Of a stretch of 64,000 nt of DNA, positions 1 to 64,000 are shown piece after piece; the stretch's first letter is position 1; each line of letters starts with the position of its first letter. This DNA is from Boswellia sacra. Its lineage: Eukaryota > Streptophyta > Magnoliopsida > Sapindales > Burseraceae. The notes under the pieces are model-generated. The model was not told where the DNA came from, did no database searches, and saw only the letters and a program-made list of their open reading frames with translations. The translations under genes were made by a program, and so were the position numbers. Location of the stretch: the NCBI GenBank assembly GCA_013180625.2, contig SNVD02009848.1, positions 1-64,000 on the forward strand, written 5' to 3'.

Positions 1-2
1 AT

Positions 3-881
3 CTTTGCAATACCCCTGCCACTTTCCAAAGGTGTATGGTAAGTATTTTCTCTGATTATGTTGAGAACATTATTGAGGTATTTATGGATGACTTTAGTGT
101 TTTTGGTGATTCTTCTGATAAATGCCTTGACAACCTTACCCTTATACTTCAAAGATGTATAGAAACTAACCTTGTTCTGAATTGGGAGAAATGTCATTTT
201 ATGGTGGATCAGGGTATAGTTTTGGGACATGTTATTTTTGCTAAGGGTATAGAAGTTGATAAATCCAAGATAGATCTTATATGTTCCTTACCCCTTCCCA
301 CAAGTGTGCGGGATATTCGTTCGTTTCTTGGTCATGCAGGCTTCTATCGTCGATTCATCAAAGATTTCTCGAAGATAGCATTTCCTCTATGCAGATTATT
401 ACAGAATGATGTGGCCTTTGAATTTGATGAGAAATGCAAAGAGGCATTCGAGAAACGGAAGGAACTCTTGACTTCGGCTCCAGTAATCCAATCTCCGAAT
501 TGGAATCATCCATTCGAGATCATGTGCGATGCAAGTGACTACGCTGTGGGTGCCGTTTTGGGTCAAAGAATTGGCAGAGTTCCACATGCCATTTATTACG
601 CATCTCGGACTTTAAATGATGCTCAACTTAATTATTCTACCACTGAGAAAGAGCTGCTAGCGGTTATTTTTGCTTTAGAAAAGTTTCGATCTTATTTGAT
701 TGGTACGAAAGTAACCGTTTATTCTGATCATGCAGCTTTGAGGTACTTGCTCACAAAGAAAGATGCTAAACCAAGGCTTATTAGGTGGATACTCCTTTTA
801 CAGGAGTTTGACTTGGAAATCAAAGACAAGAAGGGAAGTGAAAACTTAGTTGCAGACCATCTCAGTCGCATTGCTCCATGA
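3..881 (+). CDS. Gypsy reverse transcriptase-RNase H, 5'-partial
   Basis: Open from the window edge in the frame of the Met at 36. The entry sequence reads as the end of the RT palm ([11 protein letters not shown]), followed by the active-site box FMDD at about 81-92. The RNase H part follows, with the CDAS motif (first catalytic Asp) near 530 and the TEKELLAV helix (catalytic Glu) near 645. It ends with the ADHLSR motif typical of the RNase H-integrase connection. A stop at 879-881 breaks what would be a continuous pol; integrase continues in another frame. The upstream part of RT is outside the window. Enzymatically it would copy element RNA and degrade the RNA strand of the hybrid. Confidence 0.88.
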
Positions 882-2259
882 ACGAGGATGTACTGCCATT
901 TTACAAAGAAGTTTTTTCGCGGATTGAACATTGCTGTCATCTACATGTAGCAGCCCCTTGGTATGCGGATATTGTTAATTACTTAGTTACCAAGAAGCTA
1001 CCACATGACTTGACTCGAGCTCAAAGAGACAAGATTAAAAACATTGCCAAATATTACATATTGGATGATCCATACTTATGGAAGCATTGTTCTGATCAAG
1101 TGATAAGAAGGTGTGTTTCTGAATCTGAATTTAATTCAATTTTGACCTTTCTGTCATTCTTATGCATGTGGCGGTCACTTTGGACCAAAAAGAACAGCCC
1201 TGAAAGTTCTTGATTGTGGATTCTACTGGCCATCATTGTTCAAAAATGCATATCTATTTTGCAAAGCTTGTGATCGTTGTCAAAGGACAGGTAATTTAAG
1301 TGCCAAAAATCAAATGCCACAAACCCCTATACTTATTATCGAGATTTTTGATGTGTGGGGTATTGATTTCATGGGTCATTTTCCTTCATCATTTGGTAAT
1401 GTTTACATTATACTTGCTGTGGATTATGTTTCTAAATGGGTAGAAGCAAAAGCTACGAGAACTAATGATTCTAAAGCTGTTGTAGATTTTGTGAAATCTA
1501 ACATTTTTTGCGAGATTTGGAACACCAAGAGCCATGCTTAGCGATAGAGGGACACACTTCTGCAACCGATCATTTGAAGCCTTGCTCAAGAAATACAACA
1601 TCACTCACAAGGTGTCTACTGCTTATCATCCACAAACTAGTGGTCAAGTTGAAGTTTCAAATCGAGAAGTCAAGTCCATTCTCGAGAAGACAGTGAAACC
1701 GAACCGAAAAGATTGGAGCCTACGATTGAATGATGCACTTTGGGCACACCGGACTGCTTACAAGACACCTATTGGTATGTCTCCGTACAGGTTAGTCTAC
1801 GGTAAGCCATGCCACCTTCCAGTGGAGCTCGAACATAAATTATGGTGGGCAGTAAAGCTTTGTAACATGGAGATGGATGCTGCTGGAGAACAAAGGAAGC
1901 TTCAACTGCAAGAATTGGAAGAACTTAGAAATGATGCCTATGAGAATTCCAGAATTTACAAGGAGAGTAATAAGGCATTTCATGATAAAATGATCTCCAG
2001 GAAGAATTTTGAAGTGGGACAGAAAGTTCTTTTATTTCATTCTCGCCTCATGTTATTTCCAGGTAAATTACGATCTCGATGGGTTGGACCTTTTGTTATT
2101 ACTAATGTTTTTCCTCATGGTGCAGTGGAAATCAAGAGCTTAAAAACGGACAAAGTATTCAAGGTGAATGGGCACAGGTTAAAGCCTTACTATGAGAATT
2201 CAGTGATGCAGGACATCGATGAGGTACCTCTCTACGAGCCAACTTATCTTGATGGGTGA
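878..2259 (+). pseudogene. Gypsy integrase, frameshifted
   Basis: Integrase read in three successive frames: about 878-1140, about 1140-1541 and 1534-2259. The N-terminal zinc-binding Cys pair (CKACDRC) lies near 1260-1285. The core shows catalytic Asp in GIDFMG (near 1363), Asp in LSDRGTHF (near 1540) and Glu in the GQVEVSN segment (near 1645). The C-terminal part contains the GQKVLLF and GPF/V stretch that marks the SH3-like region. At least two frameshifts separate the pieces, one near 1140 and one near 1510, so no full protein can be made. The order after RNase H places this firmly in Ty3/gypsy. Confidence 0.85.
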
Positions 2260-2300
2260 GGATAGATAACGTCAGGCTGAGGACGTTAAACCAAGCGCTT

Positions 2301-2318
2301 ATTGGGAGGCAACCCAAT
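2301..2318 (+). other. Hairpin just after pol
   Basis: ATTGGG and CCCAAT flank a six-base loop, about 40 bases after the integrase stop. The surrounding sequence (from about 2260 to 2318) is nearly identical at 53558-53608 in element C. It is a recurrent feature downstream of pol in both copies; function is not known to me. Confidence 0.6.
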
Positions 2319-2705
2319 GTTTTTGAAATAAAATAAAAAGAGACAAAGAAAAGAAGGTAGTATTGATCAATTTTTGTGTTTCGAGGAGATTCCTCTCATG
2401 GTCTATTATAATTGATCAGGTTTTATCTCTCTTTGTCATTTGTCTCATTTGCTTTGTTGTTTGTTTTTGACTTTCATTTGCTCTTGTGTTTTTATTTCTT
2501 TTATGTGTCTCTATTTTCTTTTATTTTCTTTTCTTTTCTTGTGTTTAATTTGATTATTCCGTGCTTCGAGTTCAGTTGTGCAACAGCTTGAGGAAACATT
2601 CAAACGGGAGTTGAAGCCATTGTTCGAAGGTTTGAAACGTGCATATCTGTGAGAAGAACAAACTCAATCGCATTATCGGTAATATCTCTCCTTTTCTTCT
2701 CTTCA
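2319..2705 (+). other. Noncoding spacer between pol and CRP
   Basis: T-rich leader-like sequence with no supported gene. It is closely matched by 53609-54015 in element C. It may carry splice or leader signals for the downstream accessory genes, but I cannot identify them. Confidence 0.5.
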
Positions 2706-3262
2706 ATGGATGCTGATATCTTTCTCTCGAACCTTCGTAAATCTTTCCCTTCACTTCCTCAAAATGCTGTGTTTAAAATTTATAAAGTACGGATGACTAG
2801 ACTTTGGGCATTGATGCTCCTAAATGTGCCTGTTGATATCCGATGGCTTATCGAAGCCAAGGTGAGATTGTTCGGTGAGCCGGACATTAATCTCGCAAAA
2901 TACCTGCCTGGTCTAGGAAAGAGCTACTACGCCAAGAGGCGAAGAGCGAAAAGGTTACAAGTATGTAATAAATGTGCTAGATGGAATTGTAACCAGACTT
3001 GTCGTTCATTAGGTTTTGCATCCAGGAATAGAGAAGATAAACTTTCATTTATTAAGAATGGTTTGAGTAATGAGTCGTTGGATAATGTTTTGTTTTAACT
3101 CTCGAGTCACATTCTTGTGGACTTGTTCAGCGTGAATTGCTTAATCTATGGACACAATTTTGTGATGAATTGCAATTTTATAGTCTAGGGAATCTGACTA
3201 AAAACGACCCTGTTTGCCAGTTTATAAGAAAACTGGATGGGAAGCAAATCCCCGACTCATAG
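2706..3262 (+). pseudogene. Virus-like basic Cys-rich protein (CRP), element A copy
   Basis: Starts at a Met-Asp-Ala codon run equivalent to the intact copy at 37710. It keeps the Leu-Pro-Gln-Asn segment, a basic patch (SYYAKRRRAKR) and the Cys cluster CNKCARWNCNQTC, which reads C-x2-C-x4-C-x3-C. A small insertion in a T run near 3092-3096 ends the frame at 3098; the C-terminal coding sequence continues in another frame to 3262. The layout (basic patch directly followed by a zinc-type Cys cluster in a small protein) resembles carlavirus nucleic-acid-binding proteins; this family assignment is my inference. It follows pol and precedes LOG, as in B and C. Confidence 0.65.
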
Positions 3263-3325
3263 AAGGCGTTTCAGCCGTTACTGGACGTAAAACCAGAGGA
3301 AGATGTGAGCCACAATCACAACTAC
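3188..3325 (+). promoter_or_regulatory. Conserved putative RNA element, copy A
   Basis: This 138-base stretch straddles the CRP stop and the spacer beyond it. By eye it differs from 38184-38321 (element B) at about 10 positions, and it is also found at 54494-54630 and 21269-21406. It contains a hairpin, CCAGTTT at 3217-3223 pairing with AAACTGG at 3230-3236, and a shorter CTGG/CCAG pair at 3281-3296. It stays conserved past the stop codon, which argues for a role at the RNA or DNA level. The type of element is unknown. Confidence 0.6.
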
Positions 3326-3486
3326 TTGTATATTTGAATGTGTGTTGTTGTTGTAGAATTTTTTTTCTTGTTTCGTTTGATCTGATTATCAATGTTGTTT
3401 TTGTGTTGTTGTTGTTTGTTGATTTTGTTTGTTTTAATTTCAAGTTTTCTTTTGACAAACCATATGACTACCCTATGCCATAAGTA

Positions 3487-3600
3487 CACGTGGGAGACAA
3501 GTGTGGGGGGTTTTGTCAACCCCCGCCGAAAGTGTATCTCCATTTTCCATGCTTCACGTGGGAGGCAAGTGTGTAGGTTTTGTCAAACCTCGCCGAAAGC
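3487..3600 (+). repeat. Tandem G-box/hairpin units between CRP and LOG
   Basis: Two copies of a unit of about 68 bases. Each starts with CACGTG (3487, 3555), then holds an inverted repeat: GGGGGTT/AACCCCC at 3506-3524 and AGGTTT/AAACCT at 3575-3590. Each ends in GCCGAAAG. A third, degraded unit ends near 3660. The stems differ in sequence but keep pairing. Element C has three units at 54795-54968. Confidence 0.65.
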
Positions 3601-3698
3601 ATATCTCATTTTTTCAAATCTTGGGGCGATAAATCTGCATCGAGCAACCCCCACCGAAAGTATGTCCCCATGTGTCAAAATTGGAGAGTTTTATGGGT

Positions 3699-3708
3699 GT
3701 ATATATAC
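3699..3708 (+). promoter_or_regulatory. TATA-like box upstream of LOG (A)
   Basis: TATATATAC about 100 bases before the LOG start codon, downstream of the two CACGTG (G-box) units. The same arrangement is present in element C near 55070-55079. This would allow transcription of LOG apart from the LTR; it is a sequence-based suggestion only. Confidence 0.35.
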
Positions 3709-3804
3709 ATTCTGCATATTTTCATATGTCATTCCATAACCTGTTTTGCAATTGAAAAGCATAATATCTAACGTGTCTTACACAAGATTAGAGCACTTGT
3801 AGAA

Positions 3805-4455
3805 ATGGAGAAAACACCAATTCGGCGATTCCGTAATATATGCGTATTTTGCGGATCGCAATTGGTAAAGATGGAGAGTTTACCACAGCAGCTCTTGATC
3901 TCGGTAGGACATTAGCTGCGAGGGGTATTAATTTGATTTATGGAGGGGGTAGTCTTGGGTTAATGGGGTGTGTGTCAACAACTGCATCCCTAGGAGGGAG
4001 CAAAGTTCTCGGCATTATCCCTAAACCATTAGCTGTACGAGATATCGTAGGCAAAACAATCGGGGAAGAGTTACAGGTCTCTAGTATGCATGAGCGTATT
4101 GCACATATGGTTGTTAAGTCCGATGCATTTATAGCTTTTCCTGGTGGTTATGGTACATTAGAGGATATATTTCAAATCACCTCTTGGGCACAGTTAAACA
4201 TCCATCGGAAACCCATTGGTTTGTTAAATGTTAATAATTTTTTTGATGGTTTGTTGTCCTTTCTTGATCAAGCTGTAGAAAAAAAATTTCATCTCACCGT
4301 CAGCAAGGCAAATGCTGGTTACAGCTTCAACTGCAGGAGAGTTAATTGACAAACTACAAGATTTCGTCTATTCACCTGATCCAACAATGGCTCGGATAAA
4401 TTGGTTTGGAGAAGGCAACAAAAGGCGTCAACTGGATTTAACCCTCCATCTGTAA
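3805..4455 (+). pseudogene. LOG-like cytokinin riboside 5'-monophosphate phosphoribohydrolase, element A copy
   Basis: LOG enzymes release free cytokinin bases from cytokinin nucleotides in the cytosol. This copy shows FCGSQ at the start, GGGSLGLMG, MHERIAHM and PGGYGTLED, all LOG-family landmarks. A one-base loss near 3862 puts the first 19 or so codons out of frame with the rest, and an extra A in the run near 4279-4286 shifts the last quarter, so it is broken. The C-terminal coding (INWFGEGNKRRQLDLTLHL when read in the correct frame) is recognisable up to 4455. The Lys that usually follows Arg in the MHxRK motif is Ile. It sits downstream of CRP inside the same retroelement. Confidence 0.85.
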
Positions 4456-6434
4456 TCTCTATTTGCTGGTTTGTTTCGTTTTTGTTTGCTTTCTTTTTAG
4501 TGTGTTTATTTGAGATTTTTCATGTCATTTATTTTGAGTTTTTTTCAGATTATTTCTTTCGTCCCAGGTAATATTTTCTAATCTCTGTTTTTAGAGTGGT
4601 GGCTTAAAAAGTTCAAGTTCTCTTGAAACGCATTCTGGATCTCTTCAATCCATAATAGCTGAATAAGGAGGCTAACTTCTAAACTTTGTAGACCCATTCT
4701 AACTAACTTGTTTTTGTTTGCTGACTTGTTGAACTTTTTTATTTTATGAGTGAGTTTAGTTTTGCGTAATTTAGAGTTGTTATGTGTTTTTATCTTTATC
4801 AGTTTTGATTTTAAAAAAAAACAATTGTGGAAAAACCTGAGAATGGCAGAATATGGGGTTTCTTTAACCCTTGAAACGCATTCTCTCTAAATAAATCTGT
4901 AGTTTTTTTATTTCATGTTATTTGAAGTGTCTTGTTTCTTGTTTTGTTCTTTCATAATAAAGGTATATAGGCTGTAAACCTTAAGTCTGCGGGATACTGG
5001 TCCTAAGGATTGTTGAAATATACAATCTTGACTCAGGTGTAACAACGCGACGTACCTCTTTTCTTGCATTTTGTGGGTCGATGATAAGATAATGATTGAA
5101 TTAAGAATAACTCTTGGAAAATGATAAATGATGCATGGATCTGTGTGCTTGAAATGTTTATTGGTTTTTGCTTTACTTTTGATTCCTTGCGCAACATTGA
5201 GCACTGAGCTATTATCACTGAGTTATTTGTTCACTTAGAGAAAGTTTATGTAATTTAAGTGTTTCTCCAGATTCAATGAATTCTAGAACTTGTTTGATGG
5301 TCACTCGAGGCGAAATCCTAGACTGTGCAACATTAGGGAAATGATTTAGGCCATCTTTGGATCGTTTGAGCCTTAAAAGCCAACCTTGACTAAAATTGAT
5401 CCCTAGTTACCCCTTTGAGCCTCTGTAAACCTTTTCCTTTGTTAACTCACTAAAAAATTTCCTAATCTCAATTGAATTTGTTCCAAACAGTTTATCCCTT
5501 ACCTATGAGCATGTAAATCATTCGCAATTACATTTTGAGCTATGTTCTGGTTTTGGGAAGTTAGAGGAGGTTGGATTATGCCATGAGTAATGCAAGTGAG
5601 TTTTATTATGTTTGTTAAAAAAAAAAAAAAAGAAAGAGAAAAAAAAATCTGTACTTATCTTCCACGTACTTAAACATTGAGGACAATGTATTGTTTAAGT
5701 GTGGGGGAGTGGAATTGCAGTTAAAAAAAAGAAAAAAAAAGAAAAAAAGAGTTCTATACCCTTGGGCGTTCTTAAAAAGAATGAAACAACAAAGTGTGGG
5801 GGTGTAGTTTCTTTTGCTTTCTACAAAAAAAAAACAAAAAAAAGAAAAAAAAAGAGAGTTCGAGTGTTCTGAATAAGTTTGGGAGAGTCATTTGGTGAAT
5901 AAGAATGAATTTTTTATGTCATGGGCTTGAGCTCCACATAATATTGAATGATTTTATGTGTTTGTGGGTGATTGGAGCCTAATTATTATCCTTTATCGTA
6001 CCTTCACCCAAGCCAAACTTTACAAGCTTAATAAAGTCCTACTTGATCCTTGGTGTTGTGCATGTCTACATTAGTGGAGAGTGACTTGAAAAGCAGGCCT
6101 ATGGAGTTCATTTATACACACATCTTCAATATTAAATATGATTCATTTTTATGCATAAACTCATCCGGGTTACAAGTGATTAGGTGAGAATGGCTCTACA
6201 CACACACACTTGAGGAATTGAAGTGAAGCGAAACTAATCCTTGAGATGAAATTCTTGATCAAGTGCATTATTTTGAAGTTTTCCTTGGGTTATAATTAAG
6301 TACAATCTTTGAGGCCTATTTGCAAGTTGAAGCATTTGTGTGTTTTAATTTTTCTTTGATTCTGTTTCGGTTTAGTTTTGTTTCGTATCATTTTAGTTGC
6401 TCGAGGACTAGCAAAGTCTAAGTGTGGGGGAATT
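4456..6434 (+). other. Long 3' noncoding tract of element A
   Basis: No gene is supported. It includes two copies of the motif CTTGAAACGCATTCT (near 4624 and 4867), A-rich tracts near 5620, 5725 and 5828, a hairpin ACATTG/CAATGT at 5674-5689, and three AGTGTGGGGG polypurine-like tracts (near 5698, 5793 and 6421). The last one directly abuts the LTR. The tract aligns throughout with 55836-57810 of element C. Confidence 0.7.
6419..6434 (+). other. Polypurine tract of element A
   Basis: The sequence AAGTGTGGGGGAATT directly precedes the LTR's TG start, the expected position for the primer of plus-strand DNA synthesis. An identical tract precedes the 3' LTR of element C. Confidence 0.75.
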
Positions 6435-7856
6435 TGATAGGTGTCTATTTATGTATTACTTTTATATCAATTCGTCCATGTTTCTTTGCTATATTCCTTG
6501 GTATTTTTATGTTTTTGTGTGGTTTTGATGTTTGTAGGAGTTTTGGAGCAACTTGCACAAAAATGGAGTAAAACCCTTCATTTTCACCTCTGCTAGTCAG
6601 TGATCTTCTCGGATTTAATTGTATTGATATACAATGAACCCGATGACATATTATATACCGTTGGAAAGCTCTCGAAGTCTATTTTCTGGAGAAATTTACG
6701 GTTTATAAATCCATTCAGTGTACCAAAGTTGTAATCAAAACAGTGTGAGAAGTGTAGAAATGTAATTCCACAATCACTGTAGCATGTATAATACGGGGCA
6801 CTGTAGCAAGTTACTGTAGCAGAGTATTTAAACACATTTTAGGGTTTTATTTTCATAACTTGAAGAGGGGGAAAACGTGGGAGGAGGCTGCATTTCTGGA
6901 TTTCTATCATCCCTTGGAGTTCTTGAAGGAGAAAGAAGATTTTGAAAGAGGAGGAACTACAATTCCAAGAAGATTCATCTACAAAGAAGATTTTCAAAGA
7001 ATTTGCTAAGTTCTTTCTTTCCTTTTCAATTCTGGAATTTCTCTGTATTGTATTTGTTATTCTGATTGAATATGTGTAACTAAATCTGAATTGGTTGAGG
7101 GTGATTTCAAAGCCCTTGATATGGATTTTGTGAGTTGATTGTGTAAGAAATTGTTATCCAATTCTCTAATTGAAGTTGCTTGTATTTTCCCATATCTAAT
7201 GCTTATGATTGCTTACTGATTGTATTTGGAATGGCCAACTGAATATAATCTGTTGTTGTCTATTGCTAGATTAGAAATCTTGATCCGTAATTGTCATGAA
7301 TTTCCAATCATTAGTAGCAAAATTGTGATCAGAGATTGCAATTGGAAAATACAACCTAGGTTAAATAATCCGAACTTGTGTGATTATTGCTTAGATCAAC
7401 CTATCTTTCTCATCGTAATGCTTCTATTGAATTAAACTTAGAGAGCTTGTTCTAGGTTGTTTAATGGATAGAGATTAAATAAAGAGCTTGTTTTATTTAA
7501 CAACAAAGTAAGGAAAGATTGGGATAACAGAGCTTGTTGTTTATCTACGGTTGATAACTTCAATGCTGTAATTGGATTACAATTCTATGTTAATTCACAA
7601 ATTCATATCTTGTGGCAGAGAAAGATCCCTTAACCAGTGTCTCTCATTGATCTTTCATTCAAATTAACTTCTGTTTTGTTATTCTTAATTTGCATTCTTA
7701 TTTCATTTAGTAAATCATTCAACAAAAATCCCCCCCATTTAGTTTATTGTTGCTGGAAATAACAAATTCAATTAGAATCAATCCTCGTGGGAAGGATACT
7801 TACTTATCACTTTATTACTTGTGCGACTAGTATACTTGCTAGTTTCGAACGCATCA
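6435..7856 (+). repeat. 3' LTR of element A (1,422 bp)
   Basis: Starts TGATAGGTG and ends GAACGCATCA. It aligns along its length with the LTRs of element C at 50005-51435 and 57811-59218. A TATTTAAA box lies at 6825-6832, just after three ACTGTAGCA motifs (near 6784, 6800 and 6813). It ends with the phrase CCTCGTGGGAA near the 3' border that recurs in gypsy LTRs of this window. Confidence 0.9.
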
Positions 7857-7862
7857 ATAAGT

Positions 7863-9436
7863 TGAGGTGTCGTATCCACAAGGAGGCTTTCGACAAAAGA
7901 GGTTAGTAAACAAAAATATTAAAAAGATAATAAAGATGTAAAATTTAACTTTGAAGTGATTGGTTCTAAAGATATTACAATATTTAATAATTAGAAACAA
8001 TCAATGGTAATTAAGAGGTAAGGCATCGAGAATCATTTGTATGTTTTGTAAATCTAATCCCCACTTTGATTCAACAATTATAACTCAATTGAAAGTTTCA
8101 CATCCCAAACAATCAATCGGAAAATATGTATAGTATAGCACAATTAATAAACACATGTATTTGATATGTATAAACTCTTTACAAGTAATATTTATCAACA
8201 ACATTCATCCTTACAAGTTATCCAAGAGCGACAATATATCACATGACAATATTGCAGTAAAAAATTAACTCATAAAACGAAACTACCAGTAATAATTATA
8301 ATTCAACATGAATCACATAAAGAAAGCATGACTGAATTTATATGAAATTGAGAAGTATAGTTTCTGGATTTAAAAAGAAATCACAAGATGAGAAAGAGTT
8401 TAAAACATAACAAACATACATACTTTATAGCCCTTGAGGAAGAATCAAAGTGGAGAAATAGATAAACTACACATACAAGTTCATCTCTAACCTTACCAAG
8501 AGTTCTAGCCTAACCTACAATTCATTCCCATCATTTCTAAAGAGAAATACAAGAGATAATTGTAATATACAATGATATAATGAAATTCTCAGCCCTCTCA
8601 TTCAACTCCTCAAGTTGTCCTTATATAGGTGATGAAATGGAACTATTATACCAAACTTTCCACCAATTCTTCCACATTTTTGTCTACCAAACTTTTCATC
8701 AATTTGCAGCACGTTTTTGACTTCCAAATTGATTGAATTGAGCTTTGTGATAAACATGAAAGTTGTATTATTTTGTCTCAGCTTTCCATAGTCACTAGAT
8801 TCATGCAATTTGGACAAGTATTCTCTGAGATATGGTCCAAATACCAAACATTGGTCAACTTTCCACCAATCCTTCCACATTTTCGACCACCAAACATTCC
8901 ACCAACTTGTAGCAGATTTTTGACCACCAAACCGATCGAATTGAGCTTTGTGGTAAAAGTGAAAGTTGTAGCATTTTGTCTTATATTTCCATGGCCACTG
9001 GATTCAAGCAATTTGGACAAGTATTCGCTGAGATATGGCCCAAATACCAGACATGGGTTGGGCTAAGCAACAACTACAATTTGGTTTTCTTGTGTCTCAA
9101 TTTCGGCCCATCAAATGTTGGATTTGGGCTTTTGATTGTTCTTCAACTTTGTGTAAGATTGAGTCATGTTGCTCCAGATTTAAGAATCTCTTCATTTTGA
9201 TCCATAGATTGAGAGTTATGTCCATTTTATAATCCTGCAAAATGATTTCCATTAGTCACAATTTAGGGACAACACTTTATTTCAAGATAAAGATTAAAGA
9301 AAATGCAAAAGAAATGAAACAAATATAAAAGAGGCATAAGCAAAATAATTATGCTAAAATATCATAAAAGTTTTATAATATTGACCAATTAACATTAATT
9401 ATTTATGCTTAACAGTGCACTTTCATGCGTTTATCA
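7863..9436 (-). repeat. LTR of another retroelement, minus strand
   Basis: Read on the minus strand it starts TGATAAACGC at 9436 and ends with a CA dinucleotide at 7863, with the GTCGTATCCACAAGG phrase near that end, similar in place to the CCTCGTGGGAA region of the gypsy LTRs. Copia-1 stops abruptly at 9437, so this LTR probably inserted into it. Six bases (7857-7862) separate it from element A, so its body is either displaced or lost. No protein gene is present. The family is not identified. Confidence 0.55.
8652..9060. repeat. Diverged tandem duplication of about 205 bp within the LTR
   Basis: The sequence from about 8652 (ACTTTCCACCAAT...) is repeated from about 8856, both units running through TGGACAAGTATTC and GAGATATGG. 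The two units differ at many positions, so the duplication is old. Confidence 0.6.
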
Positions 9437-10620
9437 AGGCTTCTGTTCAATACCAAAATCACTCAACATTTGCTTCATCCATAACAGTTGCGTACAACAA
9501 CTCCCTGCTGCTATGTATTCAGCTTCAACTGTAAACAAGGAAATTGAATTCTGCTTTTTGTTGTGCCATGAAACCAAGTTAATACCAAGATAAAAACAAC
9601 CTCCAAAGTACTTTTTCTATCATCTGCATTTTCTGCCCAATCTACATCACTGAACCTTCAAGACAATCATTTGTATCTTTAGAAAACCATATTCCATACT
9701 CATATATTCCATGAACATACCTGATGATTCTCTTGACTACTGCAAGATGAGATTCTTTCGGATTTGCTTGAAACATTGCACAAAGTCCTACACTAAAGCT
9801 CAAATCTGGTATGCTTGCTGTGAGGTATAAGCTACCGATAATGCTTCTGTATAAGCTTGTATCAACTTCTTTTCCTGTATTATCTTTTGAAAGTTTTAGA
9901 TCAGTACTGATAAGAGTTTTCATTGGTTTTGAATTTTCAAGTCCAAATTTCTTCAAAAGGTTTTTAGCATATTTTGATTAAGATATAAATATCCCATCAT
10001 TCATTTGCTTAACCTGTAATCCAAGAAAGAAATTTAATTCTCCTACCATGCTCATCTCAAACTCTTCCTGCATCAACTTAACAAACTCATTAATTTTGTT
10101 TTTGTTAGTTGATCTGAAAATAATGTCATCAACATATATTTGAGCAACAATAAAATAGTTAGATGCATGTTTGATGAATAAGGTCTTATTATTGCTGCCT
10201 CTTTTATAGCCTCTGTTGATCAAAAAATTTGTCAACCTTTCATACCAAGCTCTAGGAGCTTGTTTCAAATCATACAAAGCTTTGTGCAATTTGTACACAA
10301 AATCAGGATGTTTAGGGTCCTCAAAACTCTTAGGTTGTTTAACAAAGACTTCTTCATTGAGATAGCCATTTAAAAATGCGGTTTTAACATCCATTTGGTA
10401 CAACTTAAAATCAAGCAAACAAGCAATTGCAAGTAGTAATCTGATTGACTCAAGTCTAGCTACTGGTGCAAAGGTCTCATCAAAATCAATGCCTTCAACT
10501 TGTGTGTAATTTTGTGCAACTAGTCTAGCTTTATTTCTTACTACTTGACCACTTTTATCAGTCTGTTTTTTGAATATCCATTTAGTTTCAATGACATTTG
10601 TACTTTTTGGCCTAGGAACT
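9437..10620 (-). pseudogene. Copia reverse transcriptase and partial RNase H (copia-1)
   Basis: RT begins after integrase with a Lys-rich-less segment matching copia RT, includes [13 protein letters not shown] and the active site YVDD (near 10130), and passes into IIGSLLYLTAS-like and RIIRYVHG motifs (near 9720-9850). In-frame stops or shifts occur near 10420, near 9975 (Gln to stop in the SQSKY-type segment) and near 9641. The RNase H is cut at 9437. Confidence 0.82.
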
Positions 10621-10625
10621 AATTC

Positions 10626-11880
10626 TCATACTTCATTCTTTTTAAACTGATTAAGTTCATCTTGCATAGCTTGAATCCACACCTCTTCTTTTAATGCTTC
10701 TTTCACAATTTTTGGTTCAACTAAAGAAACATAACATGCAAACCTTACCAGATTTCTTACCTTACTTCGAGTTTTCATCATGCCCTCAGGTGTTCCAATG
10801 ATAGAACTTGTTGGGTATGCCTTCTGAATCCATGTGGGTGGATCTTTTCTATCTCCATCATTTTTGATTGAACTTCTATTCAAATCTGAGTTGTCAGATG
10901 ATGCTGTTATGTCTGGTGTAACAATAGTTGTTTCCTCTTTCATAACAGAATCTTCCTTTTTGTTGCTATCCGAATCTGACTTTTCTACATCTTTTGTGAA
11001 ACTGGTTATGCTTTCCTCTTGTGAGTACTTTGCATAATCGTCAAGATCATCAAATACTACATTTGCAGATTCCATGACTGCATCAATTCTCAGATTGTAC
11101 ACTCGAAAAGCCTTGCTATTTTGAACATATCCCACAAAGACTCCTTCATCACTTCTTGGATCTAATTTTTCTAACAGTTCTCTGTCGTTTAAGATGTAAC
11201 ACCTGCAACCAAAGACATGAAAATATTTCAGATTAAGTTTTCTTCCTTTCAAAATTTCACAAGATGTCTGATTAGTGCCAGGTCTAAGAAAAACTTTATT
11301 AGAAATATAGCAAGCCGTACTTATTGCTTTAGGCCATAGCCTCTTGGTCAACTTCTTGCTATTGAGCATTACTCTTGCCATCTCTTGAAGAGTTCTATTC
11401 TTCCTCTCCATAATGCCATTCTGTTCAGGGGTTTTAGGAGCTGAAAATTCATGATCAATTCCATGATATTTACAAAAATTAGCATAGCTAACATTTTCAA
11501 GCTTCTTGCCATGATCACTCCTTATTCTCACAATCCTTCGAATATTCCTATTTTGCTCATTTTCTAGCTTAACACAAAGGTTCCTAAAAGCATCAAAAGT
11601 GTCAGTTTTTTCTTTAATGAAATCAACCTAAGTGTATCTAGAAAAATCATCCACACAAACAAATATATATCTCTTACCTGTAATGCTTTTAATTTGCATA
11701 GGACCCATAAGATCCATATGAAGCAAATCAAGTATCTTAGAAGTACTAAGATGTGGATTTGATTTGTGTGAACTTCTGATTTGTTTTCCCATTTGACATG
11801 GTCCACGAATTTTATCAATTTTGTCATCAAGTTTAGGAACTCCTCTTACAACACCTAACTAAGTTAATTTTACCAAGTCT
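10626..11880 (-). pseudogene. Copia integrase (copia-1)
   Basis: The core shows Asp in IRSDHG (near 11520) and Glu in the QNGIMERKN motif (near 11405), followed by the GCRCYILND and GVFVGY motifs typical of copia integrase C-termini. A frame break lies near 11531-11564, and another stop near 11632. The preceding zinc-binding part lies near 11750-11880. It would insert element cDNA into the genome if intact. Confidence 0.82.
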
Positions 11881-12350
11881 TTATAATTTAGGTGTCCTAA
11901 TTTTTGATGCCACAATTCTAAATCCGAAATCCTAGCATGAAATGCAATTTCTACTAGATAACAATTATCTAAAGATCTATTACCTTCTAGAATGCATTCA
12001 CCAAAATTATCTAAGACTATGCATTTGTTTTGTGTGAAGTTAACAGTATATTTTTCATCACAAAACTAACTGATGCTAATAAGATTAGCTTTTAAGTCTT
12101 CCACTAAAAGGACATTTCTAAAATTGGGTAGGCCTTTGACATTCAAAGTGCCTTTACCAATAATCTTACCTGTTGCTCCATCTCTAAAGGTGACATTTCC
12201 ATCCCTGCATGCTTTAAAATCTATTAGAAACAATTTATTTCCAGTCATGTGCCTGGAACAACCGCTGTCAAAATACTACAAATCATTAGATGCATGGTTA
12301 AGTGCAGTAAAGGCAACATGACATACTGTTTTGTCCTTCTTAACCTACTG
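11881..12350 (-). pseudogene. Copia protease and GAG-pre-integrase region (copia-1)
   Basis: The aspartic-protease active site DSGCSRHMTG is encoded near 12244-12280 on the minus strand. It is followed by FKACRDGNVTFRDG and the NLISIS segment at the end of the protease. A stop near 12066 interrupts the frame. Confidence 0.78.
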
Positions 12351-13920
12351 CTATTGTGATTTTGGTAACAGTTTAAATTGTTTTGATCTTTTATGCAAAA
12401 GATTCAATAATTTAAAGCAAGTAGGCCTAATATGTCCCTTTTTACCACAAAAATAACAAATAGGAATGAATTTCCTTACCTTTTCAGGATTGTAATTGAA
12501 CGAACTCAGTGGAGAAACATACGTTTCACTGCTCTTGAAATTTGGACTTGACTTTAAAGAGTTAGGTTCAAAATTCTACCTGATGTTGAGGCTTTCACAA
12601 AGACTGTTTTGGATGAAGATGCAACATTCCTTTCTGTGTATCCCAATCCATGTTTGTTGGAGTTGTCTCTTTCGAGGTTTAAGACTTGATCAAGTTTGGC
12701 TGCTCCAATTTTGAGCTGATCAATACACCTTTTGCTATCAGCCAGTTCTGTTGTGATTTTCTCAATATATGCTGTTTTGTCTGTCAAAACAGTCTCAAGT
12801 TCAGTGATGTGATTTTCAGCATAAGCTTTTTCACATAACAGCCTTTCCTTTGTTAGCAGTAGATGCAGTAAATGTAACAAAGTTGCTCATGCAGTCTTGA
12901 TCTTCGGACTCCGATTTTGATTCATCACTCTAGGTTGTTGTCAGCCCTTTATTTTTCTTCTTGAGATTTGCACATTCAGATTGAATATGCCCATATCCAG
13001 AACATTCATAACACTGAATCTGCCCTTTCTTTTCAGGTTATTTCGATTTCTTTTTATCATTCTTCTTGCTGAATTTTCTGAACTTCTCTTCACTTGAGTT
13101 TGATGGCTTTCTTTGATTCTTTTTCCTGAAATTTCTTTTCATGAACTTGACATAATTTCTTGTTAGAAAAGCAATTTGTTTAGAATCAGTTTCATTAAGC
13201 TCATCACTATATTCATCATCAGATTTTTCAGCCTTCACATTAAATGCAATGCTCTTGCCTTTTTGTTTTTGAGTTCTTTGATTTATTTCAAAGTTTTAGA
13301 GAATGCCGATCAGCTCATAAACTCTCATTTCATCAGTGTTTTTCACTTCCTCAATGGCTGAAATTTTAGGTTGAAATTTGTCTGGGACAGACCTAATTAT
13401 CTCACTAACAACTTCTGTATCAGTGAAAGTTTTACCAAGCATGTATGCAAAATTCGTAATGTGACATATCTTTGAATAAAAATCAGAAATTGATTCATCC
13501 TCATGCATCATTAGATTTTCAAATTGAGAATTCAGTCTCATTAATTTAGATCTTTTAATAGATGTTGTACCTTCATGTTTTATCTTAAGTATGTCCCATG
13601 CTTCTTCGGCCGATTTGCATCTAGAAATTTGTCCGAAGTTGTTTAAGTCTACTGTAGCAAAGATTGCATTAAGAGCCTTGGAATTCCAATTGGATCGTCG
13701 GTATTCTTCATCAGACCATTCATCCTCTGGTTTAGGTTTGGCATTACCTAGAGCATTCAGCTTCGTTGGAGGTGTCCATCCCTTAAGTACACTTGTCCAA
13801 GCCCTGTCATCAAGAGACTTGATAAACATCATCATTCTTACCTTCCAATAAGAATAATTACGGTCATTGAGAATAGGTGGTTGCGTTCCAGATCCTCCAT
13901 TGCAAATAAACTCTATCTTT
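12351..13920 (-). pseudogene. Copia gag (copia-1)
   Basis: The UBN2-type gag core is clear in the open stretch 13835-13296 (SLDDRAWTSVLKGW near the start; AEEAWDILK, SKLMRLNSQFENL and ESISDFYSK motifs). A zinc knuckle of the form CYECSGYGHIQSEC is encoded near 12965-13020. The reading frame is broken near 13296, 13038 and 12880. A coiled-coil-like segment follows at 12554-12880. Confidence 0.8.
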
Positions 13921-13962
13921 CCAGATTAATTTGATCGTTTTCTTCACTTGTCTATCAGTGAA

Positions 13963-13977
13963 CCTGCTCTGATACCA
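13963..13977 (-). other. Primer-binding site of copia-1
   Basis: On the minus strand TGGTATCAGAGCAGG, complementary to the 3' end of initiator tRNA-Met, two bases inside the LTR end. Confidence 0.88.
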
Positions 13978-13979
13978 AT

Positions 13980-14861
13980 TGAAAGTTCTGGAGGTATGCG
14001 GTTATAAATAACAACACACTAAGCTGTAATATAAATCAACACAGGAGGATTTTTTACATGGTTCGGTTATAAAAACCTACATCCACGTTTAGCTATAGAG
14101 CTGCAATTCACTATGTTCTTGCTTGTACAATCTTTAGGACATTTTCAGTGCTAACACTCACACGCACAGACCTAATCTTTGACAAACAAAATCTTTGCAA
14201 AGATCCTAAACACTAGTGACATTGCTCACTCTCTGTCACAAATAACTTAATAAAATCCTGTTAAGTTAGACGTAACACCCAATGTTTGATACAAAATTAT
14301 ATAAACACTCAACTCTCAAGTTTCCTAAGTGTTTACTAACTCACTCAGACTTAATCAACAACTCATATATGATTTTAATTCTCATACATTAAAACAATGA
14401 CTCAATGAAATAAAGACATTCCTTTGCATCAGAGCTAGTTTTTCACAAAGTCATGGAATGCTGTGACAAATAGTCAAAAAATCTCTCTTGCGCAAAAGAC
14501 TCTCTCCTTTCAATACCCTTTGCCGACTTTGTCATGCATCAATATATATTGAGAGGTCTTGATACAATCTTCCTAAAAGTCCTGTAAGGATCTCAATCAA
14601 GATCACATTAGGATTAGGATAAAACAAAAGAGGAAATACTTTATAGTTAATCTCCTAAAGTAATAAGGATATATTAACTATCTTCTTATCTTAATTAGGA
14701 TACAAAATATTATCCTGATTAAGAGAGATAATTAACAAAATACTTCTTATAATAATTATCTAGAAACAGTAAAATAGGAATAAAATATTTTAATTACTTT
14801 TATCATAAGTTAACCAAAATTTTAACATGTGTATGTCACATGTGTGACGTTAACACCAACT
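13980..14861 (-). repeat. 5' LTR of copia-1 (about 882 bp)
   Basis: On the minus strand it begins with GTTGGTGTTAACG and ends CTTTCA next to the PBS. It matches the LTR of copia-2 (15041-16211) and of copia-D (from 63160). The outermost base at 14861 departs from the usual TG. Confidence 0.82.
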
Positions 14862-15040
14862 GTATTTGTAACCAAACACTGGTTAAATGAAATGTTATAC
14901 AAACAGCCCCTCTTTTGCTATACTATAAGTCTTGCCAAACCCATTCTAAATGAAAAAGGACTATGCTGCTATTGCAAGGACTATGCTGCTATTGCTCACC
15001 AAATTTTATAATACAATCCGATTCATTTTATTAAACATAT
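14862..15040. other. Unassigned spacer between two copia LTRs
   Basis: A stretch of 179 bases with a short direct duplication (GGACTATGCTGCTATTGC twice near 14959-14994). No gene or recognised element. Confidence 0.5.
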
Positions 15041-16211
15041 TGAAAGTTTTGGAAGTATGTAGTTATAAGAAATATAACAGTAAACTGTAAAGAAAATCGG
15101 CATAGGACGATTTTTATATGATTCGGTTATAAAACCTACATCCACGGATAGCTATAGAGCTGCAATTCACTAAGTTCTTGTTTGTACAATCTTTAGGACC
15201 TTTTACAATGTTGACTCACTCTCACACACTGATCTAATCTTTGTAAAACAAAATCTTTGCAAATATCTTAAACTCTAGTGACACTGGCCACTCTCTGTCA
15301 CAGATAACTTAGTTATACACTATTAAGTATAAGTAACAACCAATGTTTGACGTTGAATTACATAAACACTCAACCCGCAAGTTATCCCAAGTGTCTACTA
15401 ACTCACACAGACTTAATCAACTCCTCATGTACAATTTTTACCTCTCGTGCATGAATCAAAGACTCAAAGAATCAAAGAATCAAATCAATAAAAACATTCC
15501 AATTTGTGTTGAAGCTCTTCTCTCAAATCATGGAATGTCGAAACAAAGATCACTCCCAACCAATTAACGAATTTTCGCCCTCTTAAGTTATGTAAAAATA
15601 ACTTAGTATATATAGTGGGAGGCTTGGACAAAATCTCCTAAAAATCCTGAAAAGATCTCAATCAAAATTACATTAGGATTAGGAGAAATAAAATAGGAAG
15701 TATTATAATTAAAATCCTAAATAGATTAGGATAAATAAATATCCTCCTATTCTAATTAGGATACAAGAAACGATATCCTAGTCTTAAGAGATATTTATTA
15801 TAAATCAAATACTTCATAAAATATAATTCTAGAAGCAGTAAAATAATAATCAAAATAAATTTTCTTGTTTTATCACAAGTTGATCAAAATATAACATGTG
15901 CATGGCACATGCATGTTGATACCAACAAACTCGTCACCAACATTCTCGGCACAAGTGCTCGACACACAACACTCGACACTCGACACTTGATACTCGACAT
16001 GCAACAAGTTTGATACAACAGTCTCATCACAAACATTCTCTGCACAACTACTCAACATGCGATAGTCAACACTCGACATTCGATAGTTAACACTCGACAC
16101 TCGACACTCGACAAGCTCGATACGCGATGCATACAAGCTTGATACACATACAAGCTTGACACACATATAAGCTCGATACGTATATAAGCTCGACGCATCT
16201 TGACACCAACA
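15041..16211 (-). repeat. 3' LTR of copia-2 with internal minisatellite
   Basis: On the minus strand it begins TGTTGGTGTCAAG at 16211 immediately after a GGGGGAGAT polypurine tract (16213-16221) and ends CTTTCA at 15041. A second TGTTGGTATCAAC start-like sequence sits at 15927; between them lies the minisatellite. Relative to copia-1 and copia-D the LTR is about 280 bases longer for this reason. Confidence 0.8.
15937..16205. repeat. ACTCGACA-type minisatellite
   Basis: Irregular copies of ACTCGACA and related units (AGCTCGATACG, AAGCTTGATACACAT). It lies in the beginning of the LTR (U3). A similar tract is at 48591-48730. Confidence 0.75.
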
Positions 16212-16659
16212 ATCTCCCCCTTTTTGGCAACTTGTGATGAAAATACCAAACTGTTTTCAAACTCATAACAGAATATTGTCACGGTATAGATAACCTTTCA
16301 ATGCAATCACAAATTTAAAGTTTGACAAACTTGTCAAACACCTATGTAATAAAAAACATCACCATATCAAATAAAAACAACCATCAAATGAAATATGCAG
16401 ATAATAACACAAATCAAAAAAGTTCGAATGCACACATACAGCATAAGAAGTTTAGTGCTTACTCCCCCTCACTTCTTACTTATACCATTGAGGAATAAGC
16501 AACCAAAACAAAAAAAAAAATAGCCAGAGGGAAACACAGTTAAAATAGAGATAACAGAGAAAAATAAGATCAGTAAGTAGAGATTAAAATCAACAACTCC
16601 TGCAATTCCTGCAATTCCTCTCCTTATCTCCCCCTTGATTTCAGCACAAGTGGCCAAAA
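16212..16659 (-). other. 3' noncoding segment of copia-2 with repeated polypurine tracts
   Basis: Three minus-strand GGGGGAG tracts lie near 16215, 16464 and 16630; only the first touches the LTR. The matching segment in copia-D is 62567-63159. No gene is seen. Confidence 0.6.
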
Positions 16660-17066
16660 TTAACTAAGTCTAGGAGATTCGGGAACAGGTGGAGAAGTGG
16701 AACTACCAGGGCGCTTTCTGGTTTTGCGAGCAACAGATTTGAACCTACGTTTAGGAGTAGAGGTAGGCTTTTCAGAAGGTACTGGTGCTGGTTATGCTTT
16801 AGTAGTATCAAAAAAAGTAGTAGTAACTTCAGCTACAACTCTACGAATCTCCCTCTCAATTCTTTCTACACTGGTTTCTATTGCCTATAAGGTAACAACA
16901 TGCTATTGTGTAGAAGGAACCAGTGGCTTATTTGCAGGAGGTGATGGTGGTGGAGAGGTATAAGGTTCTGCTTCAGCTGCTTCAGAGAGAGAGAAATCAT
17001 GAGGTTCTTCCTCAGCAAGTGGTGAAGGCTGTTTCATTCCGGATTCTACTTGTGTTGGTTCATATG
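16660..17066 (-). pseudogene. C-terminal part of env-position ORF (copia-2)
   Basis: Ends with a Ser-Pro-Arg-Leu-Ser stop at 16660-16662, as in copia-D, after a basic, Pro/Ser-rich tail. It is cut off at 17066 by G1; the N-terminal part is at 32029-33481. Confidence 0.7.
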
Positions 17067-17516
17067 TGACACATCCAAAAATAAGATTGTCTCCCAAGTA
17101 TAAGAGTGTTGAAGTAATAAACCCGGCGAGACCGAGGTCGATCCATGAGGAAGAAAATTGTAGCGGTACAAATAATAAGGTAAACAATATAGTATGAATA
17201 ATTCAAAGAAGTGACAACATAATATCAACAAATATGTAAAGATGGTAGGCAGTACTACCGACAATTCAAATATAAAACAAAAAGCAAAAGAAGGTAATAC
17301 CATCTATGAAAATAGGTGGCAAAATTGACCATAGTAAATTAAAGAACAAATTCATAAGCAATAAATGAGAATAATTAAAATAAGCAAGTAAGAAGAATTA
17401 ACACAATAACAATGAAAGCTAAGGTTAGGGGATCCGCCCTTGATATATCAAATAAGGATAAATAACCCAATTATAACTCAATTGGAATCCACACACCAAG
17501 AAGGTTCCAATCGGAA

Positions 17517-17521
17517 GGTAT
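17517..17521. repeat. Left target-site duplication of G2 (GGTAT)
   Basis: GGTAT here and at 24293-24297 flank the TG and CA ends of G2 exactly, marking a true integrase-mediated insertion. Confidence 0.92.
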
Positions 17522-19052
17522 TGATGAACACTTAAATATGTATGTTTTATAAGAGTTTAATTCATCATATTGCACTAATAATGTCATTAAATTCTCCAAC
17601 TTAGCATATTTGTAGTCTTTACATCTTTGGAATTAATTTTCTCTTAATTTTGGTTTTGTTATAGGTTCGGTAAAATTAGCATAACTTTCTATTTATAGAT
17701 CAGAATGGTGCAAATCTTAATGTTTTGGAAATATGATCCAATTATCTACAAGATTATGCCTCATAGGCTTCATCAAATTCGGGCTTTAAATTGACCAAAA
17801 ATGGGCTTGAAATAAACCCATATGCAGTTTCAGCCCAGCCTGACCATGCTTCAGTATTTTAGGCATATCTCTCAAAATACGTATCCAAATCATCTGATTC
17901 AAAATTTTCTAGAAAGCTGAGACAAATATCTACAACTTTTATGCAGACATGTGATCAAAATTCTCAATAAATCATTGCCAAAATCTGTGGTCAAAGTCGG
18001 TGCCCCTAATGATCCCAATTGTCAAAGATTTTTACAACTAATATTTGACAATTGTACCCTTGTAATTTGACAAGTTTGCCCCTGGATGTATCTATAAATA
18101 GAGGTGCCTTGTAACCATTTGGATATCTTGGCTTTGGCTGGGATCTCTTGGCCTTGGCTAGGATCTTGTATTGTGTTTTGTGTGTTTATGTTATTAATGA
18201 ATTTCTTTTATAATTTATTTTCTTTCTTCTATTATGTCTTTCTAATTTCTCTCTTGCTAAGGTGAAAGGGTGAAACCCTTGATATGAGAATAAGGATTCT
18301 CCAACCCTTAGGTATGTACTTAATAATCATAATCTTTTGTTATTTATTTTATATGATTTATATTTCATTTCTTCATCAATCTTGACACCACGTGTAAAGT
18401 GGAGGTCTTGATCCATTGTCGACAATCCTTGGCACATCAAATGCTTGGATCTTTTCTAGACGTCGTATGATTCTTCCTTACCGATACAAGTCTAGTTAGG
18501 AACCTTGATTTGTTGTAGACATATGGTGATTGGCACATTGGATGCTTGAACCCATTTACAAGAAGTGGTATAAATATTGGTAACGAAACAAATATAATTC
18601 ATATAACTAAAATGGGTTGATTAATTATCCTTATTCGATATATCAAGGGCGGATCCCCTAACCTTAGCTCTTATTATTATTGTGTTAATTCCTCTTCTCT
18701 TACTTGTATTTTTATTACTTTCATTTATTGTTTATGACTTTGTTCCTTTAATTACTATGGAAGGTTTTACCTCCTAAATTCCCATGGTTGGTTTTACCAC
18801 CTAATTCTATGGATGGTTCTACCTCCTTTTGCTTTCTATTTTATATTTGAATAGTCGGTAATACCGCCTACCATCATTATATTTATTTGTTGATATTATC
18901 TCACCATCCTTTTGAATCATTCGTATCATATTTGCTTAACTTATAATTTGTAATGCTTAAATCTCCTTTCTCGTGGATCGACCCCGGTCTCACCGGGTTT
19001 ATTACTTCGACACTCCTATACTTGGGAGATAATCCTTTTTTTGGATGTGTTA
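17522..19052 (+). repeat. 5' LTR of G2 (1,531 bp)
   Basis: TGATGAACAC at the start; the end reads TGTGTTA where the 3' copy has TGTGTCA, a single change in the terminal CA. It closely matches 22758-24292. Confidence 0.93.
18093..18100 (+). promoter_or_regulatory. LTR TATA box
   Basis: TATAAATA followed by GAGGTGCC, the likely core promoter for G2 genomic RNA. The same box occurs in the 3' LTR at 23329-23336 and in the B LTR fragment at 36872-36879. Confidence 0.7.
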
Positions 19053-19058
19053 AGTTTT

Positions 19059-19076
19059 TGGCGCCGTTGCTGGGGA
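19059..19076 (+). other. Primer-binding site of G2 (tRNA-Asp)
   Basis: TGGCGCCGTTGCTGGGGA, complementary to the 3' end of plant tRNA-Asp with one mismatch, six bases after the LTR. Confidence 0.88.
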
Positions 19077-19281
19077 TGGTAAAATTTGGCGTACAAAATT
19101 GTAAGTATTTTCTTTTTCCATTTCTATTCTTCTTGTGTGTGATAATCTTTTCTCTCCCCATTTCTATTTTTATCTTTCTTGCATGTGCTCATCTTTTCTT
19201 TCTTTTTGCATTAGTTGGTAGAATTGTTTGTGACCACTCATTTTGTTTGAAAAACATACTCATACCTAACAAAGAACATTA

Positions 19282-20868
19282 ATGGATTACATAAGAACTT
19301 ATTCACAATCATGTAGAGTCTTCCCTCATGATGAAATATATTTCGATCATGAACCGGATTTCATTCAATTCTTACCCCACTTTCATGGCCTAGATGTTGA
19401 AAACCCATATTTACACTCGAGAGAATTTGAAGAGTTTTGTAACACATATTGTGACCTAAATTGTAGCATAAACATCTTTAAATTAAAGCTTTTTCCTTTT
19501 TCTCTAAAAGATAAAGCTAAAACTTGGCTACAAAATCTTAGGTCAAGATCCTTTAGTTCATGGGATGAAATGCAACAACAATTTCTTGAAAAATTCTTTC
19601 CTCCCTATAAAACAAATTCTCTCAAAAGAAAAATCGTCAGTTTCACTCAAAAACAAGGAGAGACTTTTTACCAATGTTGGGATAGGTATAAAGCATTGCT
19701 TAGTACTTGTCCCCATCATGGTTTGGAAACAGGGGAACTAGTTATGATTTTGTATGAAGGTCTTACACATCAAGATAGGCAAATGATAGAATTAATGTGT
19801 GATGAACAATTTCTAGATAAATACCCTGATGAAGCCATTGATTTCCTCGAACTTGAATCCCTAGCTAAAAAAATCGAGTATTTAGAAATGATATCTATAC
19901 AAAAAAATGTCTGTCACACTTGTAATTCTAGTGGTCATCCAACAGATGATTGCTCAAATGTGCCTAACTTTAGACAAAGTCTCCATGAACAAACCAATGC
20001 TTTAAACAATTTTCAAAGGTCAAATCCTAATCCTTGCTCACAAAAGTTTGGATGGAAAAATCACTTGAATTTTGATTGGAGGAATGATAATCAAGCACAA
20101 TCTTCACAAGTCCCTTTTCAAACACAACAAAATTTTCAAAATTCTCATGATCATGCTCCTCCTCCTAGAAATGACTTTGAAGACACAATGCATTCATTCA
20201 TTACAGAGCAAAAGATGTTCAATAGTCAAATGCATTCACTCATTACAAAGCAAGAGACTTTCACTAATCAAATTGCTCAAGCATTAACAAATTTATTAGA
20301 CACTCTTGCAAAATTTGCATCCACATGTAGCATCCAAGAGAAAGGTGAGTTTCCATCTCAACTGGAGCCAAACTCCATCAATCTATATGTGAGTAATCCA
20401 AGTAGCCAACATCTAGATGAAGATCCGGTAAGTGCTCTTCATGAAGATTCGGTAAGTACTCTTTATGATGGTGGGGTTGATCAAGAACACATTCCTAACC
20501 CTTATGAGAAAGATGATGAATCAATCTCAAAGGATAAGGAAGAGGTGAATAAACCTTCACCTAACAAGGAAAAGACTGAATCCTCACTTATGCCCTCATT
20601 TCATCATGCAAAGGAATTTAACCATGATTTTGATATTAATGAATTGTTTGAGCATGATAAAAATGAGGAAGCTAATAAGACTAAAATTAATGTGGAAGAC
20701 TATATCCAAAATGAGAAATTTTCAACTCCTTCAGAAATTGGGTTAACTAGTTCATTTGAACCAAGTATGCAACTAGTGCCCATTGCTTCTAAAGAATTTT
20801 TATTGCTTGAGTTTGTACAGGTGAAGGAGATTAAGAGTTGGGAGCCATGTTTCAAGAAAAGGCAGTAA
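19282..20868 (+). CDS. Intact gypsy gag protein, 528 aa
   Basis: Gag forms the particle that packages element RNA. The retrotransposon gag domain covers roughly residues 30-195 (FHGLDVENP, LFPFSLKDKAKTWL, WDEMQQQFLEKFFP, CPHHGLETGELV motifs). A single zinc knuckle, CHTCNSSGHPTDDC, lies at about residues 212-225. The C-terminal 300 residues are acidic and low in complexity. The frame is open from the Met at 19282, about 200 bases after the PBS. It is the only complete gag in the window and belongs to the element whose LTRs are nearly alike, consistent with recent mobility. No protease follows, which is unusual for an autonomous element. Confidence 0.92.
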   Translation: MDYIRTYSQSCRVFPHDEIYFDHEPDFIQFLPHFHGLDVENPYLHSREFEEFCNTYCDLNCSINIFKLKLFPFSLKDKAKTWLQNLRSRSFSSWDEMQQQFLEKFFPPYKTNSLKRKIVSFTQKQGETFYQCWDRYKALLSTCPHHGLETGELVMILYEGLTHQDRQMIELMCDEQFLDKYPDEAIDFLELESLAKKIEYLEMISIQKNVCHTCNSSGHPTDDCSNVPNFRQSLHEQTNALNNFQRSNPNPCSQKFGWKNHLNFDWRNDNQAQSSQVPFQTQQNFQNSHDHAPPPRNDFEDTMHSFITEQKMFNSQMHSLITKQETFTNQIAQALTNLLDTLAKFASTCSIQEKGEFPSQLEPNSINLYVSNPSSQHLDEDPVSALHEDSVSTLYDGGVDQEHIPNPYEKDDESISKDKEEVNKPSPNKEKTESSLMPSFHHAKEFNHDFDINELFEHDKNEEANKTKINVEDYIQNEKFSTPSEIGLTSSFEPSMQLVPIASKEFLLLEFVQVKEIKSWEPCFKKRQ

Positions 20869-21268
20869 AGAACATCCACACTCAAAAATGCATGCCTCAA
20901 GGACAAACAAACTCAACCAATGGTAATCTCGTTCATTCTCACAAATAAAGGAAAAAGAGAGGTACCACCCCAATGGCATATTTTTGATCGTGTTAAATTA
21001 ATTTCGAAGATATTTTTATTTTACCCTTTTAATCAAATTTTATTCGTTTGTGCTATATTTTCATTTTCATTTTTATTTTTATCACTTCTAGTTTGTTTTT
21101 ATTTTATGTACTTGTATTTTAGTTGTGTGCTTGTATTTTATTTTTTGATCAAGTGGCAGATACGGTACTCCGTGGCTTTTTATGTCGTTTTTTTTTAGTT
21201 TCCTAAAAACTGTTGCTCACCTTGCATTCATTTCCTTTTCTTTTCTCTCATTTTTTTTTCATAGTCTT
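20869..21268 (+). other. Noncoding segment of G2 after gag
   Basis: Matches 37326-37705 of element B (ACAAACAA, GGAAAAAG and the TACGGTACTCCGTG phrase). The CRP N-terminal coding present in B is missing here; the sequence passes at about 21258 straight into the CRP 3' end. Confidence 0.6.
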
Positions 21269-21406
21269 GGGAATCTGACTCTAAACAACCCTGTTTGCCT
21301 GTTTATAAGAAAACTGGATGGGAAGCATATCCCCAACTCATAGAAGGTGTTTAAGCCGTTTCTGGACGTAAAACCAGAGGAAGATGTGAGCCACAGTCAC
21401 AACTAC
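21269..21406 (+). promoter_or_regulatory. Conserved putative RNA element, copy G2
   Basis: Near-identical to 38184-38321 and 3188-3325. Here most of CRP and all of LOG have been lost, yet this segment is retained, with the CRP stop region and the CTGG/CCAG hairpin. Confidence 0.6.
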
Positions 21407-21440
21407 CTATGCATATGCATGTGTGCCATCAAATTTCTTA

Positions 21441-22757
21441 TCTTTTATTTTATTTGTAGCATTTTATTTTATGAGTCTTTCAGGTCATCTCTCTTAAATA
21501 ACAGCAGCTTCAGGTAATATCTCCTATACTTTATCTCTCTACATTTAAACATTGATGACAATGTTTCATTTGGTTAGGGGGGAAGGATAGTAGACATAAG
21601 TGTGTCTTTAATTTTCTTTTTCTTGCATTAAAAAAAAAGCGAGTTAGTAATTAGATTCAGAGTGCGGTGTAAGGAGTTCAAATCCTCTTGAGACGCATTC
21701 TGGGTCAGGAATGGTAGAGTAAAGAGGGCTAGTTTGAACTCTAGAAACCCATTCTAATCAATTTGTCATTTTGTTTTGATTTTGCACTTTAGAAAACTCA
21801 TATTATTTAGTCTTGATTTTTGAATTTTATAGCAAGGAGGTCTTATTCATTTCACTTTGAATTATTCAAATCTATGAACTCTCACAACCTTATCATTTAA
21901 TAAACTGTGTGCTTATGTACTCGATAAACAAGTGTTCACAACTTTTCTTCACACACACACATACCTTGATACATGATTGTGGGTGGCGAAATGGAATGTT
22001 GTAATATTTGAGTTCTTTTTGTCTTGTTTAGGATAACAACAAAAGGAAGGGGAAAGTTCAAAAAAAAAAGTGAAAACAAAGAAGAAAAAAAAAAGCAATT
22101 GTGGATAAGTTTGGTCTCGTAGCCTCCTTAATTCGAGCAATTAAGCCCGAGGGGTGCCTCAACACCTAATACCCTAAGACCAACTGGTTTGGGAGTTATT
22201 GGCTCAAAGCTCGTTACATGGATTAAGGAGAAAGCTTAATGGGATCGAACATTGCACTATCCATAAGTTCAAAGCAAAAATAAAACATCTACAACCCGAG
22301 TCGTTAAGCTCGTAGGGGTGTCTTAACACCTAATGCCCTAAGGCCAACTGGTCTGGGACTCATTAGCCTAAGGCTCGCTATATGGGTTAAAGATGCATTC
22401 TTTCAAAAAAAAAAGAGAAAAAAAAGAAAAAAAGTTATTATATATAAATAAAAATGAATGCCCCTACCTAATGTTATTAGCCTTAACGAATATTGGAACC
22501 GATATGGCTTCTTTCCAATAAGCCCCATAGTCATGCGTCAACTGAACACAAAAAGAAGGTTTGTTGATATCTTGATTAAAAGGTACATGAGTCATAAAAA
22601 AATAATAAAAAATTAAAAATCTATTGAGAGTTTGTTTATTTGGATAAAATCAAAGAGAGTATAATAATTGACCACCTTGGATGTAAAATTTTATAAATCA
22701 CTTCTAAATAATAACGCTTTCATTGCTAGGGACTAGCAATAAGCTGATTGGGGGGTG
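21441..22757 (+). other. 3' noncoding tract of G2
   Basis: Corresponds to 39245-40557 of B and, reversed, 25388-26680 of G1. It contains the ACATTG/CAATGT hairpin at 21549-21564, a GGGGGGAAGG tract near 21577, the GAGACGCATTCTGG motif, and two diverged copies of a segment holding GGTG...ACACC hairpins at 22153-22166 and 22317-22330 (164 bases apart). The final GGGGGGTG tract abuts the LTR. No gene. Confidence 0.65.
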
Positions 22758-24292
22758 TGATGAACACTTAAATATGTATGTTTTTATAAGAGTTTAATTC
22801 ATCATATTGCACTAATAATGTCATTAAATTCTCCAACTTAGCATATTTGTAGTCTTTACATCTTTGGAATTAATTTTCTCTTAATTTTGGTTTTGTTATA
22901 GGTTTGGTAAAATGGGCATAACTTTCTATTTATAGATCAGAATGTGCAAATCTTAATGTTTTGGAAAGCTGATCCAATTATCTACAAGATTGTGTCTCAT
23001 AGGCTTCATCAAATTCGGGCTTTAAATGGACTAAAAATGGGCTTGAAGTAAACCCATATGTAGTTTCGGTGTAGCCTGACTATGCTTCAGTATTTTGGGC
23101 ATATCTCTCAAAATACGTATCCAAATCATCTGATTCAAAATGTTCTAGAAAGCTGAGACAAATATATACAACTTTCATGAAGACATGTGATCAAAATTCT
23201 CAATAAATCATTGCCAAAATCGGTGGTCAAAGTTGGTGCCCCTAATGATCCCAATTGTCAAAGATTTTTACAAATAATATTTGACAATTGTACCCTTGTA
23301 ATTTGACAAGTTTGCCCCTGGATGTATCTATAAATAGAGGTGCCTTGTAACCATTTGGATATCTTGGCTTTGGCTGGGATCTCTTGGCCTTGGCTAGGAT
23401 CTTGTATTGTGTTTTGTGTGTTTATGTTATTAATGAATTTGCTTTTTTTATAATTTATTTTCTTTCTTCTATTATGTCTTTCTAATTTCTCTCTTGCTAA
23501 GGTGAAAAGGTGAAACCCTTGATATGAGAATAAGGATTCTCCAACCCTTAGGTATGTACTTAATAATCATAATCTTTTGTTATTTATTTTATATGATTTA
23601 TATTTCTTTTCTTCATCAATCTTGACACCACGAGTAAAGTAGAGGTCTTGATCCATTATCGACAATCCTTGGCACATCAAATGCTTGGATCCTTTCTAGA
23701 CGTCGTATGGTTCTTCCTTACCGACACAAGTCTAGTTAGGAACCTTGATTTGTTGTAGACATATGGTGATTGGCACATTGGATGCTTGAACCCATTTACA
23801 AGAAGTGGTATAAATATTAGTAACGAAACAAATATAATTCATATAACTAAAATGGGTTGGTTAATTATCCTTATTCGATATATCAAGGGCGGATCCCCTA
23901 ACCTTAGCTCTTATTATTATTGTGTTAATTCCTCTTCTCTTACTTGTATTTTTATTACTTTCATTTATTGTTTATGACTTTGTTCCTTTAATTACTATGG
24001 AAGGTTTTACCTCCTAAATTCCCATGGTTGGTTTTACCACCTAATTCTATGGATGGTTCTACCTCCTTTTGCTTTCTATTTTATATTTGAATAGTCGGTA
24101 ATACCGCCTACCATCATTATATTTATTTGTTGATATTATCTCACCATCCTTTTGAATCATTCGTATCATATTTGCTTAACTTATAATTTGTAACGCTTAA
24201 ATCTCCTTCCTCGTGGATCGACCCCGGTCTCACCGGGTTTATTACTTCGACACTCCTATACTTGGGAGATAATCCTTTTTTTGGATGTGTCA
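22758..24292 (+). repeat. 3' LTR of G2 (1,535 bp)
   Basis: TGATGAACAC to GGATGTGTCA, followed directly by the GGTAT duplication. Confidence 0.94.
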
Positions 24293-24297
24293 GGTAT
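24293..24297. repeat. Right target-site duplication of G2 (GGTAT)
   Basis: Identical to 17517-17521. Confidence 0.92.
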
Positions 24298-25387
24298 GTC
24301 AATTAAGGCCATTTTAGTTATATGAATTATATTTATTTCATTACGAATATTTATACCACTTCGTATAAATGGGTTCAAGCATCCAATGTGTCAATCACCA
24401 TATGTCTACAACAAATCAAGGTTCCTAACTAGACTTGTGTCGGTAAGGAAGAACCATACGACTTCTAGAAAGGATCCAAGCATTTGATATGCCAAGGATT
24501 GTCGACAATGGATCAAGACCTCTACTTTACAAGTGGTGTTAAGATTGATTAAGAAAATAAATATAAATCATATAAAATACACAGTAAAATATTATAATTA
24601 TTAAGCACATATCAAAGGGTTAGAAGATCCTTATTCTCATATCAAGGGTTTCACCCTTTCACCGTAGCAAGAGAGAAATTAGAAAGGCATTATAAAAGAA
24701 GGAAAACAAATTGCAAGAAAAAGAAGATTTATTAATAGCATAAACACACAAGAGAGAAAAACACAATACAAGATCCTAGCCAAGGCCAAGATATTCCAGC
24801 CAAGGCAAAGATGTCCTGATGGTCACAAGGTACCTCTATTTATAGATACATTCATGGGCAAACTTGTCAAATTATAAGAGAACAATTCTTAAATATTAGG
24901 TGCATAAATCTTTGATAATTGGGACCATTAGGTGCACCGAATTTGACCACCGATTTTGTCATCGAATTATTGTTTGTAGATATTTGTCTTGACTTTCTCG
25001 AACATATTGATTTGTATGATTTGGATACATATTTTGAGAGATATGATCAAAATACTGAGGTATGGTCAGGCTGGGCTGAAACTGCATATGGGTTCACTTC
25101 AAGCCCATTTTTGGTCCACTAAGAGCCCGAATGTGATGAAGCCTATGGAATACAATCTTGTAGATAATTTAATCAGCTTTCCAAAACACCAAGATTTGTA
25201 CCATTCTGATCTATAAATAGAAAGGTATGCCCATTTCACCAAACCTATAACAAAACCAAAATTAAGAAAAATTAATTTCAAAGATGCAAAGACTATAAAT
25301 TTGCTTAAGTTGAGGAATTTAATGACACTATTAATGCAATATGATGAATTAAACTCTTATGAAACATACATATTTAAGTGTTCATCA

Positions 25388-26680
25388 TACCCTGCAACCA
25401 GCTTATTGCTAGTCTCTAGCAATTAAAGCGTTATTATTTAGAAGTGATTTATAGAATTTTATATCAAAGGTAGTCATTATTGCACTCTCTTTGATTTTAT
25501 CCAACTAAACAAACTTTCAACTGATTTTTTTTAAATGACTCATGCACCCTTCAGTCAAGATATTAATAAACTTTTTTTTTTGTGCTCAGTCGACACATGA
25601 CCATGGGGCTTATTAGAAAGAAGCCGTATCGGTTCTAATATTTGTTGAGTCTAGCAACTTTAGGCAGGGGGCATTTATTTATCATTATATATATATATAT
25701 ATTCTTTTTTTTTAAAGAATGCATCTTTAACCCATGTAGCGAGTCTTAGGCTAATGACTCCCAGACCAGTTGGCCTTAGGGCATTAGGTGTTAAGACACC
25801 CCTACGAGCTTAATGACTTGAGTTGCCAATGCTTTATTTTTGCTTAGAAACTTATAGATGGTGCAATGTTCAATCCCATTAAGCTCTCTCCTTAATCCAT
25901 GTAATGAGCTTTGGGCCAATAGCTCCCAAACTAGTTGGTCTTAGGGTATTAGGTGTTAAGGCACCCCTCAGGCTTAATTGCTCAAATTAAGGAGGCTACG
26001 AGACCAAACTTATCCACAATTGCTCTTTTTTTTCTTTCTTTTTTTGCTTTTTTTCTTTTTTTTCAACTTTCCCCTTCCTTTTGTTGTTATCCTAAACAAA
26101 ACAAAAGAACTCAAATATTACAATATTTCATTTTGTAACCCACAATTATGCATCAAGGGGTGTGTGTGTGAAGAAAGGTTCATGAATACTTGCTTAGCGA
26201 GTACATAAGCACACACAGTTTATTAAATGATAAGATTGTGAGAGTTCATAGATTTGAATAATTCAAAGTGAAATGAATAAGACTTCCTTGTTATAAAATT
26301 CAAAAATCAAAACTAAATAATATCAAGTTAGCTAAAATGAGTTTTCAAAAATGTAAAATCAAAACAAAATAACAAATTGGTTAGAGTGTATTTCAAGAGT
26401 TCAAACTGGCCCTCTTTACTCTACAATTCATGAACCAGAATGCGTCTCAAGAGGATTTGAACTCCTTACACCGCACTCCGAATCTAATTATTAACTCGCT
26501 TTTTTTTTGTAAGAAAAAGAAAATTTAAGACACACTTATATCTACTATCATTCTCCCCCAACCAAATGAAACATTGTCCTCAATGTTTAAATGTAGAGAG
26601 ATAAAATATAGGAAACATTACCTGAAGCTTCTATTATTCAAGAGAGATGACCTGAAAGACTCATAAAATAAAATGCTACA
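25388..26680 (-). other. 3' noncoding tract of G1
   Basis: Minus-strand counterpart of the G2 tract, with the same hairpin (26571-26586), paired GGTG...ACACC repeats (near 25787 and 25953) and a TA microsatellite near 25687-25700. No gene. Confidence 0.65.
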
Positions 26681-28430
26681 AATAAACTTGCATCACACAT
26701 CAATTCAAAAGGCAAGGACCAATCGGGAGATTGCATAATTGGAGTAGTTGTTAAAAGTATAATTAACTTGTCAAAGACATTTTGACATTCTTGAGTCCAT
26801 TCAAAAGAAGTGTCTTTTATTAAGAGGTTACAAAGAGGTTTTGATATAGCACTGAAGTTTCTTATGAACCTCCTATAAGATCCAGCATGCCCTAAGAATG
26901 AACGGACCTCTTTAACTGTTTTTAGTGGAGGCAAATGAGAAATTAATTTTACTTTTGCTTTGTCCACTTCGATTCCCTTAGAAGACACCATATGACCCAA
27001 GACAATTCTTGAAGTGACCATATAATGACATTTTTTTCAATTCAAAATCAGACCTTTTTCTACACACTTTTTTAGGACTTTTTCTAAGTTTTCAAGATAA
27101 TTCTCAAAAGAATTTCCAAAGATAGTTAAATCATCCATGAAAACTTCTAAACAATGCTCAACTATGTCACTGAAAATGCTTAACATGCATCTTTGAAAAG
27201 TAGCTGGAGCATTACAAAGTCCAAAAGGCATCCTCCTAAATGCAAAATTATCAAAGGGGCACGTAAATATGGTCTTTTCTTGATCTTCAAGTGCAATGAA
27301 AATTTGATAATAGCCTGAATATCCATCAAGAAAGTAGTAGTAAGAGTGCCCTGCTACTCTTTCTAAAATTTGGTCAATGAATGATAAGGGAAAGTGGTCT
27401 TTTCTGGTAACAGCATTTAATTTTCTATAGTCAATTCATATTCTCCAACTAGATGAGACTCGAGTTAGCAATGATTCACCCTTTTCATTTTTGACTACTG
27501 TAATACCAGATTTCTTAGGTACTACTTGTGCAGGGCTTATCCACTTACTATCAGAAATAGGGTAGATAATTCCTACATCAAGTAATTTGAGAACTTCCGC
27601 CCTAATAACCTCTTTCATGTGAGGATTTAATCTCCTTTGAGGTTGTTAGGATGTTTTGGCATGTTCTTCTAAATATATTCTATGTGTACAAATCAAAGGG
27701 TTAATGCCTTTTACGTCTTTTAAAGTCCACCCGATTGCATTTTTATGCCTTTTATGCACTTCTATCAACTTACCTTGTTGCTCACTTATGAGGGATGAAG
27801 AAGTTACCACCGAATATGTTTGATTCTTCCTAAGATATGCGTATTTCAGTCCTTCTGGTAAGGGCTTCAGTTCTAACTTGAGAGCTTCCTCTTCCTTGCT
27901 TTCATTCATTTGCCCCAATTCTTCGAATCTTGGTTTTGAGCCTTTTTCCATCATCTGTGCACAATCCAGTAAGAAATATGTATCAGAAAGATCAGGCCCT
28001 AGTTTTATACTTGATTCTAATGAATTTACTAAACAAGTTTCCAAAGGGTAAGAAGAACTCCTTTTTTGGATGCGGTCTTTCACAATAGTTTCAATCATAT
28101 TGGCCTCCTCAGTTTTATCATCTTCTTCATGTGATTGTTTCCACATATTAAAAACATTAAGTTCCAATGTCATGTTCCCAAATGATAGCTTCATGACTCC
28201 ATTCCTACAATTAATCAAAGCATTAGAGGTAGCTAGAAATGAACGGCCTAAAATAACAGGAATTGAATTGCATACTTCCACTGGTTGTATGTCCAAGACG
28301 ATAAAATCTACTGGATAAATGAATTTATCAACTTGAACCCACACATCTTTTACTACTCCTCTTGATACTTTAATTGATCTATCAGCAAGCAAAAGAGTCA
28401 CAGAAGTCGGTTTTAACTCACCTAGATTGA
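26638..28430 (-). pseudogene. G1 pol: protease end, RT and truncated RNase H
   Basis: One frame carries the protease C-terminal part (PVILGRSFLATSNA near 28220-28270), the linker to RT, the RT start (LKLLDVGIIYPISDS near 27560-27600), the FMDD active site (near 27145) and the RNase H CDAS motif (near 26690-26700). Stops interrupt it at about 27646, 27436 and 27037. After CDAS the sequence departs from RNase H into the noncoding tract that follows LOG in other copies, a deletion junction. No integrase remains in this element. Confidence 0.82.
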
Positions 28431-30158
28431 GTTTCTAAAATTTACACTAGCACCAAGATCAAGTAAAGCTCGTTCAATTTTATGGTCTTCAATAACACAC
28501 GAAATTGTAGAACAACCTGGATCCTTATATTTCACTGTATTATTGTTTTGAAGAATAGCACTTACTTGCTCGGCTAGAAAGACCTTCTTTTTCATATTCA
28601 ATTTTCTTTTCACAGTGCACAAGTCTTTCAAAAATTTTGTATAAGAAGGTACCTGTTTGATCACATCTAGCAAGGGAATGTTGACCTTTACCTCTTTGAA
28701 AATTTCAAAGAATTTAGAATTATGAGTTTGCTTCTTTTGTGTGGCTAATGCTTGAGGAAATGGGAGCACATAAGAGGAATTGATTTCTTTTTCGTCAAGC
28801 GTTTGTTTGACAACCTCTTTCTGCCCTTTAGAGATTGATTCTTCTTCTTTCTCATAAGGATTAAGAATGTGTTTTCCAACAACCTTACCATCGTGAAGGG
28901 TCATTACTGATTTGGCTTGGTCAAAATACTGGTTACTTGAACTCCCTGCAGTTAGGTTAACTTGATCTTTGGGGTTTTGCAATTTTTGAGAAGGAAATTT
29001 TCCTTTTTCTTGGATGCTAAATGTGGATGCAAATTTTGCAAGGGTGTCTGACAAATTTGCTAATGTTTGAGCAGTTTGACTTATGAATGAATGCACTGTC
29101 TCTTCAAAGTCATTTCTAGGAGGAGGAGCATATACATGATCATGAGAATTTTGAAAATTTTATCGTGTTTGAAAAAGGACTTGTGAAGATTGAGCATGAT
29201 TGTCATTTTTCCAACTAAAATTTGGATGATTTCTCCAACCGGGATTATAGGTTTATGAGTATGGATTATGATTTGGCCTTTTGAAAGTGTTCAAGGCATT
29301 GGCTTGTTCATAGAGACATTCCCTAGAGGCAGGCAAAGTTGGGCAATCATTAGTAGAATGGTCATTATCATTACAAATGTGACAGACAATTTCTTGAATA
29401 GAATTCAATTGACCATTGTTTTTCATTTCTAAAGCCTTGACTTTTCTAGCTAGGGATGCATATTTGGCTTGAAGGTCATGGTCTTCCCTAAGGCTGTGAA
29501 TGCCTCTATTGGATGTCGAGGTTGGGGCCTTACTTGGTACCTCATAGGTGCCAGCAGTATCCCAATTTTTAGCCTTGTCTGCCAAGGAATCTAGGTAGTC
29601 AATTGCTTCATCAGGGTCTTTATCTTTAAATTTTTCGTTATACATTAGCTCCACTAGTTTCCTATCTTGAGGTGTTAACCCTTCATAGAAGTGTGCAACT
29701 ATTCTCCAAGTTTCAAAACCATGGTGAGGACAGGTGTTAAGTAGTTCTTTATATCTGTCCCAACATTGGTAAAGGGTTTCCCCTTGTTTTTGAGTAAAAT
29801 TGAAAATTTGTCTTTTAAAAGAATTTGTTCTATGGGTAGGAATTTTTTTTTTGAAAAATTGTTGTTTCATCTCATCCCATGAACTGATAGAATTTGACCT
29901 CAAATTTTGTAGCCATATTCTAGCTTTATCTTTTAAAGAAAAAGGAAAAAGCTTTAATCTAATGGTGTTTATGCTACAATTTGGGTCACTGTAGGAGCTA
30001 CACACTTCTTCAAAAATTTTTAAATGCGAATATGGGTTCTCCATATCAAGGCCATGAAAGGTGGGCAGAAGTCGAACAAAACTTGGTTTGAAATTGAAAT
30101 TGATTGAATTGGGAGGAGAAACTACACAAGATGGTGAATCAGTCCTTACCAGATTCAT
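28422..30158 (-). pseudogene. G1 gag and start of protease
   Basis: Gag domain as in G2 (FHGLDMENPYSHL, LFPFSLKDKARIWL, WDEMKQQF), then a zinc knuckle CHICNDNDHSTNDC (near 29355-29395) and a downstream region ending in the protease active site DLGAS (near 28440-28455). In-frame stops at 29253 and near 29162 and a shift near 28430 break it. It is longer than the G2 gag by an insert of about 40 residues ahead of the knuckle. Confidence 0.82.
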
Positions 30159-30429
30159 GTACTCTCTGAGAGTTCTTGGTTGATTTTGATCATTTTGTTA
30201 GGAACGATTGTCCCCTTCATCCATGAACCTTTCTACTATATTGTCGGCCATGTTTTCTAAGGAAGACGAAGTTTTTCTAACAAGTCTACCACTAGATGTT
30301 CGTGACCAAATTTTCATGCAGGAAAGAGAAAAGAAAAGAAAAGAAAAGATGAACACACGCCAAAGAAAAAAATTAAGATTTAAAACGAGAGAAGAGAATA
30401 CTTACAATTTTATACGTCAAATTTTACCT

Positions 30430-30447
30430 TCTCCGACAACGGCGTCA
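30430..30447 (-). other. Degraded primer-binding site of G1
   Basis: Minus strand TGACGCCGTTGTCGGAGA, the tRNA-Asp PBS with three C-to-T or G-to-A type changes, as expected from decay of methylated cytosines. Confidence 0.75.
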
Positions 30448-30453
30448 AAAACT

Positions 30454-32028
30454 TGACACATCTGAAAATAGGATTGGCTCCCAAGTATAGGAGTGTCGAA
30501 GTAATAAACTCGGTGAGACCGGGGTTGATCCACGAGGAATGAAATTTTAGCGGTACAAACAATAAGGTAAACAATATAGTATGAATAATTCAAAGAAATG
30601 ACAAGATAATATCAACAAATATGTAAAGATGGTAGGCAATACTACCGACCATTCAAATATAAAACAAAAAGCAAAATGAGGTAATACCATCTATGAAAAT
30701 AGGTGATAAAACTGACCATAGTAAATTAAAGAACAAATTCATAAGCAATAGATGAGAATATTTAAAATAAACAAGTAAGAAGAATTAACACAATAACAAT
30801 GAAAGCTAAGGTTAGGGGATCCGCCCTTGATATATCAAATAAGGATAAATAACCCAATTATAACTCAATTGAAATCCACACACTAAAGAGGTTCCAATCA
30901 GAAGGTATGTTAATTAAGCCTATTTTAGTTATATGAATTATATTTGTTTCATTATTAATATTTATACCACTTCTTGTAAATGGGTTCAAGCATCCAATGT
31001 GCCAATCACCATATGTCTATAATAAATCAAGGTTCCTAACTAGACTTATGTTTGTAAGAAAGAACCATATGACGTCTAGAAAGGATCCAAGCATTTGATG
31101 TGTCAAGGATTGCCGACAATGGATCAAGACCTCCACTTTACAAGTGGTGTCAAGATTGATTAAGAAAATAAATATAAATCATATAAAATACACAACAACA
31201 TATTATAATTATTAAGCACATATCAAAGGGCTAGAAGATCCTTATTCTCATATCAAGGGTTTTACCCTTTCACCTTAGCAAGAGAGAAATTAGAAAGACA
31301 TTATAAAAGAAGGAAAACAAATTGCAAGAAAAAGAAGATTTATTAATAGCATAAACACACAAGAGAGAAAAACACAATACAAGATTGTAGCCAAGGCCAA
31401 GATATTCCAGCCAAGGCCAAGATGTCCTAATGGTCGCAAGGCACCTCTATTTATAGATACATTTAGGGGCAAACTTGTCAAATTACAAGGGAACAATTGT
31501 CAAATTTTAGGTGCACAAATCTTTGACAATTGTGATCATTAGATGCACCAAATTTAACCACCAATTTTGACATCGAATTATTGAGAATTTTGATCACATA
31601 TATTCATGAAAGTTGTAGATATTTGTCTCAACTTTCTAGAACATATTGATTTGTATGATTTGGAAACATATTTTGAGAGATATGATCAAAATACTAAGGC
31701 ATGATCAGGTTGGGCCGAAACTGCATATGGGTTCACTTCAAGCCCATTTTTGATCCACTAAGAGCCCGAATTTGATGAAGCCTATGAATTATAATCTTGT
31801 AGATAATTTAATCAGCTTTCTAAAACATCAAAATTTACAATATTATGATCTAAAAATAGAAAGTTATGCCTATTTTATCAAACCTATAACAAAACCAAAA
31901 TTAAAAAAAAAATTAATTCCAAAGATGCAAAGACTACAAATATGCCTAAGTTGAGGAATTTAATGACACTATTAATGTAATATGATGAATTAAACTCTTA
32001 TGAAATATACATATTTAAGTGTTCATAA
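30454..32028 (-). repeat. 5' LTR of G1 (about 1,575 bp)
   Basis: Minus strand ends TGTGTCA at 30454; its first bases at 32028 read TTATGAAC where the intact family has TGATGAAC. It is clearly more diverged from the G2 LTRs than these are from each other, so G1 is older. Confidence 0.85.
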
Positions 32029-33481
32029 ATCTGACACAGATTCATCTCTTGATGCTGGAGTTGATGATTTAATTTTCTTCTTCTTCTTCTGCTCACATGG
32101 TTTCTTCACCACTTCAACTGTCTTCTTTCCCTTCCTTGTAGTTCCCTTTGTAGGAGACTTAATTGTCTTTTCCTTTTACTTTTCTTCTACTGTTATGTCT
32201 ATCTTAACAGTAGTTTGTGTAGCTTGACCTGCTACAGGCATTTGGTCAGCTTTTTCAGGTAGTGGTTCATCAGCCTCAGGAATCGCCTCAGTTGGTTTCT
32301 CGAGAATCACAATGTCAAGCTCCATGGGTTGTGGCTCTATTGTAGTACCAGGATCCTACAAACTTTGCTTCTAAAACAGATTGCTTGAGTTTAATTTCCT
32401 TCAAATCCTACACAATTTCTGTCAAAGCAAAGTTGATCAGTACAAGCTATTCTTCAACAATTTTCATCTGATTTTTCCTGACTCTCTTTGGCTTCAGTTC
32501 AGGTGTAGGTAAGTCAGATTTGTCATGCAATATGTGAAGAAATCCCTTTGTAATGGATTGAGACAGAATTTCTGTCTGTTCATTAGAACTTATAGGGATG
32601 TTGATCTGTGCAAGAATCCCTTGAATCAAACAGGGAAACACAAGCAAGTGATAATCAGAGTGATATGATCCAATCTGTACAATTGATCTATAGGCTAGGA
32701 AACCAAAGTTAATTGGTCGATTGGTGCCTAAACAAAATAGAAGTTTCACTCTATCTTTCTGAACCTGATTTTGATGGGAAGAAGGAAGCCAATTAAACCG
32801 AGCTATCTTATGCAACACTCGATATTTCTTCCTAAGGTATTGTTGGTTTGTACCATCTTTCGATTCCCAAACAATGTTAATTCTATCAGTCAATTCCTTT
32901 ATCACTTCAACCATGTTATACTCTTCATCTAATGCATGCAAATTGCCTATGGGAATGTTGAGAAAAGTGTTTATAACATTTAGAGAGAATTTAAGAAACT
33001 TTCCTCTACAATAGACTTTGTGATAATAAAAGTTGTTAGGATCATCAATGGCAGTAGTGATATTGGCATAACATTCCTGAATTAAAGCCTTCACAGGGGG
33101 TAGGAAGTTTGTTACTGTACGAGTCCAGTAAATAGACTCAATCATCTCACTCAGGACATAGGTGTTGAAATCTGACAGTTTCACCGACCTTTCCATCTGC
33201 AGATTCCTTTTAGAAGTGTACTTCATGAACTTCTGCTTGATAGCCGCTGTTAAGAATTTGTCGTACTTCGACTTGACTTTATCTTTTATCTTCATCACCA
33301 ATACTTTCTCATCCTCACTGATGGTAGGATCGACAGCGATCTCTGCATGTGCTTGTTGCGTCAGAGATGACTGAATGATGTTACTCTTGTTGTAATTGGA
33401 GACGCTTTGAGAAGATGAAGAACTGGTGGATTTTGCAGATCTGAAGTCGTTGACATTGTTAGGATTTGTAGTCTGCAACAA
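32029..33481 (-). pseudogene. N-terminal part of env-position ORF (copia-2)
   Basis: The open part 33481-32447 begins with a Ser-rich stretch, then a domain containing MIESIYWTRTV, VYCRGKFLKFSLNVINTFLNIP and LHKIARFNWLPSSHQNQ, which resembles the plant transposon protein family known as Transposase_32. A stop at 32447 precedes a Lys/Glu-rich continuation down to 32029, where G1 begins. In SIRE-type copia elements a third ORF in this place has been called env-like; I see no clear membrane segment. Confidence 0.72.
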
Positions 33482-34284
33482 ATTCTCAAAACAGAGAAAA
33501 AGAGAAAGAAGACGAGGGACAGTGGAGAAACTATTGTTGGAGTATGGTATGAATAGGAGAAGCCCAAACCAATTCGTAATATACTAGGCCAAATTTTAAA
33601 AAAAAATGGTTTTAACAAAATTTAATATTAAGTCTATTTCCAAAACTGTTTAATAACTATCATTAATGGACAACAATTCAAATTTGATTCCAATTTGAAT
33701 AAGGAATTCTAATAGAATTAGGATTCCCGCCACTGAAACTTCTCCCCCTCAATGCAATAATGCTGACATGGCATTTTTGACACATGAACACACAATAAAC
33801 TTAGATTTCGGGTAAGCTCAAAGGACATCATATGTTATGAAAAATGTAACATAACATAGTTAACAATAACATAACAACAATATCTGAATCATCATATGAA
33901 AAATTCTAAGAAAGCATATTTCAGAGCTGTTTAATTTTCACATGAAAGCTATTTTTCTTCTTGATTCAATTGAGTGATCAACTTGAGCATGCTTCTTACA
34001 CAAAAAAAAATTGATTTCAATGTGAATTTTTCTAGATTAATACAGTAGCTTTCACACAATATAGAGGTAACCCTTTTCATTTGAATGGGTGACTTCAACA
34101 TATTTCTTAAATACCCTAAGTTTACTCTCAATGATGACTTTCACACATTATATATTGGTAGCCCTCTTTGTATTTTTATTTTAAATCAGTATCTTATCAT
34201 TCATATAAATTACAGCTCACATACGTTAATTTTGAAGAAAACTTATGATACTACAGATATAAATAACATAACAGCACACAGTGT
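33482..34284 (-). other. Spacer between RNase H and third ORF in copia-2
   Basis: AT-rich, with a GGGGGAGAAG tract on the minus strand near 33742. It matches 59877-60710 of copia-D. No gene. Confidence 0.6.
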
Positions 34285-35564
34285 TCATTCACATAACTGA
34301 CAGCTGCTTAAGGCCTTTCTTAGATTTTCAAATCTTGTTGTATCCAATGCCTTAGTGAACAAGTCAGCTAATTGTCTATCGGTGGAGATGTGTTCAATGT
34401 GTATCACCTTATATTCTACTAGTTCTCTTATAAAACGGTATTTTATGCCAATATGTTTTATTCTAGAATGCTGAACAGGATTTTTGGAAATATTTATAGC
34501 ACTAATATTATTACAAAACACAGTTATAGGTTTTTGTTCAATACCATAATTACTCAACATTTGCTTCATACACAATAGTTGTTTATAACAACTCCTTGTT
34601 GCTATGTATTCCGCTTCAGCAGTAGACAAAAAAATAGAATTCTGCTTTTTGCTGTGCCATGAAACCAAGTTAGTATCAAGATAAACTCCCGAAGTACTTT
34701 TTCGGTCATCTGCATTTTCTACCCAATCAGCATCACTGAACCGTGCAAGATAATCATTTGTATCTTTAGAAAACCATATTCCATAATCATATGTTCCGTG
34801 AACATACCTGATGATTCTTTTAATTGCTGCAAGATGTGATTCCTTTGGATTTGTTTGAAATCTTGCACAAAGTCTTACACTAAAACACAAATCTGGTCTG
34901 CTTGTCGTGAGGTATAGCAAGCTGCTAAAATACTTCTGTACAAACTTGCATCAATATCTTTTCATGCACTGTCTTTCGAAAGTTTCAGATTAGTACTAAA
35001 AGGAGTTTTCATTGGTTTTAAATTCTCAAGCCCAAATTTCTTTACAAGATTTTTAACATATTTTGATTGAGATATAAATATCCCATCATTCATTTGCTTA
35101 ACCTGTAATCTAAGAAAGAAATTTAATTCTCCTACCATGCTCATCTCAAACTCTTCCTATAGCAACTTAACAAACTCATTAATTTTGTTTTTGTTAGTTG
35201 ATCCGAAAACAATGTCATCAACATATATTTGAGCAACAATAAAATAGTTAGATGCATGTTTGATAAACAAAATTTTATTATTGCTGCCTCTTTAATAACC
35301 TCTGTTGATTAAAATGTTTGTCAACCTTTCATACCAAGCTCTAGGAGCTTGTTTCCAATCATACAAATCTTTCTGCAATTTGTACACAAAATCAGGATGT
35401 TTAGGATCTTAAAACCCTTAGGCTTTTCTACAAACACTTCTTCATTGAGATAGCCATTTAAAAATGCTGTTTTAATATCCATTTGGTATAACTTAAATCA
35501 AGCAAACAAGAAATTGCAAGTAGTAATCTGATTGACTCAAGTCTAGCTACAGGTGCAAAGGTTT
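34285..35564 (-). pseudogene. Copia RNase H and part of RT (copia-2)
   Basis: RNase H is readable at 34920-34285 (SDADWVENADD, SKKQNSIFLSTAEAEYIA, HSRIKHIGIKYRFIRELV and QLADLFTKALD motifs). RT precedes it, with YVDD near 35215-35226, and is broken by stops near 35158 and 35292 and shifts near 35410 and 35500. The element stops at 35564. Confidence 0.82.
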
Positions 35565-36300
35565 TGATGAACACTTAAATATGTATGTTTCATAAGAGTT
35601 TAATCCATCATATTGCATTAATAGTGTCATTAAATTCCTCAACTTAAGCATATTTGTAGTCTTTGCATCTTTGGAATTAATTTTCTCTTAATTTTGATTT
35701 TGTTACAGGTTCGGTAAAATAGGCATAACTTTCTATTTGTAGATCAGAATGGTGCAAATATTAATGTTTTAGAAAGCTAATCCAATTATGTATCTCACAA
35801 GCATCATCAAATTCGGGCTCTAAGTGGACCAAAAATGGGCTTGAAGTAAACCCATAGCAGTTTCAGCCCAGCCTGACTATGTCTCAGTATTTTGGTCATA
35901 TCTCTCAAAATGCGCATCCAAATCATTTGATTCAAAATGTTCTAGAAAGCTGAGACAAATATCTACAACTTTAATGAAGATATGTGATCAAAATTCTCAA
36001 TAATTTATTGCCAAAATCGGTGGTCAAAGTCGGTGCTCCAAATGATCCCAATTATCAAAGATTTTTGCAACTAATATTTGACAATTATGCCCTTATAATT
36101 TGACAAGTTTGCCCCTGTATGTATCTATAAATAGAGATGCCTTGTGACCATTTAGAACATCTTGGCCTTAGCTGGATCATCTTGGCCTTGGCTAGGATCT
36201 TGTATTGTGTTTTGTGTGTTTATATTATTAATGAATTTCCTTTTTCTTATAATTTATTTTCTTTCTCTTATAATGTCTTTCTAATTTCTCTTTTGCTAAG
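35565..36300 (+). repeat. Truncated LTR of the G2 family
   Basis: Begins TGATGAACAC inside copia-2 RT and follows the G2 LTR until TTTTGCTAAG at 36300, where a second LTR of the same family starts. The final half of the LTR is missing. Confidence 0.85.
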
Positions 36301-37325
36301 TGATTAACACTTTAATATGTATGTTTTATAAGAGTTTAATTCATCATATTACACTAATAATGTCATTAAATGCTCCAACTTAGCATATTTGTAGTCTTTG
36401 CATCTTTGGAATTAATTTTCTCTTAATTTTGGTTTTGTTATAGGTTTGGTAAAATGGGCATAACTTTCTATTTATAGATCAGAATGGTGCAAATATTAAT
36501 GTTTTGGAAAGCGGATCCAATTATCTACAAGATTGTGTCTCATAGGCTTCATCAAATTCGGGCTCTAAATGGACCAAAAATGGGCTTGAAGTAAACCCAT
36601 ATGCAGTTTCGGCCCAGCCCGACCATGCTTCAGTATTTTGGACATATCTCTCAAAATACGTATCCAAATCGTCTGATTCAAAATGTTCTAGAAGGATGAG
36701 ACAAATATCTACAACTTTCATGAAGACATGTGATCAAAATGCTCAATAAATCATTGCCAAAATCGGTGGTCAAAGTCGGTGCCCCTAATGATCCCAATTT
36801 TCAAAGATTTTTACAACTAATATTTGACAATTGTGCCCTTGTAATTTGACAAGTTTGCCCCCAGATATATCTATAAATAGAGGTGCCTTGTAACCATTTG
36901 GACATCTTGGCTTTGGCTGAGATCTCTTGGCCTTGGCTAGGATCTTGTATTGTGTTTTGTGTGTTTATGTTATTAATGAATTTGCTTTCTTTTATAATTT
37001 ATTTTCTTTCTTCTATTATGTCTTTCTAATTTCTCTCTTGCTAAAGTGAAAGGGTGAAATCCTTGATATGAGAATAAGGATTCTCCAACCCTTAGGTATG
37101 TACTTAATAATCATAATCTTTTGTTATTTATTTTATATGATTTATATTTCTTTTCTTCATCAATCTTGACACCATTTGTAAAGTGGAGGTCTTGATCCAT
37201 TGTCGTCAATCCTTGGCACATCAAATGCTTGGATCCTTTCTAGACGTCGTATGGTTCTTCCTTACCGACACAAGTCTAGTTAGGAACCTTGATTTATTGT
37301 AGACATATGGTGATTGGCACATTGT
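36301..37325 (+). repeat. 5' LTR fragment of B (1,025 bp)
   Basis: Matches the first two thirds of the G2 LTR, including the TATAAATA box at 36872-36879, and ends after GGCACATTG, where the full LTR would go on with GATGCTTG. The end of the LTR and the PBS are lost. Confidence 0.88.
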
Positions 37326-37709
37326 ACATGCCTCAAAGACAAACAACCTCAACTAGTGGTAATCTTTTTCATTCTTATTAATAAAGGAAAAAGAAAGGTA
37401 CCACCTCAATGGCATATTTTTGATCGTGGTAAATTACTTTCAAAGATATTCCTATTTTGATATTTTAATCAAATTTTATTCATTTGTGCCATATTTTCAT
37501 TTTCATTTTTATTTTTTTCTTGATTTTTGCTATCATTTCTAGTTTGTTTTTATTTTATGTGCTTTTATTTTAGTTGTGTGTTTGTATTTTATTTTCCGGT
37601 CAAGTGGCGGATACGGTACTCCGTGACTTTTAAAGTCGATTTTTCAGTTCCCTAAAAACTGTTGCTTATTTTGCATTCTTTTTCTTTTCTTCTCTCTCAT
37701 TTTCTTCAC
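37326..37709 (+). other. Leader-like segment ahead of CRP in B
   Basis: Equivalent to 20888-21258 of G2. T-rich with the TACGGTACTCCGTG phrase and a CT-rich run just before the CRP start. No gene. Confidence 0.55.
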
Positions 37710-38258
37710 ATGGATGCCATTCTCTCAAAATTGCATAAACATTTTCCCTCTCTTCCTCAAAATGATTTGCTTAAAATTTACAAGGCTCGCATAGCAAGAC
37801 TAAGGATGTTGATGTGCAAGGGCATTCCTATTGATGTAAGATGGTTAATTGAAGCCAAGGTTAGATTTTCTTGTGAATTTTCAGATAATCTTGTTTCTCA
37901 CATGCCAGGTTTGGGAAAAAGCTCTTACGCCAAAAAGCGAAGAGCGAAAAGGTTACAAGTTTGTCACAAATGTGCACGATGGACTTGTAACCAACGTTGC
38001 CGCTCCTTGGGATATGCGTCTAACAATCGAGAGGATAAATTACAGTTCATTAAGAATGGACTGAGTAGGGAGTCTTTGGATGATATCCGAGTGACTCTCG
38101 AGACGCATTCTTGTGGACTTGTGCAACGTGAAATCTTGAATTTGTGGACACAATTCCGAGATGAGCAGGAACGTTATAGTCTTGGGAATCTGACTCAAAA
38201 CAACTCTGTTTGCCAGTTTATAAGAAAACTAGATGGGAAGCATATCCCCAACTCATAG
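37710..38258 (+). CDS. Virus-like basic Cys-rich protein (CRP), intact, 182 aa
   Basis: Start chosen at Met-Asp-Ala, the start shared with the A and C copies; an in-frame Met exists 16 codons upstream. Residues 1-66 form a conserved N-terminal part. Residues 69-81 read GKSSYAKKRRAKR, a strongly basic patch that could bind RNA or act as a nuclear signal. Cys 85, 88, 93 and 97 form C-x2-C-x4-C-x3-C, a likely zinc site; this is not the CCHC gag knuckle. Residues 125-182 are unlike anything I recognise and overlap the conserved RNA element. Small size plus basic patch plus Cys cluster resemble carlavirus nucleic-acid-binding CRPs, some of which suppress silencing or act in the nucleus. That relation is inference and needs a profile search. 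Confidence 0.72.
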   Translation: MDAILSKLHKHFPSLPQNDLLKIYKARIARLRMLMCKGIPIDVRWLIEAKVRFSCEFSDNLVSHMPGLGKSSYAKKRRAKRLQVCHKCARWTCNQRCRSLGYASNNREDKLQFIKNGLSRESLDDIRVTLETHSCGLVQREILNLWTQFRDEQERYSLGNLTQNNSVCQFIRKLDGKHIPNS

Positions 38259-38321
38259 AAGGTGTTTAAGCCGTTTCTGGACGTAAAACCAGAGGAAGAT
38301 GTGAGCCACAGTCACAACTAC
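38184..38321 (+). promoter_or_regulatory. Conserved putative RNA element, copy B
   Basis: Overlaps the last 75 bases of CRP and 63 bases beyond its stop. About 93% identical by eye to the A copy although A and B belong to different LTR families. It holds the CCAGTTT hairpin (one mismatch here) and CTGG/CCAG. Confidence 0.6.
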
Positions 38322-38527
38322 CTGTACATATGCATGCGTGCCATTATTTTTGAATTTTAATGCCTTATAGCTATCATTTTTGAATTCGTATCTTTTCTTT
38401 GACTTGTGCATTTATAGTATCTTATTTCATCATTTCTTTTGAATTTCTATGCATTATTGTCAAATTTTTCAACAAGTAGCCGAGCTACCTATTTAGATGT
38501 CATCATTAGCATACCTTTTTGCACTCC

Positions 38528-38535
38528 ATAAATAC
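38528..38535 (+). promoter_or_regulatory. TATA-like box upstream of LOG (B)
   Basis: ATAAATAC about 50 bases before the LOG start, followed by a CT-rich leader (CTCTTGTTCTCTTCTTC), an arrangement usual for plant core promoters. Confidence 0.4.
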
Positions 38536-38583
38536 CACATCTCTTGTTCTCTTCTTCACACATAGTTAGAAAGTTGCATAGAC

Positions 38584-39234
38584 ATGGAGGGAACTTCAAA
38601 ACATCGAATCCAAAGGATATATGTATTATGTAGATCTCGACCAGGTAAAAGTGAAGAGTTTGTGGAAGTAGCAAATTATCTTGGTAGGCTACTGGCTGAA
38701 AGAAAGATTCATGTGGTTTATGGGGGAGGTAGCCTCGGGTTAATGGGTTGTGTGTCAACAACTGCACATGTAGGAGGTACCCAAGTTTTAGGAGTTATTC
38801 CTAAAGCCTTGGCTGTAGAAAACATTGTTGGAAAAACGGTTGGGAAAGAGTTACAAGTCTCCTCTATGCACGAACGCATGGCACATATGCTTATTAATTC
38901 AGATGCTTTTATTGCTTTACCAGGTGGCTTTGGTACTCTTGAAGAAATTTTTCAAATTGCCAATTGGGCCCAACTGAATCTCCATCGAAAACCCATAGGT
39001 TTGTTGAATGTTAAAAATTTCTTTGATCCTTTGATAAGTTTTGTTGATGCAGCTGTGGAACAAAATTTTATCGCTCATTCGGCGAGAAAGATCCTTGTTT
39101 CTGCCACTATTGCTAGTAAACTACTTGACAAGTTACAAGCATTCGAGTATGAACCTGATCCAGCCATAACTCAAATCAATTGGTTAGGAGAACAAAACAA
39201 AAAGCGTAGATTGGATCTGAATCTCAGTTTGTAA
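38584..39234 (+). CDS. LOG-like cytokinin riboside 5'-monophosphate phosphoribohydrolase, intact, 216 aa
   Basis: LOG enzymes convert cytokinin nucleotides to active free bases. Length is normal for the family. Seen landmarks: YGGGSLGLMG at residues 46-55, MHERM at 95-99, PGGFGTLEE at 113-121 and the WAQLNLHRKPIGLLNV stretch at 128-143. The Arg and the Glu of the active site are kept (R98, E121). Two departures: the Lys that normally follows that Arg is Met99, and the N-terminal nucleotide-binding FCGSS is LCRSR (15-19). Activity may therefore be altered. Lies 325 bases after CRP in an element without gag or pol. A host gene caught by a retroelement is the likely origin. Confidence 0.88.
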   Translation: MEGTSKHRIQRIYVLCRSRPGKSEEFVEVANYLGRLLAERKIHVVYGGGSLGLMGCVSTTAHVGGTQVLGVIPKALAVENIVGKTVGKELQVSSMHERMAHMLINSDAFIALPGGFGTLEEIFQIANWAQLNLHRKPIGLLNVKNFFDPLISFVDAAVEQNFIAHSARKILVSATIASKLLDKLQAFEYEPDPAITQINWLGEQNKKRRLDLNLSL

Positions 39235-40557
39235 TTTTTCTTGTCTTTTGTTTTATTTATAGCATTTTATTTTATGAGTCTTTCAGGTCATCTTTCTTGA
39301 ATAACAGCAGCTTCAAGTAATGTCCCCTATCCCCTATACTTTATCTCTCTACATTTAAACATTGAGGACAATGTTTCATTTGGTTGGGGGGGAAGGATAG
39401 TAGACATAAGTGTGTCTTAAATTTTCTTTTTCTTGCATTAAAAAAAAATCAATTAGTTTCTAGATTCGGAGTGCGGTGTAAGGAGTTCAAATCCTCTTGA
39501 GACATATTCTGGGTCAGGAATGGTAGAGTAAAGAGGGCTAGTTTGAACTCTAGAAACCCATTCTAATCTATTTGTCATTTGTTTTGATTTTGCACTTTAG
39601 AAAACTCATATTATTTAGTCTTGATTTTTGAATTTTATAGCAAGGAGGTCTTATTCATTTCACTTTGAATTATTCAAATCTATGAACTCTCACAACCTTA
39701 TCATTTAATAAACTGTGTGCTTATGTACTCGATAAGCAAGTGTTCACAAACTTTTCTTCACACACACACATACCTTGATACATGATTGTGAGTGGCGAAA
39801 TGGAATGTTGTAGTTCTTTTTGTTTTGTTTAGGACAACAACAAAAGGAAGGGGAAAGTTCAAAAAAAAAGTGAAAAAAAAGAAGAAAAAAAAGCAATTGT
39901 GGATAAGTTTGGTCTCGTAGCCTCTTTAATTCGAGCAATTAAGTCCGAGGGGTGCCTCAACACCTAATACCCTAAGACCAACTGGTTTGGGAGTTATTGG
40001 CCCAAAGCTCGTTACATGGATTAAGGAGAAAGCTTAATGGGATCGAACATTGCACTATCCATAAGTTCAAAGCAAAAATAAACATCTACAACCCGAGTCG
40101 TTAAGCTCGAAGGGGTGTCTTAACACCTAATGCCCTAAGGCCAACTGGTCTGGGAGTCATTAGCCTAAGGCTCGCTACATGGGTTAAAGATGCATTCTTT
40201 CAAAAAAAAAAAGAGAAAAAGAAAAAAAAAAAGAGTTCTTATATATAAATAAAAATGAATGCCCCTACCTAATGTTGTTAGCCTTAACGAATATTGGAAC
40301 CGATATGGCTTCTTTCCAATAAGCCCCATAGTCATGCGTCAACTGAACACAAAAAGAAGGTTTGTTGATATCTTGATTAAAAGGTACATGAGTCATAAAA
40401 AAATAATAAAAAATAAAAATCTATTGAGAGTTTGTTTATTTGGATAAAATCAAAGAGAGTGTAATAATTGACCACCTTGGATGTAAAATTCTATAAATCA
40501 TTTCTAAATAATAACGCTTTAATTGCCAGGGACTAGCAATAAGCTGGTTAGGGGGTG
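39235..40557 (+). other. 3' noncoding tract of B
   Basis: Nearly identical to 21441-22757 of G2: hairpin at 39359-39374, GGGGGGGAAGG near 39388, paired GGTG...ACACC repeats near 39950 and 40114, and the terminal polypurine tract abutting the LTR. No gene. Confidence 0.65.
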
Positions 40558-41566
40558 TGATGAACACTTAAATATGTATGTTTTATAAGAGTTTAATTCA
40601 TCATATTGCACTAATAATGTCATTAAATTCTCCAACTTAGCATATTTGTAGTCTTTGCATCTTTGGAATTAATTTTCTCTTAATTTTGGTTTTGTTATAG
40701 GTTCCGTAAAATGGGCATAACTTTCTATTTATAGATCAGAATGGTGCAAATCTTAATGTTTTGGAAATCTGATCCAATTATCTACAAGATTGTGTCTGAT
40801 AGGCTTCATCAAATTCGGGCTCTAAATGGACCAAATATGGGCTTGAAGTAAACCCATATGCAGTTTCGGCCTAGCCTGACCATGCTTTAGTATTTTAGGC
40901 ATATCTCTCAAAATACATATCCAAATCATCTGATTCAAAATGTTCTAGAAAGATAAGACAAATATCTATAACTTTCATTAAGACATGTGATCAAAATTCT
41001 CAATAAATCATTGTCAAAATTGGTGGTCAAAGTCGGTGCCCCTAATGATCCCAATTGTCAAAGATTTTTACAACTAATATTTGACAATTGTACCCTTGTA
41101 ATTTGACAAGTTTGCCCCTGGATGTATCTATAAATAGAGGTGCCTTGTAACCATTTGGACATCTTGGCTTTGGCTGAGATCTCTTGGCCGTGGCTAGGAT
41201 CTTGTATTGTGTTTTGTGTGTTTATGTTATTAATGAATTTGCTTTCTTTTATAATTTATTTTCTTTCTTCTATTATGTCTTTCTAATTTCTCTCTTGCTA
41301 AGGTGAAAGGGAGAAACCCTTGATATGAGAATAAGGATTCTCCAACCCTTAGGTATGTACTTAATAATCATAATCTTTTGTTATTTATTTTATATGATTT
41401 ATATTTCTTTTCTTCATCAATCTTGACACCACTTGTAAAGTGGAGGTCTTGATCCATTGTCGACAATCCTTGGCACATCAAATGCTTGGATTCTTTCTAG
41501 AAGTCGTATGGTTCTTCCTTACCGTCACAAGTCTAGTTAGGAACCTTGATTTGTTGTAGACATATG
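40558..41566 (+). repeat. 3' LTR fragment of B (1,009 bp)
   Basis: TGATGAACAC start; cut after GACATATG by copia-E. Remaining third of the LTR not found on the other side of copia-E. Confidence 0.88.
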
Positions 41567-43206
41567 TGTTGACCCAGGTATGACAACCCAAGAGGGGGGG
41601 TGAATTGGGTTTTATTTATCAAAACGAATTTATAAAACTTTTCTTGAAAGATAAAAATTATTTCACTTTTTCTTTTGAGAATAGAAGTGAAGAAGATGAA
41701 AATAGAAGTTGTCTAAGATGCAATCAAGAGAATAGCAATAATAAATAATCTCAAGTGCAAGTAAATGTAAAGAGATAGGGATAGAGAGAGTGCAAACTCA
41801 ATTTACGTGGTTCGGCAAACCTTGCCTACGTCCACGGGCTCCTAGCTCCTCCACAAGCTAGGCTTTCCACTAAGTTGTAGAATACTTTACAACTTGCTTG
41901 ATGAACAACTTCACCAAGACTTTTTTTCTTCAACTCTTGATAACACCACACCAAGAGTTCTTCTTGATGAACAACCTCACCACTGTCTCTTATACACATC
42001 TAGATGTGTATAAGAGACAGATCTCACTCTCACCACAATACAAGAACAAAGATAATTTTTACAACAAAGTATAACTCTCTTCAAAGAGTAGATAAAGAAT
42101 ATAAAAGCTCTCTAGACTTGATATTTCTCTTGTTTTTTGCTTGATAGATGCTTCTCTTGCACTTGCTTGAATGCATGGGAGAATGGCTCCTTTTATAGGC
42201 AAATGAGATGAACTTAATCAAGTGAAGACACCAACTCCAAATTTTCTGCCCACCATAAAAAACCGTAATTTTGTCTGCCATTTTTGTCAATGTTCCGTTT
42301 GAAATTTGAAAATCTGTAAAACATAAAAGATCTGCACATTTGAATAAGCTTTCCAACGCATTAAGAACCAAGTCATTTAGATATCTGTAGCTCAAGATAT
42401 GGCCAAAACACCATTTGGTGCTCATGTGACTTGATTTTTCTTTCTTGTGTCAGTCCACCAAATTGAATGATAATTCTGTCAGCCTTTCGTTTGAAATTTG
42501 AATTTCTTCAAACATAAAAGATTTGCATATTTGAATAAGCTTTCCAAAACATTAAGAATCAAAGCATTTGGATATCTCTATCTTAAGATATGGCCAAAAA
42601 ACCATTCGGTGCTCATGTGAGTTGATTTTTTTCTCTGTGTCAGTCCACCGAATTGCATGTCAATTATGCCAGCCTTCTGTTTGAAATTTGAATTTTTTCA
42701 AGACATATGAAATGTTCTTCATTAAGTCATCTTTCCAATGCCGCAAGAATTAAGTCATTTTGATTTTTCTAGCTCAAGATATGTCCAAAGGAGTATTCGG
42801 TGCTCATGTCAGATGCTTCCATTTGTCTTTCAACTTGCATGATAATTTGGACAACCTTGCACTTGAAATTTGAATTTCATTAAAACATATGAAATGTTAT
42901 AAATTGAGTAATCTTTCCAAAGGCTAAAGAATCACGTCATTTGGATATTTGTAGAGATATATATGACCAATTGATTGAACATTGCTCATGTGTCACATTC
43001 CTTGAGTCAATCCTTGTTCTTAAACTTTGGTGCCTTTAAAATGTAGTCTTCTCCTTAGCTTCAACACTTCATTTTAATAAGCCTCTTCTTGATTTTAAAA
43101 TTATTTCAATGATCTTACTCTTGCACATAAATAAACATGTTAGTAAATCTCAATTAATCAATGTGTATTGTTATCATCAAATTATCATGTAGCCTTAGGG
43201 CTAACA
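41567..43206 (-). repeat. 3' LTR of copia-E (1,640 bp)
   Basis: Plus-strand ends TGTTGACCC and GGGCTAACA. Matches 46943-48590 except for the foreign 38 bp at 41983-42020. Contains three or four diverged internal copies of a segment with GTTTGAAATTTGAA and GATATGGCCAA. Confidence 0.9.
41983..42020. other. Tn5 mosaic-end palindrome (Nextera mate-pair junction adapter)
   Basis: CTGTCTCTTATACACATCT followed directly by its exact reverse complement. These are two 19-bp Tn5 mosaic ends back to back, the known Nextera mate-pair circularisation junction. It replaces about 44 bp present in the other LTR (near 47356-47399). Confidence 0.95.
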
Positions 43207-43540
43207 ATCTCCCCCTTTTTGATGATGACAAACCATTGATTGCTTTAAAATATAATCTAAATCAAGAATGAAAATAAAATCAACAATAAGCAAAAAGAAT
43301 AGCACTTGTTATGAATATAAGCAATCCAACTATTTCTCCCCCTTTTGTTATCATCAAAAAGATGTAGTCAAATTAATTACTTCCCTTAAATATATTCTCT
43401 CCTTTAACATATGCTACCATTTAAAGATTATCATATAAAAGAAAAATTAAGACATATCCAACATAACTACTTTTCTTCTAATTATGCAAGATCTATCTTG
43501 ACTAAGGGGTTTAGTCATATTTGGGTCCAGGGACTAAGTC
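43207..43540 (-). other. Polypurine tract and remnant noncoding segment of copia-E
   Basis: Minus-strand AAAAAGGGGGAGAT abuts the LTR at 43207-43220. A second GGGGGAGA tract is near 43337-43347. No RT or RNase H coding is present in this gap. Confidence 0.75.
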
Positions 43541-44943
43541 TCAAACTTGATTTCTCTCAAATTGATTCAATTCTTCTTGCATAGCCAAAATCCAACTTTC
43601 CTCATTTTTGGCTTCTTTAAAAGATTTTGGTTCAAATTGAGAGACAAAAGCAAAATGATTACAAAAGTTCTTAAAAGAAGATCTAGTTTTCATAACTTGT
43701 GATGGTTCACCAATAATGAGATCTTTAGGGTGAGCTTTTGCATACCTCCATTCCTTTGGTAATTCTTGGGAAGAATCATTTACTTCCTCAAGCTTTTCTT
43801 GTTGAAGTTTTAATTCATCTTGGCTCTTTTCATCAAGCCTTGATTCCTTAATTTGCCCTTCTATCTCAACAATATCATCATCTAAATTCTTTGAAGAAAT
43901 AACATTAGTTTCATCAAATTCAACATGCATAGATTCTTCAATAGTAAGAGTCTTTTTGTTTAAAACTCTATATGCTTTACTATGGTTGGAGTAGCCAACA
44001 AAAATTCCAACATCGGCTTTTGCATCAAATTTTCCAAGGTTATCCTTGGTGTTTAAAATAAAAAATTTACATCCAAAAACTTTAAAAAATCTAATGTTGG
44101 GTTTTCTTCCTTTCCAAAGTTCATAAGGAGTTTTCTTTATTAAAGCTCTAATATGTACTCTATTGATTATAAAGCATGCGGTATTAACCGCTTCGGCCCA
44201 AAAATATTTTGGCAAATTATTTTCAAGTAACATGGTCCTAGCCATTTCTTGGATAGTCCAATTTTTCCTCTCAACAACACCATTTTGTTGTGGAGTTTTA
44301 GGTGCGGAAAAAATATGTTCAAAACCATTTTCATCACAAAGATTTTCAAATGCAACATTGTCTACTTCACCACCATGATAACTCCTAATAGACACAATAT
44401 AATATTCTTTTTGATTTTGGATTCTTTTTGCAAAGTTTGAAAAAGTTTGTGTAACCTCATTTTTAGTTTTCAAGAATAACACCCAAGTGAATCTTGAATA
44501 ATCAATCCACAATAACAAAAACATAATACTTCACCAAGGGACTTTGAGGATTTGATGGTCCCAAAAAATCCAAATGAGGAAGTTAATTGTAGAGGTTATT
44601 TGTTGAAAATAAATTTCTTTTGTTTTAAAAGAAGTTCTCACTTGTTTTCCAAATTGACAAGCAGCACAAATTTTATCCTTTTCAAATTTTATTTTTGGAA
44701 GACCATCAACTAAATCTTTTTTAGAAATTTTTGAAATTGTGTCCATGCTAGCATGACCTAATCTTCTATGCCATAACCAAGCATCATGATTAACAATGAA
44801 ACAATTTCTACATGATCATTAACATCAATATCAATTGTATAAATATTACCACATCTATTACCAACAAATAATGTCTTATTGTTACTAACATCCTTAATCA
44901 CACATCTATTAGGCTCAAAAAGCAACAAAATATCCCTTATCAC
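43541..44943 (-). pseudogene. Copia integrase and GAG-pre-integrase (copia-E)
   Basis: Open pieces 44943-44758, 44746-44531 and 44524-43541. The zinc-binding part has CAACQFGKQ; the core has WIDYSRFTWV (first Asp) and QQNGVVERKN (Glu). The second catalytic Asp is replaced: the family IRSDHGGE motif reads IRSYHGGE (near 44382). This alone would disable the enzyme. The C-terminal GCKFFILN and GIFVGYS motifs are present. The frame ends at the beginning of the RT linker. Confidence 0.83.
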
Positions 44944-45420
44944 ACAATTGACTAATGCTAATCAAATTATGTTTAAAACCATGAACAAGCAAAACATTTT
45001 CAATAATAGGTTGAAGAAGGGTTTACCAATATCACCATGTCCGATTACCCTTCCTTTGGCATTATCACCGAAGGTCACATATCCTCCTTTCTGCATGATT
45101 AATCTTGAGAACTTGGAGGCATCTCCGGTCATATGCCTTGAGCATCCACTATCTAAGTACCACTTGTGTTTGCCACTCCTTTGTCTCTACAATCAACATT
45201 CAAGGAGTAACTTTTTGCTACCCAAAAGTTCTTGGGTCCTTGGGGGTTAGTTTTGGTACTTTTTGGAACCCATATTTGTTTCAAATTAGGATTTCTCTTA
45301 ATATAGCAAGAATGCATATTGTTCCTTTTCTTCCACAATAAGTACATGAATGTTTAGGATTATTCCTAGAAGATGCATGAGCAAAATAATTTTTAAAATA
45401 CTTTTGATTTTTATGAGTTT
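44944..45420 (-). pseudogene. Copia protease (copia-E)
   Basis: The active site DSGCSRHMTG is encoded near 45125-45155 and a FGDNAKG motif near 45060-45080. Frame breaks occur near 45000 and 45155. Confidence 0.72.
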
Positions 45421-46887
45421 TATATCCTAAACCTCTTTTATCAAAAACACACCTTGGTTTTGTAACATAGAATTCAAATTTTTTGTACTTTTTGTAAAAC
45501 TATCAACAATATTTCTTAAGTCATTATTTTCCTTTTTTAAAATAACATTTTCTTTCTCTAATTTATCAAAATCCTTTTGTTTTAAAATCTCATTTTCAGT
45601 TTTTAAAAAATATATTTGACTTTCCAAACTTTCAAAATCTTTTTGCTTTAAAAATTCATTTTCATTTTCTAAAGCTTCATTTATTTCTACCAACTCTTCT
45701 AATTGAGATAACATGATTTTGACTTCTTTTTGAAAGCATTGATTTTTGAGTTTTTCTTATCAATTTGCACATGTAAATTTTGGAATGCTTCAAGTAATTC
45801 ATTATATGAAAGTTTAGGATCATAGTTTAGAATACTTACCTCATCGTCACTTAAAGCCATGAAGCACATGTTTGCCACTTCGCCATCTTCTTCTTCGGTA
45901 GAGCTAGCTTCACTATCATCCCAATTTGTGGCTTTCATTGCTTTGGATTTCTTATTTTGACTTTTGAAGTAAGGACAATCCATCTTTACATGTCCCGGTT
46001 TCTTGCACTCATAGCAAATGACTTGATCATTTTTCTTATCTTGCTTTGAGCTTTGCCCTTTGTACTCCCTTCTAAAGTTCTTCTTGAATCCTTGGTTTCT
46101 TCTAATCATCCTTTTTAGCTTTCTTGTGATGAATGCAAGATCTTCATCATCTCCTTCATCGGTGGACTCATCATCTTCTTTTGTTGAAGATTTGAAAGCG
46201 ATATTTTTCTTTTTCTTGAAATCTTCTTCATTCTCCTTCAGGTGATTTCATGAGTCATGAGAGAACCCATAAGTTCTTCTAATGGTAGTTTGGTGAGGTC
46301 CTTTGCTTCTTGAATTGCCGTCACCTTTGGCTCTCAAGATTTTGGTAGACACCTAAGAATCTTTCTCACCATTTCAACATTAGAATAAGATTTACCAAGA
46401 GATTTCAAACTATTAATAATATCCGTAAATCTAGTAACATTTCAGAAATTGATTCATCCAATTTCATCTTAAAAAGCTCATAACTATGAACTAGCATACT
46501 AATTTTGGATTCTTTAACTTGACTAGTTCCTTCATGAGTTACTTCAAGTGTGTGCCATATTTCTTGTGCCGTAGAACAAGTATATATTCTATTAAACTCA
46601 TTTCTATCTAGAGCACAATACAACACATTCATAGCTTTAGCATTCAAACTCAATTTCTTTTTATCATCTTCACTAAACTCTTTAGGTTCTTTTAGCATGC
46701 TTTCTCCATTTTCAATTTTGGTAGGAACAAAAGGTCCTTCCAAAACAATAGACCATAAATCATAATCAAAAGATTGCAAGAAAATACTCATTCTAGTTTT
46801 TCAATAAGAGTAATCACTTCCATTGAAAAATGGAGGTCTAAAGATAGAAAGCCCCTCAACATATGAAGTTGAATTAAAAGTTGTCAT
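45421..46887 (-). pseudogene. Copia gag (copia-E)
   Basis: Start codon at 46887 followed by a gag N-terminus with a stop near 46800 (Trp to stop). UBN2-type core at 46791-46405, zinc knuckle CYECKKPGHVKMDC near 45985-46030, and a Glu/Lys/Asn-rich coiled-coil-like segment at 45714-45427. Multiple frameshifts. Confidence 0.8.
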
Positions 46888-46924
46888 AGCTCAAAAATCG
46901 ATTAAGATTTAAAAAATTGAGCAA

Positions 46925-46940
46925 CCTTACTCTGATACCA
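46925..46940 (-). other. Primer-binding site of copia-E
   Basis: Minus strand TGGTATCAGAGTAAGG, complementary to the initiator tRNA-Met 3' end, two bases from the LTR. Confidence 0.88.
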
Positions 46941-46942
46941 CT

Positions 46943-48590
46943 TGTTGACCCAAGTATGGCAATCCAAGAGGGGGGGTGAATTGGGTTTTTATTTATCAAA
47001 ATGGATTTATAAAACTTTCTTGAAAGATCAAAATTAGTTCACTCTTTCTTTGAGAATAGAGTGAAGAGATGAAAATAGAAGTTATCGGTAAGATGCAATC
47101 AAGAGAATAGCAATAATTAAATCATCTCAGTGCAAGTAAGATGTAAGAGATAGGGATAGAGAGAGTGCAAACTCAATTTACGTGGTCCGGCAAACCTTGC
47201 CTACGTCCACGGGCTCCTAGCTCCACGAGCTAAGCTTTCCACTAAGTTGCAAAAATCTTTACAACTTGCTTGATGAACAACCTCACCAAGACTTTTTCCT
47301 TCAAACCTTGATAACACCACACCAAGAGTTTCTTCTTGATGAATAACCTCACCAAGGAAAGAGTTCTCGTCAAGGATATCTTTTATCCTTTACAAGGAAG
47401 ATCTCACTCTCACACAATATAAGAACAAAGAAAAGTTTTTACAACAAAAGTACAACTCTCTTCAAAGAGTAGATAAAGAATATAAAAGCTCTATAAACTT
47501 GATATTTCTCTTGGCTTTTTTGCTTGATAAAATGCTTCTCTTGCACTTGTTGAATGCATGGGAGAATGGCTCCTTTTATAGGCAAATGAGATGAACTTAA
47601 TCAAGTGAAGACACCATCTCCAAATTTTCTGCCCACCATAAAAACCGTAATCTTGTCTGCCATTTTTGTCAATGTTCCGTTTGAAATTTGAAAATCTGTA
47701 AAACATAAAAGATCTGCAAATTTGAATAAGCTTTCCAACGCATCAAGAATCAAGTCATTTTGATATCTGTAGCTCAAGATATGGCCAAAACACCATTCGG
47801 TGCTCATGTGACTTGATTTTTCCTCCATGTGTCAGTCCACCAACTTGAATGATAATTCTGTCAGTCTTTCGTTTGAAATTTGAATTTTGTCAAAACATAA
47901 AAGATCTTCATATTTGAATAAGATTTCCAAAACATTAAGATTCAAAGAATTTGGATATCTCTATCTTAAGATATGGCCAAAACACCATTCGGTGCTCATG
48001 TGAGTTGATTTTTCTTCTCTGTGTCAGTCCACCGAATTGCATGTCAATTATGTCAGCCTTCCATTTGAAATTTGAATTTCTTCAAAAAATATGAAATGTG
48101 CCCATTAAGTCATCTTTCTAATTCCATAAGAATCAAGTCATTTTGATTTTTCTAGCTCAAGATATGTCCAAAGGAGTATTCGGTGCTCATGTCAGCTGCT
48201 TCCATTTGTCTTTCAACTTGCATGATGATTTGGACAACCTTGCACTTGAAATTTGAATTTCATTAAAACATATGAAATGTTATAAATTGAGTAAGCTTTC
48301 CAAAGGCTCAAGAATCATGTCATTTGGATATTTGTAGAGAAATATATGACCAATTGATTAAATATTGCTCATGTGTCACATTCCTTGAATCAAACCTTGT
48401 TCTTAAACTTTGGTGCCTTTAACATGTAGTCTTCTCCTTAGCTTCAACACTTCATTTTAATAAGCCTTTTCTTGATTTGACAATTATTTCAATGATATTA
48501 CTCTTGCACATAAATAAACATGTTAGTAAATCACAATTAATCAATGTGTATTGTTAACATCAAAATTATCATGTAGCCTTAGGGCTAACA
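46943..48590 (-). repeat. 5' LTR of copia-E (1,648 bp)
   Basis: TGTTGACCC to GGGCTAACA on the plus strand; near-full match to 41567-43206. Confidence 0.92.
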
Positions 48591-48730
48591 GACACATCCA
48601 CAAGTAGACACTTGACATATCCATAACTAGACACTCGACACACTCACAACCAGGCACTCGACATATCCATAACTAGACACTCTACACATCACCACTCGAC
48701 ACTCGACAAGTAAGTGTCGAGTAGTGTCGG
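48591..48730. repeat. Minisatellite (TAGACACTCGACA-like units)
   Basis: Irregular units such as ACTAGACACTCGACA and CATATCCATAACTAG, akin to the copia-2 LTR minisatellite at 15937-16205. Suggests a remnant of another SIRE-like LTR. Confidence 0.65.
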
Positions 48731-49562
48731 ATTAAATATCAGTTTCAAAATAGACAGAGTTGTGAACTTGTTCTATTATGTCGGTTTAACATGATCATTT
48801 CCAGATTTCGACCTTCAACTTCAAAACTTCACCAAAATTTCATTATAACTCCAAATTCAATGAAATTAGTGGCTATTTAAAGCTTCATATATCTATTTTT
48901 CTAAACAAAAGAAAAATCATACAAATCACGATCCAAAAAAATGCAGCAGCTCAAATAACACAAAACTATCACATGAACTACAACTCCCCTCATGAACAAC
49001 CTCTACTTCACTTCATAAGCACTTAATTTTCACACATAATTCATCATCCAAGCAACAAAACAATCAATTCACAAGAAATCACATGTATTGCAAACTAATA
49101 TCAATTAAAACAACAAAAATAAATAACACAATTTAAGTATAGTGTTAGAAAATCCCTACTTGGTTTTCAAACTTATACACCTCTTTGATTTTTCCCCTTC
49201 TTTTCCTCTCTTTTTCTTATTCTCCTTCTTCTCTTTTTCTCTGTAACCGTAAGACTCTCCTCTTCTATCTCAAATGGAAGAGAAACCTTTCTTCTAGAAC
49301 CCTCATATCTCTCTTATATATTCAAGGCCTTGATTCATGGGCCTGAGCCCACTTACTCTCCAACCCATTTAATCCTTAAGCATAGTTTCTAAATTTTGTA
49401 ATATATAAACACATACATTTTTTTTTTGAAACTCTACATGATTCCTCTCGAATTACCAAGTTTTTAGGAGTCGATGACGGAAGCCCACTTCGCCTCGGTG
49501 CCTGGTTTGCTCTTGTTCTCCCTCGCTCTTTTTTAACCTTGATTGATTTGTGGTTTTGATCA
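48731..49562. other. Unassigned AT-rich DNA
   Basis: No gene supported. On the minus strand a TATATAAGAG sequence near 49312-49321 precedes a purine-rich stretch, which may be a promoter remnant. A CT-rich run covers about 49185-49250. Confidence 0.4.
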
Positions 49563-50004
49563 ATGGATCCGCCTAAGGCCAACCCTTCTGGTTCTTGGGC
49601 CGACAAGGTTAAGATCATTGATTTGAGCGCCCATTGCGAGTTGAAACAGCTGCACCCCAAGAAACCGGGTATAGTACTTGAGATTCCCGATGAGATTGTC
49701 GATTAGAATATGGCAGAATGGCGTAGATGTCTTGTTGGCTTATTTTCGAGATATGTGATGCCATTTCATGCTGCACGCTCAATGGCCATGCGCGCATGGA
49801 AATCTAACGGTCTAAAGGACGTCCGCTCCGCCAAACAGGATGTTTTCATCTTTCGTTTTCAAACTGAGGATGAGGCTCGTGCAGTCTTTGATCGCGGTCC
49901 TTAGATGTTTGGAGGTAAATATATTTACTTACAACCATGGCATCCGCATCTTAACTTTAGTTAAAATCAAATGTGGAATATCCCAGTTTGGATCCGTTTG
50001 TATG
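49563..50004 (+). pseudogene. DUF4283 (LINE ORF1-type) fragment
   Basis: One frame from Met at 49563: MDPPKANPSGSWADKVK, then LVGLFSRYVMPF, VFIFRFQTEDEARAVFDRGP, GGKYIYLQPW and IPVWIRLYV, the hallmark string of DUF4283, found in plant LINE ORF1 and related proteins. Stops at 49704, 49902 and near 49962 break it. Element C cuts it at 50005 and its continuation is not on the other side of C. Confidence 0.75.
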
Positions 50005-51435
50005 TGATAAGTGTCTATTTGTATATCATTTTCATATCAATTCGTCCATGTTTCGTTGCTATATTCCTTGGTATTTTCATGTTTTTGTGTGATTTTGATG
50101 TTTGTAGGAGTTTTGGAGCAACTTGCACAAAAATGGAGTAAACCCTTCATTTTCACCTCTGCTAGTCAACCATCTTCTCGGATTTAATTGTATTGATATA
50201 CAATGAACCCGATGACTTATCATATACCGTTGAAAAGCTCTCGAAGTCTGCTTTTTGGAGAAATTTACGGTTTATGAATCCATTCAGTGTATCGAAAGTT
50301 GTAATCAAAACAGTGTGAGAAGTGTAGAAATGTAATTCCACACATCACTGTAGCATGTATAATACAGGACACTGTAGCATGTTACTGTAGCAGAGTATTT
50401 AAACACATTTTAGGGTTTTATTTTCATAACTTGAGGAGGAGAGAACGTGGAGGAGGCTGCATCTTTGGATTTCTCTCATCCCTTGGAGTTCTTGAAGGAG
50501 AAAGAAGGCTTGAAAAGAGGAAGAACTACAATCCTAAGGAGATTCATCTACAAAGGAGATTTTCAAAGGATTTGCTAAGTTTTTCTTTTCCTTTTCATTT
50601 CTGGAATTTCTCTGTATTGTATTTATGTTGTTCTTAAACATGTAACTGAATCTGAATTGGTTGAGGGTGATTTCAAAGCCCTGGATATGGTTTTTGTAAG
50701 TTGATTGTGCAAGAAGTTGTTATTCAATTCTCTAATTGAAGTTGCTTGTATTTTCCCATATCTAATGCTTATGATTGCTTGCTGGATTGTATTTCGAATG
50801 GCTAATTGAATATAATCTGGTTGTTGTCTATTGCTAGACTAGAAATCTTGATCCGTAATTGTCTTGAATTTCTAATCCTTAGTAGCAAAATTGTGATCAG
50901 AGATTGCAATTGGAGAATACAACCTAAGTTAAATAATCCGAGCTTGTGTGTTTATTGCTTAGATCAACCTATCTTTCTTATCGTAATGCATCCATTGAAT
51001 TAAATTTAGAGAGCTTGTTCTAGGTTGTTTAATGGATAGAGATTAAATAAAGAGCCTGTTTTATTTAACAACAAAGTAAGGAAAGATTGGGATAAACAGA
51101 GCTTGTTGTTATCTACGGTTGATAATTTCAATGGTGTAATTGGATGATAATTCTACAATTAATTCGCAAATCCATATCTTGTGGTGGAGAATGATCTCTT
51201 AACCAGATTTCTATCATTGATTAATTCCCATTTCAATTAAGTTTGCATTGTGTTATTCATTAATTACCGTCGTATTCAGTTTTTCATCTAGTTAATCAAC
51301 CAACAAAATCCCCCATTTAGTTAATTGTTGCTGGAAATAACAAATTCAATTAGACTCAATCCTCGTGGGAACGATATCTTACTTATCACTTTATTACTTG
51401 TGCGACTAGTATACTTGCTAGTTTCGAACGCATCA
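50005..51435 (+). repeat. 5' LTR of C (1,431 bp)
   Basis: TGATAAGTG to GAACGCATCA. Three ACTGTAGCA motifs at 50347, 50371 and 50384 precede a TATTTAAA box at 50396-50403. Confidence 0.93.
50396..50403 (+). promoter_or_regulatory. LTR TATA-like box with upstream ACTGTAGCA array (C)
   Basis: TATTTAAA four bases after the last ACTGTAGCA motif. The set is kept in the A LTR and in the 3' LTR of C (near 58155-58210), pointing to promoter use. Confidence 0.55.
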
Positions 51436-51441
51436 AGTTTG

Positions 51442-51459
51442 TGGCGCCGTTGCCGGGGA
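51442..51459 (+). other. Primer-binding site of C (tRNA-Asp)
   Basis: TGGCGCCGTTGCCGGGGA, an exact complement of the 3' end of plant tRNA-Asp, six bases after the LTR, the usual Athila/Tat choice. Confidence 0.93.
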
Positions 51460-51547
51460 TTGATTTTCTAATCGATTTGTTATTTTGTTTTCATTGTTGA
51501 TTCATATTTCTTTGTTTTTCTTTTCTGATTGTTTGTGTTTAGACAAC

Positions 51548-53008
51548 ATGGCAGTAAACTTCTATCAATTCGGTAGCGGATTTGAGCCACAAGTACCATG
51601 GAGAGTAAATGAGGTAAGCCCTCCGAACATTGAACAACAACTTTCTGAGCTAACCTCTCTTGTTGAAAACATGGCTGTAGGAGATATGCAAAAATCTTAT
51701 GAATGTGGGATATATTCTACGATGGAGCATCCAATCGACATGTATCCAGCTTTACAAGAAGAATATATGGAACAAGCCAATGCCATGGGTGGATTTCCAG
51801 GACAAACGAGGCAATGGTATGATCCTTTCTCTAGCACTTACAATGCTGGATGGGAAGATCAACATAATTTCAGTTACTGGAATCATCAACCAATCACTCC
51901 AAATGTGATACCAAATCGGCCGCAAAGTTTCAATCAACCTAGAGTGCAGCAACCATTTCAAATGCAACCACCACCAATGCCACATCCAGCACCTCAACCA
52001 GCTTCGCAAAACTCAGGTATGTCTCTCGAAGATATTGTTAATGCACTTGCCACTAACACAATGCAATTCCAGCAGGAAACTGGGGCAAGTATCAAAAACC
52101 TGGCAAATCAAATGGGACAATTGGCTACTAGCATGAGCAAATTCGAGGGCCAAGACACAGAAAAATTATCTTCTCCAATGGTGATCAATCCAAGCGAGAC
52201 TGCTAGTGCGATAACTTCGCGAAGTGGAGAGCAATTAGATGTCTTACCAGGAAAATCACAAAATGATGAAGGAGATGACACCACATCCACCATGAACAAA
52301 ACATTGACTTCTCAGGTAAATCCTATAACTCGCATTCCTTCATATGTTACTCCTCCACTTTTTCTTAGTAGATTTGCAAAATCGAAAAAGGAGGAACAAG
52401 AAAGGGAAATCCTGGAAACTTTTCGCAAAGATCGAGGTAAAATACCACTTCTGGATGCATATTAAGCAAGTACCTCGTTATGCAAAATTCTCAAGGGAGT
52501 TTTAAATCGCACCAACAAGAGAAAGTTGAAGGGAAATGAGAAAGTAAGCGTAGGGGAAAATGTTTCAGCTGTACTACAAAGAAAAATTCCTCCGAAATGC
52601 AAAGATCCAGGTACGTTCACCATTCCAGGCACCATTGGTAGAACCAAGTTTGAAAGAGCTATGTTAGATTTAGGAGCATCTATTAATATCATGCCATATT
52701 CTATTTATGCTTCTTTAAATCTTGGAACTCTTGCGGAAACTGGTATTACCATTCAACTTGCTGATCGTTCTAAGGCATATCCCAAGGGAGTTGTGGAAGA
52801 TGTGCTTGTGCAAGTAAATCAATTGGTTTTCCCAGCAGACTTCTATGTTCTTGAGATGGAGGATGAGACATCTCCTAATCAACACCAATTTTTTGGGGAG
52901 ACCATTCTTGAAAACGGGCGAACTAAGATTGATGTTCATGATGGCACTCTCACCATGGAATTCGATGGCGAAGGTGATTCGTTTCAATATTTTGAGACAA
53001 TGAGGTAA
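51548..53008 (+). pseudogene. Gypsy gag C-terminal-like region and aspartic protease (C)
   Basis: Start at Met of MAVNFYQFGSG, 88 bases after the PBS; the in-frame Met at 51485 would add a hydrophobic stretch and is less likely. The protein is short (about 306 residues to the stop at 52463) with Gln/Pro-rich middle and the NLANQMGQLAT motif; the classic gag core and zinc knuckle seen in G2 are absent, so an internal loss is likely. A short frameshifted patch (about 52460-52500) brings a stop. The same frame then carries the protease: GTIGRTKFERAMLDLGASIN with the catalytic Asp near 52667, continuing to 53008. Confidence 0.78.
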
Positions 53009-53012
53009 CCTA

Positions 53013-53570
53013 GTGACTGGCATTCTGTTTGACAGTGATGTTAGTGATTCTTTCCCACAACAATATTTTGAGTTAACTCGCAAGAATGGATTGGATGTAG
53101 CTATTAGTGAGCATATAGGGACAGAAAATTCTAAGGAGTCAGAACTTTTGATACAAGTGTCCAAAGAAATGGAGGAAGATGTGGCAAGCTTAGATGAGAC
53201 CATAGCAATAACCACAAATAGGTATAATGTTTCGTACATTCAATTTCCTTTATCTAATGAGAAAATTCTTCTTTCTGTGATGACAGCCCCTACCTTGGAG
53301 CTTAAGCTTCTTCCAGATCATTTGAGGTATGGACTCTTGAGTGAGAATGATCCTTTGCCAATTATAATAGAAATGGGCCTTGCACGAATACAAGAAGAGA
53401 AACTCATCCGAATACTTACAGACCACAAAAAAGCTATTGGGTGGACGATTGCTAACATCCAAGGCCCAGCCATATGCATGCACCAATTCTTGTTGGAAAA
53501 AGGATCCAAGCCCAATAGAGAAGTACAGCGGAGATTGGACCCTTCCATGATGGAACCAACGTCGGGCTGA
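53013..53570 (+). pseudogene. Pre-RT linker of pol (C), ending at the deletion
   Basis: Carries LELKLLPDHLRYGLL, HKKAIGWTIANIQGPAICMH and EVQRRLDPSMM, the region just before RT in Athila-type pol. The next bases (from about 53558) match sequence after integrase in element A, so the RT start, RNase H and integrase are missing. A frame shift near 53005 separates it from the protease. Confidence 0.8.
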
Positions 53571-54015
53571 GGACGTTAAACCAAGCGCTGATTGGGAGGC
53601 AACCCAATGTTTTTGAAAAATAAAAAAAAAAGAAGAAAAGAAAAATAAAATGAGGTAATAATGATCGATTTTTGTGTCTCGAGGAGATCCTTTCATAGGC
53701 CATCAAATTGATCAGGTTTTATCTCTCTTTGCCATTTGTCTCATTATGTTTTTATATATATTTTTTTTACTGTTTTTGACTTTTGTTTGTTATTGTGTGT
53801 TAGCTCTTTTATAGGTCTTTAGTTTCGTTTCTGCTTTTCTTTTCTTTTCTTGTGTTTAAATTGATTATTCCGTGCTTCGAGTTCAGTTGTGCAACAGCTT
53901 GAGGAAACATTCAAACGGGAGTTGAAGCCATTGTCGAAGGTTTGAAACGTGCATATCTGGGAGAAGAACAAACTCAATCGCATTATCGGTAATATCTCTC
54001 CTTTTCTTCTCTTCA
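53571..54015 (+). other. Post-pol spacer of C
   Basis: Matches 2280-2705 of element A, with the ATTGGG/CCCAAT hairpin at 53591-53608. No gene. Confidence 0.55.
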
Positions 54016-54568
54016 ATGGATGCTGATATCTTCTATCGAACCTTCGTAAATATTTCCCTTCACTTCCTCAAAATGCTGTGTTTAAAATTTATAAAGTACG
54101 GATGACTAGACGTTGGGCGTTGATGCTCCTAAATGTGCCTGCTGATATCCGATGGCTATCGAAGCCAAGGTGAGATTGTCCGGTGAGCCGGACATTAATC
54201 TCGCAAAATACATGCCGGGTCTTGGAAAGAGCTACTACGCCAAGAGGCGAAGAGCGAAAAGGTTACAAGTATGTTATAAATGTGCTAGATGAAATTGTAA
54301 CCAGACTTGTCGTTCATTAGGTTTTGCGTCCAGGAATAGAGAAGATAAACTTTCATTTATTAAGAATGGTTTGAATAATGAGTCGCTGGATAATGTTTTG
54401 TTAACTCTCGAGTCACATTCTTGTGGACTTGTCCAGCGTGAATTGCTTAATCTATGGACACAATTTCGTGATGAATTGCAGTGTTATAGTCTAGGGAATC
54501 TGACTAAAAACGACCCTGTTTGCCAGTTTATAAGAAAACTGGATGGGAAGTAAATCCCCGACTCATAG
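54016..54568 (+). pseudogene. Virus-like Cys-rich protein (CRP), element C copy
   Basis: Same start as in A. Single-base losses near 54034 and 54156, a Trp-to-stop change within the Cys cluster (near 54290) and a stop near 54549 make it non-coding. The basic patch and Cys codons are still readable. Confidence 0.65.
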
Positions 54569-54630
54569 AAGGCATTTCAGCCGTTACTGGACGTAAAACC
54601 AAGGAAGATGTGAGCCACAATCACAACTAC
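54494..54630 (+). promoter_or_regulatory. Conserved putative RNA element, copy C
   Basis: Near-identical to the A copy, with the CCAGTTT/AAACTGG hairpin intact (near 54523-54542) even though the CRP frame above it is broken. Confidence 0.6.
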
Positions 54631-54794
54631 TTGTATATTTGAATGTGTGTTGTTTTTGTCGATTTTTTTTTTCTTGTTTCGTTTGATCTGATTATCAATG
54701 TTGTTTTTGTGTTGTTGTTGTTTGTTGATTTTGTTTGTTTCAAATTTTAAGTTTTCTTTTTGACAAACCATATGACTACCCCATGTCATAAGCA

Positions 54795-54968
54795 CACGTG
54801 GAGACAAGTGTGGAGGTTTCGTCAACCTCCGCCGAAAGTATATCTCCATTTTTCATGCACATGTGAGAGACAAGTGTGGAGGTTTTGTCAACCTCCGCCG
54901 AAAATAATCTCTACTTTTCATGCTTCACGTGGGAGACAAGTGTGTAGGTTTTGTCAAACCCCGCCGAA
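54795..54968 (+). repeat. Three tandem G-box/hairpin units (C)
   Basis: CACGTG at 54795 and 54926 and CACATG at about 54858 head three units. Stems: GGAGGTT/AACCTCC at 54812-54830, GGAGGTT/AACCTCC at 54878-54896, and AGGTTT/AAACC near 54946-54960. Element A has two such units. Confidence 0.65.
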
Positions 54969-55183
54969 AGCATATCTCATTTTTTCAAATCTTGGGGCAA
55001 TAAATCTGCATCGAGCAACCCCCACCGAAAATATGTCCCCATGTGTCAAAATTTGAGAGTTTTATGTGTGTATATATACATTCTGCATATTTTCATATGT
55101 CATTCCATAACCTGTCTTGCAATTGAAAAGCATAATAACTAACGTGCATCATTGTCTTACACAAGTTTAGAGAACTTTTAGAA

Positions 55184-55835
55184 ATGGAGAAAGCACCAAT
55201 TCGGCGATTCCAAAATATATGCGTATTTTGTGGATCGCAATTTGGAAAAGATGGAGAGTTAACAACAGCAGCTCTTGATCTTGGTAGGACATTAGCTGCG
55301 AGGGGTATTCATTTGATTTGTGGAGGGGGTTAGTCTTGGGTTAATGGGGTGTGTGTCGACAGCTGCATCCCTAGGAGGGAGCAAAGTACTCGGCATTATC
55401 CCTAAACCATTAGCTATGCGAGATATCGTAGGCAACACAATCGGGGAAGAGTTACAAGTCTCTAGCATGCATGAGCGTATTGCACATATGATTGTCAAGT
55501 CTGATGCATTTATAGCTTTACCCGGTGGTTATGGCACATTAGAGGAGATATTTCAAATCACCTCTTGGGTACAGCTAAACATCCATAAAAAACCCATTGG
55601 TTTGTTAAATGTCAATAACTTTTTGGATGGTTTGTTGTCCTTTCTTGATCAAGCTGTAGAAAAAAATTTCATCTCACCGTCAGCAAGGCAAATGCTGGTT
55701 ACAGCTTCAACTGCAGGAGAGTTAATTGACAAACTACAAGAATTCGTCGATTCACCTGATCCAACAATGGCTCGGATAAATTGGTTTGGAGAAGGCAACA
55801 AAAGGCGTCAACTGGATTTAACCCTCCATCTGTAA
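55184..55835 (+). pseudogene. LOG-like enzyme, element C copy, one frameshift
   Basis: Opens with the FCGSQFGKDG stretch and runs in frame to the glycine-rich motif, where one extra T (near 55330) brings a stop. The second part, from there to 55835, is fully open with MHERIAHM, PGGYGTLEE, and the IHKKPIGLLNV stretch. Only a single lesion separates it from a full-length gene, fewer than in copy A. The Lys after the catalytic Arg is Ile, as in A. Confidence 0.87.
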
Positions 55836-57810
55836 TCTCTATTTGCTGGTTTGCTTCGTTTTTGTTTGCTTTCTTTTTAGTGTGTTTATTTGAGATTTTT
55901 CATGTCATTTCTTTTGAGTTTTTTTTTTCAGGTTATTTTTTTTCACCCCAGGTAATATTTTCTAATCTTGGCTTTTAGAGTGGTGGCTTAAAAAGTTCAA
56001 GTTCTCTTGAAACGCATTCTGGATCTCTTCAATCCATAATGGCTGAATAAGGAGGCTAACTTCTAAACTTTTTAGACCCATTCTAACTAACTTGTTTTTG
56101 TTTGCTGGCTTGTTGACTTTGTTATTTTATGAGTAAGTTTAGTTTTGTGTAATTTAGAGTTGTTTGTGTTTTTGTCTTTATCAGTATTGATTCAAAAAAA
56201 ACATTGTGGAAAAACCTGAAATGGCAGAATATGGGGTTTTCTTAACTCTTGAAACGCATTCTCTCTCAATAAATATGTAGTTTGTTTATTTCATGTTGTT
56301 TGAAGTGTCTTGTTTCTTGTTTTGTTCTTTCATAATAAAGGTATATAGGCTGGAAAACCTTAAGTCTGCGGGCTACTGGTCCTAAGGATTGTTGAAATAT
56401 ACAATCTTGACTCAGGTGTAACAATGCCACGTACCTCTTTTCTTGCATTTTGTGGGTCGATGATAAGATAATGATGAATTAAGAATAACTCTTGGAAAAT
56501 GATAAATGATGCATGGATCTGTGTGCTTGAAATGTTTATTGGTTTTCGCTTTGCTTTTGATTCCTTGCGCAACATTGAGCACTGAGCTATTATCACTGAG
56601 TTATTTGTTCACTTAGAGAAAGTTTATGTAATTTAAATGTTTCTTCAGATTTCAATGAATTCTAGAACTTGTTTGATGGTCACTCGAGGCGAAATCCTAG
56701 ACTGTGCAACATTGGGGAAATGATTTAGGCCATCTTTGGACCGTTTGAGCCTTAATAGCCAACCTTGACTGAAATTGATCCCTAGTTACCCCCTTTGAGC
56801 CTCTGTAATCCTTTTTCTTTGTTAACTCACTAAAAGATTTCCTAACCTAAAATGATTTTGTTCCAAACAGTTAATCCCTTACCTATGAGCATGTAGATCA
56901 TTCACAATTAAATTCTGAGCTATGTTCTGGTTTTGGGAAGTTAGAGGAGGTTGGGATGTGTCATGAGCAATGCAAGTGAGTTCTATTATGTTTGTAAAAA
57001 AAAAAAGAAAAAAGAAAAAAAAAGCCAATCTGTACTTATCGTCCACGTAGTTACACATTGAGGACAATGTGTTGTTTAAGTGTGGGGGAGGGGAAGTGTA
57101 ATAAAAAAAAAAAAAAAAAGAAAAAAAAGAGCAAAAGAAGAAGAATAAGAGATCTATACCCTTAAGTCTTCTTAAAAAGAATGAAACAACAAAGTGTGGG
57201 GGTGTAGTTTTCTTTTGTTTTCTACGAAAAAAAAAAGATTGAGTGTTCTAAATAAGTTTGGGGGAGTAACCTGGTGAATTGAAATGAAGTTGTGTTATAA
57301 GGGTTGAGCTCTACATAGTCTTGAATGATTTATGTGTTTGTGGGTGATTTGAGCCAAATTATTATCCTTTATCATACCTTCACCCAAGCCAAACGTTACA
57401 AGCTTAATAAAGTCCTACTTGATCCTTGGTGTTGTGCATGTCTACATTAGTGGAGAGTGACTTGAAAAGCAAGCCTATGGAGTTCATTTATACACACATC
57501 TTCAATATTAAATATGATTCATTTTTATGCATAAACTCATCCGGGTTACAAGTGATTAGGTGAGAATGGCTCTACACACACACACTTGAGGAATTGAAGT
57601 GAAGCGAAACTAATCTTTGAGATAAAATTCTTGATCAAGTGCATTATTTTGAAGTTTTCCTTGGGTTATAATTAAGTACAATCTTTGAGGCCTATTTGCA
57701 AGATGAAGCATTTGTGTGTTTTAATTTTTTGTTGATTCTGTTTCGGTTTAGTTTTATTTCATATTGTCGTAGTTGCTCGAGGACTAGCAAAGTCTAAGTG
57801 TGGGGGAATT
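55836..57810 (+). other. 3' noncoding tract of C
   Basis: Parallel to 4456-6434. CTTGAAACGCATTCT near 56005 and 56248, hairpin ACATTG/CAATGT at 57055-57070, AGTGTGGGGG tracts near 57079, 57193 and 57797, several A-rich runs. No gene. Confidence 0.7.
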
Positions 57811-59218
57811 TGATAAGTGTCTATTTATATATCATTTTCATATCAATTCGTCCATGTTTCTTTGCTATATTCCTTGGTATTTTTATGTTTTTGTGTGGTT
57901 TTGATGTTTGTAGGAGTTTTGGAGCAACTTGCACAAAAATGGAGTAAAACCCTTCATTTTCACCTCTGCTAGTCAACCATCTTCTCGGATTTAATTGTAT
58001 TGATATACAATGAACCCGATGACATATCATATACCGTTGAAAAGCTCTCGAAGTCTACTTTTTGGAGAAATTTACGGTTTATGAATCCATTCAGTGTACC
58101 GAAAGTTGTAATCAAAACAGTGTGAGAAGTGTAGAAATGTAATTCCACACATCACTGTAGCATGTATAATACGGGACACTGTAGCACGTTACTGTAGCAG
58201 AGTATTTAAACACATTTTAGGGTTTTATTTTCATAACTTGAAGAGGGGAGAACGTGGAGGAGGCTGCATCTTTGGATTTCTCTCATCTCTTGGAGTTCTT
58301 GAAGGAGATTGAAGGCTTGAAAAGAGGAAGAACAACAAAACCTAAGAGATTTCATCAAATTTGCTAAGTTTTCCCTTTCCCTTTCATTTTCTGGAATGAC
58401 TCCATATTGTATTGTATTTGTTTTGTGTCTGAATATGTGTAACTAAATCTGAATTGGTTGAGGGTGATTTCAAAGCCCCTGATATGGTTTTTGTAAGTTG
58501 ATTGTGCAAGAGTTGTTATCCAATTCTCTAATTGAAGTTGCTTGTATTTTCCCATATCTAATGCTTATGATTGCTTGCTGGATTGTATTTGAGTGGCCAA
58601 CTGAATATAATCTGGTTTGTCTATTGCTAGACTAGAAATCTTGATCCGTAATTGTCTTGAATTTCTAATCATTAGTAGCAAAATTGTGATCAGAGATTGC
58701 AATTGGAGAATACAACCTAAGTTAAATAATCCGAGCTTGTGTGTTTATTGCTTAGATCAACCTATCTTTCTTATCATAATGCATCCATTGAATTAAACTT
58801 TAGAGAGCTTGTTCTAGGTTGTTTAATGGATAGAGATTAAATAAAGAGCTTGTTTTATTTAACAACAAAGTAAGGAAAGATTGGGATAACAGAGCTTGTT
58901 GTTATCTACGGTTGATAACTTCAATGCTGTAATTGGATTACAATTCTATGTTAATTCACAAATTCATATCTTGTGGCAGAGAAAGAACCCTTAACCAAGT
59001 GTCTCTCATTGATCTTTCATTCAAATTAACTTCTGTTTTGTTATTCTTAATTTGCATTCTTATTTCATTTAGTTAATCAATCAACAAAACCCCCCCTGTT
59101 TAGTTTATTATTGCTGGAAAATAACAAATTCAATTAGAATCAATCCTCGTGGGAACGATATCTACTTATCACTTTATTACTTGTGCGACTAGTATACTTG
59201 CTAGTTTTGAACGCATCA
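57811..59218 (+). repeat. 3' LTR of C (1,408 bp)
   Basis: TGATAAGTG to GAACGCATCA, preceded by the polypurine tract. Noticeably different from the 5' LTR at many positions, so C is not recent. Confidence 0.92.
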
Positions 59219-59876
59219 GAAGCATTATTGGCAGCCTACTATACCTCACAGCAAGCAGACTAGATTTGAGCTTTAGTGTAGGACTTTGTGCAAGGTTTCA
59301 AGCAGATCCCAAAGAATCCCATCTTGTAGCAGCCAAGAGAATCATCAGGTATGTTCATGGAGCATGTGATTATGGAATATGGTTTTCTAAAGAAACAAAT
59401 GATTGTCTTGCAGGGTTTAGTGATGCTGATTGGGCAAGAAATACAGATGACAGAACAAGTACCTCAGGAGGATGTTTTTATCTTGGTAATAACTTGGTTT
59501 CATGGCACAGCAAGAAGCAGAATTTAATTTCTTTATCTACAGTAGAAGCCGAATACATTGCAGTAGGGAGTTATTGTACGCAACTATTATGGATAAAGCA
59601 AATGTTGAGTGATTATGGTATTGAACAAAAGCCTATAACAGTGTTTTGTGATAATACTAGTGCAATAAATATTTCCAAAAATCCTGTTAAGCATTCTAGA
59701 ACAAAACACATTGATAGTAGATACCATTTTATAAGGGAACTAGTAGAATCTAAGGTGATACACATTGAGCACATCTCCACTGATAAACAATTGGCTGACT
59801 TGTTCACTAAGGCATTGGACACAACAGGTCTGAAAATCTAAGAAAAGCCTTAGGTATCTGTCAGTTATATGAGTGA
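59219..59876 (+). pseudogene. Copia RNase H (copia-D), 5'-truncated
   Basis: Reads IIGSLLYLTAS, RIIRYVHGACDYG, FSDADWARNTDDRTS (catalytic Asp region), SKKQNLISLSTVEAEYIA (catalytic Glu), AINISKNPVKHSRTKHID and QLADLFTKALDT. It is open until a frame shift near 59827 that leads to a stop at 59839-59841; the usual end is at 59874-59876. RT upstream is missing because element C adjoins. Confidence 0.85.
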
Positions 59877-60710
59877 ACACAGTATGCTATTATGTTATTT
59901 ATATCTGTAGTATCATAAGTTTCCTTCTAATTTAGCATGTTTGAGCTATGGTATAAAATTTGTATGAATAATAGATACTGAGTTAAAATGAAAAATACAG
60001 TGAGGGCTACCAATATATGATGTGTGAAAGCCATCATTGAGAGTAACCTCAGGGTATCTAGGAAATATGTTGAGGTTACCCACTCACATGAAAAAGGCTA
60101 CCTCTATATTGTGTGAAAGCTACTGTATTAATCTAGAAAAGTTTCCATTGAAGTCAACTTTTGTGTGTGTAAGAAGTATGCTCAAGTTGTCCACTCAATT
60201 GATTCAAAATAAGCTTTCATGTGTAAATTACTCAGCTCTAAAATATGCTTCTTTAGAATGATACATATGATAATCTAGATATTACTATTATGATATTATT
60301 AACTGTGTTCTGTTACGTTTTTCATAACAATGTCCTATGTGTTTGTCCTAAATATAAGTCACTTGTGTGTCCATGTGTCAAAATTTGCCATGTCAGCATC
60401 GTTGAATTAAGGGGGAGAAGTCTCAATGGCGGGAATTCTAATTCTATTAGTATTCCTTATTTGAATTTAAATCAAATTTGAATTGATGTGTTTAAAGGGA
60501 GTTATTAAACAGTTTTTGGAAAGGGAAGTCATTAATAAATTTGTGTTGAAAAAATAGAAATTCCTTAAAAGTCGGGCTAGTATATATATAACAAATAGTT
60601 TGTGGGCTTCTCTTAGTCATATCATCCCTCACCTACAGTTGCTTCCCTGTCTTGCGTCTTGGCTCTCTGTTTCTGCTCTGAAAAACTTCTACAATTCAAA
60701 AACCCTAGCT
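59877..60710 (+). other. Spacer before third ORF of copia-D
   Basis: AT-rich, with an internal AAGGGGGAGAAG tract at 60409-60420. Matches 33482-34284 reversed. No gene. Confidence 0.6.
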
Positions 60711-62566
60711 ATGGCAACCTCATCAAATTCGACAGCCAGTGCTTCTTCTTCAAGCGGCTCTAGTCACAACAGTAGTGACAGTAGTCAGTCATCTCCTACG
60801 CAACACACACATGCAATGGTTACAATTGATCCCGCCATTAGTAAAGACGAACAAGTACCAGTGAAGAAGATTAAAGACAAGATCAAGCCAAAATACAACA
60901 AATTTCTCACTGCTGCTGTCAAACAGAAGTTTGTTAAGATTACTTCATAGAGAAAGCTACAATTGGAAAGGCTAGTGAAACTCTCGGACTTCAACACATA
61001 TGGTGTCATTGAGATGATTGAGTCCAATTACTGGACTCGAACGGTATCAAACTTTCTTCCTCTTATAAAAACTTTAATTCAGGAATTTTATGCTAATATC
61101 TCAAGTGCCATTGATGATCCTAAGAGTTTTCATTATCATAAAGTTTACTGTCGAGGGAAGTTTGTGAAATTCTCTCCCAATGTCATAAACTCTTTTCTGG
61201 ACATTCCAATAGCAGCATGCATTCTGTAGATGAAGAATATAACATGACAAAAATAGTTAAGGAAGTGACTGGTCGAACAGACATTAAGTGGAAACCCAGA
61301 GATAGTCTTGACCAGAAATATCTTAGGAAGAAATACAGAGTGCTACATAAGATAGCACAGTTTAATTGGCTTCCTTCTTCCCATCAAAACCAGATTCGGG
61401 AAGACAGAGTGAAACTTCTATTTTGTTTATGAACTAATCGGCTAACCAACTTTGGATTGTTAGCCTATAGAACAATTATACAAATTGGTTCCTATCACTC
61501 TGATTACTATTTACTTGTGTTCCCCTGTTTGATTCAAGGAATAGTTGCTCAGAACAATATTCCTGTGAGCTCTAGTGAACAGACAGAAATTCTGTCTAAG
61601 TCCATTACCAAGGGATTCCTTCAAAGATTGCATGATCAAACTAACTTACCGGCCCCTGAACCAAAACCAACAAGAGTCAGGAAAAATCAATTGAAAATTG
61701 TTGAAGAAAAACTTGAATTGATCAATTCTGCTTTGATAGATATTCTGCAGGACTTGAAAGACATTAAACACAAGCAATCTATCTTGGAAGCTCAGATTAC
61801 AGGACAATCTCAGTCCACAGCACCACAATCCATGGAACCTGAACCTGTGATTCCAGAAAAACAAACTGAGGAAATACCAGAGGACAATGAACCACTATCT
61901 GAGGAAGCTGATCCAATTCCATCAAGTCCTACTGCACAAACTGCTGCTAAGAAAGACAGAACAGTAGGACAGAAGTCAAAAGAAAAATCAATCAAGGCTT
62001 CTGTCAAGGGATATAGTAGGAAGGGAAAGAAGAAATTTAAAGCGGTGAAGAAATCATCTAATCAGAAGAAGCAAAAACGAGACACATCTGCTCCCACTTT
62101 GCAAGATGAATCTGATTCAAATGTACCAAAACAAACAGATTCTGGAATGAAACAGACCTCACCACTTGTTGAGAAAGAATCCCTGGATATTCCTGTCCCT
62201 GCAGCAGCTGAAGAAGAATCTTATCCACCATCACCTCCATCACCCCCTCTTCCAGCTGCTGAGTCACCAGTTCCCTCCTCACAATAGCCTGCTAAGAACA
62301 CTGAAACTAGTGCAGAAAGAATCGAGAGGGAGATACACAGAGTTATTGCTGAAGTCACTACAACTTCCTCGGACACTACTGAAGCTCCACCTGCACCAGT
62401 CCTTTCTGAACAGACAGCATCAGTTGCAGCTCAACCAGACCCAGTTCCATCTGATCAGCCTACTTCCACTCCTAGGCTTCGGTTTAAACATGTGGCTCGC
62501 AAATCCATCAAACGCCCTGGTAGCTCTACCTCACCACCAGTTAGAAAGTCTCCCAGACTTAGTTAG
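60711..62566 (+). pseudogene. Env-position third ORF (copia-D)
   Basis: Starts with a Ser-rich stretch (MATSSNSTASASSS), then a domain with YWTRTVSNFLP, VYCRGKFVKFSPNVINSFLDIP and LHKIAQFNWLPSSHQNQ (resembles the Transposase_32 plant family). A coiled-coil-like linker (about 61680-61800) and a Pro/Glu/Lys-rich tail ending RKSPRLS follow. In-frame stops at 60948, 61430 and 62285 and a frame shift near 61210 break it. The place matches the env-like ORF of SIRE elements, but no signal peptide or membrane segment is apparent. Confidence 0.75.
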
Positions 62567-63159
62567 ATTTTGGCCACTTGTGCTGAAATCAAGGGGGAGA
62601 AAGATAAGGGAGTTGGCTAGATTTTATTTTGATTTGCTTGCTGAACTAGATTTTATTTTTGCTTGCTGAACTATTTTTATTTTGCTATCATTTCTGTTAT
62701 CTTTTGACTCATGGTTCTCTCTGCTTACTAATTTTGATTTTGTGTTACTTGTTTCTCAAATGAATAAGTAAGAAGTGAGGGGGAGAATGAACTATATTTC
62801 ATGTGTTGTGTGCACTTGATCTTCTTGCTGATTTGTGTTAAGGGATATTAATCTGCACAAGTTAATTGGATGGATGTTGTAGATGAATTTGATTGCAGCA
62901 GTGCCTGACAAATATTTTCATTTGTTCTGCAGATGAGTTTGCTTGTATTTGTCAAACTTCACTTTAGTGCTTTGATCAGTTATATACCTTGTGACACTGT
63001 GCTGTTATGTGATGACCAATAGATTTTTGATTATTTCTTTACATGGGATATTTGTCTATTTTATTGTTCATGATAACTTTCAGTGATATCTAACTTATCA
63101 TGTGTTGTTCTTAGAAACAGTTCAGTGTTTTCATCACAAGTTGCCAAAAAGGGGGAGAT
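62567..63159 (+). other. 3' noncoding segment with repeated polypurine tracts (copia-D)
   Basis: GGGGGAGA tracts at 62591-62600, 62779-62786 and 63151-63158; the last touches the LTR. No gene. Confidence 0.65.
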
Positions 63160-64000
63160 TGTTGGTGTTAACGTAATTCTTCTATGTGTCATGCGCATGT
63201 TAAGTTTTTGGTTAACTTGTGATAAAAAATAAGAAAAGTATTTTGATTCCTATTCTACTATTTCTAGATAATTATTATAGGAAGTATTTGATTCACAATA
63301 AATACCTCTATAGATTAGGATAATATTTCTTGTATCCTAATCAAAATAGGAGGATATTTAATGTGTCCTAATTACTTTAGGAGTTTAACTATAAACACTT
63401 CCTATTTTAGTTTATCCTAATGTGATCTTGATTGAGATACTTACAGAATTTTTATGAAGATTTCGACCAAGACCTCTCAATATATATCGAGTTATGACAA
63501 AGTCGGCAGAGTGAGTTTTTGCGGATTGGAGACTTGTTTGTGTTCTTGGGGGAGTTGGTCACGGCATTCCATGATTTCATAGAAGAAAGCTTCAACGCAA
63601 AAGGAATGTCTTTGTTACTTTGATTCATTGAGTCTTTGTTTCATGTATGAGAGTTAAAATTGTACATGAGTTGTTGATTAAGTCTGAGTGAGTTAGTAGA
63701 CACTTAGGATAACTTGAGGGTTGAGTATTTATGTAATTTTGTGTCAGACATCGGGTGTTATGTATAACTTAACAGTATACTGTTAAGTTATCTGTGACAA
63801 AGAGTGAGCAGTGTCACTAGTGTTTAGGAGCTTTGCGAAGATTTTGTTTGTCAAAGATTAGTCAGTGTGTGAAAGTGAGTTAGTACTGTTAAAGGTCCTA
63901 AAGATCGTACAAACAAGAACATAGTGAATTGCAGCTCTATAGCTGTCCGTAGACGTAGGTTTTTATAACCGAACCACGTAAAAATCCTCCTGTGCCAATA
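63160..64000 (+). repeat. 3' LTR of copia-D, cut by window end
   Basis: TGTTGGTGTTAACG start right after the polypurine tract; aligns with the copia-1 LTR reversed to near its end. Confidence 0.88.

What the first reader, a model, noticed from the sequence alone, without database searches (positions are those of the whole stretch)
37710..39234. Retroelement accessory module: virus-like Cys-rich protein plus LOG-type cytokinin-activating enzyme
Three gypsy copies (A, B, C) from two LTR families carry the same two extra genes, CRP then LOG, between the pol region and the 3' LTR. In B both are open. CRP combines a basic patch with a C-x2-C-x4-C-x3-C cluster, resembling carlavirus CRPs; LOG enzymes release active cytokinin. 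A mobile element with a hormone gene and a virus-type nucleic-acid-binding protein might act on cell division or silencing in the host. The pairing and order are seen directly; the biological role is inference.
Basis: partly seen in the sequence, partly recalled or inferred. Interest (0 to 1): 0.93.

Follow-up and report, generated by a model that had tools for sequence, protein, structure and literature searches.

The report
Retrotransposons carrying a host-hormone gene cassette
A plant genome holds thousands of jumping-gene copies from two families that carry the same two extra genes side by side, one resembling a plant-virus protein and one resembling the enzyme that switches on the growth hormone cytokinin but with a conserved added tail, and together the two likely help the jumping genes steer the cells they live in.

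Summary
CRP (37710-38258) passes Pfam's cut-offs for the viral Viral_NABP and Carla_C4 families; LOG (38584-39234) is a LONELY GUY-family protein with its active-site residues kept. The pair is a fixed module of two diverged Ty3/gypsy families. LOG motifs of the two types occur 1757 and 4904 times in this 639-Mb genome, reversed-pattern controls 0; 45 of 100 exact CRP-motif places have an exact LOG motif 969-1046 bases downstream on the same strand. Relatives of both occur in other eudicots, once in one gene model. Between the two families dN/dS is 0.28-0.31 for LOG and 0.24-0.26 for CRP at equal synonymous divergence. New here: 98 of 120 listed LOG relatives end in a basic-LxLxL tail, predicted disordered; LxLxL motifs dock TOPLESS corepressors. 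Against: copy B lacks gag and pol, 0 of 8 motif-sampled CRPs are unbroken, and element E1 inserted without the module. LOG in such elements is in print; I found no report of the CRP, the pair or the tail. I read it as a host-manipulation cassette; its function is inferred.

The parts
37710..38258 (+). CRP gene of copy B: basic patch KKRRAK (residues 75-80) and cysteine cluster C85-x2-C88-x4-C93-x3-C97
   Evidence: Open ORF; Viral_NABP 9.3e-9 and Carla_C4 2.7e-6, both over Pfam cut-offs; conserved in relatives
38584..39234 (+). LOG gene of copy B
   Evidence: Open ORF; PF03641 6.9e-38; TIGR00730 over cut-off; model matches AtLOG3 2a33
39199..39231 (+). C-terminal tail KKRRLDLNLSL of LOG: basic patch and LxLxL (EAR-type) motif
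   Evidence: 98 of 120 listed relatives have LxLxL in the last 12 residues; L212 and L214 49 of 49 in a picked alignment; pLDDT about 40
36301..37324 (+). Truncated 5' LTR of copy B, joined to the stretch before CRP
   Evidence: Self-comparison
40558..41566 (+). 3' LTR of copy B, cut at 41566 where a copia element begins
   Evidence: 96.0% identical to the 5' piece
2715..3259 (+). Broken CRP gene of copy A
   Evidence: tblastn, frameshift and one stop
3843..4452 (+). Broken LOG gene of copy A
   Evidence: tblastn in two frames
6435..7857 (+). 3' LTR of copy A
   Evidence: Match to the C LTRs
50005..51435 (+). 5' LTR of copy C, followed by the PBS at 51442
54030..54565 (+). Broken CRP gene of copy C
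   Evidence: tblastn with stops and frameshift
55184..55832 (+). Broken LOG gene of copy C
   Evidence: tblastn in two frames
57811..59218 (+). 3' LTR of copy C
17522..24292 (+). Element E1 of B's LTR family: LTR-gag-(3' end of CRP)-LTR, no LOG, 5-bp target-site duplication GGTAT
   Evidence: LTRs 97.2% identical; ends read by eye; CRP remnant

Best explanation
Ty3/gypsy retrotransposons of this plant genome carry, between their gag or pol genes and the 3' LTR, a co-inherited pair of genes kept by purifying selection, a viral-type cysteine-rich protein and a LONELY GUY-family protein with a conserved basic-LxLxL tail, and the pair likely works as a host-manipulation cassette in which LOG is predicted to release active cytokinin and to dock on TOPLESS-type corepressors while the CRP is predicted to bind nucleic acid and dampen silencing or change host transcription. 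Shown here: position, order, spacing, copy number, profile matches, kept active-site residues, the tail, and dN/dS well below 1. Inferred: enzyme activity, nuclear entry, corepressor binding, silencing suppression, and the benefit to the element, namely more dividing or less silenced cells in the lineage that leads to the next generation.
For: Fixed pair: 45 of 100 CRP-motif places with LOG downstream against 0.03 expected; 8 of 8 motif-sampled loci hold both; 11 of 12 fetched A/C-type LOG loci have CRP upstream. Selection: between families dN/dS 0.28-0.31 (LOG, 7 comparisons) and 0.24-0.26 (CRP, 4 comparisons) at equal pS of about 0.5. Active-site residues R and E and PGGFGT in 24 of 24 genome copies. 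Tail in 98 of 120 listed relatives, control 15 of 23443 windows, disordered in the model. CRP over two viral Pfam cut-offs, matched at E <= 0.01 by 61 and 59 of 68 relatives, shuffles and reversal negative. Eight of 20 fetched loci lost pol but hold CRP and LOG sequence. From papers (passages): viral CRPs act as silencing suppressors and one as a transcription factor causing hyperplasia (PMC12172455); LxLxL motifs bind TOPLESS (PMC10942257).
Against: No activity, binding or localisation is shown. E1 inserted without the module and 4 of 20 fetched loci kept only the CRP end, so it is not needed in cis. 0 of 8 CRPs and 2 of 8 LOGs in the motif-sampled loci are unbroken. Close pairs show weak constraint (up to 0.80 LOG, 0.81 CRP). 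CRP cysteine spacing differs from a carlavirus's; its structure model is weak and no viral fold match is significant. winB's own LOG has R for the G of the CGS loop (3 of 24 copies). I could not test whether host LOGs carry the tail.
Confidence: 0.45

Rival explanations
1. The CRP is the working part and serves the element's own RNA (silencing suppressor or RNA chaperone), while LOG acts separately as an ordinary cytokinin enzyme; the two share a place, not a programme.
For: Viral homologues are silencing suppressors and nucleic-acid-binding proteins (PMC12172455 passages); 4 of 20 fetched loci have LOG without a full CRP, so LOG can persist alone.
Against: Fixed order and spacing and equal synonymous divergence of the two genes fit a kept pair; the LxLxL tail is unexpected for a plain enzyme.
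Confidence: 0.25
2. The LOG fold is mainly a carrier for the tail: the protein works as a nuclear corepressor decoy or recruiter, and cytokinin release is secondary.
For: Tail leucines are among the most conserved positions although disordered; a fungal effector uses an EAR motif against TOPLESS (PMC7748000 passages).
Against: Active-site residues are kept too: 24 of 24 genome copies, R in 113 and E in 114 of 120 public relatives.
Confidence: 0.2
3. Passenger genes: a captured host gene and a viral fragment that hitch-hike without function.
For: 0 of 8 CRPs and 2 of 8 LOGs are unbroken in the motif-sampled loci; E1 inserted without the genes.
Against: dN/dS 0.24-0.31 between families; conservation in other eudicots; open copies in the score-selected lists.
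Confidence: 0.07

Closest known systems
Gypsy elements with a LOG/YgdH extra ORF in Citrus and Populus (PMC9289625: passages and section 12 read; Steinbauerova 2011, recalled: two Athila-like elements with LOGL4 similarity)
   Same: LOG-family ORF in plant Ty3/gypsy elements; Populus is also among my hits with the tail.
   Different: Neither the CRP, nor the pair, nor the basic-LxLxL tail is named in what I read; the supplementary charts were not read.
Flexivirus CRP/NABP (Pfam PF05515 Viral_NABP, PF01623 Carla_C4)
   Same: Profile matches over the cut-offs; basic patch next to a cysteine cluster.
   Different: Encoded by a retrotransposon; extra N- and C-terminal regions outside the best match (36-121 of 182); cysteine spacing C-x2-C-x4-C-x3-C instead of the C-x2-C-x12-C-x4-C quoted for jasmine virus C (PMC8839810, passage).
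Plant LOG enzymes AtLOG3 (2a33) and AtLOG8 (1ydh)
   Same: Fold and active-site motifs.
   Different: About 46-59% identity to AtLOG3 and the added basic-LxLxL tail beyond the homology.
Orchid gypsy elements with an AlkB RNA demethylase (PMC9289625)
   Same: A gypsy family that fixed an extra ORF with a host-type enzyme domain.
   Different: Other enzyme; one extra gene; there enzyme activity was shown in vitro, here nothing is assayed.
EAR-motif effector Jsi1 of Ustilago maydis (PMC7748000, passages)
   Same: Foreign protein with an EAR-type motif in a plant.
   Different: DLNxxP motif there, LxLxL here; here on an enzyme homologue of a retrotransposon; binding untested.

Membership tests
LOG (cytokinin riboside 5'-monophosphate phosphoribohydrolase) | Family profiles PF03641 and TIGR00730 over their cut-offs | tested here: met
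   130.2 bits against 27; 160.5 against 96.35
LOG (cytokinin riboside 5'-monophosphate phosphoribohydrolase) | NCBI equivalog model NF058542 over its cut-off (300 bits) | tested here: not met
   106.6 bits; the model is used for naming prokaryote proteins
LOG (cytokinin riboside 5'-monophosphate phosphoribohydrolase) | Active-site Arg and Glu (named from recall) and the PGGxGT motif | tested here: met
   24 of 24 genome copies; R 113 and E 114 of 120 public relatives
LOG (cytokinin riboside 5'-monophosphate phosphoribohydrolase) | Release of free cytokinin | not testable with these tools
   needs an enzyme assay
Viral NABP / CRP of flexiviruses | Pfam Viral_NABP and Carla_C4 over gathering cut-off | tested here: met
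   36 bits against 23 and 27.7 against 20.9; 5 shuffles and 1 reversal match neither; 0 of 14 control genomes
Viral NABP / CRP of flexiviruses | Cysteine spacing C-x2-C-x12-C-x4-C as quoted for a carlavirus (PMC8839810) | tested here: not met
   C-x2-C-x4-C-x3-C in 105 of 121
Viral NABP / CRP of flexiviruses | Common fold | tested here: inconclusive
   Model pLDDT 65.2; no viral match at E <= 0.001, though 11 of the best 14 are named flexivirus small proteins and the other 3 are unnamed
Viral NABP / CRP of flexiviruses | Silencing suppression or nucleic-acid binding | not testable with these tools
   needs bench assays
Athila-type Ty3/gypsy elements | gag, then RT before INT, forward extra ORFs in the 3' region, long LTRs, 5-bp duplications | tested here: met
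Athila-type Ty3/gypsy elements | PBS for tRNA-Asp (type recalled) | tested here: inconclusive
   TGGCGCCGTTGCCGGGGA or a near form found by pattern in 16 of 20 upstream loci and in E1 and C; its tRNA not checked
Athila-type Ty3/gypsy elements | Place in the reverse-transcriptase tree | not tested
   no reference RT set at hand
EAR-motif (TOPLESS-binding) proteins | LxLxL motif | tested here: met
   98 of 120 relatives; both families of this genome
EAR-motif (TOPLESS-binding) proteins | Binding to TOPLESS/TPR and nuclear localisation | not testable with these tools
   needs two-hybrid, pull-down, imaging

The most novel reading that the evidence does not exclude
Plant gypsy retrotransposons run an effector programme like a pathogen's: a nuclear, EAR-tagged cytokinin-activating enzyme that both makes active hormone and seizes TOPLESS corepressors, paired with a silencing-suppressing zinc protein shared with flexiviruses, so that the element expands and de-silences the very stem-cell lineage through which it is inherited; plant RNA viruses and these elements have traded the CRP gene.
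Probability: 0.3. Interest if true: 0.94.

Novelty: new variant of a known kind. Interest (0 to 1): 0.8.

Why it matters
Extra ORFs of plant gypsy elements most often lack known conserved domains (PMC9289625, passage), so their function has been hard to test. Here one is a hormone-enzyme homologue with kept active-site residues and a short corepressor-type motif, the other has a profile link to viral silencing suppressors, and both show purifying selection in families with thousands of copies. If the functions hold, transposons would be actors in hormone and corepressor biology, with an effector logic otherwise known from pathogens. It also raises the question of gene exchange between plant RNA viruses and retrotransposons, and suggests that some database genes named LOGL10 (poplar) are transposon genes.

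Tried and rejected
The IMG/VR scan found no relative. So the direction of any virus-element transfer is open.

Host LOG genes of the same genome: searches with AtLOG3 pieces filled their 150 rows with copies 57-62% identical and showed no clear host exon, so I could not compare the tail with the plant's own LOGs. That host LOGs lack the tail rests on the end of the AtLOG3 alignment and on recall.

Rejected: 'carlavirus CRP' as strict membership (cysteine spacing differs); CRP as part of a gag polyprotein (L032 has an 870-aa open frame through gag and CRP, but its linker is the T-rich stretch that is non-coding in other copies); passenger genes (dN/dS). Dropped rows: the L006 CRP (frameshift misaligned it). 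The B-type CRP set holds only copies that align to full length without frameshift (10 and winB); frameshifted copies were left out. The A/C-type CRP set holds 4 of 12 fetched loci, those that align in one piece. The omega value of the codon model was not printed, so only pairwise counts are used. An earlier count said 12 of the best 14 Foldseek rows; the recount is 11 of 14.

Not in print: searches, in a library that lacks most subscription papers.

Full report
WHAT IS THERE. CRP (37710-38258, 182 aa) and LOG (38584-39234, 216 aa) are open in copy B. Self-comparison shows two LTR families: A and C share LTRs of about 1.43 kb; B and element E1 share LTRs of about 1.53 kb. A and C carry broken versions of both genes in the same order. 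B is a truncated copy: its 5' LTR piece is joined to the stretch before CRP, so primer-binding site, gag and pol are gone, and a copia element begins where its 3' LTR breaks off. E1 (17522-24292) has LTRs 97.2% identical, a 5-bp target-site duplication (read by eye) and a gag ORF, but only the 3' end of CRP and no LOG.

THE FAMILY IN THE GENOME. I fetched 20 stretches of up to 10 kb ending at LOG copies, picked by me from the 150-row list for LOGs without stops and with room on the contig, so this sample is biased to well-kept copies. 6 of 20 are LTR-gag-pol-CRP-LOG (L017 with INT but no RT match; L019 with a degenerate CRP), 8 of 20 are LTR-gag-CRP-LOG without pol, 4 of 20 are LTR-gag-(last 27-44 codons of CRP)-LOG, one is cut by the contig end (INT-CRP-LOG) and one has only LOG. 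Three copies whose downstream side I also fetched have LTR pairs 95.1, 95.6 and 98.7% identical, 5-bp duplications and TG...CA LTRs. A PBS-like TGGCGCCGTTGCCGGGGA or near form was found by pattern in 16 of 20; I recall it as the tRNA-Asp type of Athila.

COPY NUMBER AND PAIRING. Motif counts at up to 2 mismatches: B-type LOG 1757, B-type CRP 1916, A/C-type LOG 4904; reversed-pattern controls 0 in each. The tools list only the first 100 places of each. Of the 100 listed exact CRP-motif places, 45 have an exact LOG motif (out of the 78 listed LOG places in that contig range) 969-1046 bases downstream on the same strand, none in another arrangement within 3 kb, 0.03 expected; a lower bound, as partners with mismatches are not listed. 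In the two top-150 protein lists I count by eye 19 CRP-LOG pairs, all on the same strand with 861-874 bases between starts. In 8 loci taken by the CRP motif alone (the first 8 of the list), 8 of 8 have both genes in order; 0 of 8 CRPs and 2 of 8 LOGs are unbroken. In the A/C-type family, 11 of 12 fetched LOG loci have CRP-like sequence upstream; in the twelfth, L037, the held sequence begins about 0.76 kb before LOG.

IDENTITY OF CRP. Viral_NABP 9.3e-9 and Carla_C4 2.7e-6, both over the curated cut-offs; at E <= 0.01, 59 and 61 of 68 picked relatives match; five shuffles and one reversal match neither; a Carla_C4 search of the genome scored 150 of 6750 candidates, all 150 over the cut-off, and rings in 0 of 14 control genomes. 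The residues of the basic patch K75-K80 are kept in 108-120 of 121, C85 in 113 of 120, C88 and C93 in 119 and C97 in 115 of 121. The cluster C-x2-C-x4-C-x3-C (105 of 121) differs from C-x2-C-x12-C-x4-C quoted for jasmine virus C, a carlavirus (PMC8839810, passage). The AlphaFold model is weak (pLDDT 65.2). Foldseek against viral models has no hit at E <= 0.001; 11 of the best 14 rows are named flexivirus small proteins (NABPs, silencing suppressors, others), 3 are unnamed. I call it a homologue of the viral NABP family, not a carlavirus CRP. The direction of transfer is unknown.

IDENTITY OF LOG. PF03641 6.9e-38; TIGR00730 over its cut-off, the NF058542 equivalog not; nearest solved structures AtLOG3 and AtLOG8 by sequence and fold; model pLDDT 84.6. 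The residues at AtLOG3 positions R102 and E124 (catalytic by recall) and PGGFGT are present in 24 of 24 genome copies. winB itself has R for the G of the CGS loop, shared by 3 of 24. The ORF is uninterrupted. In a tree of 38 rows AtLOG3 and AtLOG8 split from the 36 others with 100/100; only these two host LOGs were in it.

THE TAIL. Homology to AtLOG3 stops at residue 200. The last residues are KKRRLDLNLSL in B and KRRQLDLTLHL or KRRKLDLTLHL in most A/C-type copies. Of the 120 listed public relatives (P0121-P0240, out of 7924 hits), 98 have LxLxL in the last 12 residues and the same number have basic residues before an LxLxL in the last 20, against 15 of 23443 windows elsewhere in the same proteins. 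The 22 exceptions are shortened ends, ends with one leucine changed, three long Xanthoceras models and a few odd ends. In 49 rows picked by me, mostly full-length, L212 and L214 are invariant and L216 is kept in all 48 rows with a letter, although residues 202-216 have pLDDT under 50. A disordered but invariant motif is what a binding peptide looks like (inference). LxLxL EAR motifs recruit TOPLESS (PMC10942257, passages). Named plants with the tail: Diplodiscus, Reevesia, Melia, Populus, Paulownia.

OTHER SPECIES. CRP relatives are named in Xanthoceras, Acer, Populus, Rhamnella and Orobanche, Parasponia and Striga. One Rhamnella gene model (P0090) reads CRP then LOG, another (P0063) integrase C-terminus then CRP. 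P0003 with P0125, and P0041 with P0141, are CRP and LOG hits whose longest contigs have equal lengths (8723 and 2128 bases), so probably share a contig.

SELECTION. pN/pS against winB is 0.30-0.80 for LOG (23 comparisons) and 0.26-0.81 for CRP (10 comparisons, L006 dropped). The high values are the closest relatives, as expected for decay after insertion. One-pair binomial tests against neutrality: 9.6e-5 (CRP) and 4.9e-4 (LOG). Summed within families: LOG 0.29 (B-type) and 0.20 (A/C-type); CRP 0.36 and 0.37. Between the two families: LOG 0.28-0.31 with pS 0.49-0.52 (7 comparisons), CRP 0.24-0.26 with pS 0.51-0.53 (4 comparisons). The near-equal synonymous distance says that the two genes have travelled together since before the families split. 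Bias: LOG copies were chosen by score and open frame; CRP copies were not chosen by CRP score, but frameshifted ones were left out.

MECHANISM. Viral CRPs are described as silencing suppressors, and the CRP of chrysanthemum virus B as a transcription factor causing hyperplasia (PMC12172455; PMC8839810; passages). LOG proteins regulate cytokinin activity (PMC9289625; the reaction is family knowledge). I infer a cassette acting in the host nucleus: LOG raises cytokinin and engages TOPLESS; CRP binds nucleic acid and dampens silencing or changes transcription; the element gains dividing, less silenced cells. Shown: anatomy, conservation, selection. Not shown: any activity. The module is not needed in cis (E1, truncated forms), so a benefit would act in trans or on the lineage.

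WHAT IS KNOWN. PMC9289625 (passages and section 12) reports the YgdH/LOG domain in gypsy consensus sequences of two Citrus species and Populus, in line with Steinbauerova 2011 (recalled: two Athila-like elements with LOGL4 similarity); the section read names no viral NABP domain. My paper searches found no report of the CRP, the pair or the tail in such elements (listings only unless said). Papers seen as passages: PMC7264820, PMC6317226, PMC8839810, PMC3136472, PMC2714080, PMC7748000, PMC10942257, PMC12172455.

Noticed in passing
window 38515-38583 and the same place in L003, L009-L028: A TATA-like [CT]ATAAATACC followed by a pyrimidine-rich stretch ending CACATAG lies just upstream of the LOG start codon; the TATA-like letters are the same in 20 of 22 copies shown. 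It could be an internal promoter or a splice acceptor for LOG.
   Followed up: partly
L032 112-2724: In one pol-less copy gag and CRP lie in one 870-aa open frame through a T-rich linker; probably chance loss of stops.
   Followed up: partly
L010, L011, L012, L015, L018, L021, L023, L025 and L009, L020, L022, L028: Pol-less relatives with the same LTR family and LOG but a gag nearer to that of E1 than the gag of the pol-bearing copies is, as in non-autonomous partners that share LTRs and the 3' region with the autonomous element.
   Followed up: partly
P0121, P0122, P0206: Xanthoceras gene models with two LOG-like domains and no LxLxL tail, outside the other 33 relatives in the tree.
   Followed up: no
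window 32447-33295 (-) and 60744-62287: A 282-aa ORF of unknown kind sits in a repeat that recurs in inverted orientation near 61-62 kb, beside a 151-aa ORF rich in Pro, Glu and Lys; possibly another extra gene of an element.
   Followed up: no
window 41567-48590: A copia-type element on the minus strand, with an LTR-like pair 92% identical at its two ends, begins where B's 3' LTR breaks off; I found no LTR remainder beyond it.
   Followed up: partly
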